Source of the DNA: Beroe forskalii
Lineage: Eukaryota > Ctenophora > Nuda > Beroida > Beroidae
NCBI GenBank assembly: GCA_011033025.1
Contig: WFMF01000022.1
Span: 496,001 to 560,000 of the forward strand
DNA: 64,000 bases
Reading direction: 5' to 3'
The notes under the pieces were generated by a model that saw nothing but the letters and a program-made list of their open reading frames with translations, was not told the origin of the DNA and did no database searches. Below, piece after piece: positions 1 to 64,000 of this stretch. Position numbers and translations under genes: made by a program. Positions within the stretch are counted from its first letter, which is position 1; each line of letters starts with the position of its first letter.

Positions 1-372
1 TTTTTCAATTTGATTGATTGATGCCCACGGTGGGGCACTCACACAGATCCCAAAAGCATGAGAGCTATCACTGCCCGCTCTGTTTACCCTCATTGTTGAA
101 TTGAAATTGAATATAATTGAAAATTTTGGATACAAATTCCAGAGGTTATCATTTGATCTACCGTTTATGAATTTTACCGTTTACGAATTCAAATGAAACA
201 TACCACATTATGGAGGTAAATTGTTAAAAGATTTTGGCTGCTTTTGCTTTTTGAACCGATCACAAGAGGTCTACAAACTCAGCTAACAGCAAATTGAATC
301 AATGAATCACTGAAATTTATCTGCTCTCTTTTGACAACGATGTTACTCCATATTATTATCACATATAACGTG

Positions 373-662
373 TGGTTTAAGGAGCACCTACTGGTTTTAA
401 GGACGAGCTGGAGGTACCTTAAAAATTCGCTGTTTGAGGAGCAGCTAAAGGACCAACTTAAGGACGAGGTGGATTGGGTAATACCGATTTTTCGGGAATT
501 TTAAGGTCGACCTAACTCGCTAAGGAGCACCTTAAAATCGCCTCAAAGGAGCACATTGGGTAATACGGAATTTTAAGGTGGACCTTAAACTGCAGTTTGG
601 GCCGTTTTAAGGAGCACCTAGGGCTAAAGGTCGACCTTAAACGGTTGTGTAATCCGGCCCTT
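373..662. repeat. Degenerate palindromic repeat (AAGGTCGACCTT-type motifs)
   Basis: This stretch repeats short motifs related to TTAAGGAGCACCT and TTAAGGTCGACCTTAA, several of them self-complementary. The phrase GGGTAATAC also recurs at two places. No conserved open frame is visible. It looks like a decayed inverted-repeat mobile element, but I could not define clear ends or a target duplication. Confidence 0.4.
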
Positions 663-2810
663 ATTGAGCTACCCTGTGAAATACAAGTGCAACACACCGC
701 TCCCTCATACGTCATGCTCAACTGAAACACCAGCTGCTTTATACCATTGCAATGTGTGGTATTACACACTTTGTATGTGTGAAGTGAGATAAGTTACGAG
801 AATCTTTGATAATTCGCAGGACACGCCGATACTTCGTCATCAGAGTTGTTGATGACGAAGAGTTAAAAGGAGGAGCTGGTTAAGTTGTGTGTAAAGAGAG
901 GGAAAATAACGAGATTATGGGAGAGGAGGGTCGGAGTGAGGCCATAGATAAGAAATAATATTCGCTTCGGTTTTTGAGTGCAAAATTACCGGCTTAGAAT
1001 ACAAATTACGTTTATTGTGTTTTTTTGTATAATGAGGAATTGGCCCGGCAGGTCCAGGGTTAGATTCAGACGCTTTGTAAATTACGTAGCCGAATTCTGT
1101 TTTCCTGACTACAAATCCATAACATTATTACAAATCGGAGATTTTGCTTTTCATTTTGATAAATATCGGTTTGGATAATTGGATTATCTGAATTAATGGT
1201 CAGTATCTACAGTAAACTTTTCCCAGTTGAGAGTGAGGCCTCTACTTACAAGCCTCGCAAACATCCGCTCATAACGCACAGTTCAAGGGTGATTTGAGAG
1301 TGTGCTGAATACCGGACAGACTGGAATTGAAGGATTTAGGATGTTTGTGTAGCTTGATCAAGGAAATAGTACAACACTTGATTATATTGTTTCAGTTATC
1401 AGGTGATGGTGTACACATTACTCTTATCGCGATTATTACGAGAATATTATGCTTAGATTGAACGGTAAGATTGAACACATGGTATAGAGCATACTATGAA
1501 GATTTGAGGAGTGATTAATTTCCTCTCTTGACTTGGTTGTCTTGGTACAAGGTAAACAATCATGGTGGTCTTCTCTGGCAATCAATTTCGTCGGTCGACG
1601 ACTTCTTCCCAAATTTGATTGCATACAGAAGCATGACCTCTGTTGTCTGCTGAGGTCAATGAACAGTGTGTGCCTAAAATTGTTTGTGCTAAAATTGCCT
1701 AAAATTGTTTGTACTCGCATATATACATTTACATAGCTAAAATCCTAAGAAGAAGCCCGTACACGGGAACGTCATTTCTATACACAGTGGTACACAAGGT
1801 GATTTAGTTTCAGATGTCACACACCCCATGACACCGGATGACACATGAGATCATTTTTGGTTTTGGCTTAAACTAGAACCACTTTGTTGCTACCAGAGAA
1901 TTGAATTTCTTCAGTGTGGTTTAACGGGTTATGAATTTGTGCATTCACATTATTATCATTACATCATCAGAATCTTACGAAAATACTGTGTCTAGTTCAC
2001 TGTCCTGTGTATTTGTATAATGAAGGTAATCAACAAATAAAGTTTGTGGATGACGTATCCTGGATCCGGGTAATGACTCCCTCTAACAGGACGTTTAATA
2101 GGGCCTGTGGACGGAGACGAGTTCCAGGGTCTCTGCTTAGACTGGAATTGTGAAGTTGTACGGAACCGCCAGGGTCCATAACCTACTGAGGTTCACATCC
2201 TACTGTGGTAAATCCTTAAGATCTGTACTCTCTTACAAACTACACTGTGACACGATCCGGCAAAATCAACAGCAACTGATGCTGGGATCCATAATAACAG
2301 CTTTCAAAGCCTTGGTCTTTCTATTAATTAAAGAATTGCCAACTTGGTATTTGATGAAAATGCCAAGTTTCTTAGCGTTTCCTAGGCTAATACTTGATTC
2401 AAATCAAGTCGCTGACTTATCAACGATAATCCCCATTCCTTGGCTCCCACCAGAAATTATCAAATCATTTAAATACGCACCAAGATGTAACCTGCAAAAC
2501 CACTATCTCACTACCCTAAGAGCTGCTATTCATTTATTGCTGTCTAGTCAGTTGCAGTCAGTAGCTCATATAGTTGCTGGTAGTAACCGTTTAATACTAC
2601 ACGCTGAACACACTGCTTGTTGCAGACATAGGTACACCCGTCATACGCATCATGATTAATACATACTACACTGTACACACAGTCAGGCTGATTTATACCA
2701 ATAAAGAAATTCAAATGGGGCATTTATCGAACAATCTCCTGGCGGTTTTGTAGATTCAAATATAAGTTAGGTGAGTAGGTACACCATTTTTAATGGTGTT
2801 CGACAAGTTA
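663..2810. other. Non-coding stretch, nothing recognised
   Basis: No exon with credible splice sites or recognisable protein similarity was found. A small hairpin lies near 829-862 (CTTCGTCATCA, short loop, TGATGACGAAG). A frame open from 2150 to 2659 (+) has no ATG start, no family resemblance and an ordinary composition, so it is not called. Distal exons of the glypican-like gene could lie here or beyond the left edge, but none was seen. Confidence 0.4.
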
Positions 2811-2825
2811 CTTCACTGTGGCACC

Positions 2826-3148
2826 ACTACAGGGCATATATCGTGACACCTCACACTACTCCACCATGACAAGGGACTCTGACACCACCCTTCCCTGACA
2901 CCACTGCACCCTGACACCCTTGCACTTTGACACCACCCTTCCCTGACACTACTCCATCCTGAAAACACTCCATTTTGACACCACCCTTCCCTGACACCAC
3001 TCCACTTTGACACCGCCCTTCCCTGGCACTACTCCACCCTGAAAACACTCCACTCTGACACCACCCTTCCCTGACACCACTCCACCCTGATACCGTTGCA
3101 CTTTGACACCACCCTTCCCTGACACCACTGCACACTGACACCACCACC
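2826..3148. repeat. Minisatellite, TGACACCAC-CTTCCC units
   Basis: About ten imperfect copies of a unit of roughly 32-33 bp built from CCCTTCCCTGACACCACTCC and related phrases. Read on the minus strand it keeps frames open with repeating GVREGWCQS-like peptides, an artefact of the array. It lies just downstream (minus strand) of the last recognised exon of the glypican-like gene, directly behind that exon's donor site. Confidence 0.85.
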
Positions 3149-3160
3149 AAGTCTACCTAC

Positions 3161-4741
3161 CCGATAAAGGAGACGGGCTAGTTTCAGTCCGCTGACTTGG
3201 AGCTCTCCGAGTCCCACCATGTAATCCATCATCTCCCTAACGCAGTCTGGGTCATCCTGCAAAGTTGAGAATTGTTAGATTCCAACGACGTAGAAAATCG
3301 TAGGGGAGAAGGAGGAAACGCATACTTCGTTAAATATGCGTTAAATTGGGATCAAGTTCTGTAAAATAATCACCTGATTGTTTTGTAGAATGATCACCTG
3401 ATCGTTTTATGACTGTTGGATAATGTCGCGTAGAAAACATTATAATATTGAATAATGATAAGATAAAATGTCGAAGTAAAGAAGTAGTTCTCAAGCTTAC
3501 TTTTTGAGGTTGCTTTATACTTGAACAACACTCAGCATAATGAAACTTTATAGTGATCAGAAAATTACAGTATTTATACTATATAAGTATATACGGTACA
3601 TATAATAATAATAATATCATTTCAAGTGCGATTATTCTTACCTCCTAACATATTTGCCAAGGTGTATTGCGCAAACATGGCTCAGATGAAACTAATTATA
3701 ATCATTAATCACGATATTACAGTACTGATAGGCTTGCACGTTTTCTGTGCTGAAGTGGTAAACTGTTGGGTTCATATTGAGCTTCAAAACATGCTACTAA
3801 CCCAAAGAAGATCCGTAACTCCATAGGACTCTGCAATATCAACAAGGACTGACTGAGGGTAGGGAAGAGTGTCTATGGCTAGGAGCTCCTTCTCTGAAGT
3901 CTCCAGGAACTCAGTTACCAGGACCTCGGTGCGGTGATTAACATTCCTTGCCATTGTCAGCATCTGAGTCATGTATGTGCCTTGGGGAATGGAGAAAATG
4001 GTGAGGAGGACATTCATTACCAGAGAGATAACTTATAAGTAATGAATTACTTTGTTTTGCCTATCAGACTATGCCTGCATCTTGATTTGTAAAACAATCT
4101 GAATAGAAATCGCAAGTTCAACAATTAGTGCTGAGCAAATGAATTTTAATGATTTTTGGTCTTCTGATCATTAAATACTAATACAAACCTACCGATATTG
4201 GAGCGGCCATCCTTAAGTTGGGACACAAAAACATCTTTGTGGAAATTAATCTTTTTAAATGACCCATCCAAATCATTAAGGAAAATCTCTTCAATTTGGG
4301 GTGTACAACAGGTTGGCCCATCGTTACACATGGCCAGTGGTACATCTGCAGAAAAATAAATTAAGTTAGAATAAAAAATCTTTACAATATAAGCCTAACT
4401 AATGAAAGGTGCCTCAGTTGTTTATTAAATAAATTCTATGTTGTTTCTTGGTCGTGACAACCAAGAAGGTAATCATATTTTATGAAGATTAACCACAAAA
4501 CATGTAACTTTTCACAGTTCATCATACTTATGAACTGAAAATAAATTGATAAGTGTCTTCCTAAATGAACAAATAAACTGATTATTATCTAACCTGGTTC
4601 AGCTGCATATCTCTGAGTGTAACTCTCCTTTCGGAAGTGCATGTATTGACGGACTTGGTTGCAGGTGTCATCAGTAGTGTCCACAATAACCAACACTACA
4701 AACACTGACACCAAACTCTTCAAAAACATAGGGAAATGCAT
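3161..4741 (-). CDS. Glypican-like heparan sulfate proteoglycan core protein, N-terminal exons (partial)
   Basis: Four exons join in phase: 4741-4594 (ATG, hydrophobic signal peptide ending near IVDTTDD, then TCNQVRQYMHFRK), 4345-4193, 3980-3802 and 3256-3161. The first Cys block (CNQVRQ) and the next exon's MCNDGPTCCTPQIEE match the glypican N-terminal pattern of a Cys-x-x-VRQ segment followed by a TCC..ME motif. The later exons give an alpha-helical, acidic segment ending DPDCVREMMDYM...LLYR, resembling the glypican core before its central Cys region. Phases are 1, 1, 0 and 0; acceptors are TTCTGCAG, CCCCAAG and TTTGCAG. Glypicans are GPI-anchored co-receptors for Wnt, Hedgehog and BMP signals. 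The GAG-attachment and GPI-signal exons are not seen; about 156 residues are covered. The third and fourth exons are divergent, so the family call rests mainly on the first two. Confidence 0.65.
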
Positions 4742-5487
4742 CTCAAATAGGTATTCAAGTAAGGTTATCCATAAATGTTGTGAAAAGAATACAGATTGGT
4801 AGAAAAAAAAACAATGAATCAAATTTTGAATCAGGGGAAATGGTCAAGACTTGGGAACAGAACCATCAATTATTTGGGCAAGCAATACTTGGAATGGAAG
4901 AATTGGACATGGAAGAAGAGAATACTTGGGCACTGGAAATAAGCACAGAAAACAGACAAAATTTTGGAACAATTTTGAGAAATACAATGTTATCTGTTCT
5001 CAAAATAAATAAGAATATTTGACATAATTAATTCATTGATAACTTAATTGCATGTCACCAATCACAAAACATATAATTGTCTTCATCAATATATGAATTA
5101 ATTGGCTGAGTCATCTGCTAGTAGAAATTAAATTATCATTCATTCCCATCTGAAATATTAACATTGACCAATTGAGAGTAAGCAAACAACATGAAAGAAT
5201 AAAATAATTCCTATAAATTTCAAAGAATTTATTGGCACTGCTGATTAACCAGTCTAAAGCACCAAACATTGTATGGAATTATATAATAAAACTGCTTTAC
5301 TCATGATCAAATATCATCACTATGTACTCAATTGCACAGCTGCTCTGATGTTGTGTCTTTCTTATACAATGTCTCGGTACAGTAAGCACTGAGTTTACCA
5401 TAATGGTTGAAATAAAGGTTGAAATAGCTGTCATGATTCTGAATAGTAGCTTAGTGGGTTAGCCTAAATTCAAATTCAGTTTTCATA

Positions 5488-6582
5488 TCATTTCTTGACT
5501 TTCCTTACATCTTTTTTCAACATGTTCAGCCTACCACTGCTTTTTGTGGATGTCAAGGAATTAGAGAATAAGGGGCTCATAATGACTCCTTTCTTAGCCT
5601 GAAAGTAAGTATAAGTAGGTTAACAAAAGATTGATTTAGTCATCCTTAGTAGATTTGGTGTGTCTAATAGATATTATTATTAATAAGTCTAAGTAAATTT
5701 TTCTTTAGTATTTGTATAATCTATGTAAATGATGAAAAATAATTTGGATAAAAATGAATAAGTTATATGTACACACTTTTGAAGGGAATGTTTCTTCATC
5801 AATATCATCTCGCATCCTTTTCATTTGCTTGGGCTCAAGCTTCTCATCTTTTGGCAGCTTTGACACCTTAGAATTGAGTGTAATACTTTCATATCTTAGA
5901 TTGTATCAGTTTTAAAATGCATAACATTTATATTCAATTCAACTCAATTAATAAAACAAGTAATTTAATAAAACAAGTAATTTATATTTTATAGCCATTA
6001 CACCATAATTGAACATATATTAGTATTATCTCATTTTCAATTATGATTCAGATATCAATTACAATGGGCAACATTAACATAACAAAACAACTTAATAAAT
6101 TATAAAAACTAAAAAGTCAGGATATCCTAACAATCTGAAATAATTAATTATTGTAAAAATTAAAACAGTAGCTTGCAATAAGCTATATTTTTACACACAT
6201 TGGTTAGATATATACTGCTTCTTAACTATAAGAGAGGCTTTTCAGGTTGTGCTGAGGGAAAAGCACCAAGGCAATCATTAAGACTGTTAAAAGGGCTACC
6301 CGCAAAGGACTATCTATACATATATGTAAAACAATATCAGAAGAGAAGGCCAAAAAAATTTTTTTCCTTAAACGAAAATAATGTGTACCCTCTTAAAATA
6401 GTACATATTGAACATTAGCTTACCAAATTAGACAAGTCTCCAGACTCAGATATTGTAACTCCAGCCCATTCAGAGCTTGCTATAACATCTTCACATAAGG
6501 CAACAAGCTTTTTTGCAGATGCTGGATCATTGCTGTGCAGTAATGCAAGCCCTTGCAGATATACAGTGTCAAGATCACCCAT
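5488..6582 (-). CDS. Integrator complex subunit 12-like protein lacking the PHD finger
   Basis: Three exons join in phase 0: 6582-6424 (ATG, 53 codons), 5866-5777 (30 codons) and 5598-5488 (36 codons plus TGA), giving 119 residues. The start MGDLDTVYLQGLALLHSNDP followed by SAKKLVALCEDVIA matches the INTS12 N-terminal microdomain (Asp-x-x-hydrophobic-Leu-x-Gly-Leu-x-x-Leu-His-Ser, then a Lys-Leu-x-x-Leu helix). The end, GRLNMLKKDVRKVKK, resembles the basic C-terminal tail of INTS12. The middle has a charged KLPKDEKLEPKQMKRMRDD segment. INTS12 belongs to the nuclear Integrator complex, which processes snRNA 3' ends and attenuates transcription. No PHD zinc finger (Cys4-His-Cys3) is present in any exon or in the short AT-rich introns. 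Human INTS12 is about 460 residues, so this is either a minimal form or the model misses exons. A minus-strand AATAAA lies near 5228-5233. Confidence 0.6.
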
Positions 6583-6977
6583 GACCTCAAAGCAAAAGGT
6601 ATTTTAAGGAGGAGTTACACTCAGACATAAATTGGAAATTTCATGTAACAAGGTAACTGCATCATCAACCATTGAGGAGGTAGGTACATGACAGAGGGTG
6701 GGAGGAACCCCTCCAACATTATCAGGTGGCACATGGCATGAAAACAAAACAAATGGAGGAATGAGGATAATAGTCATGAGGCATCAATTGGGAGAATTGT
6801 CAGGAGAATAGACCTTGTGACTTGTTTCAAAAGTCACTAGGTCAACTCTAGAGAGCTGGCTAACACTACACTCTGCTTCCCTGGTTCCCTATCGAACAAG
6901 TTCATAATTCCTGGTATATTGACCATTTAACCAGTAGATGGATGTTACCTATCATGCAACACAAAAACACTACATTT

Positions 6978-7072
6978 AATTGGATGTATATAGAGATATG
7001 AAATGGCTCCCCTTGCACCTAAGACGCCAGGTCCACTTATCGTCCTATATGTTCAAAATACTTAATGGACAT
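6978..7072 (+). pseudogene. LINE reverse-transcriptase 3' remnant, part 1 (before the hAT insertion)
   Basis: In one frame this reads DVYRDMKWLPLHLRRQVHLS followed by SYMFKILNGH, the typical thumb/C-terminal segment of non-LTR retrotransposon pol proteins (W-L-P-x-x-x-R-R ... F-K-I-L-N-G). A stop lies immediately upstream, so only the 3' end survives. The frame continues after the hAT element at 8388, where the duplicated ATGGACAT target begins. Confidence 0.75.
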
Positions 7073-8387
7073 CAGAGGCGTGCCGTGGAGAGACTAGTCA
7101 GCATATTTGGGGTGTACGGTATCGAGTGACTCAGGGGGTTTGGGGGGCGGGCCCCCAACCGCCGGAGGCTATGCGCCGCAGGCGAAACCTTTGGAAAATA
7201 GCCGAAAAATGCACTCAAAAAGTTCCAAAAACAAGTCTCTTTTTACAAATTATACTACGTTTCAAAAGTTGTATTTTTTGCAAAATTTTAATTGCTCATA
7301 TCATGTTGATGTATGAAATTCATAATTATTCAAAGCGTAAATTTGCCAGACTTCACGACGGTGAGGAATGTGTCCCATATAATTCTGCTGAGTTACGTCA
7401 CGTGACTTTTCGTCCAAAATAAGATGAGAACTATACATGCTCCAGTGTGCATGTCCCCATGTTTGTCAATTCCTCAGACTATAGATGAGGATCATCGGAC
7501 ACAGGAACATTAAATCATAAGATCGCGAATACTGAGACATAGGTAGGTATAACACTTCTACACGAGATCATTGGACACATTTACATCGGATCACTAGATC
7601 GAGAACACTGGAACGTCACAACACAAGATTATGGGACGCAAGCACATCGGATCATTAGATCAAGAACACTGGAACATCACAACACTAGATCATGGGACAC
7701 AGGTACATCGGATCATTAGATCGAGAACACTGGAACATTAGAGCAATACATCTTGGGACACAGGTACATCGGATCATTTAAGATCAAGAACGCTGGAACA
7801 TCAGAACACAGGTACGTCGGAATGTCGGATCATTAGACTGAGAAAACTGGAAAAATCAGCAATTAATACGTTAATTAAAACTTATTTGTCACTATATTTG
7901 TTCCGTCTCGAATCTTAGAAATCCGTCACAAGAAAGAGAAAATCAGTCACAAAACATTCGAGACGAGTAAAAAGTGTCGGCGAAATCTAAAAGACAATGT
8001 TGGAAATGGTACGTGTGCACTGCAAACTGAATGCGCGAAACTGAAAATCGGGGGTGTCACGGGCACCCCCGCGCAATTAAAATACAGTAGGCACCCCGAT
8101 TTCACGGCACGCCTAGGGAGATTGCAATTTTACAGTAGTACGGGGTGTATGAGAGTTTTACGCCGCGCAGCGCGCGCAACAATTGCGCGCGCTAGTTTTG
8201 CGGAGGAAAAATTGGTAAGATAAATGACAAAGTGCGCGGCGCGACGTTGGCTATTCGGGGCCTTCAGCGCTGGGCGCAAGAGCAATGATCGCGCGCGCGA
8301 TCGCGAAAATGATAAAAATAAAATTTGATTTTCTTAATTTTAGTGGGGTGTACATGGACACCCCAACACCCCCACGGCACGCCTCTG
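7073..8387. mobile_element. Non-autonomous hAT-superfamily transposon with 8-bp target duplication
   Basis: The element starts CAGAGGCGTGCCGTGG and ends with the exact reverse complement CCACGGCACGCCTCTG. It is flanked on both sides by the direct repeat ATGGACAT (7065-7072 and 8388-8395), the 8-bp duplication expected of hAT transposases, and the CAGAGGCGTGCC terminus is hAT-like. No transposase frame is present. The first part is C/G-rich (runs of GGGGG and CCCCC, and AT/GC-palindromic patches near 8160-8300), and the middle holds a separate tandem array. A second copy of the CACGGCACGCCT motif lies inside near 8101-8114, so there may be an internal or nested end. It has split a LINE remnant on the same strand. 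Confidence 0.9.
7490..7850. repeat. Tandem repeat of about 65 bp inside the hAT element
   Basis: Five or so imperfect units share the phrases CATCGGATCATTAGATC, GAGAACACTGGAACATC and GGGACACAGGTA. The units differ by small indels and substitutions. No coding frame follows them. Subterminal or internal tandem repeats are common in non-autonomous DNA transposons; any role in transposase binding is inference. Confidence 0.8.
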
Positions 8388-8671
8388 ATGGACATAGCCC
8401 ATCTAACTTTATCTACAAATTCAACTACATATCTGGAGGAAGCAGGGATGGAGCCCAATGTAATCTTTATACTCCAAAATCAAAAAATCTGAAGAATTTC
8501 TACTACTTAGGTGCTAAGGCATGGAATAGCATTCCAGTTGATTTAAGAAGTATAAGTGATCCAAAAGATTTCGGGAAAAAATACAAAACTCGTCTACTCG
8601 ACTCAGTAACTAGTGATTCTAGCTATGTAGTGAACAATTCATTTGACCACATATATAAAATCAAGGCATAG
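8388..8671 (+). pseudogene. LINE reverse-transcriptase 3' remnant, part 2 (after the hAT insertion)
   Basis: Frame continuing from 7072: the segment includes NFYYLGAKAWNSIPVDLRSI and then DPKDFGKKYKTRLLDS, ending in TAG at 8669-8671. The block 'Tyr-x-Gly-Ala-Lys-Ala-Trp-Asn-x-hydrophobic-Pro-x-x-Leu-Arg' is the standard C-terminal signature of CR1/L2/RTE-like LINE pol proteins. The preceding half of the same frame lies at 6978-7072. Confidence 0.75.
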
Positions 8672-9690
8672 TGTCAAATGGATTTAGGTATTTATTTGCT
8701 TGAGATACTATCTCATGCTGTAAATTTCTTATACCCCCTTGATAGCAATGTTGCAGTTTCCTTACAATTGACAGTTTTGCTTTGCCCCAGCATCACAATA
8801 TGTTCTGCCGTTAATTTCAACTTTTTATTTTCTCATTCTTAACATTTTCATTTTAATGACTAAATTGTGCTGCTGAGGGACTTTTTAATTAATTTTTTTA
8901 CTTAAATTATTTGATTTGACCTGGGATTGTCACTAAAATGCAGCCTGACCTTGGTAAGTCATTAAAATGCAGCTTTATTTTTCTGTAAATAAGTTAAATA
9001 CTCTTTTTATTCTTAACAGTATGCACTTTATTGAGAGTGTTATGAAATTACCTAACCAATTTATTTTCAGCATATTATTTGATATATTATATTTATTTCC
9101 TTAATGGGTAGCCTTGATAACAGTCTTAATGATTGACTAAGTGCTGTCCCTCAGCACAACCGAGAAGTTTCTTTATATAAATTATTGAAAAAATGTATAT
9201 TGTAATTGTGCTGTAAAATGATATTCAAATTCAAATTCAAAATGTTTCATATTTTTCAACTAGAAATTACAAACTTGCGACTGAGTTCAAACTAAATGTA
9301 GCAACAATGAGCGAAGGAATAATTTCAAGGTTTTGTCAACAAATATAAATATAAATATAATTAATATAAATTAATAATAATAAATGTAATGTAAGCATAA
9401 TGGTATTGAACCATCTCTAATCTCACACCCAATTGATCAATATCAATTAATGTTAACAATTATTTAGCACCATTTCACTCCGGTGCCCATTCCATAGTAA
9501 CATTAATAAAAAGCAATTTTACAATTAACAAATAAGAAGTTATTCAATGTGATAAAACTAATTTTAACTTCCACAATGACAAAATATCAAAATTGATAAA
9601 AACACTGAAAAGCCAGTAAAAATAGTAAGTCAAATAAACATGGTCAAATAATACCAAATGGCAGAATATAAAGAAGAATGTGCAATTTAA
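8672..9690. other. AT-rich non-coding stretch
   Basis: No exon or defined repeat was recognised. The phrases AAAATGCAGC and TGCTGAGGGAC recur. Part of this may be the 3' untranslated tail of the LINE remnant, since it follows the pol stop codon, but no poly(A) or tandem 3' end was defined. Confidence 0.4.
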
Positions 9691-9699
9691 TTTATCAAG

Positions 9700-10215
9700 T
9701 ATAAATATTGATACCTTTCTTCTTGGCTACAAAAGGATTATTTCTTAAGAATTCATTAAACTTTAGTTTGTTTCTTAAATAGCTATCGCCTTCAATTTTT
9801 TCAAGCACAACTGATGATATATACCAGAAATTACTAGGAGAGTGTATTTCAGTATTGTTCTTATAATGATCTAATGAAACCTTAAACAAGATGCTTCTCG
9901 TACAGTTTTAGGTAAGTCATTCCAATAAGGTCTAACTCTCTCTGAAATAAACCCATCATTTACTTTAGTTACTTCTCTTGGCAGCTTGCTACAAGATTTT
10001 CTACAGGTCAACAGGTTTCTTCTGCTTCTGCCTACTTTAAACCAAGTCTTACCATAGTCAACTTTATCATTTAATACTTTAAAAGTTTCAATGAGGTCCC
10101 CTCTAATTCTCCACTCAGCTAAAGTAGTTATATTCAACCTATAATATAAATAAATAGTAAATAAATAATTAATCCAAATTTTCTTTGTAGAACGAATACA
10201 TATGGTATATGACAA
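9700..10215 (-). pseudogene. LINE reverse-transcriptase C-terminal remnant, frameshifted
   Basis: On the minus strand the frame reads EWRIRGDLIETFKVLNDKVD and later SERVRPYWNDLPKTVREA, the usual R-R-x-R-G-D-L-I-x-x-F-K-hydrophobic-hydrophobic-N ... F-S-x-R-V-x-x-x-W-N-x-L-P pattern of non-LTR retrotransposon pol C-termini. The reading continues in a different frame between about 9889 and 9700 (SLDHYKNN ... FNEFLRNNPF), so at least one frameshift is present. No upstream RT catalytic core is visible. It belongs to a different copy, and probably a different family, from the one at 7-8.7 kb. Confidence 0.65.
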
Positions 10216-10369
10216 AATAAAATAAAATAATTAGTTTTGATGAGCACATCACCATGACAGAAATTCTGAAATTGATTTTCTATTTCAAATATTGAACTAA
10301 GGTATAAGGAAGACACTAAGTTGGAAGTATGTAATGAAATAAATAACAACTTTTACATTGCATATGCAA

Positions 10370-11340
10370 GGTGGCCCACCATACCCCTCAGCTTCGGAGA
10401 ATAGAAACAAAAATTTTCTCCGGGGGTATTTCCAGAGCTTCCACTTCCACTGATTGCCCAAACCAGTACCCGTCTATTTCTTCTGACTGGATGGCGCGAA
10501 GTGACGTCCAAATGTGTTGCCAGGCGTTGCCTGGCCCCCTCGCGCGCGCCCCGACACGACGGACGTAGCCCCGTCTATTTCTTCTGACTGGATGGTTGCA
10601 AAGTGACGTCCGCGTCCAAATGTGGAACGTTGCGCCGCGCGCGAAGGTAGGGTAACATCCTTTGAGCCCCGATTTAAAAATATGGGGCAGACAACGTCTG
10701 GCAAAAAATTCTGCAGGAACGTCGCGGCGTCGCGCCGCGCACTCCGTGCGCGAAACCAGGGCGCTGGTTAGGGCAACATTGCATCTTGCTCTAACCAGGA
10801 CCCTGGTTACGCGCGCGGCAAGCGCTTAACCGACGCCCCTGGTTAGGGGAACATTGCATCCTATTATGGTTTTGTGCACAGAGTGCGCGGCACGGCTATC
10901 GGAATCCTGCACTTTGTTAAACACGCATATCCCTGTTTGCGTTGCGCGCTTATCCACAGGAAGCGCGCGCGCCGCGCAGCGCGACATAAGCCCTTCCCCT
11001 AACCAGGGGCGTCGCGAAACGACGCTTAGCGATTGCCGCTCCGCGCACCCCGTGCGCGTGCGTAACCAGGGTCCTGGTTAGGGCAACATAAGCCCGCATA
11101 TGTGTGTGTACATGTACGCGCCGCGCGATCGCGAGCCAAACAGTGATATACGTGTTTAGCAATGCGGGCTTAGTAAAAGGGGTCCAGGGTCCTGGGGTCA
11201 GATTTTTCTAACCAGGGTCCGGTTGTCGATAAGTATAACCAAGGCTTGCCGCGTTGCGGATTCTGTGCACGTAGGGCAAGGGTCAGACAACGTCTGACAA
11301 TTAATAAGAGGCCCGGGGTAGTGGGCACGGGTATACGCTG
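10370..11340. repeat. CpG-rich repetitive block with AACCAGG/CCTGGTTA motifs
   Basis: This is a sharply GC- and CpG-rich island in AT-rich surroundings, with runs such as GCGCGCG. The phrase CCGTCTATTTCTTCTGACTG occurs twice (about 10470 and 10570), each followed by GATGG and a GACGTCC block. The motif AACCAGGG ... CCTGGTTA occurs many times in both orientations, as do GCAACATTGCATC and GACAACGTCTG. No credible protein frame exists. It looks like a non-autonomous mobile element or composite repeat rather than a promoter CpG island, because the motifs are internally repeated and inverted. Ends are not defined. Confidence 0.55.
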
Positions 11341-12128
11341 ATTTTCCTATCTTACCCTGGTTTCGTTATTCGACGGACGTTACCTGTTAATTTCCGGAGT
11401 TCCCCTCACATAGAGTTGTAGCATTTTGAATAACAACAATATTTAGAGAGTTAAATTACAATCAACATTTACACAAATACAATAAACTTCAAATAAGTTG
11501 GACAGTGTTTTGAATACAATAATTTGTGCAATGATGAAATCGAATGATTCAATTTATAATTAATATAATTCAATGATAAATTTTATTAAGGAATTTAATT
11601 CTTTTTAATCAAATAGGTACAACATTTACTTGTTTAAATAGCAGACCCTTGTATCGACTGAAAATATGCTGAATAAAATCCTCAGCCACCATCACGTATG
11701 TCGTACTCGTATAACTTGTATCTTTCTATCGGTGACGTTTTCTCGTATGTAAATGCATCGTCGGGATTGCCGAAATTTGTGCCGCCATCATCGTGTTTCC
11801 CTAATTCAGAATATTGGCAAAATTTCCAATTTGGTGACAGTTATCACGTATCTGCTCGTTTGGTGATACCAGACCGGCTCCTAATGACAGTCGCTTAATC
11901 GTACGGCTTGGAATTTTCCATCATAGATGGATGTGTGATCAGACACGCTGAATAAACTCATACATCATGATACGTGAGGAGTCAGGAGTGGGATAACAGG
12001 GCATGTCGTGACGTTAGAGTCACGTGACTTTGACACCTGGATCAGCCCATCAAACAAGGCAATCCGATACATGCAACTACCCAATTACTCGAAACAGGGC
12101 GGTTATAGAACCATCAGGTATAAAATTG
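11341..12128. other. Region upstream of the proline-rich gene
   Basis: AT-rich sequence without a recognised gene. A 66-codon frame begins with ATG at 11698 but resembles nothing known and ends before the downstream gene. The coding frame of the 12.1-13.1 kb gene stays open upstream to about 12024 without an ATG, so a 5' exon or transcription start may lie here. Confidence 0.35.
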
Positions 12129-13112
12129 ATGCAAACCCAGCGACAAATCCATTACCCGGCCCCAATTCAAATGTCTCCTGCACTTCATCCTAATATCTGC
12201 AACTACAAACCTCTACCCTCCCCCATCCAACCTCCTCTAATCAGACTTGGAAGAGCGGAGTCACAACTCAGCACACTCAACAGGATGATCCTTTCCAATG
12301 CCTCTGTAAGGGATCCTCCTCTTCAGTTTGAGTCCTCCTCCCCTCCTGTAGCCCCTTGTTATGTAAACTGCTTTCCTTCACCCTCCGTTCTGGAAAACAC
12401 ATACGAGCACCCATACTGCCACCATCTCATACTTCCCATACCTCCCAATAATGCTGCCAACCCTGGATCTGACATCCCAGTAATGGCTGCTGCTAATGGT
12501 TCTGTAGCCCCATTGGCCCCACCACAGTCTACCAATGAAGAATCTAGATCTGCCATCTCAATCAAGAAAACCCCTCCTCTTCCTCCTCTTCCCTCTAAGT
12601 CTAACAGGAACCACTTCTTCACCATCTGGAAGCAGCTCACCCACAAACACAGACCTTCTAGCAGCAAAGTCATGAAGGTAAAGAGTGCAACCCTTAGAAG
12701 AAGCACCTCCCAGGTCGACCTCTGTCAAGTCAAAGTCTCCGATCTGAAGTGCAATGCCTCGGACATAAACACCCAGAAAACAATCATTAGCTCGAAGGGC
12801 ATCCCAGTTTCTTCGCGTTGTTATGATGGACAAGTCTCTAGGACTCCAGGAGATAAAGAAAAGCCGAATGAGAAAGTGCCTGAGAGGGTTTTCATAAGTA
12901 CAGCTAATGATGAAAAATGCTGGAGCAGAGGGAAAGATAAAATCAAGATGAAGAAATTGAACGGCAAAACTCAGCCAAAGCTGAAGAAATCTGTTTCATT
13001 CAACAGCCACTTGAATGATGTCAGAATACTGTCTCCGGAAATGAAAGTTGATGCTTTTCAGTACCCAATCTGCACTTATCTGATGAATAACTATATCTTT
13101 ACTAAATTGTGA
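12129..13112 (+). CDS. Proline/serine-rich, basic, probably disordered protein (unknown function)
   Basis: One open exon of 327 codons from the first in-frame ATG (MQTQRQIHYP) to TGA at 13110-13112. The frame is open further upstream but lacks an earlier ATG. The N-terminal half is rich in Pro and Ser with polyproline patches (KKTPPLPPLPSKS, a possible SH3-binding PxxP site). The C-terminal third is strongly basic (KDKIKMKKLNGKTQPKLKKS). Close to the end is KKSVSFNSHLNDVRIL, whose K-S-V-S-F fits the RVxF docking motif for protein phosphatase 1. There is no signal peptide, membrane segment or recognised fold. AT-rich sequence with AATATAA-like signals follows the stop. Length, ATG context and non-random composition favour a real gene, but it may have an unseen 5' exon. 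The PP1 link is inference from a short motif. Confidence 0.6.
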   Translation: MQTQRQIHYPAPIQMSPALHPNICNYKPLPSPIQPPLIRLGRAESQLSTLNRMILSNASVRDPPLQFESSSPPVAPCYVNCFPSPSVLENTYEHPYCHHLILPIPPNNAANPGSDIPVMAAANGSVAPLAPPQSTNEESRSAISIKKTPPLPPLPSKSNRNHFFTIWKQLTHKHRPSSSKVMKVKSATLRRSTSQVDLCQVKVSDLKCNASDINTQKTIISSKGIPVSSRCYDGQVSRTPGDKEKPNEKVPERVFISTANDEKCWSRGKDKIKMKKLNGKTQPKLKKSVSFNSHLNDVRILSPEMKVDAFQYPICTYLMNNYIFTKL

Positions 13113-13219
13113 TTGATTCCTTGTGCTCTTGTTAAAGCTGATGAAATATAAATTCTATATAATATAAATGCTTTATTACATCTCCTCATTTACGTTTCTA
13201 GAAATGCAAGCCATTACAT

Positions 13220-13952
13220 GTACTTTAGAGGCGTAAGACGAACACGCAGACAATATAGAGCCCTGCGAGAGCAGGGCTCTATATAATATTTAAATGTCGA
13301 CAGCGTAGCTGGAGACATTTAAATAATTTAGAGTGCGAGGCGAAGCGAAGCTGAGCCGAGTGCTCTAAATCATATTTCTGCGGTGAGTCTGAGCCTCTAA
13401 AGTACTATAGTAGTCGAACGGTGTACAAAAGACACACCCTGTACACAACAAGCACACATTACCTTATATGGTAATAATAGAAAATGCTTGTTAACACAAA
13501 ACAAAAAAGCGCATAACTCAGCCGTTTTTGAGCAATTTTGATCAAACTTTCAGGATATTACGGGCAAGATATGACCAATACATTCCTGAGTAGCTAACAT
13601 TTCTGACCCTCAGAAATTGAGATATGACAGATAAACCGGTGTTTTGTTTTAAAGTTACCGCTTAACAACTGGCTTTTCGGTCATAACTCCGCTTCTGGAG
13701 CTCAAAATGAATCTAAACTTCACTGAGATGTTGCTTTTATGAAGCTCTAAATATCCTGAAAGTTTCATCAAGTTTGCTCAAAAAACCTCGGAGATATGCA
13801 CATTTTTGTAACGCAAAAGCAAAGGTCGCGTAGATGTGTATTTAAATTGGTGTGTCATAACAAACACATGATATAAAGCGCGAGTAGAACACGACTCTAC
13901 GCATATAGTACTACCCTTTAAATCGGTCAAAACTTGTCGTGAGACTACTATA
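13220..13952. repeat. Cloverleaf repeat, copy 1 (733-bp unit)
   Basis: The first 186 bp (13220-13405) are bounded by GTACTTTAGAGGC and its exact complement GCCTCTAAAGTAC. Further pairing (AAGAC/GTCT, CGCAGA/TCTGCG, ATAT/ATAT) extends this outer stem. Inside are three hairpins in a row: a perfect 13-bp stem 13254-13266/13271-13283 with loop GAGA, a 12-bp stem TATTTAAATGTC/GACATTTAAATA, and ATTTAGAG/CTCTAAAT enclosing GC-rich sequence. Together they make a four-way, cloverleaf-like fold. The following 547 bp start TATAGTAGTC and end GACTACTATA, and contain a second long imperfect inverted repeat around TTTTTTGAGCAA ... TTGCTCAAAAAA. No open frame is present. The repeat family is unknown to me. 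Confidence 0.9.
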
Positions 13953-13953
13953 T

Positions 13954-14683
13954 GTACTTTAGAGGCGTAAGACGAACACGCAGACAATATAGAGCCCTGC
14001 GAGAGCAGGGCTCTATATAATATTTAAATGTCGACAGCGTAGCTGGAGACATTTAAATAATTTAGAGTGCGAGGCGAAGCGAAGCTGAGCCGAGTGCTCT
14101 AAATCATATTTCTGCGGTGAGTCTGAGCCTCTAAAGTACTATAGTAGTCGAACGGTGTACAAAAGACACACCCTGTACACAACAAGCACACATTACCTTA
14201 TATGGTAATAATAGAAAATGCTTGTTAACACAAAACAAAAAAGCGCATAACTCAGCCGTTTTTTGAGCAATTTTGATCAAACTTTCAGGATATTACGGGC
14301 AAGATATGACCAATACATTCCTGGAGTAGCTAACATTTCTGACCCTCAGAAATTGAGATATGACAGATAAACCGGTGTTTTGATTTAAAGTTACCGCTTA
14401 ACAACTGGCTTTTCGGTCATAACTCCGCTTCTGGAGCTCAAAATGAATCTAAACTTCACTGAGATGTTGCTTTTATGAAGCTCTAATTATCCTGAAAGTT
14501 TCATCAAGTTTGCTCAAAAACCTCGGAGATATGCACATTTTGTAACGCAAAAGCAAAGGTCGCGTAGATGTGTATTTAAATTGGTGTGTCATAACAAACA
14601 CATGATATAAACGCGAGTAGAACACGACTCTACGCATATAGTACTACCCTTTAAATCGGTCAAAACTTGTCGTGAGACTACTA
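13954..14683. repeat. Cloverleaf repeat, copy 2 (tandem, about 730 bp)
   Basis: Nearly identical to the unit at 13220-13952 and directly adjacent to it (one base between). The 186-bp cloverleaf occupies 13954-14139 with all stems kept. The differences are single-base indels in homopolymers and a few substitutions outside the stems. The right end reads GAGACTACTA and then leaves the repeat into unique sequence. The high identity indicates a recent tandem duplication or recent insertion of a dimer. Confidence 0.9.
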
Positions 14684-15055
14684 CAATAATTTACACACAG
14701 CGCAAAAACATTTGAATTTCGGGCACTGCCCGCAATAAGGACCCCGAAACAAACTTTGGAAGGGACCTCCCAAGACCTTAGCACACTGGGATCCTTGGTA
14801 ACATTTAGAGGGTCAAAGGTGTCAGAAAATGCGAGAAAAGAGAATCATCCTGAAATTTCTGACTCGCGCAGCATCAATCAGTCTAATGATTCCCGTACGG
14901 ACAAATTATGCCGGTGGTCATGAATTTCAGAATGCGTTCTCAGAACTCGTGACACCTTCGTTACAGTCATTCTGAATTTACTTATTGCTTTATTGATTCG
15001 ACGTCCACATTCCAAATTAAACCTACTACTCGCTTAAGATGCGGACTGAGGAGTT

Positions 15056-18000
15056 TCACACGTTTCCATTGCAATGGCACTCCTCATCTCCCTCCTCTAT
15101 TTTCAGCCGGTTAGTGTCATTGTTATTCTTCTCGTTTCTCGTCCCCACCAAAGCCTTGGTGAAGTGGACGGTGGACGCGTTGCTGGTCCGGATGTGGTTG
15201 TTCCGGACCCCCAAAAGTCCGCGGACCCTATTCCGGGCTTGTCTGAGTTTCAGGGCCTTGACGCACTCGCTCTTGAGCTGCGCTAGCTCCTTCTTGTACT
15301 TCGTGTTCCTCAGGATGTAGAGACTGGGGTTGAAGAGGGAGTTGAGGTAGATGGTCATTATCATCATTATCTCCAGACACAGGTAGCTCTTGTTAGACCA
15401 GCTCTAAGGAGGAAGGACTTAGTGTGATTGTAATTAAACAGGGTAATTCGACCTTCAAATGTTGTAGGGTATGGGTGGAATTTGATATACAACACAGACT
15501 CAAGTACTAAAACTAACAAAATAGTGCTTTTTCAAAATGTTATCGTGACCTCTAGCGCAAAGTGAAATGCGCAGATGGCGTGATTTTAGAATGCAGGGCG
15601 TATCACTATCAGTATATGCCAGGAATGTGTTATGAAGTTAGGTGAAGTTATGAATCTCTAGATACCTCAAAGGAGTTAGCGAAGAGGTAGCCGAAGAGAG
15701 AAAAGTAATAGCAGAAGTAGCTGATAATGAAGGCTGCGATTATCAGAAGGGTGGTGATAACAGCATCAATTTCCTTATCTCCTCGCTTATTACCGTCCTT
15801 CTTCAACATTGACCTGCGCGTTACATTGGGAAATGGAAATACTGTTTAAATAGCATGCCGATTTGATGTAGCATTGATGTCTTCCAGCAGTCTATTTTCA
15901 AAATCTTAGTTTTAATAGTTTTAAAACCGACACTCTGACTCAGCAGCTCAGTGAACGAAAGTGCAGTTAAATAAAGAGTTTATCATCCGGATTGTATGCA
16001 TTAATCAGTGCAATTAACAATGAGTTAATGAGGCCGAATTGTTAATTGACACGATTAATGCATTAAATTCGGATGATAGACACTATTTAACCATGACCCA
16101 AACGTTTAGATGGACCAAAACCACAAGATTTAGATGGTGGTATTTCGGGGGAAGGGTTAAATATATTTTTAGGTACTCCACCAAACAAATTACCTGAAAA
16201 CAGTAATTCACCATTTCTGTAATACCTGTGAACAAGACACACAATCATGTGGACAGAGCAGTAGATAATGACAGAGAAACTGAGGCAGAAGGGAACCACA
16301 ATCAGCAAGTAGTAGATGGGGAGTTCTAACTCCTTAAATACGTCCTTTGTCGACCTGTCATAAAACCAGACTCAACACCTTAGTCATGATGATAATACCT
16401 ATCACTATCAGTCTTAAAATCAGGCAAATTCAAAATAATTTACTGCCAAAACTTGCAATTTTAGGTGCTCGCATTTTTCAAGACCAGATTTTCGCTTAAA
16501 ACTCAAATGGAGTTGTTCCACCACATATAGCAATTCAAGTTATATACCCACCAACTGCAGAGCGTGGTCTTGTAGTACTCGTAACCGCGCCCAAAGAAGA
16601 AAGGGACCATGGACCTGACAGATCCAGCCAGCCACACCACCACCACCGCTACTTGGGCCGTCCTGATGGTCATAGCTCGCTGGTACCGGATGGGAAACAC
16701 CAGCGCCAAATACCTGGAGGAGGAGACGGGTAAACAATCGGGGTAAACAAGGAGGGATGGTAGCGATTTGACCGAAAAGTAGGAGGGAAGCGTACAAATT
16801 GTGGGAATTGAGAGGTGAGCCACTCAGCTAGAATAGTTTAGAATTAATAAAGTACAAAGGCAGGTAGGTAGAAGGGAGGGAAGGGGATAAGACAGACAAG
16901 CACTCGGATAGGAATAAGGAGGTGTGGCATGCCATTACACACTTTTTCGAGCTAGTGGGGGCCAAGGCCCCCCCTAGATTTTTTCTAGGGGGGGGCCTTT
17001 TGAAAACTACGGGGGGCCAAAATTTACAGAAACAAATTTTCATTTTCCATAGCCCTACTTTTCACAGTTTTGCATAAAAATACGACTAAAATCATATTTT
17101 ATTCATTGATTCAACTCTAAAAAAGGTGAATTTCAGGAAAATTTCTGTCTAAATGAACTAAATTTTCACTTCCTTTCTATGTTCAAATTTTTGAGAAAAT
17201 CTTTGGTAGGGCCAAAGCCCCCCCTAAGATTTTTCTAGAGGGGGCCTTTTGAAAACTAGGGGGGCCTGGCCCCCCCTAAGGGGGGCCGTGTAGTCCCATG
17301 AGGTGTGGATAGGGAGGGGCGGGATTAAGAAGAAATTTTTGGATAATAAGTGGCAGTATAGTGCAGCAGGCCCGTAGCCAGGATTTTTTCCGGGTAGGGC
17401 CCTTCGCAGTGTGCAAACTACAGCAGGGGTTTGGGCCCAGCCCCTGGAAATTTCTTTGAAAAATTGGGTATTCCAGACTGTTTTTGGGATCGAAATATAT
17501 CAATTTTATCATTCACACAATCTTTTACACACAAAAATATCATCCTAACACCGTGAATAGAACGATATTCGTTAAATTAAAATTAAAGCAAAATTTGGGA
17601 AGTTCACATTTTTCCGAGGGGGGGGGGGCAGACTCTATGGCCTCCCCCGCCCCCTGGCTACGGGCATGGTGGAGTGGGACTTATCTGGATTAATGCGTGA
17701 GTTCAAATAGTTCAAATAGTTTTACGTCTATATAGATAGAAAATAGAAGTTGCTGATTAAATTATTCAGGCTGAGTGCCATGCTGCTTCTTCTCACGACT
17801 TCTCAGACCCCCTGCAACGTTACATTGCTTGCCTAGCATGTTTTCGAGCATACTCTCCTAATTTATGTATAGCTTCGATTGTTTTGGGCAGACTATAGAC
17901 TTGCATCACGAATTGGTAAATTAGTTCTCACATGTTAAGCCAATTAAGCATTAGATATGCGGCGGACTTAAGATTACTTTCTGATACGTCGGGTACTTAA

Positions 18001-21000
18001 AAATGCATTCACTATGCATGTATGGAAATTACAAATCATATTCATGTAGGCATGGACTGAGCAAAATGAAGGCAATGCAAGAAATTAGGTGCAAATGACG
18101 TCATAAAATCCACAATGATACCATCTCCCTAATTACTCTGATAATGTCATGATAATAAGCCTTACTGATACTCCAATGTTACATCAATCACAAGGCCACA
18201 ATCCAAGTATCCAAGAGGTCAAGGAACTAACTGGGAATTGGTGAATTAGTCATATGAAATTATATCAATGGCTAAATCAGAGATTCCAATATCCCTTGGG
18301 GATCACGTGACACTTGAAAGTTGAACGGTTGAAACTTCAGAGAGCATTAATTTTTGATCTTTAACGGATTGAGATCGAGGTGGGGGGTGATAGGGGTATA
18401 TATGAAAATAAGAATGAAAAGAAGGGTGGGAAGAGATTCGACTAAGGATTCACTGGACAGAATTGGGACCTTATACCGGAGGAACAAAAAAAGTTCGCCA
18501 ACTCTGTGTGAAAAAAAGATAAATTTGCAAGGAGCTTTCTTCCTTGACCCGGGTGTAGCAATGTGTGAAATGAATGGGGGTGGCAAGTTATGGGAGCCCC
18601 TGTATCCGTTTTGGATACACGGGCTAAAAACTCAATATTGAGATGCTTATATTGCCAGAGCCGAAAGCCTCCTAAACATGGGTTTTCCTCCAATCATAGG
18701 CCTAGCGCAGAATCATCGAGCCCACACCTTGGGTAAACCCAATATTCGAAGGATCCTGGGTATGAGAGGTCTCAAATTTGCAGTTTTTTCGGGGCTCCTA
18801 TACTTGCCAGCCCCATTCAATCTAGCTTTCAGAGAAACTCAGAATAGCCGAGGGATATACTTTTCACTCAATTATCAATTGCGCTCAGTTGCGCTCAGTT
18901 GCACCCAGTTGCGCTCAGTTGCGCTCAGATAAAGCGAATTTGACTGAGCGCAAAATGGGCGCAACGAAAAATATTTGCGCTTATCAATAATGAGAGCAAC
19001 TGAGCACAATTTTGAGTAACTGAGCGTTATTAGGCGCAACAGAGCGCAAATTTACGTTCATTATGGCCCAGTGCTATTGAGCGCAAATAAAAGGAGCTTT
19101 TTCACAAATTTTGGTGCTCATTTGATCTCTGAGCGCAAAATGAGCGCAGTTGAGCGTAAAAGAGCGCTCAAAATTCTATCGAGATCATTTTGTAAGGTTT
19201 TAATTCGAACTGTTCCATTTTAAATATTCTAAACCCTTCTGCGCTGATATACTTATTGACATTTGTCTGTAAATTCCAATTTATTTCATGCAATGTGAAG
19301 TTACATTGATAGCCAAAGTTGTCAAATCATAAATTAGCAAAAAATTCATTATAAATATGGAATTATAATGGGAATCGAAAATTTGGGGGTACGAAAAAAG
19401 AAGATTTTTTCGGATAATCCCCAATTTTGGTGCCTCTCGAATATTTCTCGTAAGGAAGGTTATCTAGACATGATTGGAATCCAGACAAGAATATGGTCAC
19501 TGCACCTTGATTGGAATCCAATCAACGAACACCGACTAGAACACAATCCATTCACCTTGATTGGAATCCAATCTACGAACATCGATTAGAATACAGTCAC
19601 TGCACTTTGATTGGAATCCAATCGACAACATGGAGTAGAATACAGTCACTTCACCTTGATTGGAATCCAATCAACGAACGCCGAAAAGAAAACGGTCACC
19701 GCACCTTGACTGGGATCCAATCAATAAACACCTAGAAGATTATGGCCCTGATCAATATCATTGAGAACGGATGACCATATGGGGATGACCAAAACGTCAT
19801 GACTTAATTACTTAATTAAAAATTTGCTGCTTGGTTTTCTTAATTTTCAATGAGTAAATAGGACAGCGAAATACCCATACAATTCTTTTATCGCGCTTTC
19901 GAAATACGTTGAAAACATAGAAGCAGTGCTCTCAGCTATTATAATGAAAGATATATAGGTAAGTACGAACAGTAGGCGGATGAGTTTTACATCATTATAG
20001 TGTTCCAATGTATTGAATTAGTGACGGTAAAAGGTTAAACAGAACAGCCATCAATCTATTAAAGCTACAGCAGATACTACGGATACAAAGCTCTGCTGGA
20101 TGACCAGGAATGTGATTACCAAACGCTATATATTTACTTTTGATCTATGTAAGTGATACTTTTTAGGTTCTGGAGGTGAGATTTGCGATTCTCACCTCCG
20201 TAAAGCCAGAAAATCATATATTAACGTTGGCAAGCTTATTAGATTTGATCATAATGTATCTCTATGATTTGGTCATCCTTGAGCTCTTGAGCGCAGAGGC
20301 ATCATGATATCACATAATATATGCTCAGAATAAATAGGCAGCCGCAATGACGCCATCAACTTTGTATGCACTGTCAAATTGTTGAAAATAACCGCCTATT
20401 TTTTCGCGTGTGGGGTATAATTGAGTGATAATAAGATCTTACTTGGCTGGGACCGGATAGATACGCTGATATGGGGAATTGGAATGTTCTCAATTGTATC
20501 TATAGTATGCGAATAAATTTATCAAGCACATGAACCACGAAAACTTCACAGTGTTGTTTTTGATACTAGCTCTTTTGTTCTAACATGTCGAAGTTCGCCC
20601 ACAGGTAGGTATAATACATTTTAATTTATTACTTATGACCTATGCCCATGTCAGCCAAGCCTGTAGAAACTAACATAATGAATGATTGTTGATTATAACA
20701 TAATCTATTTGTCTAAAATCTTCGATCAAAATTTCCTGAATACCATTGAGTTTTAAAGCTTAAAAATCAATATATTTTTTGTTCCAGAAAAATTCAAAAA
20801 ATGGATGACCAATTTTCACTTCGGGGATGACCAGTTAGATACGATGTTGATATGGGGATTATGGTTAACGCGCCTTGATTGGAATCCAGACAACGGACAC
20901 TAAGAAGAATGCGGTCAAAGCGACTTGATTGGAATCCAATCAACGAACACGGAGAAGAATACGGTCAACGCGCCTTGATTGGAATCCAATCAACGAACAC

Positions 21001-24000
21001 CGAGAAGAATACAGTCACCGCGCCTTGATTGGAATCCAATCAACAAACACCGAATAGAACACAATCCATTCACCTTGATTGGAATCCAATCAACGAACAC
21101 CGAGAAGAATACGGTCAACGAGCCTTGACTGGAATCCAATCAACAAACACCGAATAGAACACAATCCATTCACCTTGATTGGAATCCAATCAACGAACAC
21201 CGAGTAGAATACAGTCACTGCACCTTGATTGGAATCCAATCAACAACACCGAAGTAGAATACAGTCACTTCACCTTGATTGGAATCAATCAACAACACCA
21301 AGAAGAATACGGTCACTTCACCTTGATTGGAATCAATCAACGAACACCGAGAGAATATTCAGTCTGCCTTGATTGGAATCCAATCAACGACACCGAATAG
21401 AACACAATCCATTCACCTTGATTGGAATCCAATCAACGAACACCGAATAGAACACAATCCATTCAACTTGATTGGAATCCAATCAACGAACACCGAGTAG
21501 AATACAGTCACTGCACCTTGATTGGAATCAATCAACGAACACCGAGAAGAATACGGTCACCGCACCTTGATTGGAATCCAATCAACGAACACCGAGAAGA
21601 ATACGGTCACTGCACCTTGATTGGAATCCAATCAACGAACACCGAAGAATACAGTCACCTTGATTGGAATCCAATCAACAAACAACGAGAAGAATACGAT
21701 CACCGCACCTTGATTGGAATCCAATCAACGAACACCGAATAGAACACAATCCATTCACCTTGATTGGAATCCAATCAACGAACACCGAGAAGAATACGGT
21801 CACCGCACCTTGATTGGAATCCAATCAACGAACACCGAATAGAACACAATCCATTCACCTTGATTGGAATCCAATCAAACACCGAGAAGAATACGGTCAT
21901 CACCGCACTTGATTGGAATCCAATCAACAAACACCGAATAGAATACAGTCATTCACCTTGATTGGAATCCAATCAACGAACACCGAGAAGAATACGGTCG
22001 CACCTTGATTGGAATCCAATCAACAAACACCAAGAAGAATATGGTCAATACCTTGATTGGAATCCAATCAACGAACACCGAATAGAACACAATCCATTCA
22101 CCTTGATTGGAATCCAATCAACGAACACCGAGAAGAATACGGTCAGCACCTTGATTGGAATCCAATCAACGAACACCGAGTAGAATACAGTCACTGCACT
22201 TTGATTGGAATCCAATCAACAAACACCGAATAGAACACAATCCATTCACCTTGATTGGAATCCAATCAACGAACACCGAGAAGAATACGGTCATACCTTG
22301 ATTGGAATCCAATCAACGAACACCGAAGAGAACACAATCCATTCGCCTTGATTGGAATCCAATCAACAAACACCGAATAGAACACAATCCATTCACCTTG
22401 ATTGGAATCCAATCAACGAACACCGAGAAGAATACGGTCAACGCGCCTTGATTGGAATCCAATCAACAAACACCGAATAGAACACAATCCATTCACCTTG
22501 ATTGGAATCCAATCGTCCCCCTAGAAATGGGGGGTATCTAGTACCTACTGATTGTTGCCTTGCCAAAGATCTGCAGCATTTTTGAGTGAATGAGTGAGGT
22601 GAACAAAAGGGCCTTGAACAAGTTAATCGCAGATTACGAGGAAGTCATCGAGCATGGAGCTTCATCGACAAAGCGACTGTGAAGAGAGCTTCGGACCTCA
22701 AAATCTAAGTCAGAAATGATCTGAAGGTCCGTCAAATCCCAAATCACATCAAAGCAGTAAGATCGATTATCCAGATTTTTGGTCTAAAAATGATTTCTAT
22801 TTTCATCTTATTCTTGAAAATCTTATACTATGACCATGCCTTATGAGGGTCTTGATTTATCAAGGGTTGTAATTGTTTTATTCGACATTTTGATAGCGGG
22901 CATGATCATTTGTTAATGATCCCAAATTTCGTGGCTCGAGCCGAATTAAACACTCCTCGCAAGGTATTCAAATACTTTCCCTGTGCAGCATCATGTTGGT
23001 CATGAATAGAATGAAATCATTCCAATGAATAAACCAGGGATTTATAAAGGAGATTGGGAGCCTAATTTAGGTTTAGAATGCTTCAATCGCTCACGGCCAA
23101 GTAATCACATAATTTCTAATTCTCCTCGACTCGCGCTCACGTGCGCTGTTAAATATATTGATGAATATTGAGTAACAGATGAATGACCATCCGATCATTC
23201 CGTTAGAATCCTATTGAGACGCTTGATTAGCGGTTGATTGGCGGACGCCATATTGTAATTTTAGAATTTCACTCAGTCTTAGAGACGTACCATCCTAACT
23301 GACTTAGTAGTTATTGAGACTAACAATAGAAACGCTCGGCTATATAAGAGATACTGAGATAATTTAACTAGCTCAGAAATGCTCGTCATTCATTTTCTTC
23401 TTGCCACTTGGAAAGCATTTGGTTGGTCGGTAAGTTAGGTTTGGAGGTAAGTTAGGTTTGGAGGTAAGTAAGGTTTGGAGTCAAGTTAGGTTTAGAGGTA
23501 AGTTAGGCTGTGAGGTAAGTTAGGCTGTGAGGTAAGTTAGGTTTGGAGGTAAGTAAGGTTTGGAGTCAAGTTAGGTTGTGAGGTAAGTTAGGTTTGGAGT
23601 CAAGTTAGGTTTGGAGTCAAGTTAGGTTTGGAGTCAAGTTAGGTTTGGAGGTAAGTTAGGTTTAGAAGTAAGTTAGGTTTGGAGTCAAGTTAGGTTGTGA
23701 GGTAAGTTAGGTTGTGAGGTAAGTTAAGCTGAGGTAAGTTAGGTTTGGAGTTAAGTTAGGTTGTGAGGTTAGTTAGGTTTGGAGTCAAGTAAGGTTGTGA
23801 GGTAAGTTAGGTTTGGAGTCAAGTTAGGCTGTGAGGTAAGTTAGGTTGTGAGGTAAGTTAGGTCGTGAGGTAAGTTAGGTTGTGAGGTAAGTTAGGTTGT
23901 GAGGTAAGTTAGGTCGAGAAGTTGAGAGCAAGTTAGATTTCCCAGGATTTAATCAAACCGACTGCAGAACTAAATGGATTAGACTGCTAAATGCAAATTC

Positions 24001-27000
24001 TAAAATTTGCAAGCCTAGCTAATAAAAAATGATAATTTTGTTCTCATGCACATTTAGTTATGATTTCAAAGCATCATTTCTTGACTGAATGTTACTGATC
24101 AAATTTCAATTTTTCTAGATTTAAATCTGTAGTGAAAGGCATGCAGTTTAACTGTGTCATATCATTGGCTATTTTTTGGCATCTTTCAGCTGATGCTTTG
24201 GATTTACCTCTAAGATGTGTCTTTTAGATGGATGCTTCTCAAAGACTACCTCTAAATTGGGCGTCTTTAAAATGACAATTCCTTAAAAGACTGCTATGTT
24301 ACTAACAGCTCTAGGTGATTTTCAAAGACTACCTCTAAGATTGGCGTCTTGAGGCCAAAGGCGTTGTCTTAGATAGTTAGATGGGCGTCCTTAAGCTGAT
24401 GCTTCTCAAAGACTACCCCTAAGACTGGCGTCTTTTAGCTGATGCTTCTCAAAGACTACCCCTAAGACTGGCGTCTTTTAGCTGATGCTTCTCAAAGACT
24501 ACCCCTAAGACTGGCGTCTTTTAGCTGATGCTTCTCAAAGACTACCTCTAAGATTGGCGTCTTTTAGCTGATGCTTCTCAAAGACTACCCATAAGACTGG
24601 CGTCTTTTAGCTGATGCTTCTCAAAGACTACCTCTAAGACTGGCGTCTTTTAGCTGATGCTTCTCAAAGACTACCCCTAAGACTGGCGTCTTTTAGCTGA
24701 TGCTTCTCAAAGACTACCTCTAAGTTATACCCCTGTCTCACATGAAAACCCTTAAGACACTCTTCAATCACTTGTTGCGCAAGAATCGCGAAATTTCTTC
24801 TTCGTCCGGCAAGTTACGAACCCGTAAATCCGTAAAGCTTTCACCTTTTCAATTTCAGGGGTAGACCTAGAATTCAGGCACAAGCCATGTAGTGAAAAAG
24901 CGTGTACCGTGAGTGTTCCACACATTTTGGGGGTCGAAAAAGTAACAAGTTCAAATGACCTATGATGTTCTATAACAAACCAAAAAGTAAGCCTTCAAAT
25001 GCTATCTGTGAAGTACTTACAAAATACGAATTAAGTAGTTCAATGTTGCTATGTACATTGTACAGTCACGTCAAACCAAGATCGCAATAAAATTATTTTA
25101 TGCCAACCAAATATTACAATTTACACCCTGAACGGACTCTGAACCTCTTTTTTTCCAGGGGTGGTAACTCTGAACGGCTGTGGCTAGTTCGCACTGAGTC
25201 AGGGCAGGAAATAAGAATTGACTACGGACCCGGTGCAGTCTGTCATGAAAAAAGGCAGCATTCGGTACAGGTGGAACTGGGGCACTTTTACCTGTGGAAT
25301 TTCACCCTTACTGCTACTGCAACTCACATCTACCTTACTCTCAATGGTAATATGCACCTCAGTTCTTAGTAAACTTGTAAAATATAGAGAATATGCGAAA
25401 TTATGATTTCGCTGATGGCTCTTTAGATCCTTGTGATCACCACCGTCTGTGCTATATTTAGGTAGAATACCAGTGCAAGGCAGCAGTCCTCTTACCGCCC
25501 CTCGGCAACAGTCCATATTCATCAACAGAGGACTTTGGTGCCAGCCATTGATCTGTATTGAACTAAACTCCTGGATTTCAGCAATCAGCTGAACTTCACT
25601 TGTTCCCAGGGGAATCGGTAAGGGAACCACACCAGCGTGATTACAAGGACACCGACAAGACGCATTGCCACCACCAAGTGCTTAATGTTGTGGAATTCAT
25701 GTTTTACGCTGGCAGTAGTCGTCCAGTGGACATCCAATACAGGATATCTCGTAGCAAATATATCAATGAAGTCACAATGAACAATAGTATGTGTCTGTTA
25801 CATTTGGGTTGTAAATTCTTAAATGTAATATTGAGTTCAAATTCACAGTATTTAATTGGGAGACGTGATCAGTGTAATTTCTAAAGTTTATGAAATCATT
25901 GTTCCATTATTGTTTATCCATGATAATGGATGGGTGGAAGAGCAGGAGAGTTGGAAATAGTGTAGAGGGAGCACCCAGATCACACCAAAACTCATCGTTA
26001 AACAGCATGGAACAGACACAACAATCACCATAAAACATTCTCTAGCAACCACCCATTGTTACAAAACGTGAAAACTGTATACATGGTCATCCATAGCAAC
26101 CAAAGACCTTAAACCAGCAAATGCAATTAGTAGCAACATCCAAAAGCAAACGACAATTCCATATTTGGTATCCATCCATGGAGGAACACGACATATAACC
26201 TCATTCATTTTTACTTTATCTCTCTCCTCTGACCCTAACCATAACACTAACCTAACTCAAACCCTTGACACTAACCCTGACCATAACCTTTGCCTATAGT
26301 AGAAATATCATGGGGTGAAGTGTCGTTAGATAAAACACTTAAATGTTCCGAGGTAAGATGTCCGTTCCCCATCCATGACAATCAACATAACAGTCACCTG
26401 CCATATTAGCATATTGAGGTTCATGTTCCAATTTTCTAAATCACCAACCAAGATCTATGCCTTACTGAGAAATAAAGGTCAGCGGTTTCTATACCTTGTA
26501 ACTTCTTAACTTGAAATTGAATTTTGTTGGGAGATCGAGTTAACGTAGATATCTTAATTATTCGTGTTATCTAAAACAGTTTCAGCAAGACATACAATCA
26601 TGCCTTAGCGCGTTCAGAAGAGAACAGCAATCAAGAAGGATCTTCGATTTTGTAGGTTTATGATATAAACGGGGTTGCATTGTGGAGATGGGGTTGAATT
26701 GGGGATATGGGGTTGCATTGTGGAGATGGGGTTGCATTGTGGAGATGGGGTTGCATTGTGGAGATGGGGTTGCATTGTGGAGATGGGGTTGCATTGTGGA
26801 GATGGGGTTGCATTGTGGAGATGGGGTTGCATTGTGGCGATGGGGTTGCATTGTGGAGATGGGGTTGCATTGTGGAGATGGGGTTGCATTGTGGAGATGG
26901 GGTTGCATTGTGGCGATGGGGTTGCATTGTGGAGATGGGGTTGCATTGTGGAGATGAAGTTGCATTGTGGAGATGGGGTTGCATTGTGGAGATGGGGTTG

Positions 27001-30000
27001 CATTGTGGAGATGGGGTTGCATTGTGGAGATGGGGTTGCATTGTGGAGATGGGGTTGCATTGTGGAGATGGGGTTGCATTGTGGAGATGGGGTTGCATTG
27101 TGGAGATGGGGTTGCATTGTGGAGACAGGTTGCATTGTGGAGATGGGGTTGCATTGTGGAGATGGGGTTGCATTGTGGAGATGGGGTTGCATTGTGGAAA
27201 TGGGGTTGCATTGTGGAGATGGGGTTGCATTGTGGAGATGGGGTTGCATTGTGGAGATGGGGTTGCATTGTGGAGATGGGGTTGCATTGTGGAGATGGGG
27301 TTGCATTGTGGAGATGGGGTTGCATTGTGGAGATGGGGTTGCATTGTGGAGACGGGGTTGCATTGTGGAGATGGGGTTGCATTGTGGAGACGGGGTTGCA
27401 TTGTGGAGATGGGGTTGCATTGTGGAGATGGGGTTGCATTGTGGAGATGGGGTTGCACAGTGTAGATGGGATTGTGTAGAATATGAGGCTGCATTGTGTA
27501 GATGGGGTTGCGTAGTGGAGGTGGTGTACGTGCATTTCAATAGTGAGGAAAACCACTCTCTGTTTAGGGTCTAAATTCAGCATCATGTGATTGTGTTTCA
27601 TAGCCCTTCTCATTATTTCAGAGGCTTACTCCTAATTAACCAGTTTTCCCAAATAGGTATCATCTTCTTTATAAGATTTCCATTTTATTCTTAACCATAC
27701 TCCCTTAAACAGGATATCATTTACTTTAACTAATGCTCCGTTGTCCCAGGTATTTCCTGCTTCGGACGCGCGGTATTCGTCGGTACTCGGTCGTGCCTCT
27801 CCTGCTATAAGATACGACAATACTGACACCTCCTTTTACTACCGATAGATCCAGGACGGCCGACGGCAGGACTTAATCAAAGATTCATCTGTTAGGATGT
27901 TCGTTACCCGGACACTCATATTTTCCTCTGTAGTAACCATCTTTTTACTTTTTTAGCTTGTCATATTGCAGAGTACTCACATTTATTGTAGCCCTAGAAG
28001 CCACTTCCTATGATTCTTTATTTTTATGCTGTTTTTAGTATTTGAACATTGTTTATTTCGAGTTTTATCTTTCCCTTTAATAGTTCCGACTCCCATGTGA
28101 TTCTAAACTCTAAAGACTGAGTATCTTGGAGCTCAGTGACTGAAGTAACTGTTCTCTATTTATGGTAAATGTCACAAGGAGCCCATCTCGGCCCTGTCTC
28201 ACTATAGTAATAGAAGAGTTAGGGGAGTCCATTCACTCAAATATGTAAATAATTGAGCAATAGTGTCGTTGACAGCAAAATTTCTAGAATTTTATTGAGG
28301 GCACCTTATAGTTAGCCTAACGTCCAAACGGGGAAACGGGTAAATATAGAATTCTTATATAGACCAAAACTCAAATTCTTATGAGATCAAATTCTCATAA
28401 AATACAAAATTAATTTTGCTCATCCCTTTCAGTCCTGACAGTATCATCCAGACTCCAGTTAAGCAGTTAGAGAGTAGCTGCTGGGCTATATCGAGCACCG
28501 AAGGGGGAGGGGGGGTAACAGTGATAGTTTACGAAGTGAAGTGTCGCCCTGAGGAGTTTGTCGATCTGGCGTGGTTCCACGTTAGCGAACCGTTAAGCTA
28601 ACATACATTCAATGTGTAAATTGAGTTATTAGAATATGTGGATATGTTTTGATTAACTTCTATTTGTAACCAAAATCTTGCATATGAAGGCCTCCTGACA
28701 GGCGGTACCCAAAATCCTGTCAAATAGAGCATGGAATCTGTGTAAGGCCTGTCTGAAGCCTGTCACAAACCTTTTCCCCAACCTGTCACAAAGATAGTTT
28801 AAAATGTAGCAAACCTTTTCCCCGACCTGTCACAAAGATAGTTTTAAAATGTAGCAAACCTTTTCCCCGACCTGTCACGAATATAGTTTTAAAATGTAGC
28901 AAACCTGTCCAAAACTTGTCATGGAGTTTGTAACTTCTACTAAACGGGGACGGATCTACAAGAGATCCAGGAAGAGATAGATTTGTAAAAAAAGTTGCAA
29001 ATCCTGTTCAAAATCATTTCTAAACCCGTCCAAAACTTGTCTGTGAATAGTCAAAAACCCTGTCGCAACCTGTTCAGAGCCTGTCAACAAAAAAGTGGAC
29101 GGGATACCGCCAGTCAAAAGGCCTAGTCTGGCTCCAGGGCCTGGCCGTTGAATTATTCAGCAAAGAATTTTTCACAAAATTTATGTCTTGCCCAAACCAT
29201 GCCCGACCTCTTGTCCTACGAATGCCCGAAATTTGCATCGACAGGTCACCATTACACCGATTTTCCAACTTACCGGTTAACTGTGATGAGGCAAATGCTG
29301 AAGAGGGAAGTGAAGATACAGGTGTTCACGCAGAAGCCGGAGATATTGCACATGACCTGAAAAATACTGGTTGATTTTCAGATTTTCAAGGGCGAGCAGA
29401 ATGGTTTTATTAACAAACTCGTGGTAAAAAATTAGTGTCTGTATTTTAAATTGAGAGAAGTAAAGGAAGTTCAAACACTTTATCAATGACACATATATAG
29501 CATTGAGAAGATAATACGTTCTGTTATAATTACATGGAACTAACGTTTCCGAAGATCCAGCTGCGCTGTTGAGACATGGCTATGGCAGAGAAAGGGATGC
29601 CCATGGAGCCCATGATGATGTCCACCAGACAGAGACTCAGCGTGAACACCGTCGTCACAGACTGCTCGTTCCTCAGCCTTACCATCAGGTAGATCTGAAA
29701 CAGGGCAGCATGTAAGTTCTTCCTTACGAAACATATTTATTAGGAACGACATTTTGAGGATTTTACGAAAAAATCACCATATTTTTGAACCCCGTAAGAT
29801 TGAAAATGACATCATACGTTAACATGGGAAATATTGAAAAATACCATATTTTCGAACCCCCAAAATTTCGGTCGCCAGAATTATCGTGTCAAAATAATCA
29901 TATACAAATCCACTTTGTTTATTGCATGTCGTAGCTCAAGCCGGAGCACGCTGCTTGCAGCTTTTAATATCCCTTATTGCTTCGTAGTTGCACTTGATCC

Positions 30001-31270
30001 TAATGATAAATAACAAGGCTGTCCTATGGGAATTGTCTTGAACATATGCTCATATAGTCATGCGGTGTATGAAAAGAGATGGTTATTAAAAGCAGGTAAA
30101 GCAGGGTCTGAGAGCGCCCTAACAAGGCACTCAATGATCAATCGCCCCATGAGAGCGCCCTAACAAGGCACTCAATCATCAATTGCCACAAAGCAGGGTG
30201 TGAGAGCGCCCTAACAAGGCACTCAATGATTAATCGTCATATAATCTGAGTGAAAAGAAGCGGGCAAATCGGTAGTTTCTAAGAACCTAGCTCTAGTTCA
30301 TTGCAGGATCATGACCTACAAATATAAGTTTGTTTGTTTGTTTGAAAACCCACGGTGCGGCTGGCAATGTGCTATCCACTGGATCACCATTGTGACGATA
30401 TTTATTATTGACCACAGTCCACGCCAATATACGCCATTCGTGTGACAACAGTGTCATTAAATTAAGTGTCTTCCACCATATACTGGTATGATAGTGGCGA
30501 CTACGACTCTCTAGGTTGAGAGTAATATTAATTGCCATGACTGTCAATGGGAACAGCTGATGCCTGATTAATACACTGTATTAATTCATCATGCAGCGGA
30601 CTGGTCAATAGATCCATTTGCACTACCAGTAAAATTCAGCGCTGGAATTAATCTGTATTCCAATTTCCAGGGCGGCAGGGCGCGAATTGTGTTCTATAAA
30701 CGCGGTGTAATGCTGTAATGCAACACATTGGATTAATCAATGGCATTGCTACAATCCTCATAGCCTCGACAAAAGCATCGTATAAATACAGGAGAGGATG
30801 CCTGGGTAGTGGAAATGCCAAGAAATGCTTTTATCAGGGATTCTTATCACGTAAATTATATTATAGCCACAACATTGCATCATGAAGCGAAGGTATGAAA
30901 ATATTCTACAGTAATTATAGAACCCTCTGAGGTTTTTATCAGTGTCCGTCATACTTGTTATAAATAAACACTTGCCTGATCAGGTCCTTATTGGTTTAGA
31001 CCCTCACCTTTCGGACTGGATGAATCCTTCAGGCTGCGCCCTCAGAAAGTATCCAAAAATAGACCTGATAGGTGCAAAGCAAGGTTTTCTGAAATATTCA
31101 ACAGGATCAACCAATAAGTACTGATATTGACTCTGACATTATTGTATTAAAGCTCCTACCTCGAGTCCATTGAAGAGCAACACTAGAATGACGAGTGTGA
31201 AGAGGCACACCGAGAGTATCTTATCCAGTGTGGGGTCGTAGTAGTCGTTATCATAAACCGGATCACTCAT
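15056..31270 (-). CDS. Rhodopsin-family (class A) G protein-coupled receptor, orphan
   Basis: Seven exons join in phase: 31270-31160, 29694-29545, 29356-29274, 16713-16552 (or 16548), 16354-16226, 15813-15666 and 15403-15056, about 376 residues. Class A hallmarks are visible in order: TM1 Asn (LLFNGLE), TM2 Asp (SLCLVDIIMG), ECL1 Trp (SWIFGN), TM3 Cys (VMCNISGF), NRY in place of DRY at the end of TM3 (ITVNRYLALVFP, split by the 12.5-kb third intron), TM4 Trp (VVVVWLAGS), ECL2 Cys (TTLCSW), TM5 Pro (LLIVVPFC) and TM7 NPxxY (LFNPSLY). The C-terminal tail is about 90 residues and basic. TM6 reads IIAAFIISYFCYY and lacks the usual CWxP toggle, so activation may differ. It is a plasma-membrane receptor coupling to heterotrimeric G proteins; the ligand is unknown. 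The exon 4/5 junction is ambiguous by one or two residues. Confidence 0.92.
16930..17290. repeat. C/G-homopolymer repeat (GGGGCC...CTAG...GGGGGGCC), two copies
   Basis: Two related blocks (about 16955-17022 and 17210-17275) each contain GCCCCCCCTA, a T-rich AGATTTTTCTAG core and GGGGGCCTTTTGAAAACTA. Both are strongly self-complementary, and a further CCCCCCTAAGGGGGGCC palindrome closes the second. This lies in GPCR intron 3, just upstream of exon 4 on the minus strand. It is probably a small inverted-repeat mobile element; ends were not resolved. Confidence 0.6.
17367..17668. mobile_element. hAT-like MITE (CAGGCCCGTAGCC termini)
   Basis: The left end reads CAGGCCCGTAGCCAGG and the right end CCTGGCTACGGGC, an inverted repeat of the 'CAG..GTAGCCAGG' type seen in many animal hAT-derived MITEs. 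Subterminal C/G runs are present on both sides. The 8 bases flanking each end do not match, so no target duplication was confirmed; the right terminus may be truncated or mutated. It sits in GPCR intron 3. Confidence 0.6.
18880..18930. repeat. Short tandem repeat of GCGCTCAGTT
   Basis: Five near-identical 10-bp units (GCGCTCAGTT, one as GCACCCAGTT). Dispersed and inverted versions (TGAGCGCAA) continue to about 19170, giving a wider zone of GAGCGC-based repeats. Confidence 0.8.
19465..19735. repeat. Palindromic CCAAT minisatellite, small upstream cluster (about 6 units)
   Basis: Six units of roughly 50 bp with the core TTGATTGGAATCCAATCAA, separated by about 1.1 kb from the main array at 20.87-22.5 kb. 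The end units carry substitutions in the core (TTGACTGGGATCCAATCAA). The intervening DNA is unrelated unique sequence, so this is either a displaced piece of the array or an insertion has split it. Confidence 0.9.
20872..22515. repeat. Palindromic double-CCAAT minisatellite (about 34 units, about 50 bp)
   Basis: Each unit contains TTGATTGGAATCCAATCAA, a perfect 9-bp inverted repeat around a single central A, giving ATTGG and CCAAT boxes back to back. The spacers fall into two main types: CGAACACCGAGAAGAATACG and CAAACACCGAATAGAACACA. The spacers vary in length and sequence more than the palindromic core does. It lies in the 12.5-kb third intron of the GPCR gene. Open frames through it are trivial consequences of the repeat. 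CCAAT is the NF-Y recognition core, but binding here is inference. Confidence 0.95.
22516..23404. other. Unique intronic sequence of the GPCR gene
   Basis: No convincing exon. A short frame MSEVNKRALNKLIADYEEVI begins at the ATG near 22593 and stops after about 30 codons. It resembles the first helix of SANT/Myb-like DNA-binding domains in transposon proteins but is too short to call. Confidence 0.35.
23405..23928. repeat. 17-bp minisatellite containing GGTAAGTTA
   Basis: About 30 units alternating GGTTTGGAGGTAAGTTA, GGTTGTGAGGTAAGTTA and GGTTTGGAGTCAAGTTA. On the plus strand most copies include GAGGTAAGT, which matches the consensus 5' splice donor. The host GPCR gene is transcribed from the other strand, so these would act only in plus-strand transcripts. 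Confidence 0.95.
24183..24728. repeat. 43-bp minisatellite (AGCTGATGCTTCTCAAAGAC...)
   Basis: Eight well-preserved units of AGCTGATGCTTCTCAAAGAC followed by TACCCCTAAGACTGGCGTCT and TTT fill about 24390-24728. Degenerate units reach back to about 24183. Each unit can pair CAAAGAC with GTCTTTT, giving a small hairpin per unit. It lies in GPCR intron 3. Confidence 0.95.
25159..25786 (+). CDS. Two exons of an unrecognised gene nested in the GPCR intron (partial)
   Basis: Exon a, 25159-25346, follows a strong CTTTTTTTCCAG acceptor and ends at AATG|GTAATA. Exon b, 25610-25786, follows TTGTTCCCAG and ends at AATA|GTATGT. Exon a ends and exon b starts in phase 1, and both remain open across the join (62 and 58 codons). 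The peptide has beta-strand character (HFYLWNFTLTATATHIYLTL; VVEFMFYAGSSRPVDIQYRI), as in an extracellular beta-sandwich domain, but I do not recognise the family. It runs opposite to the GPCR gene inside that gene's third intron. No first exon was located. The splice agreement supports it; a decayed gene is still possible. Confidence 0.45.
26680..27465. repeat. 19-bp minisatellite GGGGTTGCATTGTGGAGAT (about 41 units)
   Basis: Near-perfect tandem copies of a 19-bp unit with a few GGCGAT, GGAAAT or GGAGAC variants. Because 19 is not a multiple of three and the unit has no stop codon in any frame on either strand, long frames stay open in all six frames and encode the same 19-residue peptide in permuted order (plus strand GVALWRWGCIVE..., minus strand HNATPSPQCNPIST...). 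These are not taken as genes. It lies in GPCR intron 3. Confidence 0.97.
28433..28601 (+). CDS. Possible terminal exon of the nested plus-strand gene
   Basis: After CATCCCTTTCAG an open frame (entry phase 2) runs to TAA at 28599-28601 and includes VKQLESSCWAISSTEGGGG and VTVIVYEVKCRPEEFVDLAW. The composition is protein-like and the acceptor is good, but the phase does not follow directly from the exon at 25610-25786, so at least one exon would be missing between them. It could also be unrelated to that gene. Low confidence. Confidence 0.3.
28735..28925. repeat. 45-bp tandem repeat (AAATGTAGCAAACCTTTTCC), about 3 units
   Basis: Three copies of AAATGTAGCAAACCTTTTCC followed by CCGACCTGTCACAAAGATAG, the last diverged. 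Related CCTGTC-AAA phrases continue to about 29090. It lies between the array-rich part of GPCR intron 3 and exon 3. Confidence 0.8.
30100..30235. repeat. Tandem repeat GAGAGCGCCCTAACAAGGCA, 3 units
   Basis: Three units of GAGAGCGCCCTAACAAGGCA followed by CTCAATGATCAATCGCC, spaced about 48-61 bp apart. They lie in the first intron of the GPCR gene (between the exons at 31160 and 29694). Confidence 0.85.
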
Positions 31271-32430
31271 CCTGACTTCCTAAATCTGATGCAAGGGTTG
31301 GGGTTAAGCAAAGGAGGGATGTGAGGTCCTAGGGCAAAGATGAAGAGTTATAGGGTTATGCGAAGTTAATAATCAATTTTAAAGGAAGGGCAAGGATTAA
31401 GCGTGATAGGAATTCCTGTAGTTGTGGTAAACTAGAAATGCCCCATCGGCCGTCCGACCACCATACGGAAGGGATATAGTTATATACCGTAAGAAGGCAC
31501 GAAGAACTGACTAACTCAAAAGTCATTTAAATAATATATACCTCCACGCCGTTGGGAAGAATTGGTAAAACCACGGGTAATGGATACGTGATCGATATGA
31601 AAATTATATTTTTATAGCCTATAGGCCCAAAGGATGGGCTGCAGAGGCGATGGCATGAGGAGTGGGTGGTAAACAACTGGGAAAATAAACGATAAAATTC
31701 AGTTTCCGAGTAAAATCATATGTCTAATGCGGCAGCAAGGAAAAACCTGGTCGTTTATCTGTGTGTAAAACGAATAAACAAAAGTATCGTGTGCTATAAA
31801 ATCCAGAGCAACCCAGTGTTTTTACACCAAATCCCATCGCTTATACCTCTTATGCCTTAAGTAGGATCTCTAATGCTCACGTGCGTGCCCGTAACAACAG
31901 CTCCACTTTATATCCCACTCAAATATCACATCCGAGGCTATAGCAGAGCTTATACTTCATCTGCAATTACTCGCTTCTTAGCTGCTATACATACTCTATA
32001 TAATGTGCAAATAAAAGTCTTAATTCTGCTTCTGAGTATGTGTTGTGTGGCTGAATAGCTGCTGAAGCTTGCTGTGAGGTATGAAGAGCTAGCAGGCGCA
32101 TATAATGTCTCATGGCCATTAATCAAGATAAAAAAGAAGACAACACGACGTATAATGTGCAGTTCATTATCCCGCGAGAAGGAAGAATGTGCTGAGAAAA
32201 TTCTTGGTATTTTCCAAGCACAGGGATATAACAGCTAAATCTCGATGCCAGCACTTCAATACAGCTGCTTAGAATCATAAGAGGTTATCCGGGTTATAGC
32301 CAGGAATATATCGCAATAAAAATATCTAGATAAACGCAAAATATTACGTCTGAGGAGAATTATATGAACATTCAACATATATTTAACAGTAGCTTGATAC
32401 GGTCCACGCTCAGCCAAATGCAGAAAGATG
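31271..32430. other. Upstream region of the GPCR gene
   Basis: Contains the presumed promoter and 5' UTR of the minus-strand GPCR. The start codon at 31270 is preceded on the minus strand by an untranslated stretch; no TATA box or start site was identified with confidence. No other gene was recognised. Confidence 0.35.
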
Positions 32431-32434
32431 TTTT

Positions 32435-32543
32435 AGCGGACATTATATGGTCGGTCCTTATTTGGGCAGACTGCGGACATGATAATCATAGGCGCAAGAG
32501 CCTCCAGCACCCATGTTATGGCCGACCAAATAATGTCCGCGGT
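32435..32543. mobile_element. Small inverted-repeat element (GCGGACATTAT termini)
   Basis: The ends GCGGACATTATATGGTCGG and CCGACCAAATAATGTCCGC form a 19-bp inverted repeat with one mismatch, enclosing about 70 bp. This is the size and form of a short MITE. No unambiguous target duplication was found. Confidence 0.6.
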
Positions 32544-32796
32544 AACTAGGTACACACAGCAGCTAAATACAGTCCATGCTCGGTGCAATGTAGAGAGAAT
32601 TTACGGGTAGAGAGAATCACGCAGAATGCTGATGACATTTGCTTGACAGGTAACTCGATAGAGTGAATTGCCAATGGGAGAGAGCTGCAATGATTACCCA
32701 CACTAGCAATCATGTACCTGAAATTACCTGGTATTGGATGCACGCGCGCGCGCTGAGTCATGTTTGTCCGACATTCATGCTCGTTAGTGATACAAC

Positions 32797-32832
32797 AGAT
32801 GTATATGGCTTAGCGCTAAGCCATATACATCT
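32797..32832. repeat. Perfect 36-bp palindrome
   Basis: AGATGTATATGGCTTAGC is followed immediately by its exact reverse complement GCTAAGCCATATACATCT, with no spacer. It lies 6 bp before the much larger inverted repeat at 32839. Confidence 0.95.
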
Positions 32833-32838
32833 AAAAAA

Positions 32839-33313
32839 TTTATGTAACATAAGTATGGCTATGTTACATAAAATTAGGGTCGTATCTAACATATTTAGGC
32901 AGGTTAGGAGAAATTTAGGTCACATATCTATGCAAGTTAAAATATGTTACATATTTAGGTAAGTTTGGAGAAATTTAACTAACATATTTATACAAGTTTA
33001 GACTCGTATATTTAAGTTACATATTTATGTGAGTTGACTCGAGGTTATGTTACATATTTATACGAGTTTGCGTGGGGTGGCATAACTCGTATAAATATGT
33101 AACATAACCTCGAGTTAACTCACATAAATATGTAACTTAAATATACGAGTCTAAACTTGTATAAATATGTTAGTTAAATTTCTCCAAACTTACCTAAATA
33201 TGTAACATATTTTAACTTGCATAGATATGTGACCTAAATTTCTCCTAACCTGCCTAAATATGTTAGATACGACCCTAGTTTTATGTAACATAGCCATACT
33301 TATGTTACATAAA
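32839..33313. repeat. 475-bp near-perfect hairpin (arms about 230 bp, 15-nt loop)
   Basis: The left arm (32839-33068) and right arm (33084-33313) are near-exact reverse complements around a 15-nt spacer TGCGTGGGGTGGCAT. One clear mismatch is TTAGGGTCG versus the complement of CGACCCTAG. Each arm is itself built from repeated TATGTAACATA and ACATATTTA phrases. No protein is encoded. It directly abuts the perfect palindrome at 33316. Confidence 0.95.
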
Positions 33314-33315
33314 AT

Positions 33316-33479
33316 TTCTACCATTCCGTTAATAGTTGAACAGACAAAATTTAAACTACAATACTCTTCAGTCTTCATTGAAACATTTGGGCTTACTAGT
33401 AAGCCCAAATGTTTCAATGAAGACTGAAGAGTATTGTAGTTTAAATTTTGTCTGTTCAACTATTAACGGAATGGTAGAA
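33316..33479. repeat. Perfect spacerless 164-bp palindrome
   Basis: The 82 bases at 33316-33397 are followed directly by their exact reverse complement at 33398-33479, centred on ACTAGT. I compared both arms base by base and found no mismatch. The outer ends read TTCTACCATTCCG and CGGAATGGTAGAA. Confidence 0.95.
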
Positions 33480-33717
33480 TCACAAGAGTTGTGAATATTG
33501 TACATGTCCATTGTCCAATGGACACCGAATTGTCTGACATCATGCCAATTTTTCGATGGTTCCATTGAATTCACTTTGGTAATTGTGCTCAATTGATCTA
33601 TCCTGGAGACGGATCGATTGGAAGCCAAATGTGTCCAATATACATATCAAGATATAAAATATCCAAAGGACACCAAAAATAGATTCAAGGAATTAAGAAT
33701 TCAAAGCAAGAAAAACA

Positions 33718-35282
33718 GGCTAAATACTTGGCGGAATCGACTCCGCGGCGGATCCGCGGCGGACCCGCCAGTTCCGCGGCGGACTCCGATAAATTCCGCT
33801 AAATTTTTTTGGCGGAATTTAGTGGACCAGCAGCGGACTTTTTGAAAGTCCGCCGCGGAATTGCGGGTCCGCCGCGGATTTTCCGGGGCTTGGCGGAAAT
33901 TCCGCCGCGGAGTCGTTGAAAATTCCACCAAAAAAGTCCGCCGTGGAGTTTTTCGGAGTTCACAGCAAAATTCCGCCGCGGAATTTTTCCGCCGGCGGAA
34001 TTCGTCAGCGAACTCCGCCAGTGGATTAAAGTCCGCGGCGGACATTAATCCGCGGATTCCGCTGGTGGAATCCTATATACTTGAGTAAATTGGGAATCCG
34101 CCCGCGGAATCTGCCGGTGGAATTTGCCCGCAGGGTCAACCGGCGGACTCCGCCGTTGAAGTCCCCTCGGACCACTCAAGTCCTCGGGCGGCAACTTAGC
34201 AGTGGTACTATGCCGACGGAGACTCACGGACCCTTTACGGACCCTTCCCGGACCCTTCATAGACCTTTCATGGGTCCTTGACGGACCCTTCCCGAACCCC
34301 TAACGGACCCTTTCCGGACCCCTGATAGTCCTTAGCATGGACCTTGTCTTAATTTTCCCGGACCCTTCCCGGGAACTTCCTGGACCCTTCCGGGGAACTT
34401 CCCGGACCCTTCCCCGTTCCCGGTCCTTTTCCGAAGTAAAAGGAAACGATACCTATTAGTATCCCGGGAAGGGTCTGGGAAGTTTCCGGGAAGGGTCCGG
34501 GAAGTTCCCGGAAAAGGTCCGGGAATAGTTCCCGGGAAGAGTCCTGGAAGTTCCCGGGAAGGGCCGGGAAGTTCCCGGGAAGGGTCCGGGAAGTTCCCGA
34601 GAAGGTTCCGGTAAAATTAAGACAACGTCCATGATAAGGACTGTTAGGGGTCCGGGAAGGGTCCGTGAGGGGTCTGGGAAGGGTCCGTCAAGGACCCATG
34701 AAAGGTCCATGAAAGGGTCCAGGAAGGGTCCGGGAAGGGTCCGGGAAGGGTCCGTAAAGGGTCCGCGGTGAGTCTCCGTCGGCAGAGTACCAAGTTGCCG
34801 CCCGAGGACTTGAGGGGTCCGAGGGGGAGTTCAACGGCAGACTCCACCAGTGGACCCTGCTAATGAATTTAAGTTCGCCGGCAGATTCCGCCGGCGGATT
34901 CCTAATTTAATCAAGTATATCGGATTCCACCAGCGGAATCCGCGGATAAAAGTCCGCCGCGGACTTTAATCCACTGGCGGAGTTCGTTGACGAATTCCAC
35001 CGGCGGAAAAAATTCCGCGGCGGAATTTTGCTGTGAACTCCGAAAAACTCCGCGGCGGACTTTTTTGGTGGAATTTTCAACGACTCCGCGGCGGAATTTC
35101 CGCCAAGCCCCGGAAAATCCGCGGCGGACCCGCAATTCCGCGGCGGACTTTCAAAAAGTCCGCCGCGGGTCCACTAAATTCCGCCAAAAAAAATTTTTTA
35201 GCGGAATTTATCGGAGTCCGCCGCGGATCCGCCGCGGAACTGGCGGGTCCGCCGCGGAGTCGATTCCGCCAAGTATTCAGCC
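33718..35282. mobile_element. 1,565-bp fold-back transposable element with 8-bp target duplication
   Basis: The whole element is one long inverted repeat centred near 34,500. The left end GGCTAAATACTTGGCGGAAT and the right end ATTCCGCCAAGTATTCAGCC match with one mismatch. The direct repeat GAAAAACA flanks both sides (33710-33717 and 35283-35290). The outer arms are dense in CCGCGGCGGA motifs; the inner parts are built of GGACCCTTCCCGG units and their complements. The centre near 34430-34470 is not symmetrical. No transposase is encoded; frames through the arms mirror each other and are artefacts. An 8-bp duplication fits hAT-, P- or Merlin-type transposases, but the terminus does not settle which. 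Confidence 0.9.
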
Positions 35283-35290
35283 GAAAAACA

Positions 35291-38251
35291 TGGCAAATTA
35301 TTTGATATCTTAATAAGATTTATTGAATTTGAATGGGCGATACCGAAATAATTTCTAAACTTCTAACATTTTTACGCTTGCAGTTGAAAAAGCTGAGCCA
35401 TAGCCCATACCATTCAATATCTATCTTATCAAGGCTAAACCTACATGCTTGGGAAAATGAGAAATTGCACTGAACTAATAGATACCATGGATATGCTGAA
35501 TGCTGATATATGCAGTTGCAGATAATATATTTCCCAGGCACATGCACTCGACTAGCCGCTATCGGTAAGCGAGGGGAGGTTTTAATATTGGTTTCATGAA
35601 TAATGCCATCGCGGGCAATGAATTAACGGCTCAAAAGGAGTAACAAAGGCAGTGTCTAGAGGGGTTTAATATCATTACCAAAACCTTCCACAGAAGCTCG
35701 CGGTGAAGCTTATGGTAAAACCATATCTGCAGGCATTCAACAATAATATTAGTATTCAAGCCGCAGAGCACATGCTAGGTGACTGACAAATGCCTGATGA
35801 TGATATAGCATCACTCTGCTTTTATAGTATCCCGACTCTCCGCTGCTCAGAGCAGCATTTTCTAGCTTTCTTACTGTAAAGTGATCAGTGTATTCTAATA
35901 TTCTAATGTCCAACCTGGTTTACTGCTTTAGTATAACCTTCTTCTCAAGAATTAGGTGCTAGTAAATAGTATAACTATATGGTGACTGACTATCGCTATA
36001 GTGACTGACTACAAAATACCAAGCATCTATATAAGTAATAGAATACGGGAGCAAAAGTGAGTGTGATATATGCCCTGTTTTTGGCTTTGCGCAACGAACC
36101 GGACATTACGTGAGTTATTATATTTGATGACATTACATCTTAAAAGTGGCCACGTGGGGTCTGTCGAAGCAGGGAGGGAGAGCAGCTAGTCTGCCAGTAG
36201 TTAATCAGCGATATTGGTGGGGAGAAATCATCACTGCTATTGGTCTGATACACGAAACAGCAACCCGCGCAACAACGCTCATCATCAAACACATATGGTT
36301 TTATGAGAGCTCCGATAGATTATCAGTGCTTTACCTATAGACCACCACCACAATGATATTATAGATTTGTAAACATTGCATGGACCTGTGATTTGATACA
36401 GAAGTGAGGTTTATATGAGTAGCTTGATTAGATTTATACCAGCCTTGTTCCAGGCATCTTTTACAACAAACAAACTGGAGAGTTGTCGGACTCTCACTTT
36501 ACTTCCAAAAAGGCAGCGGCTCGAAATCGATTATAGAACTTGAAGATAAACAGAATATTTGAGATCACATTCACTCTTTCACTGAAACATACTTACATAA
36601 TCTTGTAAGTGATTATGTGAAAACCATGCGAATGATTTTCACCGAAGTACACAACTTCGGTGAAAATGGACCATCTTCAAAATCTTTTTTATTGGTGATA
36701 GAATCACCTATCCTTTCGAATTGTTGCTTATCAATTTGTACAAAGGCAAACGAAATATGTGAATGCAGGGAGAGGACTTTCAACCTCTTGAAATATCTAA
36801 ACTCAATGAATTTAGCCTTCTGGAAGTTAAATAATGAGCCAATATAACCTTCTCACTTTGAAAGGTGGGCAAATACCGTCAAGAAGAAGTCGAGGCGGTG
36901 GAATTATTGAAAGATGGGAAGGTAGTAGGTGCTACTATCTCATATCTTCATAGCATTTTTTGTCGCAATTCTCATGAAGGAATCGAAACATCAGGCGATA
37001 TATAAAAATATCTTATTAGTAAGTCTTGTGTTCCTGCTTAAATTGATTATGACGGTTTCACTTCCTCTTTTATTGTCATCAGAGTTTTTCACACTTTCCC
37101 AAAGAAATGGCAAATTTGATGAAACTGCAGAATGATAATTCTATAATTTCTCTAATGATATTTCCAGCAGGTCTGGCGTCAAAAAATTAGATTAGAAGAG
37201 AAAAACGAAAATCGAAAATTTAAACATGCAAACGTTGTTTGCATTTATCAGGTCTGACATAATGATTGGGTTCTCAGAGCTTACTTGGGCTAGAAGTTGT
37301 AGATGCTTTATCTCTTTATATAAGCTAGATCAGTTAAACTTCAGGTTTTTTCTGAATTTAATAATTATTATGATTTGCGGAAGAGTATTTTTACTTTTAT
37401 TATATTTTTTCCAATATATTTTCTATTAGACAAGATAAGTATTGAGAGAGATAGCGGTTCTCAGGTTACAGGAAACAAACGTTTTGCAGGAGACCTTTCA
37501 TTCAACCTCATAGGTTAACGCAACCTGTTCTTAAACCAAATCCCTGATCGTCCTTTTTTGAAGTTGTTGCTTTTTGAAAAATAATTTTTCCATTCCAATT
37601 TTTGGAATAACTGCACTATAGATTATAGTTGACTTAAAACTCTAAAGGGTTCAAAGCAAAAACATTTTTTTGCATTTTTGACAAAATTACTTGTCTTCTG
37701 TATTGGAAAAAAATAAAACCGAATTAATTCACAAAAATTTGATTCAGCAGTCTAAATAAATATATAGGAATATCCTTTCACTTATCGAAAAAAGGCATTA
37801 TTCTTGACCTTCGGCTTCGAATTAACTGTCAACAATCTAAGTGCCGTTAATTAATTCAAATTGATTATTTAGAATATTTTCAAACTCAAGAAACTGCCAA
37901 AATTGAAAATTCCTGCCATCGTAAGAGTAACTTAACTGCAACTGCAAGGTTAATTCGTCACACTGATTTGCTCATATAACACTATGATATTATCTGCATA
38001 GAATTAGAACGATAGTTATCATAGAATATTATAGATACCTTAGGAGGTTTATTTATAAAGGTTGTAATTTGGGGATTTTTCAGAAAAATCCCCATTTCAT
38101 CACCCACCATGAAATTTCGAAATGACGTCATTATCATATGTTAACGAGAGTAATAACTTGAAAAGTCCCCATCTTTTCAACTTTGAAACACCGAAATTTT
38201 ATCCCACATAAAAACACCTCCTAAGATATCACAGATAGCAAATATCAACGG
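35291..38251. other. Intergenic AT-rich stretch
   Basis: No gene was recognised. A 14-bp perfect hairpin (ATTTTCACCGAAGT, loop ACACA, ACTTCGGTGAAAAT) lies at 36635-36667. A small inverted-repeat element may span about 38039-38226, with CTTAGGAGGT near the left and CACCTCCTAAG near the right end and an inner GGGGATTTTT hairpin. It ends just before the start of the multi-exon secreted protein gene, so the promoter of that gene should lie here. Confidence 0.4.
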
Positions 38252-41200
38252 ATGATGAAGGAACAGGTGGTCGTACTGGTATTTCTTCCCCTGCTTCTAG
38301 TCATAGGTCGGTACTCGGTTTCTCTGAAATATTATCACTGCTCTTCTTTCATAAGGATTATTTTATTTTCAAATATGTTATCTCAGATTAGTTTTATCTG
38401 CAATTTTTGGTCAATTAACTTAAATCTCAACTTATATCTCACATTCGTGTTTTCCAAAATATGAGGGGTGAAGTGTGAACCCCCCTTAATCGTAATAATC
38501 GTAATGTTTACTAAGCTTATTGTGACAAAATTCTTACGACGAAAAATTAATCGAACATCACAATTATCAGGGGAAGTCGACGCATCTACGTTTAGGACAA
38601 GTATCGGGGCTTGCAGGACTGAGGACGGAGGCAAAGCAGGACTGAAGTATTTCAGTGATACACATTGCTTATTGAGATGCAGTGCAAATGACACATGTAC
38701 TGGTTACGTCATGGGTGAAACCTGGTGTGAAACCTACCATAACGAATATGTTACTGGGGATGGAAGAACTGAATACACGTGCCATGAAAAAGGTATCAAA
38801 TTTTTCAGAATTATTTTCAATTTTTAATCTAAAGCTAATCTAAAGCTGAGATCACCTTTGGTTCAAATTTGATTGTTGGCTCCATTTTTGCTCCGAGGCC
38901 TCATATTGGCGATGTTGGTTCTTCGGAATCAAAATCATCGTCAAAATGTTGACACATGTCCTGACCATCCCGGCCGCCTCATGCTTCCCAAACTATCACG
39001 TATGAGCTGTTTGATATACTAATAAATTATCAATTTTATAGAAGAAGAAGAAGGAGAAATAATTTTGTTCACGACAAGTGTCGGGGCTTGCAGGACTGAG
39101 GATTTTGGCAAAGCAGGACTGAAGTATTTCGGTGATACAGATTGTTTATCGCGTTGCAGTGCAAATGCAACATGCTCTGGTTACGTCATGGGTGAAACCT
39201 GGTGTGAAACATACCATAATGAATATGTTACTGGGGATGGAAGAAATGGATTTACGTGCCATGAAAAAGGTAAGCAAAATCTCAGTTTTCAATTTTGAAT
39301 TTGCATAAATTTATTGCAAATTTTTATTTTTCTGGTAGTATAGAGTAATAGATTTTACCTATGTTAGTCCATCTCTTCCGATTTTCCCTCCTCTGCAAGT
39401 GAGTAGCTCTTAGGTGGCAGTATATTGATCAAAGGATTCACATTGGGACCATCCATGAAGGACGTCCGCATTTGCAAAATCTCGGCCATTTTAGACCCCT
39501 CCCCCTTGTCCGCAAACTTCAGCATTCCAAAAAACCATCATTTTTGGGCCCGAAATTTCACGATTTTCTAGTGAAATACCCGTCAAATAAATCAAAATAT
39601 CCATAAACTACGGACGTCCGCATTTGCCCAAGCACCCCCTCCCCCTGAGTCCGCAAACTTCCGCATAGGTTAGACTCCCTTCCCATCGCGGACGTCCTTT
39701 ATGGATGGTCCCTCTTAGATTTTAAATTAAGCTGGTGACAGTTCTACAGTTAAGGAAGTTTAAGCGCCCGAGAAAGCAAGACCTGGCTGCAATGGGACGC
39801 TCCTCATTCCGTAGCCTTCCTATAAATGCGAAGTTTTCGGTGCACTCGGCTAATTGGACTATGTGACGGCTTAGATTTGAGATGAAACAGTAACCCCTCA
39901 CCCTTTCCACAATGGCTCCATGGGTTACGTAACTGACCCAGACTGATAACCAAATGAACCTTTCGTGTTTCATACTTTCATAACAAAGTGAGGAGTTTTA
40001 TTTCAGAAGGAGATTGGAAAAAAGACAAAGATGACGAAGAAGAAGAAGAGGATGAGGAGGAAGAAGATGAAGATGAAGGTGAAGATGGTGAAGATGAAGG
40101 TGAAGATGAAGGTGAAGATGGAGGTGAAGATGAAGGTGAAGATGGAGGTGAAGATGAAGGTGAAGAGGAAAACGATGTTTTGTACCGGACAAGTGTCGGG
40201 GCTTGCAGGACTGTGGACGGAGGCAAAGCAGGACTAAAGTATTTCGGTGACACAGATTGCTTATCGCGTTGCAATGCAAATGCGACATGCACTGGTTATG
40301 TCATGGGTGAAACCTGGTGTGAAACCTACTACCATGAATATGTTACCGGGGATGGAAGAACTGAATACGAGTGCCATGAAAAAGGTATTTTAACTCTATA
40401 GGATTTTACCAAAAATTTATTGCAAATTCAATTTGTCTGGTAATAGGTTTTACCTATTTTAGTACATCAGTTCTGTTTCTAGCATTTCTGATATGCAAGC
40501 GTTTAGCTTGTTGGTGACAGTATATGGAAGAAATGATTCACTTGGGAACTTGGTGACAGTTAAGCGCCCAGGATAGCTTATATTTGAAAAAAATCAGTAC
40601 CTACACTGCACCCCTCGCCCTTTAACACAATGACACCATGGGTTCGGTGACTGTCCAATACACCCATTGAGCACTTGACATCTTGTTAAATAATAGCGTG
40701 TCCTTCAGAAGGAGACTGGAAAAAAGACGAAGATAAAGATGAAGAGGATGAGGAAGAAACGGAAGATTACGTTTCGTACACGACAAGTATCGGGGCTTGT
40801 AGGACTGAAGACGGAGGCAAAGCAGGACTAACGCTTTTCAGTGACACAGATTGCTTATTGAGATGCAGTACAAATGAGACATGCACTGGTTATGTCATGG
40901 GTGAAAACTGGTGTGAAACCTACTACCATGAATATGTTACTGGGGATGGAAGAGATCAATACATGTGCCATGAAAAAGGTATCCAATTTTTCAGAATTTC
41001 CATAATATGATATGTTGCTAATGGAGACGATTAAGGAACTTTAAACGCCCAATACGCCTAGATTTGAAACAAATTAGTACCTACACCCCTCACCCTTTGC
41101 ACATGAATGACTCCGTGAGTTCGGTGCCTGACCAATACAGTTCCACCCATTGACCACTTGACACCTTGTTTAATAACAGCGTGTACTTCAGAAGGAGACT

Positions 41201-44200
41201 GGAAAAAGGATGAAGATGAGGGAGAGGATGAGGGAGAGGATGAGGAAGAAGAGGATGAGGAAGAAACGGAAGATTACGTTTCGTACACGACAAGTGTCGG
41301 GGCTTGTAGGACTGAGGACGGAGGCAAAGCAGGACTAACGCTTTTCAGTGACACAGATTGTTTATCACGTTGCAATGCAAATGCGACATGCACTGGTTAT
41401 GTCATGGGTGAAAATTGGTGTGAAACCTACTACCATGAATATGTTACTGGGGATGGAAGAACTGAATACACGTGCCATGAGAAAGGTATCCAATTTTTCA
41501 GAATTTCCATAATATGATATGCTGCTAATGGTGACGATTAAGGAACTTTAAACGCCCAATACGCCTAGATTTGAAACAAATTAGTACCTACACCCCTCAC
41601 CCTTTGCACATGAATGACTCCGTGAGTTCGGTGCCTGACCAATACAGTTCCACCCATTGACCACTTGACACCTTGTTTAATAACAGCGTGTACTTCAGAA
41701 GGAGACTGGAAAAAGGATGAAGATGAAGAAGAGGATGAGGGAGAGGATGAGGAGGAAGAGGATGAGGAAGAAACGGAAGATTACGTTTCGTACACGACAA
41801 GTATCGGGGCTTGCAGGACTGAAGACGGAGGAAAAGCAGGACTAACGCTTTTCAGTGACACAGATTGCCGATTGAGATGCAGTACAAATGAGACATGCAC
41901 TGGTTATGTCATGGGTGAAAACTGGTGTGAAACCTACTACCATGAATACGTTACTGGGGATGGAAGAGATCAATACATGTGCCATGAGAAAGGTATGCAA
42001 ACTCTTAGCATTTTACCAAAATTTATTGCAAATTTTCCTTTCCATAGTAACAGATTTTGAACTATTCTAGTACATCTACTTCGATTCTACTTTTCTGTTA
42101 AGGAAGGGTTAAGCTCGTTGGTGGCAGTAATTTTATCAAAGGATTCACTATGAAACACTTGATAAAGCTGGTGACGGTTAAGGAAGTTCGAACGCCCGGT
42201 ATGGTCTAGATTTGAAACAAATTAGTACCTACACCCATCATCCTTTGCACATGAATGACTCCGTGAGTTCGGTGCCTGACTAATACAGTTTCACCCAGTG
42301 AGCACTTGACACCTTGTTTAAAATAACAGCGTGTAATTCAGAAGGAGACTGGAAAAAGGATGAAGATGAAGACGAAGAGGATGAGGAAGAAGAGGAAGAC
42401 AACGTTTCGTACACGACAAGTATCGGAGCTTGCAGGACTGAAGACGGAGGGAAAGCAGGACTAACGCTTTTCAGTGACACAGATTGCTTATTGAGATGCA
42501 GTACAAATGAGAAATGCACTGGTTATGTCATGGGTGAAAACTGGTGTGAAACCTACTACCATGAATATGTTACTGGGGATGGAAGAACTGAATACACGTG
42601 CCATGAAAAAGGTATGCAAACCCTGAGAAAGGTATCCAATTTTTCAGAATTTCCATAATATGATATGTTGCTAATGGTGACGATTAAGGAACTTTAAACG
42701 CCCAATACGCCTAGATTTGAAACAAATTAGTACCTACACCCCTCACCCTTTGCACATGAATGACTCCGTGAGTTCGGTGCCTGACCAATACAGTTCCACC
42801 CATTGACCACTTGACACCTTGTTTAATAACAGCGTGTACTTCAGAAGGAGACTGGAAAAAGGATGAAGATGAAGAAGAGGATGAGGGAGAGGATGAGGAA
42901 GAAGAGGATGAGGAAGAAACGGAAGATTACGTTTCGTACACGACAAGTATCGGGGCTTGTAGGACTGAAGACGGAGGCAAAGCAGGACTAACGCTTTTCA
43001 GTGACACAGATTGCTTATTGAGATGCAATACAAATGAGACATGCACTGGTTATGTCATGGGTGAAAGCTGGTGTGAAACCTACTACCATGAATATGTTAC
43101 TGGGGATGGAAGAACTGAATACACGTGTCATGAAAAAGGTACCCAAAAAGCGAACTATACTTTTGATGTTGGAAATTAATATTTTTATGATCCCTTGAAT
43201 CACCCAGTCCGTTACCTTGTCAATCTCAAATTTTTTCTTCGATTTAATATAAATGTTAACCGTTTTAGATGGTCAATTTGAAGAATAAACCATGCTGTCT
43301 CTACGTAGATTCTGCCGATGAATAAACATTTACAATTACATGCAACAAAGGCTCACGATGCAGATAGGCATTTAACTCCTGTGCCTGTAGCTCTATAACG
43401 TATAAGGAGTCGATAGAATTTGGAATTTTGGATTATTATGGCAAAAAATCACCATCATAAATGGTCGAGTACAGTTCATGAAATTACCTATGAATTATCT
43501 TATTATTATTGTGTTGCGGTGTTATAGAAATTTAATACTTCTCGATCGAAAAAATCAAAAAAAGAAATTTATCAAACTATGTGTAATTGCCTATTATTTC
43601 AGATCAATTTGACGAAGATGACGACGACAAAGACGACGATGAAGATGAAGTTGAAGATGAAGATGAAGGAGAGGATGAGGAGGAAGAAGAGGAAGATGAC
43701 GTTTCGTACACGACAAGTGTCGGGGCTTGCAGGACTAAAAACGGAGGCGATGCAGGAAAAACGCTTTTCAGTGACACAGATTGCTTATCGCGTTGCAGTG
43801 CTGACACGACATGCTCTGGTTACGTCATGGGTGGTAACTGGTGTGAAACCCACCACAATGAATACGTTACTGGGAATGGATGGACTGAATACGAGTGCCA
43901 TGAAAAAGGTATCCTCAAAGTGAACTAAACTTTTGATCTGTTGGAAATTGATATTTTTATGATCCCTTTATAATCGCGAATTCCGTTACCTTATCAATCT
44001 AAAATTCTTGCTTTGATTTGAATGTTCACCGTTTTAAATAAGATGGTTAATTTGAAAGAATAAACCATACCGTCTCTACGTAGATTCTGCCGATGAATAA
44101 ACATTTACAATTACATGCAATATAGGCCCATGATGCAGATAGGCATTTAACTCCTGTGCCTGTAGCTTTATAACGTATAAGGAGTCGATAGTATTTGGAT

Positions 44201-47200
44201 TATTATTATGACCAAAAATCGCCATCAAAAATGCTCGAATACAGTTCATAAAATTGCCTATGAATCATCTTGTTATTACTTGATATTATGTGCGGTGTTA
44301 TAGAAATTTAAAAATTCTCGATCAAAAAAATTAAAATGGAAATTTATCAAACTATGTGTAATTGCCTATTATTTCAGACCAATTTGACGAAGATGACGAC
44401 GACAATGAAGAAGAGGGAGACGAAGTTTTGTACACGACAAGTGTCGGGGCTTGTAGGACTGAGGACGGAGGCAAAGCAGGACTAACGCTTTTCAGGGACA
44501 CAGATTGCTTATTGAGATGCAGTACAAATGAGACATGCACTGGTTATGTCATGGGTGAAACCTGGTGTGAAACCTACTACCATGAATATGTTACTGGGGA
44601 TGGAAGAACTGAATACACGTGCCATGAAAAAGGTATGCAAACCCTGAGAGTTTTAAATTTCTACCAAAATTTATTGCAAATTTTCATTTCCATGGAAATA
44701 GATTTTAACTATTCTAGTTCATCTCTTCCGATTTTACCTCTTCTGATATGTGAATTGTGACGGATTAGATTTGAGGTTAAAACAGTAATTTTTATTCACC
44801 CTTTGCAGCAATACCAAAAACTGAGGGGACTAATCCCTGCTCCATGCAGGCTTTAGATAACTGACCCAGACGACGATTAGATTTGACACCAATTATAAAC
44901 CATTTCTTGTTTGATAACTGACCCTTTCAATAACAAAGTTTGATACTTTCATAAAATTCTATTTCAGAAGGAGATTGGAAAAAAGACGAAGATGAAGAAG
45001 AAGAAGGAGAGGATGAGGCGGAAGAAGAAGGAGAGGATGAGGAGGAAGAAGAGGAATATGACATTTCGTACACGACAAGTGTCGGGGCTTGCAGGACTGA
45101 AGACGGAGGCAAAGCAGGACTAACGCTTTTCAGTGACACAGATTGCTTATTGAGATGCAGTACAAATGCGACATGCACTGGTTATGTCATGGGTGAAACC
45201 TGGTGTGAAACCTACTACCATGAATACGTTACTGGGGATGGAAGAGATCAATACACGTGCCATGAAAAAGGTATATAAACTCTCAGAGTTTTCAAGTTTT
45301 CAACATTTAATTTTCTGGTAATAGATTTTAACTATTCCAGTGCATCTCTTCCAATTAGCCAATTTTACCTCTTTTGATAATATGTGACGGCTTAGATTTG
45401 AGATAAAACAGTAACCCTTCAACCTTTTCACAATGGCTCCATGTGTGAAGTGACCATTTCTCGTTTTATTTTTTCATAACAAAGTGAGAATTTTTTTTCA
45501 GAAGGAGATTGGAAAAAAGATGAAGATGACGAAGAAGATGAAGGAGAAGACCAGGAAGAGGAAGACGACGCTTTGTACAGGACAAGTGTCGGGGCTTGCA
45601 GGAATGAAAACGGAGGCATGGCAGGACGGAAGTATTTCGGTGATACTGATTGTTTATTGCGTTGCAATGCAGATGAGACATGCTCTGGTTATATCATGGG
45701 TGAACCATACTGGTGTGAAACATACCATAATGAATATGTTACTGGGGATGGAAGAACTGAATACACGTGCCATGAAAAAGGTACCCAAAAAGCGAACTAT
45801 ACTTTTGATGTTGGAAATTAATATTTTTATTATCCCTTTATAATCGCCAAGTCCGTTACCAGTACCTTATCAATCTAAAATTTTTGCTTTAATTTAAACG
45901 TTCACCGGCTAGATAAGATGGTTAATTTGAAGAATAAATCATGCCGATGAAAGAAGTAAATATGATAAACATTAATTACAATTACATGCAAAATAGGCTC
46001 ATGATGCAGATAGGCATTTAACGTATGCCTGTAGCTCTATAAAATGCATAGACACGCGCCTATCGGGTCCATTTTGGGATACTTCCAGAGGGCGTCAGCC
46101 CGAGGGATGTATCCGGTTTGGGCCCGAGCCCGTAGGGCGAGGGTCTAAAGCAATATGGACCCGATCAGGCAAGTGTCTATATTATATTATAGACCCGCAT
46201 GAAAACGTCAGAGGGTTCTATAAGCACACGATAGAATTTGTATTATTATGGCCAAAAATCGCCATCATAGATGCTCGAGTACAGTTCATAAAATTGCCTA
46301 TGAATTATCTAACTATTACTTAATATTGGGTGCGGTGTTATAGAAATTTAATATTTCTCGATCGAAAAATTAAAATAGAAATTCATCAAACTATGTGTAA
46401 TTACCTATTATTATTATTAATTCAGTCAAATTTGACGACGATGACGACGACAAGTGACGACGATGAAGACGAAAAAGATGATGAAGATGAAGATGAAGAT
46501 GAAGATGAAGAAGAGGAAGATGAAGTTTTGTACACGACAAGTGTCGGGGCCTGTAGGACTGAGGACGGAGGCAAAGCAGGACTAACGTTTTTCAGGGACA
46601 CAGATTGCTTATTGAGATGCAGTACAAATGCGACATGCACTGGTTATGTCATGGGTGAAACCTGGTGTGAAACCTACTACCATGGAAGATATGTTGCAAA
46701 TTGTCAATAAACCAATAACATGGTGGTAGATTTTCCTCTGATACTGTAAAACTAAAAGGTTTCAAATTCTCAGAATTTTCTATTTACCGACCGATAATCA
46801 ATGTTGCAACAAACCGGTAACCAACCGGTAACTGACCAGTAACCGATTTTCCGACCGGTAACCAACCGGTAACTGTAAAAACTAAACCGTTTCAACCGAC
46901 CGGTAATCGCTTCCTATTCCGACCGGTTGTTAACCGACCGGTAACTGACCGGTAACAAACCGGTAACCAACCGGTAACTGACCAGTAACCGACCGGTAAC
47001 CGACCGGTAACCGACCGGTAACCAACCGGTAACTGACCGGTTACCGACCGGTAACTGTCCGGTAACCGACCGGTAACCGACCGGTAACCGACCGGTAACT
47101 GTCCGTCGACATTTACGAAAAATTACCAAATTTTGAATAAGATAATGTAATACTCTTTCGACTCTTTTCGGCTTCTGCTTGGAAGTTAAAACCTTTAAGT

Positions 47201-47881
47201 TTTACAGTATAAGAGGAAAATCTTAATTAAACTACTGCCATAGTATTGGGAATGGGTTAATGACAATTTGCAACATATCATTACTTGATATAGTTAATTA
47301 ATAGTGTGTGCGGTTAATAGTGTGTGCGGTCTTAGAAATTTGATAATTCTAGATCGAAAAAATATAAAATTGAAATTCATGCTTCTGTGCAATTACCTAT
47401 TAATTCAGTCCAATCTGACGAAGATGACGACAATGAAGATGAAGATGAAGATGAGGAAGAAGATGAGGATGAAGATGGAATTACTTTGAACGCTGTTCTA
47501 CTAGGCATGATCTGCAGAACAACAACAAAAGACTGCGTGGTTCGCTTCACCGTGACCCGCAAGAACGGCAAAAGGATCTCGAAAACACGATCCGATAGAT
47601 TTGGGATTTGTCGGGTAGAAGAAGAGGGGGCTATCAAGTGCATAAAGGCAGGGTTCAATAAGAAGAAACAGCAGATGAACGTGAATCTGGCCAATAAAAG
47701 GGGTGTGCCCTCGTCTGTCAGTGGACGATATGTTGCAATTGTCTACATCAATGGGAGGGAGTACATTTCGGAGTCCTCGACGAATGTGGCAATTATCACG
47801 AAGGAGAACATTCCACCCATACTGGGCCTCACAGATACGGAGGATGGACCTGTGGGCCAAGACGGGACTTATGAGGTGTAA
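38252..47881 (+). CDS. Secreted multidomain protein: tandem PAN/apple-like Cys domains with acidic linkers
   Basis: Exon 1 (38252-38306) codes a signal peptide (MMKEQVVVLVFLPLLLVIG). Twelve phase 1-1 exons follow: 38571-38792, 39042-39269, 40007-40384, 40709-40978, 41192-41485, 41699-41992, 42342-42611, 42845-43138, 43603-43908, 44378-44632, 44968-45270 and 45502-45780. Each codes one domain of about 70 residues with six Cys (TSxGACRTEDGG; DTDCLLRC; TCTGYVMGE; WCETYY; YTCHEKG), preceded from the second domain on by an Asp/Glu-rich linker. The final exon 47409-47881 has an acidic linker and a different domain. All lengths are multiples of three, so any exon could be skipped in frame. The spliced product is about 1,306 residues, with no membrane segment. 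The Cys pattern resembles PAN/apple domains, which bind proteins or sugars, but this is inference. The exons are flanked by ordinary GT-AG introns. Confidence 0.88.
39445..39712. mobile_element. MITE with GGGACCATCCAT termini
   Basis: The left end GGGACCATCCATGAAGGACG and right end CGTCCTTTATGGATGGTCCC form an inverted repeat of about 25 bp (with GTCCGC inside). Internal phrases CGGACGTCCGCATTTGC and GTCCGCAAACTTC are repeated. It lies in the intron between the second and third Cys-domain exons. No matching flanking duplication was found. Confidence 0.75.
41005..43138 (+). repeat. Recently duplicated exon-plus-intron units in the Cys-domain gene
   Basis: The exons at 41192, 41699 and 42845 and about 190 bp of intron before each (AAACGCCCAATACGCCTAGA through TTAATAACAGCGTGTACTTC) are almost identical. 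The unit before 42342 is a somewhat older relative. Differences are a handful of substitutions and changes in the GAN linker length. This shows segmental duplication of whole exon-intron units of about 0.5-1.1 kb. Identity in introns as high as in exons implies recent events or gene conversion, not only protein-level selection. Confidence 0.9.
46048..46180. repeat. Branched (multi-hairpin) palindrome of 133 bp
   Basis: The ends ATAGACAC and GTGTCTAT pair. The stem continues with GCCT/AGGC and CGGGTCCAT/ATGGACCCG. Inside are two separate hairpins: GGATAC...GTATCC enclosing GGGC-GTCA-GCCC, and a C/G-rich one with GCCC-GTA-GGGC. It is GC-rich in AT-rich surroundings and lies in the intron after the last intact Cys-domain exon. 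Its sequence differs from the cloverleaf repeat at 13.2 kb, though the layout is similar. Confidence 0.75.
46436..46709 (+). pseudogene. Decayed Cys-domain exon
   Basis: The sequence follows a TTCAG acceptor and is clearly a copy of the Cys-domain exons (acidic linker, TSVGACRTEDGG, DTDCLLRC, TCTGYVMGE, WCETYY). In phase 1, as used by its neighbours, it meets TGA within the acidic linker, because one base has been gained near AAGTGACG relative to AAAGACG in the exon at 43603. The 3' part of the domain, including the last Cys and the conserved GAAAAAG|GT donor, is replaced by unrelated sequence ending in TAA. Spliced skipping from 45780 to 47409 keeps phase 1, so the gene can work without it. 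Confidence 0.8.
46790..47105. repeat. Short tandem repeat of ACCGGTAAC (palindromic ACCGGT core)
   Basis: About 25-30 copies of a 10-11 bp unit, CCGACCGGTAA, CAACCGGTAA or CTGACCGGTAA, each containing the self-complementary ACCGGT. It lies in the last intron of the Cys-domain gene, just after the decayed exon, so it may have formed at or spread from that site. Confidence 0.92.
47409..47881 (+). CDS. Last exon of the Cys-domain gene: acidic linker plus distinct C-terminal domain
   Basis: Entry after TTAATTCAG in phase 1, then VQSDEDDDNEDEDEDEEED linker and a domain of about 130 residues with four Cys (GMICRTTTKDCVVRF, GICRV, IKCIKAG). It has alternating hydrophobic strands ending in SGRYVAIVYINGREYISESS, suggestive of an Ig-like or other beta-sandwich, but not recognised. 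TAA lies at 47879-47881. The sequence there also reads GAGGT|GTAAGTG, a strong donor, so an isoform continuing further is possible. AATAAA at 48062-48067 favours ending here. Confidence 0.75.
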
Positions 47882-48061
47882 GTGGGTGTTTGAAGGGCGT
47901 GAACTGCTTTCATAAGGACAACTGCATTCACTATTCATTAGGATTTGTGAAATTTTATGTGGACTAAAAGGGCATCCTACGATCCACGTTGGCAAATTTG
48001 TTAGATAAGTTATAACATATTTTAAGCGCTAAACAGTGTATTTTTCCAAAAAATATTTTCC

Positions 48062-48067
48062 AATAAA
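48062..48067 (+). terminator. Polyadenylation signal AATAAA
   Basis: AATAAA lies about 180 bp after the stop codon of the secreted Cys-domain gene, a normal spacing for a 3' UTR. It is the first canonical signal after the stop codon. Confidence 0.55.
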
Positions 48068-48758
48068 TCTTCATAGAAGTGTTTAAACTGAAACCAACGT
48101 CAGAATTTCATGAAATCTAAGAATGTATCCGATAATGATATGAAATCTATAATAACAGCATGGTAAATGTTTATTGTTTATGCATGGGTGGTTGCAGATT
48201 GCTCAATTACCAGAGAGCTCGATGAAGCGATGAGTAGGGGCAAATTTCCTGTTTACTCATCAAATTTCTACGTAAACCGAAATTTATCGAGACCTCTGGC
48301 AATCGAAATCGAGCGATCTGCTCACACATTATGTGTAACTATCAGTGTAGAATTAAACTACAAAATATTATCTAAATAATATGAAGCAGGACAGTACTGA
48401 TAGAATTTCAGATTGGCATATTCTCTTATCTTACAACTTGTTGATCATGTTATTGTTACCCGTTAAAATATTCTAAAGAAGCTAAAATTGTTAGACAATT
48501 TTATATCACAGTTAGAAATTGATTATTATTTTCGAGTATTTTTCGTTGAATCCACCAATTATCAAAGAACGAATGTAGTACACAAAAATCCACGATGTTA
48601 CTATTAATAATATTGATGTAAACGTGATAATTAGTCCCTGGAATTTGAGTTATTAGCAGCAGAACGATACATTCCATCCGAGAAAACGAGAAAATAATGA
48701 GAAGCTAAGAAGTGGTACTGCAAGGTCACCTTTTCTTATTGTATGCACAGGCTATAGC

Positions 48759-49210
48759 TACCTTATCGGACATAATTATCACGGACTTTAGTTTCACGGA
48801 CCTAAAATTTCACGGACATCAATATACACGCTCGATCCTGCCACTCCAAATTTCAACTAAATTTCGAAATTATCGGCTCGATTTTCCCCATTTTCTTCCA
48901 CGATTTGAATACTTGAATTGAACTTGAAGGTCTTTTCAATATTTTTTGTTAATTAATATGATAAATTTCCATATTGCAGGCACTAAGCATAAAAAAGAAG
49001 TCTAATTTTCTTAAAAATTTTATTATTTGTGCATTTAAAGAGATAAAGTCCGTAATTTTGCGTTTCTACCCTAGAATTGTAAGAGGAAATACCGGACTTG
49101 ATTTTCACGGACCTGAAAATCACGGGGACAAAATTTTCACGGACATTAATATTCACGCTGAGGTGCTCAGCGTGAATATTATGTCCGTGATAATTATGTC
49201 CGATAAGGTA
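48759..49210. mobile_element. MITE with TA target duplication (CCTTATCGGACATAATTATC termini)
   Basis: TA followed by CCTTATCGGACATAATTATC and ACGGAC at the left is matched by the exact reverse complement followed by TA at the right (about 49182-49210). The flanking TA pair fits Tc1/mariner-type insertion. Inside are many CACGGAC phrases and a perfect 15-bp hairpin AATATTCACGCTGAG/CTCAGCGTGAATATT with loop GTG. No transposase is encoded. Confidence 0.8.
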
Positions 49211-49995
49211 ATCATTGCTGCTAAACGGAAAAGCAGAAAAATATCTACTGATACTGTACATGAAAAATCGCTATAACAGAAAATGAGAATATAAAGGCCT
49301 TGGGTTAGGGTAAGGCCGCTAGGGTAAGGAGTGAAATACATGGTCGCAACCTGCACTCCAAGAAAGCAGAAAGAGTAGTCACATAGCTGGTATAAGGTAT
49401 TGCTACAATATAAGGTGCCACACAGATCGGTCTATAACATTGACAAGTGTAGTAGTGTACCATGTGTATTGAGCAGCACATGGTTCTCGTACCATTATAG
49501 ACCAATGAGTAGCTGACAGCCACGCACTATCACGGTAGAAAGTGGTGCTGTGTAGACGCTGACAACGCCTGCTTTCACCTCACATCACACCTATAAACTG
49601 TAGTGGTAGTGCTGATTGGATGCTCCTAAATGAGATAGAACAATCTCCTTTGTAAGTATATATTGTACTACACCATGTGTGGTTGGTAAGCATGGGAGGG
49701 TATACTCAGTACTCACCTCCTCCTTCATCTTGAGTGTGAGGTGCTGCACTGACCATTGCAGGATACGTGAAACTATCAACGTTGTAGGTACAGTTTTTAA
49801 TATAACAACTGCGAGATATTTTCAATCTTTTCGTACCAACACCCACGTGCTAGTCACGTGACTACAACGTGACTGGCACAGTACCACGTGGCATTCCAAT
49901 TGAGGAGAGCAGCTACCACGTGAGTCGTGATTGTGTCATGTGACTCTGAACCGTCGTGGAAGTGTCCAGCACGTAAGGGAAGAAGCGGAAGTGTT
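49211..49995. other. Intergenic, nothing recognised
   Basis: No gene or defined repeat. The palindromic motif CACGTG and related ACGTGAC phrases are clustered between 49845 and 49930, which could be E-box-type sites, but no gene start is visible next to them. Confidence 0.35.
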
Positions 49996-50000
49996 TATAT

Positions 50001-50915
50001 GTACTTTAGAGGCGTAAGACGAACACGCAGACAATATAGAGCCCTGCGCGAGCAGGGCTCTATATAATATTTAAATGTCGACAGCGAAGCTGGAGACATT
50101 TAAATGATTTAGAGTGCGAGGCGAAGCGAAGCTGAGCCGAGTGCTCTAAATCATATTTCTGCGGTGAGTTTGAGCCTCTAAAGTACTATAGTAGTCGAAC
50201 GGTGTACACAAGACACACCCTGTACACAACAAGCACACATTACCTTATACTAGCAGGGCCCGTGGCCTCCGGCCACCGTTCACCAATTTTTCGCTTCAGT
50301 ACAATGTAGTACTGTAGTTCTTATCAGTGATGAGGTCATATTTTAATCAGGTGTGCCTACTCCTCTAAGTGATGTCTATATACCTGGTGGTGTCAAACGT
50401 CACTGGTACTTTCGTATAAGCATTCCGATCATCGGTATGCTTGATTGGGTACTGATTGGTGTCAGAGAGGTCTGTGGCTATATATAAGGAAGACCGGACA
50501 GACAGATATATATTTATTTATTTATTTATTAATTTATATATGAGGAAGAATTATAAGTAGTAAGATGGTAATAATAAAAAATGCTTGTTTACACAAAACA
50601 AAAAAGCGCATAACTCAGCCGTTTTTTGAGCAATTTTGATCAAATTTTCAGGATATTACGGGCAAGATATGACCAATATAATCCTGGAGTAGCTAACCTC
50701 CAGAAATTGAGATATGACAAATAAACTGGTGTTTTGTTTTAAAGTTACCGCTTAATAAGTGGCTTTTCGGTCATAACTCCGCTTCTGGGGCTCAAAAATG
50801 AATCTAAACTTCACTGAGATGTTGCTTATATCTAGTTCTAAATATCCTGAAAGTTTCATCAAGTTTGCTCAAAAAACCTCGGAGATATGCACATTTTTGT
50901 AACGCAAAAGCAAAG
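50001..50915. repeat. Cloverleaf repeat, copy 3 (interrupted by a Helitron, 3' truncated)
   Basis: The 186-bp cloverleaf (50001-50186) keeps every stem of the 13.2-kb copies. The changes seen fall mostly in loops: the tetraloop GAGA becomes GCGA, and the CAGC-GTA-GCTG loop becomes CAGC-GAA-GCTG. One stem change (GTCT to GTTT) would leave a G-U pair in RNA. The rest of the unit resumes after the insertion at 50250-50565 and matches to GCAAAAGCAAAGG near 50915, then leaves the repeat, so the right end is missing. Confidence 0.9.
50250..50565 (-). mobile_element. Non-autonomous Helitron (316 bp)
   Basis: On the minus strand the insert starts TCTTACTACTTATAATTC and ends with a hairpin GTGGCC-GGA-GGCCAC, then GGGCCCTGCTAG. 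It therefore has 5'-TC, a 3' hairpin about 12 nt from the end, and a 3'-CTAG (CTRR) terminus. It sits exactly between A and T of the target with no target duplication. Two uninterrupted copies of the host repeat (ACCTTATATGGTAATAATAG near 13461 and 14190) give the empty site. No Rep/helicase is encoded. Confidence 0.9.
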
Positions 50916-50944
50916 GGGCAAAATAATAGCAAAGGAACACAGCG

Positions 50945-52635
50945 AAAATTAGTATCCATTAGTTACCATTAGTATCCGTGGTAACTGGGTGGATACTGGG
51001 TGGATACTATGGTGGATACTAAATGTCAGATTTAGTATCCACGGATATAATGGATACAGTAGTCTATTTTTTAATAAATAGTATCCACCGTGGATACTAA
51101 ATTAGTATCCACTAGTTACCATTAGTTACCATCAGTTACCATTTAGTATCCACCCAGTTTCCACGGATACTAAAATTGACGTTAGTTACCATTTAGTATC
51201 CATTAGTATCCACTGACGAATTAGTATCCATCAGTTACCACCACTTTGTAAAAATCAATTTTCGTGGATACTGGAGCCCAAATTTGGTAACTAATGGTAA
51301 CTGTTGGTAACTAAATGGTAACTAAGTAACTGGGTGGATACTAAATGAAATAGTATCCACAAATAAAATTTATTACCAAACCAGAATAGCTGTGTACAAA
51401 TGTGAATTTTAGAAATTAGTTACCACCACTTACAAGCCCCTGCCGCTCCGTAAAAATATCATTCGCATTAATGAGGTGTATTTATTAGCCCTATACTCAG
51501 TTACCATTAGTATACACGCAGTTACCATTAGTATCCACCGAGTATCCATTAGTATCCACACAGTTACCATTAGTATCCACCCAGTTACCATTAGTATCCA
51601 CCCAGTTACCATTAGTATCCACCCAGTTACCATTAGTATCCACCCAGTTACCAATAGTATCCACCCAGTTACCAATAGTATCCACCCAGTTACCATTAGT
51701 ATCCACCCAGTTACAATTAGTATCCACCCAGTTACCATTAGTATCCACCCAGTTACCATTAGTATCCACCCAGTTACCAACCATCACCCAGTTACCATTA
51801 GTATCACCCAGTTACCATTAGTATCCGCCCATTACCATTAGTATCCCAGTTACTTAATTATCACCTAGTTACCATTAGTATCACCCAGTTAGGTATCACC
51901 CAGTTACCATTAGTATCCCCGGTTACCATTAGTATCCAGTTACCATTGGTATCACCCAGTTACCATTTTGTCACCAGTTACCATTAGTATCACCCAGTTA
52001 CCATTAGTATCCACCCAGTTACCATTATTATCCACGAGTTACATTAATTGTCACACGTTGCCATTAGTATCACCCAGTTACCATTAATCCGCAGTTGCCA
52101 ATAGTATCCGCAGTTTACCATTAGTATCCTGGTTACAATTGGTATCCCAGTTGCATTAGTATCCGCAGTTACTTATTGTCATTTGCCATTAGTATCACCG
52201 GTTACCATTAGTAGTCCGAGTTACGTTAGTATCACCCAGTTACCCGGTATCCGCAGTTGCCATTGTTGTCACCCGGTTACCATTAGTATCCACCCAGTTA
52301 CCATTGGTATCACCAGTTGCCATTAGTATCACAGTCTTAATTAGTAATCCACCCAGTTGCCATTAGTATCCACCCAGTTGCCATTGGTATCCACCCAGTT
52401 GCCATTCTAATTGTCTGCAGTTGCCATTAGTATCCAGAGTTGCCATTAATTATCCACCAGTTACCATTATTATCACGGTTGCCATTAGTGTCACCCAATT
52501 GCCATGGTATCCACCCAGTTGCCATTGTTATCTACCCAGTTACCAATTAATCACCAATTACCATTAGTATCCACGATTTACCCATTACTAGTATCACCCA
52601 GTTGCCATTAGTATCCACCCAGTTATTAAGTATCT
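50945..52635. repeat. 21-bp minisatellite CAGTTACCATTAGTATCCACC
   Basis: From about 51495 to 51780 the 21-bp units are almost perfect. From there to 52635 they degenerate through indels and substitutions. The left part (50945-51370) contains the same words in both orientations (GTAACTGGGTGGATACT and GTATCCACCCAGTT), separated by unique bits. Because 21 is divisible by three, plus- and minus-strand frames of about 100-120 codons stay open; they are not genes. Confidence 0.95.
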
Positions 52636-54070
52636 ACCCAATTTCACCAAAAAATTAAAAAAGGGGCCTTTTCCAAAACCAAAAAACCTTAAATTATAGC
52701 ACTCTATGAATTATTTACACTCAACAGCCAGAACAATAAAATATCCTTATTACTACCTAACAACACGAAATTGGATTGCAGAGCTTTGTGTTCAGTGCTT
52801 CCAAACTTTGGAACCAGTATACTAGATCCATGTTTGAAAAATGTAGTGCAAATATTAGTGGGATTGTGGTACCCGGTTCAACAAAAAAACTCTGACCTAT
52901 CAGCATCTGTATCAGCTATCCAAATCTAGTTCAAAACACGCTCCTTAGTGAACAAAAAAGTGGGTGTGAAATAACATGGTGAAATCGTCTTCCAAATTGC
53001 AACTCTTTCTGTGATACCAAAAATTTACTTTAATTCTGATATTTCTTATTGAAAGTCTTGAAGTATCAAAGCCAGGTCTCCTCGGTGAAAGGAAGGTGGT
53101 TTAGGCCTTAGATGACAGGTAGGTATCTCAGAGCTCAGGTATTTAGGTATTTAGGACAGATAGTGACTGAAAGGCTCTTTTTACCAGGTTTTTATTGTTG
53201 TTCTACATTGTAGATCGAGGTATGAATTTTTTTATTTATTATCTTTTACTTTTTAAATGCTATATACCTTCGATGTGATTTATTTAATGAAATTTTTCCA
53301 TTTCACTTTAATTTATTAGATTGCCTAAGGCGCCCATTTGATTAACCAACAGACTATCAATAGGTTTTAGAATACTAATATGGTTGGATGTGCCCCTCAG
53401 ACAGATTGATAAATGAATTATCTAAAGATAATATTATCTATAGAAACTTTACTAGTCAAAACATGAACACATAATTCTTCGCTAGGAATGTGGAAGTCGG
53501 TATGAGTTGGTATGGTAGCTACTGTTTGCATTTGGAATGGTCATTTTCCAAGTTAAAAGACAGGGAATGTCCGTCGGCCCATATGCTGGCAGTGGGTATT
53601 TTGCTGACTTAGCTGGCTTCCTGTGCATAGTACCTTGCGGTATACCTACTTGGCGCTTGAAATTGATATTCAAAACAGTCTGTTGTAAAATTAGCTGATT
53701 CGGGCACACCAACTCCACATGTGACATTTCTGAACGTGAAAATGTAATCTTGTGAAACAAATCTTTACACTGAAGGGTAGCCTATCATTAATATTTATAA
53801 ATATATTTGATATGATTTGATTGTAAAGTGCCGAAAAATTTATTAAACGTTGTTTCTCTATTAAACGTTGTTTCTCTGTACCCAATCGATTGATGACAAA
53901 AGGCGAGTAACGAACCTAACAAATTAACGAAATAATTTCTCATCATGAAATACAATGACCTACTCATCATCAACTATAATGCCGTACTTGTCATAATATG
54001 TCAGTTAACATCAATCATATTTACACACTATGAAAATCGATCGTGCAGACGAATTCTATAAAAGTTTCCT
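52636..54070. other. Intergenic, nothing recognised
   Basis: AT-rich sequence without a supported exon. A duplicated phrase TTTCTCTATTAAACGTTGTT occurs near 53855-53878. Minus-strand frames near 53482-53973 have no family resemblance and no matching splice sites. Confidence 0.35.
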
Positions 54071-54079
54071 TCCATTTCC

Positions 54080-57000
54080 TCAAATATTCCTCAATACGGG
54101 AAGGGCTAGTTTCTCTAGCCTTGGGGTGCACTTGGCGTTCTTAGCAGCATCACTGACTTTGAACACGTCGGGGTTGTACTGCAGATTCGTCATCGACTCC
54201 CGTTTCTCTGCGAGGAATAGGGGATGTGAGTTTGTGGGAGTTTCAGGAAATGACGTATACCTGTAACGATAAAAGACCCATTTAACAAGGTATGACCGGT
54301 TGAGGAGAGTCTCGCGGAAGGTGTTGCGAGTGGAATACTTCTGGTATAAGTTCCTGATTCCGTAACTTCTGTTTAACAAGACAGTTCTCAGATTTCACGG
54401 ATCGAGTCGTTGAATAAGAGTCGCATGATTTCAATTGATGATAGAATTAATAAATTACTCATCAAAAGGAAGTTCTCACATTGCCAAGTTCCCAAGAATG
54501 CACAGAAAGGTGGGTTTAGTTCCCCGCTGTACATTAGAGCGTTAGGCTTCAAAACATATAAAAAACAAGATTCAATATAAAAACATTGCTGAAGACATAG
54601 ATACAGATAACTAGCTAAGCCGAAAAATGTTTCCATCATGCCAAACACACCACAGATAAAACAGCTTTTTGAAAAACATGCGATCCTCATTAACCGCCGT
54701 GAATACTATTGGGTGATTTAACGAATTCATTCAAGTTACGCCTTTCCGCCTTCATATCCTGACGAGAAAGGCCACTTTCGCACGCCAGAATAAGAAAAAA
54801 GAACGTAAAGCACAGCTTCCATAAAAGCAAGAGAACATTTACAGCTTACACATTCATTTCACAGTCAAATAAACCCATTGATTTGCCCATGAAGAGTACC
54901 CAGACCAATACGTGATGGTTGACAGTTCCGTCTTAAAATACGGTGCATCTGATGCTTCCTGTGGTTTGTATAGAGTGGATTATATTTGCTTTCTTTGTAA
55001 AATTCATAGCTTTTGAAGTTATAATTCAGATAACATGGTATTTGTTGTGGTGCTACATCAATCAATATCATGCGTTATTTGAGGTTTTGGATGAAAAATC
55101 AAACTTTCATCAAATGAATTGTGCTCTTCAATCTCTCTATGGCTTGACTTTATGGTTGTTAATTTCAACTTTATAGCGAGTTAGATAAAAGTGTACGCTA
55201 TGACCCTTGTCTACCGCTGATAGACAATAGCCTGCAGTCTATAAACCATATCTAACCCCCACTAACTTGGAAGACTGAGTTCTGATATCCGTGGAGAAGC
55301 CAGAGCTTTCTTAGCAGACTCTTTCACCTGCCATTGCTCGTTTCGTGGTTCCTGAAACGGTTGAGGATCTAAAATATCATTATAATTGATACCCACTTAG
55401 ATGCAAAATTATTGTATTGTTCCTTGACATACTCTTAAATTTGAGCAAACATTTCATCAACTTCGTAAATCAACATCATTGATAGACAACTTGTCTAAAG
55501 TACAATACCTGGAATCCCTCCACCACTTGCTTGGCCTCAGACAGTTCTTCAATCCTCTTGCTCGGCTTCGTCTTCAGAGTCTTAGGAGCAACCTTCCACT
55601 CCGGATCCCGTTCTTTAGCTGGGGGCCGTTGCTTGGCTCGGGAAAGTACCTCTAGCCTGCCAGTGGGTTTGGCGTGCTTCGCAGCCGTAGAAGGCTTACT
55701 TTCCACCTTGTAGGAAGTGGCTATTTTAGTGGTCAAATGATCAACATATGGATCTAAGTGTAAATTCAAAATGAAACTTAACGCTTCATCTTGCTATTGT
55801 AAGGTCTTGAGGTCTTAACTCTGATTGAAACTTGCCTCTTTGTTTGGCACATATGCCTCATGTATCTTCTTAGGTTGAGCTAGTCGTCTGGTCCTCCGAC
55901 TAAGTTTCGGGGCCGTCTTAGGTACCTTAGGCTCCACTATGGGCGTGCTTCTACCACAGCTGAACTCAAACAGCTCCCTGCGCTCGGTGCACTTCGTGAT
56001 TTTAGAATAAATCTTCAAAAAGCGCTGCTATAAGTCATGGAGAACAAGTTAATGGCTATTGGTTGATTCATTCTGCAGCATTCTGTTTCATGAAATAATC
56101 ATTGATAACAATAATGAAACCTGTCGCAGATGAATTCAATGGGAGGTAGTTTCGGTGCGGAGAGTTGTGCCAGTCTGGAGCTACCTTGAGTCCGCATGGA
56201 CGGCATCGTGGGTCTGCCAATAGGACTACCTCGACCACAGCTGTACTCCCATAGGTCCCTGGTGGTGGTATGGCAGATGTTAAAGAATAGAACTGAGGCT
56301 TATTGTGTAACACGATAAAATAAAGAACCATTTCTCATTTGGTAGGCGAAAGGGAAATAGCTGGAAAACGGTTTAGATCAAATTTAATCTTCATAAAATG
56401 GGTTTGAAACATGCTTCTCAACAAACCCCACATCATCCAGGCTTGTTTTGCTCCTCTTCTGCTTTGGTCGCGATAAGATGGAAACCCTATTCGAAGGCTC
56501 TGCAGTTTTAGCCGCCACAGTTATCGTTGATATCATCTTTTGGGTTCCCCAAAACTCTGAACGAGCCGAGGCTATTCCTTGTTTGCCCTTCTTTCTTGGT
56601 CGGGGTATTGGGTATTCTATTTTGACGCGTATGAAGGCTGGAGGTGGCTTAGGCCTGAGATCTGGGCACGATGGCCTCCAGTAACCATGAATACAGGTAT
56701 CACTACGGAACCCATCAAAGAGTCTGACTCTGGGGCACTTCTGAGATTCAATCTTCACAAGGCGCTCCTGATACATGCGGAAGTCTCTGAGTCTGAGATC
56801 CGGGCATGAATCAACGCTGAAACCATGAGGACACTTCTCCTTCGGGGGTTTCTTGATGGGAGGGGTTGGTGTTGGGGTGGACTCTGGAGTGGATATGGGG
56901 GTGGGGGTTGGTGATGGGGTGGGAGTGGGGGAGGGTGTCGGGGTGCGGAAGACAGGTGACAGGGATGGAGGGGGCTCGATGGTGCTGGCTGGGGAAGGAG

Positions 57001-57475
57001 TGGGTGTGCAGGGAGGTTGTAGCTTGATTGGGTTGTGTGCCAACATGCAGCTATAGCACAACCAAACAGTCCCGATGGGGAGCTCAGGTTTCGGTGGCAT
57101 TTTCTCCACTTTCTCCAGTAATAACTCACAGTCGTGACTCCCCTGTAGACAAAGGAAACACCTCAGCTTGGGCTCCGTTGGTTTCTTGAACTCATTGCAA
57201 TACTCCTCTATACACTCACTGCATATCTCCGGGAAGAGGGACTGTATCTCCAGGACTATGCGGATTGCTAAGTCCTTGTCGCTGGCAAACATCCTCGATC
57301 TGTTCTCGTAGCGGATCTGAATGCCCAGAAAGTCAGCGATGGGCTCCAGCGAAACACCGTGGTCATCCGCGTGGGAAATGGCTTCAGCGTTCTCATACCT
57401 GTCCTTGCAGGGGTCATAGGCAGATAGGACCTCCTGAGAGTCTTCATCAGCGGCATTTATCAAGTCATCTAGAGT
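54080..57475 (-). CDS. THEG/SPMAP2-like protein with N-terminal Cys-rich and Pro-rich extension
   Basis: Exons: long exon ending at 56427 (open from about 57475), 56258-56121, 55977-55836, 55706-55509, 55351-55267 and 54207-54080 (TGA). Phases match those of the paralogue at 58.9-60.9 kb, and exon lengths are the same or within one codon (138, 142, 198, 85, 128). The last five exons carry THEG repeats: RLAQLSAPK, RTRRLAQPKK, RLEVLSRAKQ, RIEELSEAKQ, RISELSLP, RLEKLALP, each an Arg-x-x-x-Leu-(Ala/Ser)-x-Pro/Ala-Lys unit, and the WEYSCGR/FEFSCGR blocks. THEG/SPMAP2 proteins associate with microtubules in sperm. The long exon adds CSECIEEYC, CFLCLQGSHDC and WLCYSCM (a likely zinc-binding set), a TPTPSP-rich linker and a first THEG repeat (RVSILSRPKQ). 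The third exon uses a GC donor (GAG|GCAAGT). The 5' start is unresolved. Confidence 0.8.
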
Positions 57476-57690
57476 TTGCTTTCACTTTCTCAGTAAAGTC
57501 GTCAATAAGTGGGGCACAAGCCTTGATCATGTTGAGGAATGGTAGAAGTCCCGCAAGTTCAAACTATTGTTCCAATTCATGTAGGGGCAGCGAAGTAGGG
57601 AAGGATTTGGTGGTACAAATCCTTAGCTTTTCTTCAGGAACTTCATCAACAGCCCTCCCTTTACAACATTCGCTGCTGAACGTTATGTTA
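57476..57690 (-). pseudogene. Frameshifted coding-like sequence upstream of the long THEG-paralogue exon
   Basis: On the minus strand, one frame reads protein-like text (LAGLLPFLNMIKACAPLIDD followed by FTEKVKANS) up to the point where the long exon's frame takes over (LDDLINAADEDSQEV) with a one-base shift. Further upstream the same frame has a TAG and then more protein-like text (VDEVPEEKLRICTTKSFPTS). This suggests the long exon was once part of a larger reading frame now broken by a frameshift and a stop codon. Alternatively an unrecognised intron boundary lies at the shift. Confidence 0.4.
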
Positions 57691-58395
57691 ATTGTCAAAA
57701 AGTTCTAGATACTGGGAAAATTTCTAACTTTTCATCAGAATAAAATTCAAAACAGAGAGTACATCAGGGTATGGGAGGTTCGTTTCATGCTGACTACAAA
57801 TTATCTAGGCCGTGGGGCTAACAAATTTATGAAAAATAAAGTTTAATATTTTGCAATTTTTCGTTATTTACACAATATAATAATTTATTATATACACACG
57901 AAAAGAGGGACAGAGTTCAAGCTGTTTTAATTTTTGGAAAACTTCTTCCAGTTCTTTTTGAAAATTTCATCATGAGCCTCAATCATCAATCTGATATTCT
58001 GATATTCTGACTGACTGATGATGAGGACAATTTGTTCGATGAAAGGTCATATAATCAGATCATCGAAAATGAACTATTTGGAGGGAATACTCTGCCGTAA
58101 TTTGGAAAAAGAATCACCACAGTGAACACTGCCCCAAAACAATATTATTTCTCACCGGCAACATAGTGAATTCTAATAAATTACTATTCCAATTTCAATT
58201 CAAAATTTCAACCTAATGTTCCCAGGTTTTTCCATTGTTCATCTTAGCCTAAAAACCTTCTTACAACTCATTCAATCATGAGATCATGATATATCTTTCA
58301 TAAATTTTCACCAAATATTTCCTAAAATTTCTAAGGTAAAAACTGTTGCGTATTGATAGCTGAACAGGATGCTCTAGTGTATTACTGGAAAGTCT

Positions 58396-58535
58396 TTATG
58401 ATCGCCTGGTGATAGGTTGTGCTAATTCCTCGGTCCTGGTTGTGCATTTCGCTTTCTTGGCAGCTTCACTCACTTTAAAGACATCTGGGTTGAACTGCAC
58501 GTGGTCCATTGACTCTCGTTGAATTGCAGAACAGT
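58396..58535 (-). pseudogene. Stray duplicate of the THEG last exon
   Basis: Minus-strand sequence IQRESMDHVQFNPDVFKVSE and then CTTRTEELAQPITRRS plus stop matches the last exons of both neighbouring THEG genes. It lies between the 3' end of one gene and the 5' part of the other, with no preceding exons of its own. At the position aligned with the intact acceptor TCTCAG it reads TCTGCAA, so the usual AG is lost. A later in-frame AG (CAACGAG|AG) could still be used, so an alternative last exon of the upstream gene cannot be excluded. Confidence 0.7.
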
Positions 58536-58888
58536 GAATAGTAGGTGTTTGAGAAATTGAGAGCGATTGAAAACTCAAATACACAAACTGGTTTTTCACC
58601 AACATAAGGGTACAACATGACCAAAAAACTGGTACCTCAACAGCTACCTGCAAGACTTAATTATAATTGATAGTTCTATTAATAGTTGGACGACTATACA
58701 ATTCGTTCAATCAATGTTTCCTTGGGCCGTAAATTTATTTTATGAGATGGATGGAAAACAAATGAAACTAATGTTGATGTGAACTCATTGATAATATTTG
58801 AATGAGATTGCTAGTGAATTGATAGCTTGATGTGTACAATATTGAATGATAATCCTATGCTCTCTTTCAGCAGCTCTCTGAGCTCCCT

Positions 58889-60897
58889 TCACTTGGGTCC
58901 TCGTCGGATGGGCTGAGCTAGCTGCTCTATCCGTTCTGTTATCCCGGACTTAAGGGCTTCCTCGCTGACCTTAAAGGCATCCAGATTGAACTGCAAGTGA
59001 TCCATGGACTGTCTTTGGACTGAGAGGTGAGTGAATGAGGTGTTTTTAATTGTGTGTGTTAGTGTTAGTTGTCATGATATGCCAGTGAACGCAGTGATGT
59101 TGGGTTTGTAAATTAATCCGACCTAATACTGCCGCACTATACTCGGAATAAACATCGTTTTTAAAGATAAAGTTGGTTATTTGATGTGATTTTTGGAGGT
59201 CTACGGTACTTACTTGGCACACTGAGCTCCTCTATTCTGCGGGTGGCTACGGCTTGCTTAGCTGACTTGTTCACATTCCACTGTACGTCTCTGTTACCCT
59301 GCACAGACAGACAAATTATACCTTAGATCGGTATCATGTGAAAGTGAAAGTTTCAATGAATGTACTAGAAATTGTCGATAAATATATTTGGCATATATTA
59401 TATGGTACAATTCAATATTTATCTATCAATATTCAAATGATTTACCTGGAATCCCTCTACAAGTCCCTTAGATCTGGAGAGTTCCCTAACTCTCTCACTG
59501 GCAGCTGCCTTCCTTGCTCCAGCAGCCACAGGCCACTCAGGCTCCCTGAAGGGCCCTGTAGGCCGCTTCTTAGCCTCAGCGAGCTGCTCCAGTCGTTCAG
59601 TAGGCCTAGCCTGCTTGGCAGCATCGGATAGGATAGTTTGTACCTGACAAGGAGAATGGTGTCACGAATGACATTATCAATGTTCATTAAAATAATCATC
59701 TTTGTTGCGCAGTCGAACAATCAGTCTTCTGACCATGTATTTTGTATGTCATGCTATCGCATAATTTGGTTTTTAACCATTCAAATTCCAGGTAACTTGT
59801 CTCACCTCTCTGTTAGCCTCGTAGGAGTTATGAACTTTCTTAGGCTGAGCAAGTTGTTGTGTTCTGTTCCTCGTTTCGGATGCTGATTTGGCAGCTTTGG
59901 TGGGTTCCATTATTGGGGAGCTTCTACCACAGCTGAACTCGAACATAGGTCTGCAACGAGGAAATTGTCATTGTTCAAACTCGCAGTCGTAATCCATGAC
60001 CCATGAGTCTTATTAAATCATGCTCTAGATAATATCTATACTAATCGCCATTAAAGAATAGAATACACCTGACGATTGCAGGCAATTGTCTCCCGACCTG
60101 TTCTCGGTGTATTCGTAAGGAGGTTGTTTGGGCTGTGAGAGATGAGATATTCTGTCACTCCCTGTCCCAGTCCTGGCTCCGGCAGTTGGCTTTATTATCG
60201 GACTTTCTCTGCCACAGCTAAACTCCCATTGGGGCCTACAAAGAATACAAGTTAGCTTTTTCCGATCTTTTTCCTATTCAAAGTCAGAACATGGCGTGTC
60301 TTTCTACGCCTCTGAGATTTATCAAATCCTTACAATTTCATTGGAGGGAGAAAATTCGCGTATATTGATTTAAATCAACTCAGCAAACTAATAAACGAGA
60401 CAAAATCACTAAAGAAGGCAAAATCACTAAACTAGAAATAACGACGACAGAGGAAACCAGACAAAATAAACTCGGACTTGTATAGAGACGACTAACTTGA
60501 GGTCCTCCTGGGTCGACATGTTCTTCTTAGGCTGGGCTAGTAACATAATCCGCTCCGAGGGCTGCGCATTCTTAGCGGCAGGGGTCAGCTCCCACATGGT
60601 TTGCTGGTTACCCCACGACAGTGACGGGCTGCAAAGAAGTCCGGGTGTTAGAACTTAGGAAAGAGGAAAATTTTAACTTTTGGGTATTTCAGCTTACAAT
60701 TAAAAACAGTAAAACTTGGAAAAATTATTCAAAAATAATTTTGAAAATTTTGTACTGATCAATGTGTAATCTTAGTTAGCTATACCCATAAGAAAGAGTT
60801 GATCTAGAAAGCTTTGGTTTCGCTAGTGTCTCTATACGCTCCCTGAAAAGGAATAGAACTAGAAAGAGCTAGAAACTTACTGCAGCAATGTGTCCAT
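58889..60897 (-). CDS. THEG/SPMAP2-like sperm microtubule-associated protein, 300 residues
   Basis: Eight exons join with full phase agreement: 60897-60881 (ATG), 60842-60786, 60628-60497, 60235-60098, 59950-59806, 59643-59446, 59298-59214 and 59019-58889 (TGA), giving exactly 300 residues. Eight THEG repeats are visible: RIETLAKPK, RIMLLAQPKK, RISHLSQPKQ, RTQQLAQPKK, RLEQLAEAKK, RVRELSRSK, RIEELSVP, RIEQLAQPI. Between them are WEFSCGR and FEFSCGR blocks and a terminal SMDHLQFNLDAFKVSEEALK segment. The family is expressed in male germ cells, and its members are thought to bind axonemal microtubules; human THEG is 379 residues. All donors are GT and all acceptors AG. No signal peptide or membrane segment. 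This copy looks complete, and its exon structure served to define the downstream paralogue. Confidence 0.88.
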
Positions 60898-60959
60898 TGA
60901 GCCTCTTACAGCTGCCCCGTCTCGCTTGAGAACAAAATAATGAAATTTATCAAAGTGAT

Positions 60960-62930
60960 GACGTCAAAAAAAGCTTGCCCTGTAAGTGCTCAAGTCCTAT
61001 GAAATTCGGTGAAACTTGTAAGATGAACGCGATTGAAATTTCGAAAATCGGCACAATTTCTAAGCTAAAACAAATAAAATACGGCTTAGCTAAGCTATTG
61101 CATGAAAATTACTATTTTGGGTATCCAAGGAAATCGGTCTTTTTAGCAGGTCATGTGCAACATGGGGCTGCTATAAGTGCTCCTATTCCAGCACTAAATT
61201 TAATAACAGGCTATAAATCCGAGTGAATTAGCAAGAAACAAATATCAATTAAAAGATTTATCGAATCGTCTCTCACTTGACTCCCATAGCAACAGTTGTC
61301 CTGCCAGTGTATACTTTGCTGTGTGAGCCAGTAAATTATCTTAGGTTAGGTTCAAAATATTAAACATATTCATATTACGTGATACATATTTTATACGTTT
61401 CAGGGGTAATTTCATGCTAATGTCATAAACGGTTACAGATGTGTTTTATGTTTTCTCTATAGTGATGGGCTCCACCATGCCACAGTTAAAATTACATAAT
61501 TTGATCATTTTATCGTATTGAATTTTTATTCCAATGAGCAGTATCAGCGGTCTAGGTTATTGTTAATTCGGAATTATGAGTAGAGTGATGAAATTTATAC
61601 AAATTACGTCTCAAGACTTAAAAGGAAATTTCCTTTGCCAAATTAGTCATTTGAGGGATCTTTATTTCCTGATCTTAAGCGAGTCCTAATTTAAGAGGAA
61701 CCATTCGGTAAGTTGACTCTAGGCCTATATCAGGCTAATGCCTTTATGCAGTAATGCTTCATAGGTCGAAAGCAACTTGGAATATCGAAATAACAGCTGA
61801 AGAGAACTGACCATTGTCCCACAGCCCTTGTTGGGACAGTTTTTCATCAGGCCTCTCTCCCTTATCTCTCTTGAAAATTGGGAATAAGTATGATGATTAT
61901 GAAGCCTTTTCAACCTACTTTTCGACGTGTTGCTTCTAACCCAATATCTCAGTCAGAGAGGATGTGAAAGATTCCACACAGTAACATGGGCTAGGGGGAA
62001 ATGTATCGAAAATCCTCAACTTTCTCCGCTCAAAAATAAATGTGGCATCGGACAGATTCTTCTGGAGGATGAATGGGGTGAATTTGAGCAGCCATGAGAT
62101 TGTGAGATTCAAGCTACTAACCCGTCATCGATGACCTTAATCCTTATCAGTCTTTTTCGAACATCAATCATAAGCCACCCGAGTGAAGGGACTTAGAATC
62201 TTTGTAAGTCCTAGTGTAAAGGGACTTTGTAAGTTCCAACTGAAGAACGAAGCTATATTCCGGCAAAGTACAAGAAATATGCTGCACGATGTAGATATAC
62301 TTGCGAGTAGAGCTATCCTATCTATTCCGTGTATTTAACAGGGCTATTTCGTTATTGCTTGTTGCCATGGAGCAACGAATATAAGCCAGAATATGGAGCT
62401 GGCGTCGCAGGGATATCATTGTTTGTTTCCGATGTTTTTACCAACTGTTTATGTTATGGAGTGCAGTCATGTTATGATACGGTCAGTGCATTAAACTTCC
62501 AGCGGTCTCTTAAATTGGCGGTCCTCTAAAAAGTGATGCTCCTCTAGTAGTGAAACTTCTTTTCATCTCCAAGCATTTGCCAATAAATTTACTCATCATG
62601 GAGTAATAAACCGATGTACGTTGCAGAAGACACGTTGCTATCAGAGATCATGGTCACACTGGGGTACCAGTGCTTAGAACGGAATGCATATGACGACAAA
62701 TGCTTTGTATATTTCTATTTTCATGAACTAGACATGACTTAGACCGTAATGTCCTGATTATCAGAAGATAATGCAAGTACTGGGTTGATACTTGATGCAC
62801 TCTTTTGGTATTTTGATGCACAGGAATAATTCAAACTTAAACTTAAACCCGAAATTGAACAAGTGCTATTTGATGAATTAATAGCCTCCACGGAAAAAGC
62901 TTGGGCAAAGCAATAAATAAATTACGATCA
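60960..62930. other. Region upstream of the THEG genes, nothing recognised
   Basis: AT-rich sequence without a supported exon. Plus-strand frames near 60975-61226 and 62329-62529 have no recognisable similarity and no matching splice sites. The promoter of the 300-residue THEG gene should lie at its left edge. Confidence 0.35.
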
Positions 62931-62935
62931 TTTAC

Positions 62936-63836
62936 CGTCGCTGGTTGGACCCTCATCGCCACTGCCTGGTTCAAAGAACACTTCTCTTACATCTTCTTGA
63001 AAAGCAACGGTGCTCATAATAAAATCGTACGTGTAACGAATGAAAACGGTAAAACTTTTAGACTGATTATTCTGCACGTGCAATGTTTTTGCCCGATGGT
63101 TGCCATAGCAACGCCACAATAACGCGATACAAGGAGTACTTACTTCTTCTCCGATAAGAGCAGTAGCAGGAGGTGCTGCCAGACCGTAGTTCTTGTGCTC
63201 TGTAACTCATTACACTCTCAGCAGCTTCCCAGTAGCAGGACGTAGACTAACGGAGTCTACTGACTGTCTGACTACATACGATCTACTGACTACACACTGT
63301 ACGGTACTGAAGCTTTTAGATCTCCGGTGTGAGCGCGTGAAATACGAGCAGTTATTAGTCTGCTGTGGTCATGATCTCAAGCAGGGAACTACTGTCACTT
63401 TGTATCTACATTTCCATGGTAATTAGATTCAGTTGCCATGGTAACGTAGACCTCATGGTCAACACATGTGGGATTTGCGGCATTGAGTTGTGAAACAACC
63501 ATCAACATTAGTTTTGACAAACCTTATCAGCAGTTATCAATAAGCCTGCCCTTAAAATTTGTTTTCGAGCCCAAATCCTGGCGACGGAAACTAAGGTTGA
63601 GATTTGCTGGCAGTCTTGCCCCGTTTTCCTAGGCTCGAAGAAAATTGCTCATCCAGAACAGCATTTCTACTCATCAGTTTGGATCAAAGATGGCTGAGTG
63701 GAAAAGAGGGGGGGGGGGTCGACTTGTGCCCCTGGCTATAGATTGGGCATGACCATGCAGAATTAAACAATTTCGACCATAGAACTTACCGAATACTTTT
63801 GTCTGGAAGTGTCTGAACCCTTCATCACTCAAAACA
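62936..63836 (-). CDS. Possible exons of an unrecognised minus-strand gene (partial)
   Basis: Three candidate exons: 63836-63790 (after CTTTTTCAG, VLSDEGFRHFQTKVF, donor TTCG|GTAAGT), one ending at 63144 (contains MSYRAQELRSGSTS, donor AGAA|GTAAGT), and 62995-62936 (KDVREVFFEPGSGDEGPTSD, donor GACG|GTAAAT). The donors are good and phases can be made to agree (all phase 1), but acceptors of the second and third are weak, no family is recognised and the coding length is short. They may belong to one gene extending beyond the right edge, or be chance matches. Confidence 0.3.
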
Positions 63837-64000
63837 CTGAAAAAGCGCGGCTATGAACGAGTTCACCATGCTATCCCATGGTGAGCACCTATTAACATAC
63901 ATAACAATGCCTTTGTTATTAATTATATTCAAAAAACTTTCGAAACAATCGAGTGTAAAGATTCTTATTTTATGAAGCACAATCTGAAGTGTGTGTAGCT

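Follow-up and report, generated by a model that had tools for sequence, protein, structure and literature searches.

The exon array and its surroundings

The window analysed here, a stretch of 64,000 nucleotides from Beroe forskalii, carries on its forward strand (positions 38252-47881) a series of exons that an ORF and splice-site model arranges as one signal-like exon, twelve domain exons of phase 1-1 and a terminal exon. The spliced model runs to 1306 amino acids with no internal stop and contains 76 cysteines, and, judging from the sequence, one transcript would join all exons of the locus. Exon 1 (38252-38306) provides the start codon and a signal-peptide-like sequence, MMKEQVVVLVFLPLLLVIG, before a phase 1 donor; the sole phase-1 GT within 110 bases of the ATG at 38252 starts at 38307. 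Its hydrophobic start sequence agrees with the secreted protein proposed in an earlier note on the same DNA, and its LVIG end recurs in the signal-like sequences of two other loci, L020 and L023.

The twelve intact domain exons span 38571-45780. Each has a length divisible by three, an AG acceptor and a phase 1 GT donor, and ends in AAAAAG or AGAAAG before gta. The first six-cysteine, PAN/apple-like domain is encoded by exon 2 (38571-38792), whose linker is almost devoid of acidic residues (2 of 12), while exon 3 (39042-39269) has a short acidic linker (5 acidic residues of 14) ahead of its domain. Exon 4 (40007-40384) has the longest linker (64 residues, 41 of them Asp or Glu), and because this linker holds a 12-bp tandem repeat (40063-40170), it can change length in frame. 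An acidic linker followed by a domain is likewise found in exons 5 (40709-40978), 6 (41192-41485), 7 (41699-41992), 8 (42342-42611), 9 (42845-43138), 12 (44968-45270) and 13 (45502-45780), the last of these holding the twelfth intact domain. Linkers of the DQFDEDDDD type precede the domains of exons 10 (43603-43908) and 11 (44378-44632), and the exon 10 domain is among the two most diverged. Linker length ranges from 12 to 64 residues, and a clear Asp/Glu linker (12-41 acidic residues) is present in ten of the twelve exons, in keeping with the earlier statement that nearly all have one. The spliced frame also bears out the coordinates, count and phase of the consecutive exons and the beads-on-a-string layout that had been described, and a change of domain number without loss of frame is indeed permitted by exons that are all phase 1-1 and divisible by three.

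Two repeat families, of 204 nt and 299 nt, run through the array with ungapped identities of 62-95% to a reference copy, a likeness that by sequence comparison is far beyond chance. The 204-nt family has 13 copies within 38252-47881; the count of twelve intact domains is nevertheless right, because the thirteenth copy (about 46426-46690) has decayed. Read from an acceptor matching those of neighbouring exons, it runs into an in-frame stop, TGA (46455-46457); the domain lies in a different frame, and its 3' end, everything past the fifth cysteine, is gone. Adjoining it in the long last intron is an 11-bp minisatellite, TAACCGACCGG, at 46931-47099. The terminal exon (47409-47881) keeps the frame through an acidic linker and a C-terminal module (47477-47878) to the stop codon.

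Asp and Glu make up 29% of the model, and the mature protein has a predicted pI of 4.05 and a net charge of about -268 at pH 7, so that its description as acidic holds. An N-glycosylation-type sequon (N-x-T) lies between Cys3 and Cys4 in nine of the twelve domains, and the motif EGDWKK opens eight of the twelve domain exons. A secreted polyprotein precursor, cut at the KK of this motif and freeing small active disulfide domains in the manner of defence or signalling peptide precursors, would account for such recurrence and for the single-domain relatives with their own signal-like sequence on contigs C503 and C485. We nonetheless consider it quite unlikely, as KK precedes Asp in the EGDWKK linkers, which is a poor context for the usual convertases, four of the twelve exons lack the motif, and cutting at KK would leave pieces with long acidic tails.

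The composition also recalls the very acidic proteins in the skeletal matrix of corals and sponges, which resemble the array protein in having a pI below 4.5 and Asp/Glu runs; such a pI and richness in Asp and Glu are named as marks of acidic skeletal proteins in the available part of one source (PMC4633127). A mineral-associated acidic protein of the statolith or aboral organ would be consistent with the pI of 4.05 and the long Asp/Glu runs. However, the acidic stretches of the array are spacers between cysteine domains, the Sycon and Vaceletia papers searched for PAN and apple use neither word for a protein domain, and the host is a ctenophore, an animal that to our knowledge lacks a mineral skeleton, the statolith excepted. 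Mineral binding, one of several roles entertained in the earlier note, is less likely on this last ground, and we rate a mineral-associated protein as very unlikely.

Elsewhere in the window, an interspersed repeat of about 450 bp (48759-49210), with many copies 83-89% identical among the matches listed, has ends, about 40 bp each, that match in inverted orientation too; from its sequence it looks like a small non-autonomous DNA transposon. Long minisatellite arrays lie at 20873-22514 (units of 50 and 243 bp), 23429-23914 (17 bp), 26671-27524 (19 bp) and 51498-52625 (21 bp), and ORFs at 33704-34072 (- strand) and 34906-35310 (+ strand) form an inverted repeat with a long peptide, AAEFCCELRKTPRRTF..., in common.

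The assembly (216 Mb, compared with 91.6 Mb given for B. ovata in the accessible portion of PMC11184263) includes the mitochondrial genome on contig C1134 (L043/L044), which is 13,339 bp long with 17.5% GC and carries COX1. The sections available of a published account report mitogenomes of 13,357, 13,339 and 13,338 bp with a mean GC of 17.3% for three Beroe forskalii individuals, which have an unidentified frame after ND5 and neither ATP6 nor ATP8, and describe ctenophore mitogenomes as without tRNAs (PMC6991124). On C1134 all ORFs of at least 90 codons (code 4) lie on one strand, seven of the nine scanned match Pfam families (COX1, COX2, COX3, cytochrome b, ND1 and two antiporter-type ND subunits), and ARAGORN, run with the bacterial code, returned no tRNAs. 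No Pfam family is matched by the ORFs at 7546-8649 and 8929-9867; an unmatched ORF follows the presumed ND5, and that at 7546-8649 lies where Beroe forskalii URF1 is placed in the same portion of PMC6991124.

The six-cysteine domain and its fold

The twelve intact domains are 76-93% identical to one reference copy, and no two are the same. Their six cysteines are invariant in all 49 aligned domains of the same genome and in all eight metagenomic relatives, aligned with the twelve array rows. Their order is that of apple domains, in which the disulfides pair 1-6, 2-5 and 3-4. A predicted model of moderate confidence shows the helix packed on a small beta sheet that characterises PAN/apple folds, and its matches to such folds cover the whole 67 residues, with one helix and five strands; an AF2 model built from the array rows alone was poor and was not used for the fold search. 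Foldseek matches include the lectin SML-2 in complex with galactose, and the first rows also contain copper oxidases and AMA1.

Sequence comparisons point the same way. Weak matches to PAN_2 and to microneme PAN modules fall around Cys2-Cys5, and PAN_2 was matched by 22 of the 49 family domains at E up to 1 (best 8.5e-4). In Pfam profile scans no single domain was shown to reach the gathering cut-off: one matched array domain scores 11.7 against a cut-off of 21.1, and the protein on contig C403 scores 30.7 as a whole, yet no single stretch of it passes. Taken together, the weak sequence matches and the moderate-confidence model assign the domain to the PAN/apple fold, as the earlier note had suspected. 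Fibronectin matches (E 0.045 to 1.6) were judged to be chance. Only a profile of 49 rows, and not single-sequence queries, found protein relatives: among 52 candidates it matched eight with E no higher than 1, each of them in fact at or below 7.6e-13, and these are short unnamed proteins from sources labelled ena or merc. By comparison, one exon ORF had no homologue at E 1e-3 among 1428 candidate proteins, and the N-terminal part of the C308 protein had none among 114.

The superfamily to which the array domain would belong by its predicted fold (PAN_2, PF08276; PAN_4, PF14295) includes the microneme MIC5 and MIC4 modules, the N-domains of HGF and plasminogen, and the apple domains of kallikrein and factor XI. 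Its members bind proteins or sugars in known cases, and tandem arrays are known from MIC4 and from factor XI and kallikrein. The ctenophore domain differs from these in its own signature, GACR...GY...WCETY...GDGR, in its Asp/Glu spacers, and in being present in twelve copies with one exon per domain.

Related loci and the history of the copies

Matches to the domain were found at 64 places on 19 contigs (all 72 candidates scored). The window accounts for 13 of these and 18 further contigs for the remaining 51; partial matches occur among them, and one match contains stops. The C-terminal module was matched at 13 places in the genome (all 18 candidates scored), and it has no convincing match in Pfam or PDB. 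Three PAN exons on C771, and two on C292, are followed on one strand and in order by an acidic linker and the module, and PAN exons on C192 lie upstream of ORFs in which the module accompanies VWD, C8 and Ig. Each of these loci would constitute one gene, and domain number differs between loci, since the module follows two domains on C292, three on C771 and twelve in the array. Long ORFs of similar make end in the module on C502, C44 and C164 (two places); VWD, C8 and Ig were present in all three of these four ORFs that were scanned.

A GGT, the phase-1 donor position, directly follows 19 of 26 other domain copies and is absent after seven, a count that leaves out the single-ORF loci C403 and C308. 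These two combine PAN-like domains with VWD and Ephrin_rec_like (below its cut-off on C308), each in a single ORF, 1714 codons long on C403 and 675 on C308. In these long ORFs (L009:2313-7454 and L010:1826-3850, both on the - strand), a PAN-like domain apparently sits inside the VWD domain: the VWD match is split in two, and its first stretch stops just before the PAN-like domain. They are possibly intron-less copies. Loci L020 and L023, on C503 and C485, hold paired small ORFs of 106-123 codons in which a signal-like sequence accompanies a single PAN-like domain.

Introns within the array record a different history from that of the domains. The intron before exon 6 (40979-41191), a homogenised block, has 99% identity with the introns preceding exons 7 and 9, and those before exons 10 and 11 are 86% identical. 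For exons 6 and 7, 20 of 201 domain sites differ, compared with five of 292 intron-plus-linker sites (Fisher 7.5e-5, uncorrected, as for all six exon pairs, which were chosen once the repeats were already known). The pairs 6/9 (13 domain versus 3 intron-plus-linker differences) and 7/9 (13 versus 2) agree, and 5/6, 5/7 and 8/9 show the ordinary reverse pattern. Selection on the protein does not explain the mosaic in 6/7, because synonymous divergence between the two domains is 0.24 though their introns are 99% alike. Domain and intron segments of one unit thus appear, on these comparisons, to have separate histories. The nearest-neighbour copy changes along the repeat unit, and the pattern suggests unequal crossing over or conversion between copies with breakpoints within exons; haplotype-joining assembly could be the source of part of the signal. 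A short true array inflated by misassembly, in which most of the tandem exons and near-identical introns would be artefacts, is highly improbable: 99% intron identity and an assembly in 1134 contigs speak for it, but all twelve domain sequences differ, the twelve introns are mostly unequal in length (213-737 nt, two of them both 213), and multi-exon loci are also found on other contigs.

A tree of the 49 domains has 46 inner branches, of which 16 are starred and 19 open. The domains of C771, C192, C292 and C403/C308 are each grouped with one change, those of C1013 with two and the array copies with three. The array copies formed one group in 0% of 200 bootstrap trees, which speaks against a single founder for the twelve, though not conclusively.

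The domain is under constraint, with dN/dS values lower than 1 for 62 of the 66 domain pairs. This bears on the proposal that the protein is a recognition or adhesion molecule, directed at prey, self or microbes, in which domain diversity is selected and exon exchange supplies the variety. Mosaic exons and differing domain numbers are what such a molecule would show, and the binding of sugars and proteins by PAN/apple domains elsewhere, with the SML-2 lectin-galactose complex among the fold matches, is in line with it. The dN/dS values, however, give no sign of diversifying selection on the whole domain, and no alternative haplotype of the locus turned up in the assembly, either among all 18 module candidates or among the 40 scored of 846 candidates in one search; we therefore regard a recognition molecule as unlikely. 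A bolder version, which we would advance only as a long shot, is a recombination-driven diversity generator in a very early-branching animal lineage, with near-identical intron and acidic-linker blocks kept as exchange sites, Beroe individuals differing in the number and mixture of PAN/apple exons, and the secreted chain serving self, microbe or prey recognition or as a tunable glue.

A candidate mucus or matrix component

Observed at the locus and its relatives are an open spliced frame, phase 1-1 exons, six invariant cysteines, related loci and mosaic copies. We give about an even chance to the explanation that one gene encodes a component of mucus or matrix which is secreted, multivalent and polyanionic, and whose domain number is changed by unequal exchange. 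Judged by its parts, the protein is probably secreted, extended and multivalent: a signal-like start would be followed by twelve PAN/apple-type domains on Asp/Glu spacers and by the C-terminal module common to VWD-C8-Ig proteins. The domains of this extended chain would attach to proteins or sugars, like PAN/apple domains in other systems. The Asp/Glu spacers may retain water and calcium while separating the beads, and the module may link the chain to a secreted gel or matrix of the VWD type. Domain number would shift, with the frame kept, by unequal exchange between copies at breakpoints partly inside exons.

The shared module and the VWD relatives are what indicate a mucus, adhesive or matrix role. 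Secreted proteins of the VWD-C8 type include mucins, zonadhesin, VWF and some animal adhesives, and relatives in the same genome combine VWD, C8 and Ig with either PAN-like domains or the C-terminal module. The array gene itself yielded no VWD or C8 when its domains and terminal exon were scanned as separate pieces, and for this reason it is not classed with the VWD-type gel-forming proteins, with which it may share a role. In the part of PMC6278862 available, VWD is the sole Pfam domain common to known adhesives and to colloblast and tentacle candidates of a ctenophore, although the overall overlap among those sets is not significant. Polydom proteins, in the accessible text of PMC12549020, are matrix components that an early animal lineage secretes and that carry a PAN/apple domain; there PAN/apple sits among pentraxin, Sushi and FA58C domains, and the description includes no comparable array or acidic spacers.

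Fold, acidic spacers and VWD-type relatives each belong to a known kind, but neither their combination nor the twelve-exon array was found described in the part of the literature that was searched. Searches on PAN/apple with sponges, skeletal matrix, tandem exons and ctenophores returned no such architecture, nor is it described in the available portions of PMC12419799, PMC4633127, PMC6991124, PMC11184263, PMC12549020 and PMC6278862. The array is a clear case of gene growth exon by exon, and, with near-identical introns beside diverged exons, a good site to watch unequal exchange. Such probably secreted PAN/apple proteins, as a large family in which some members are also joined to VWD, C8 and Ig domains, would give the lineage its own way of building mucus, glue or matrix.
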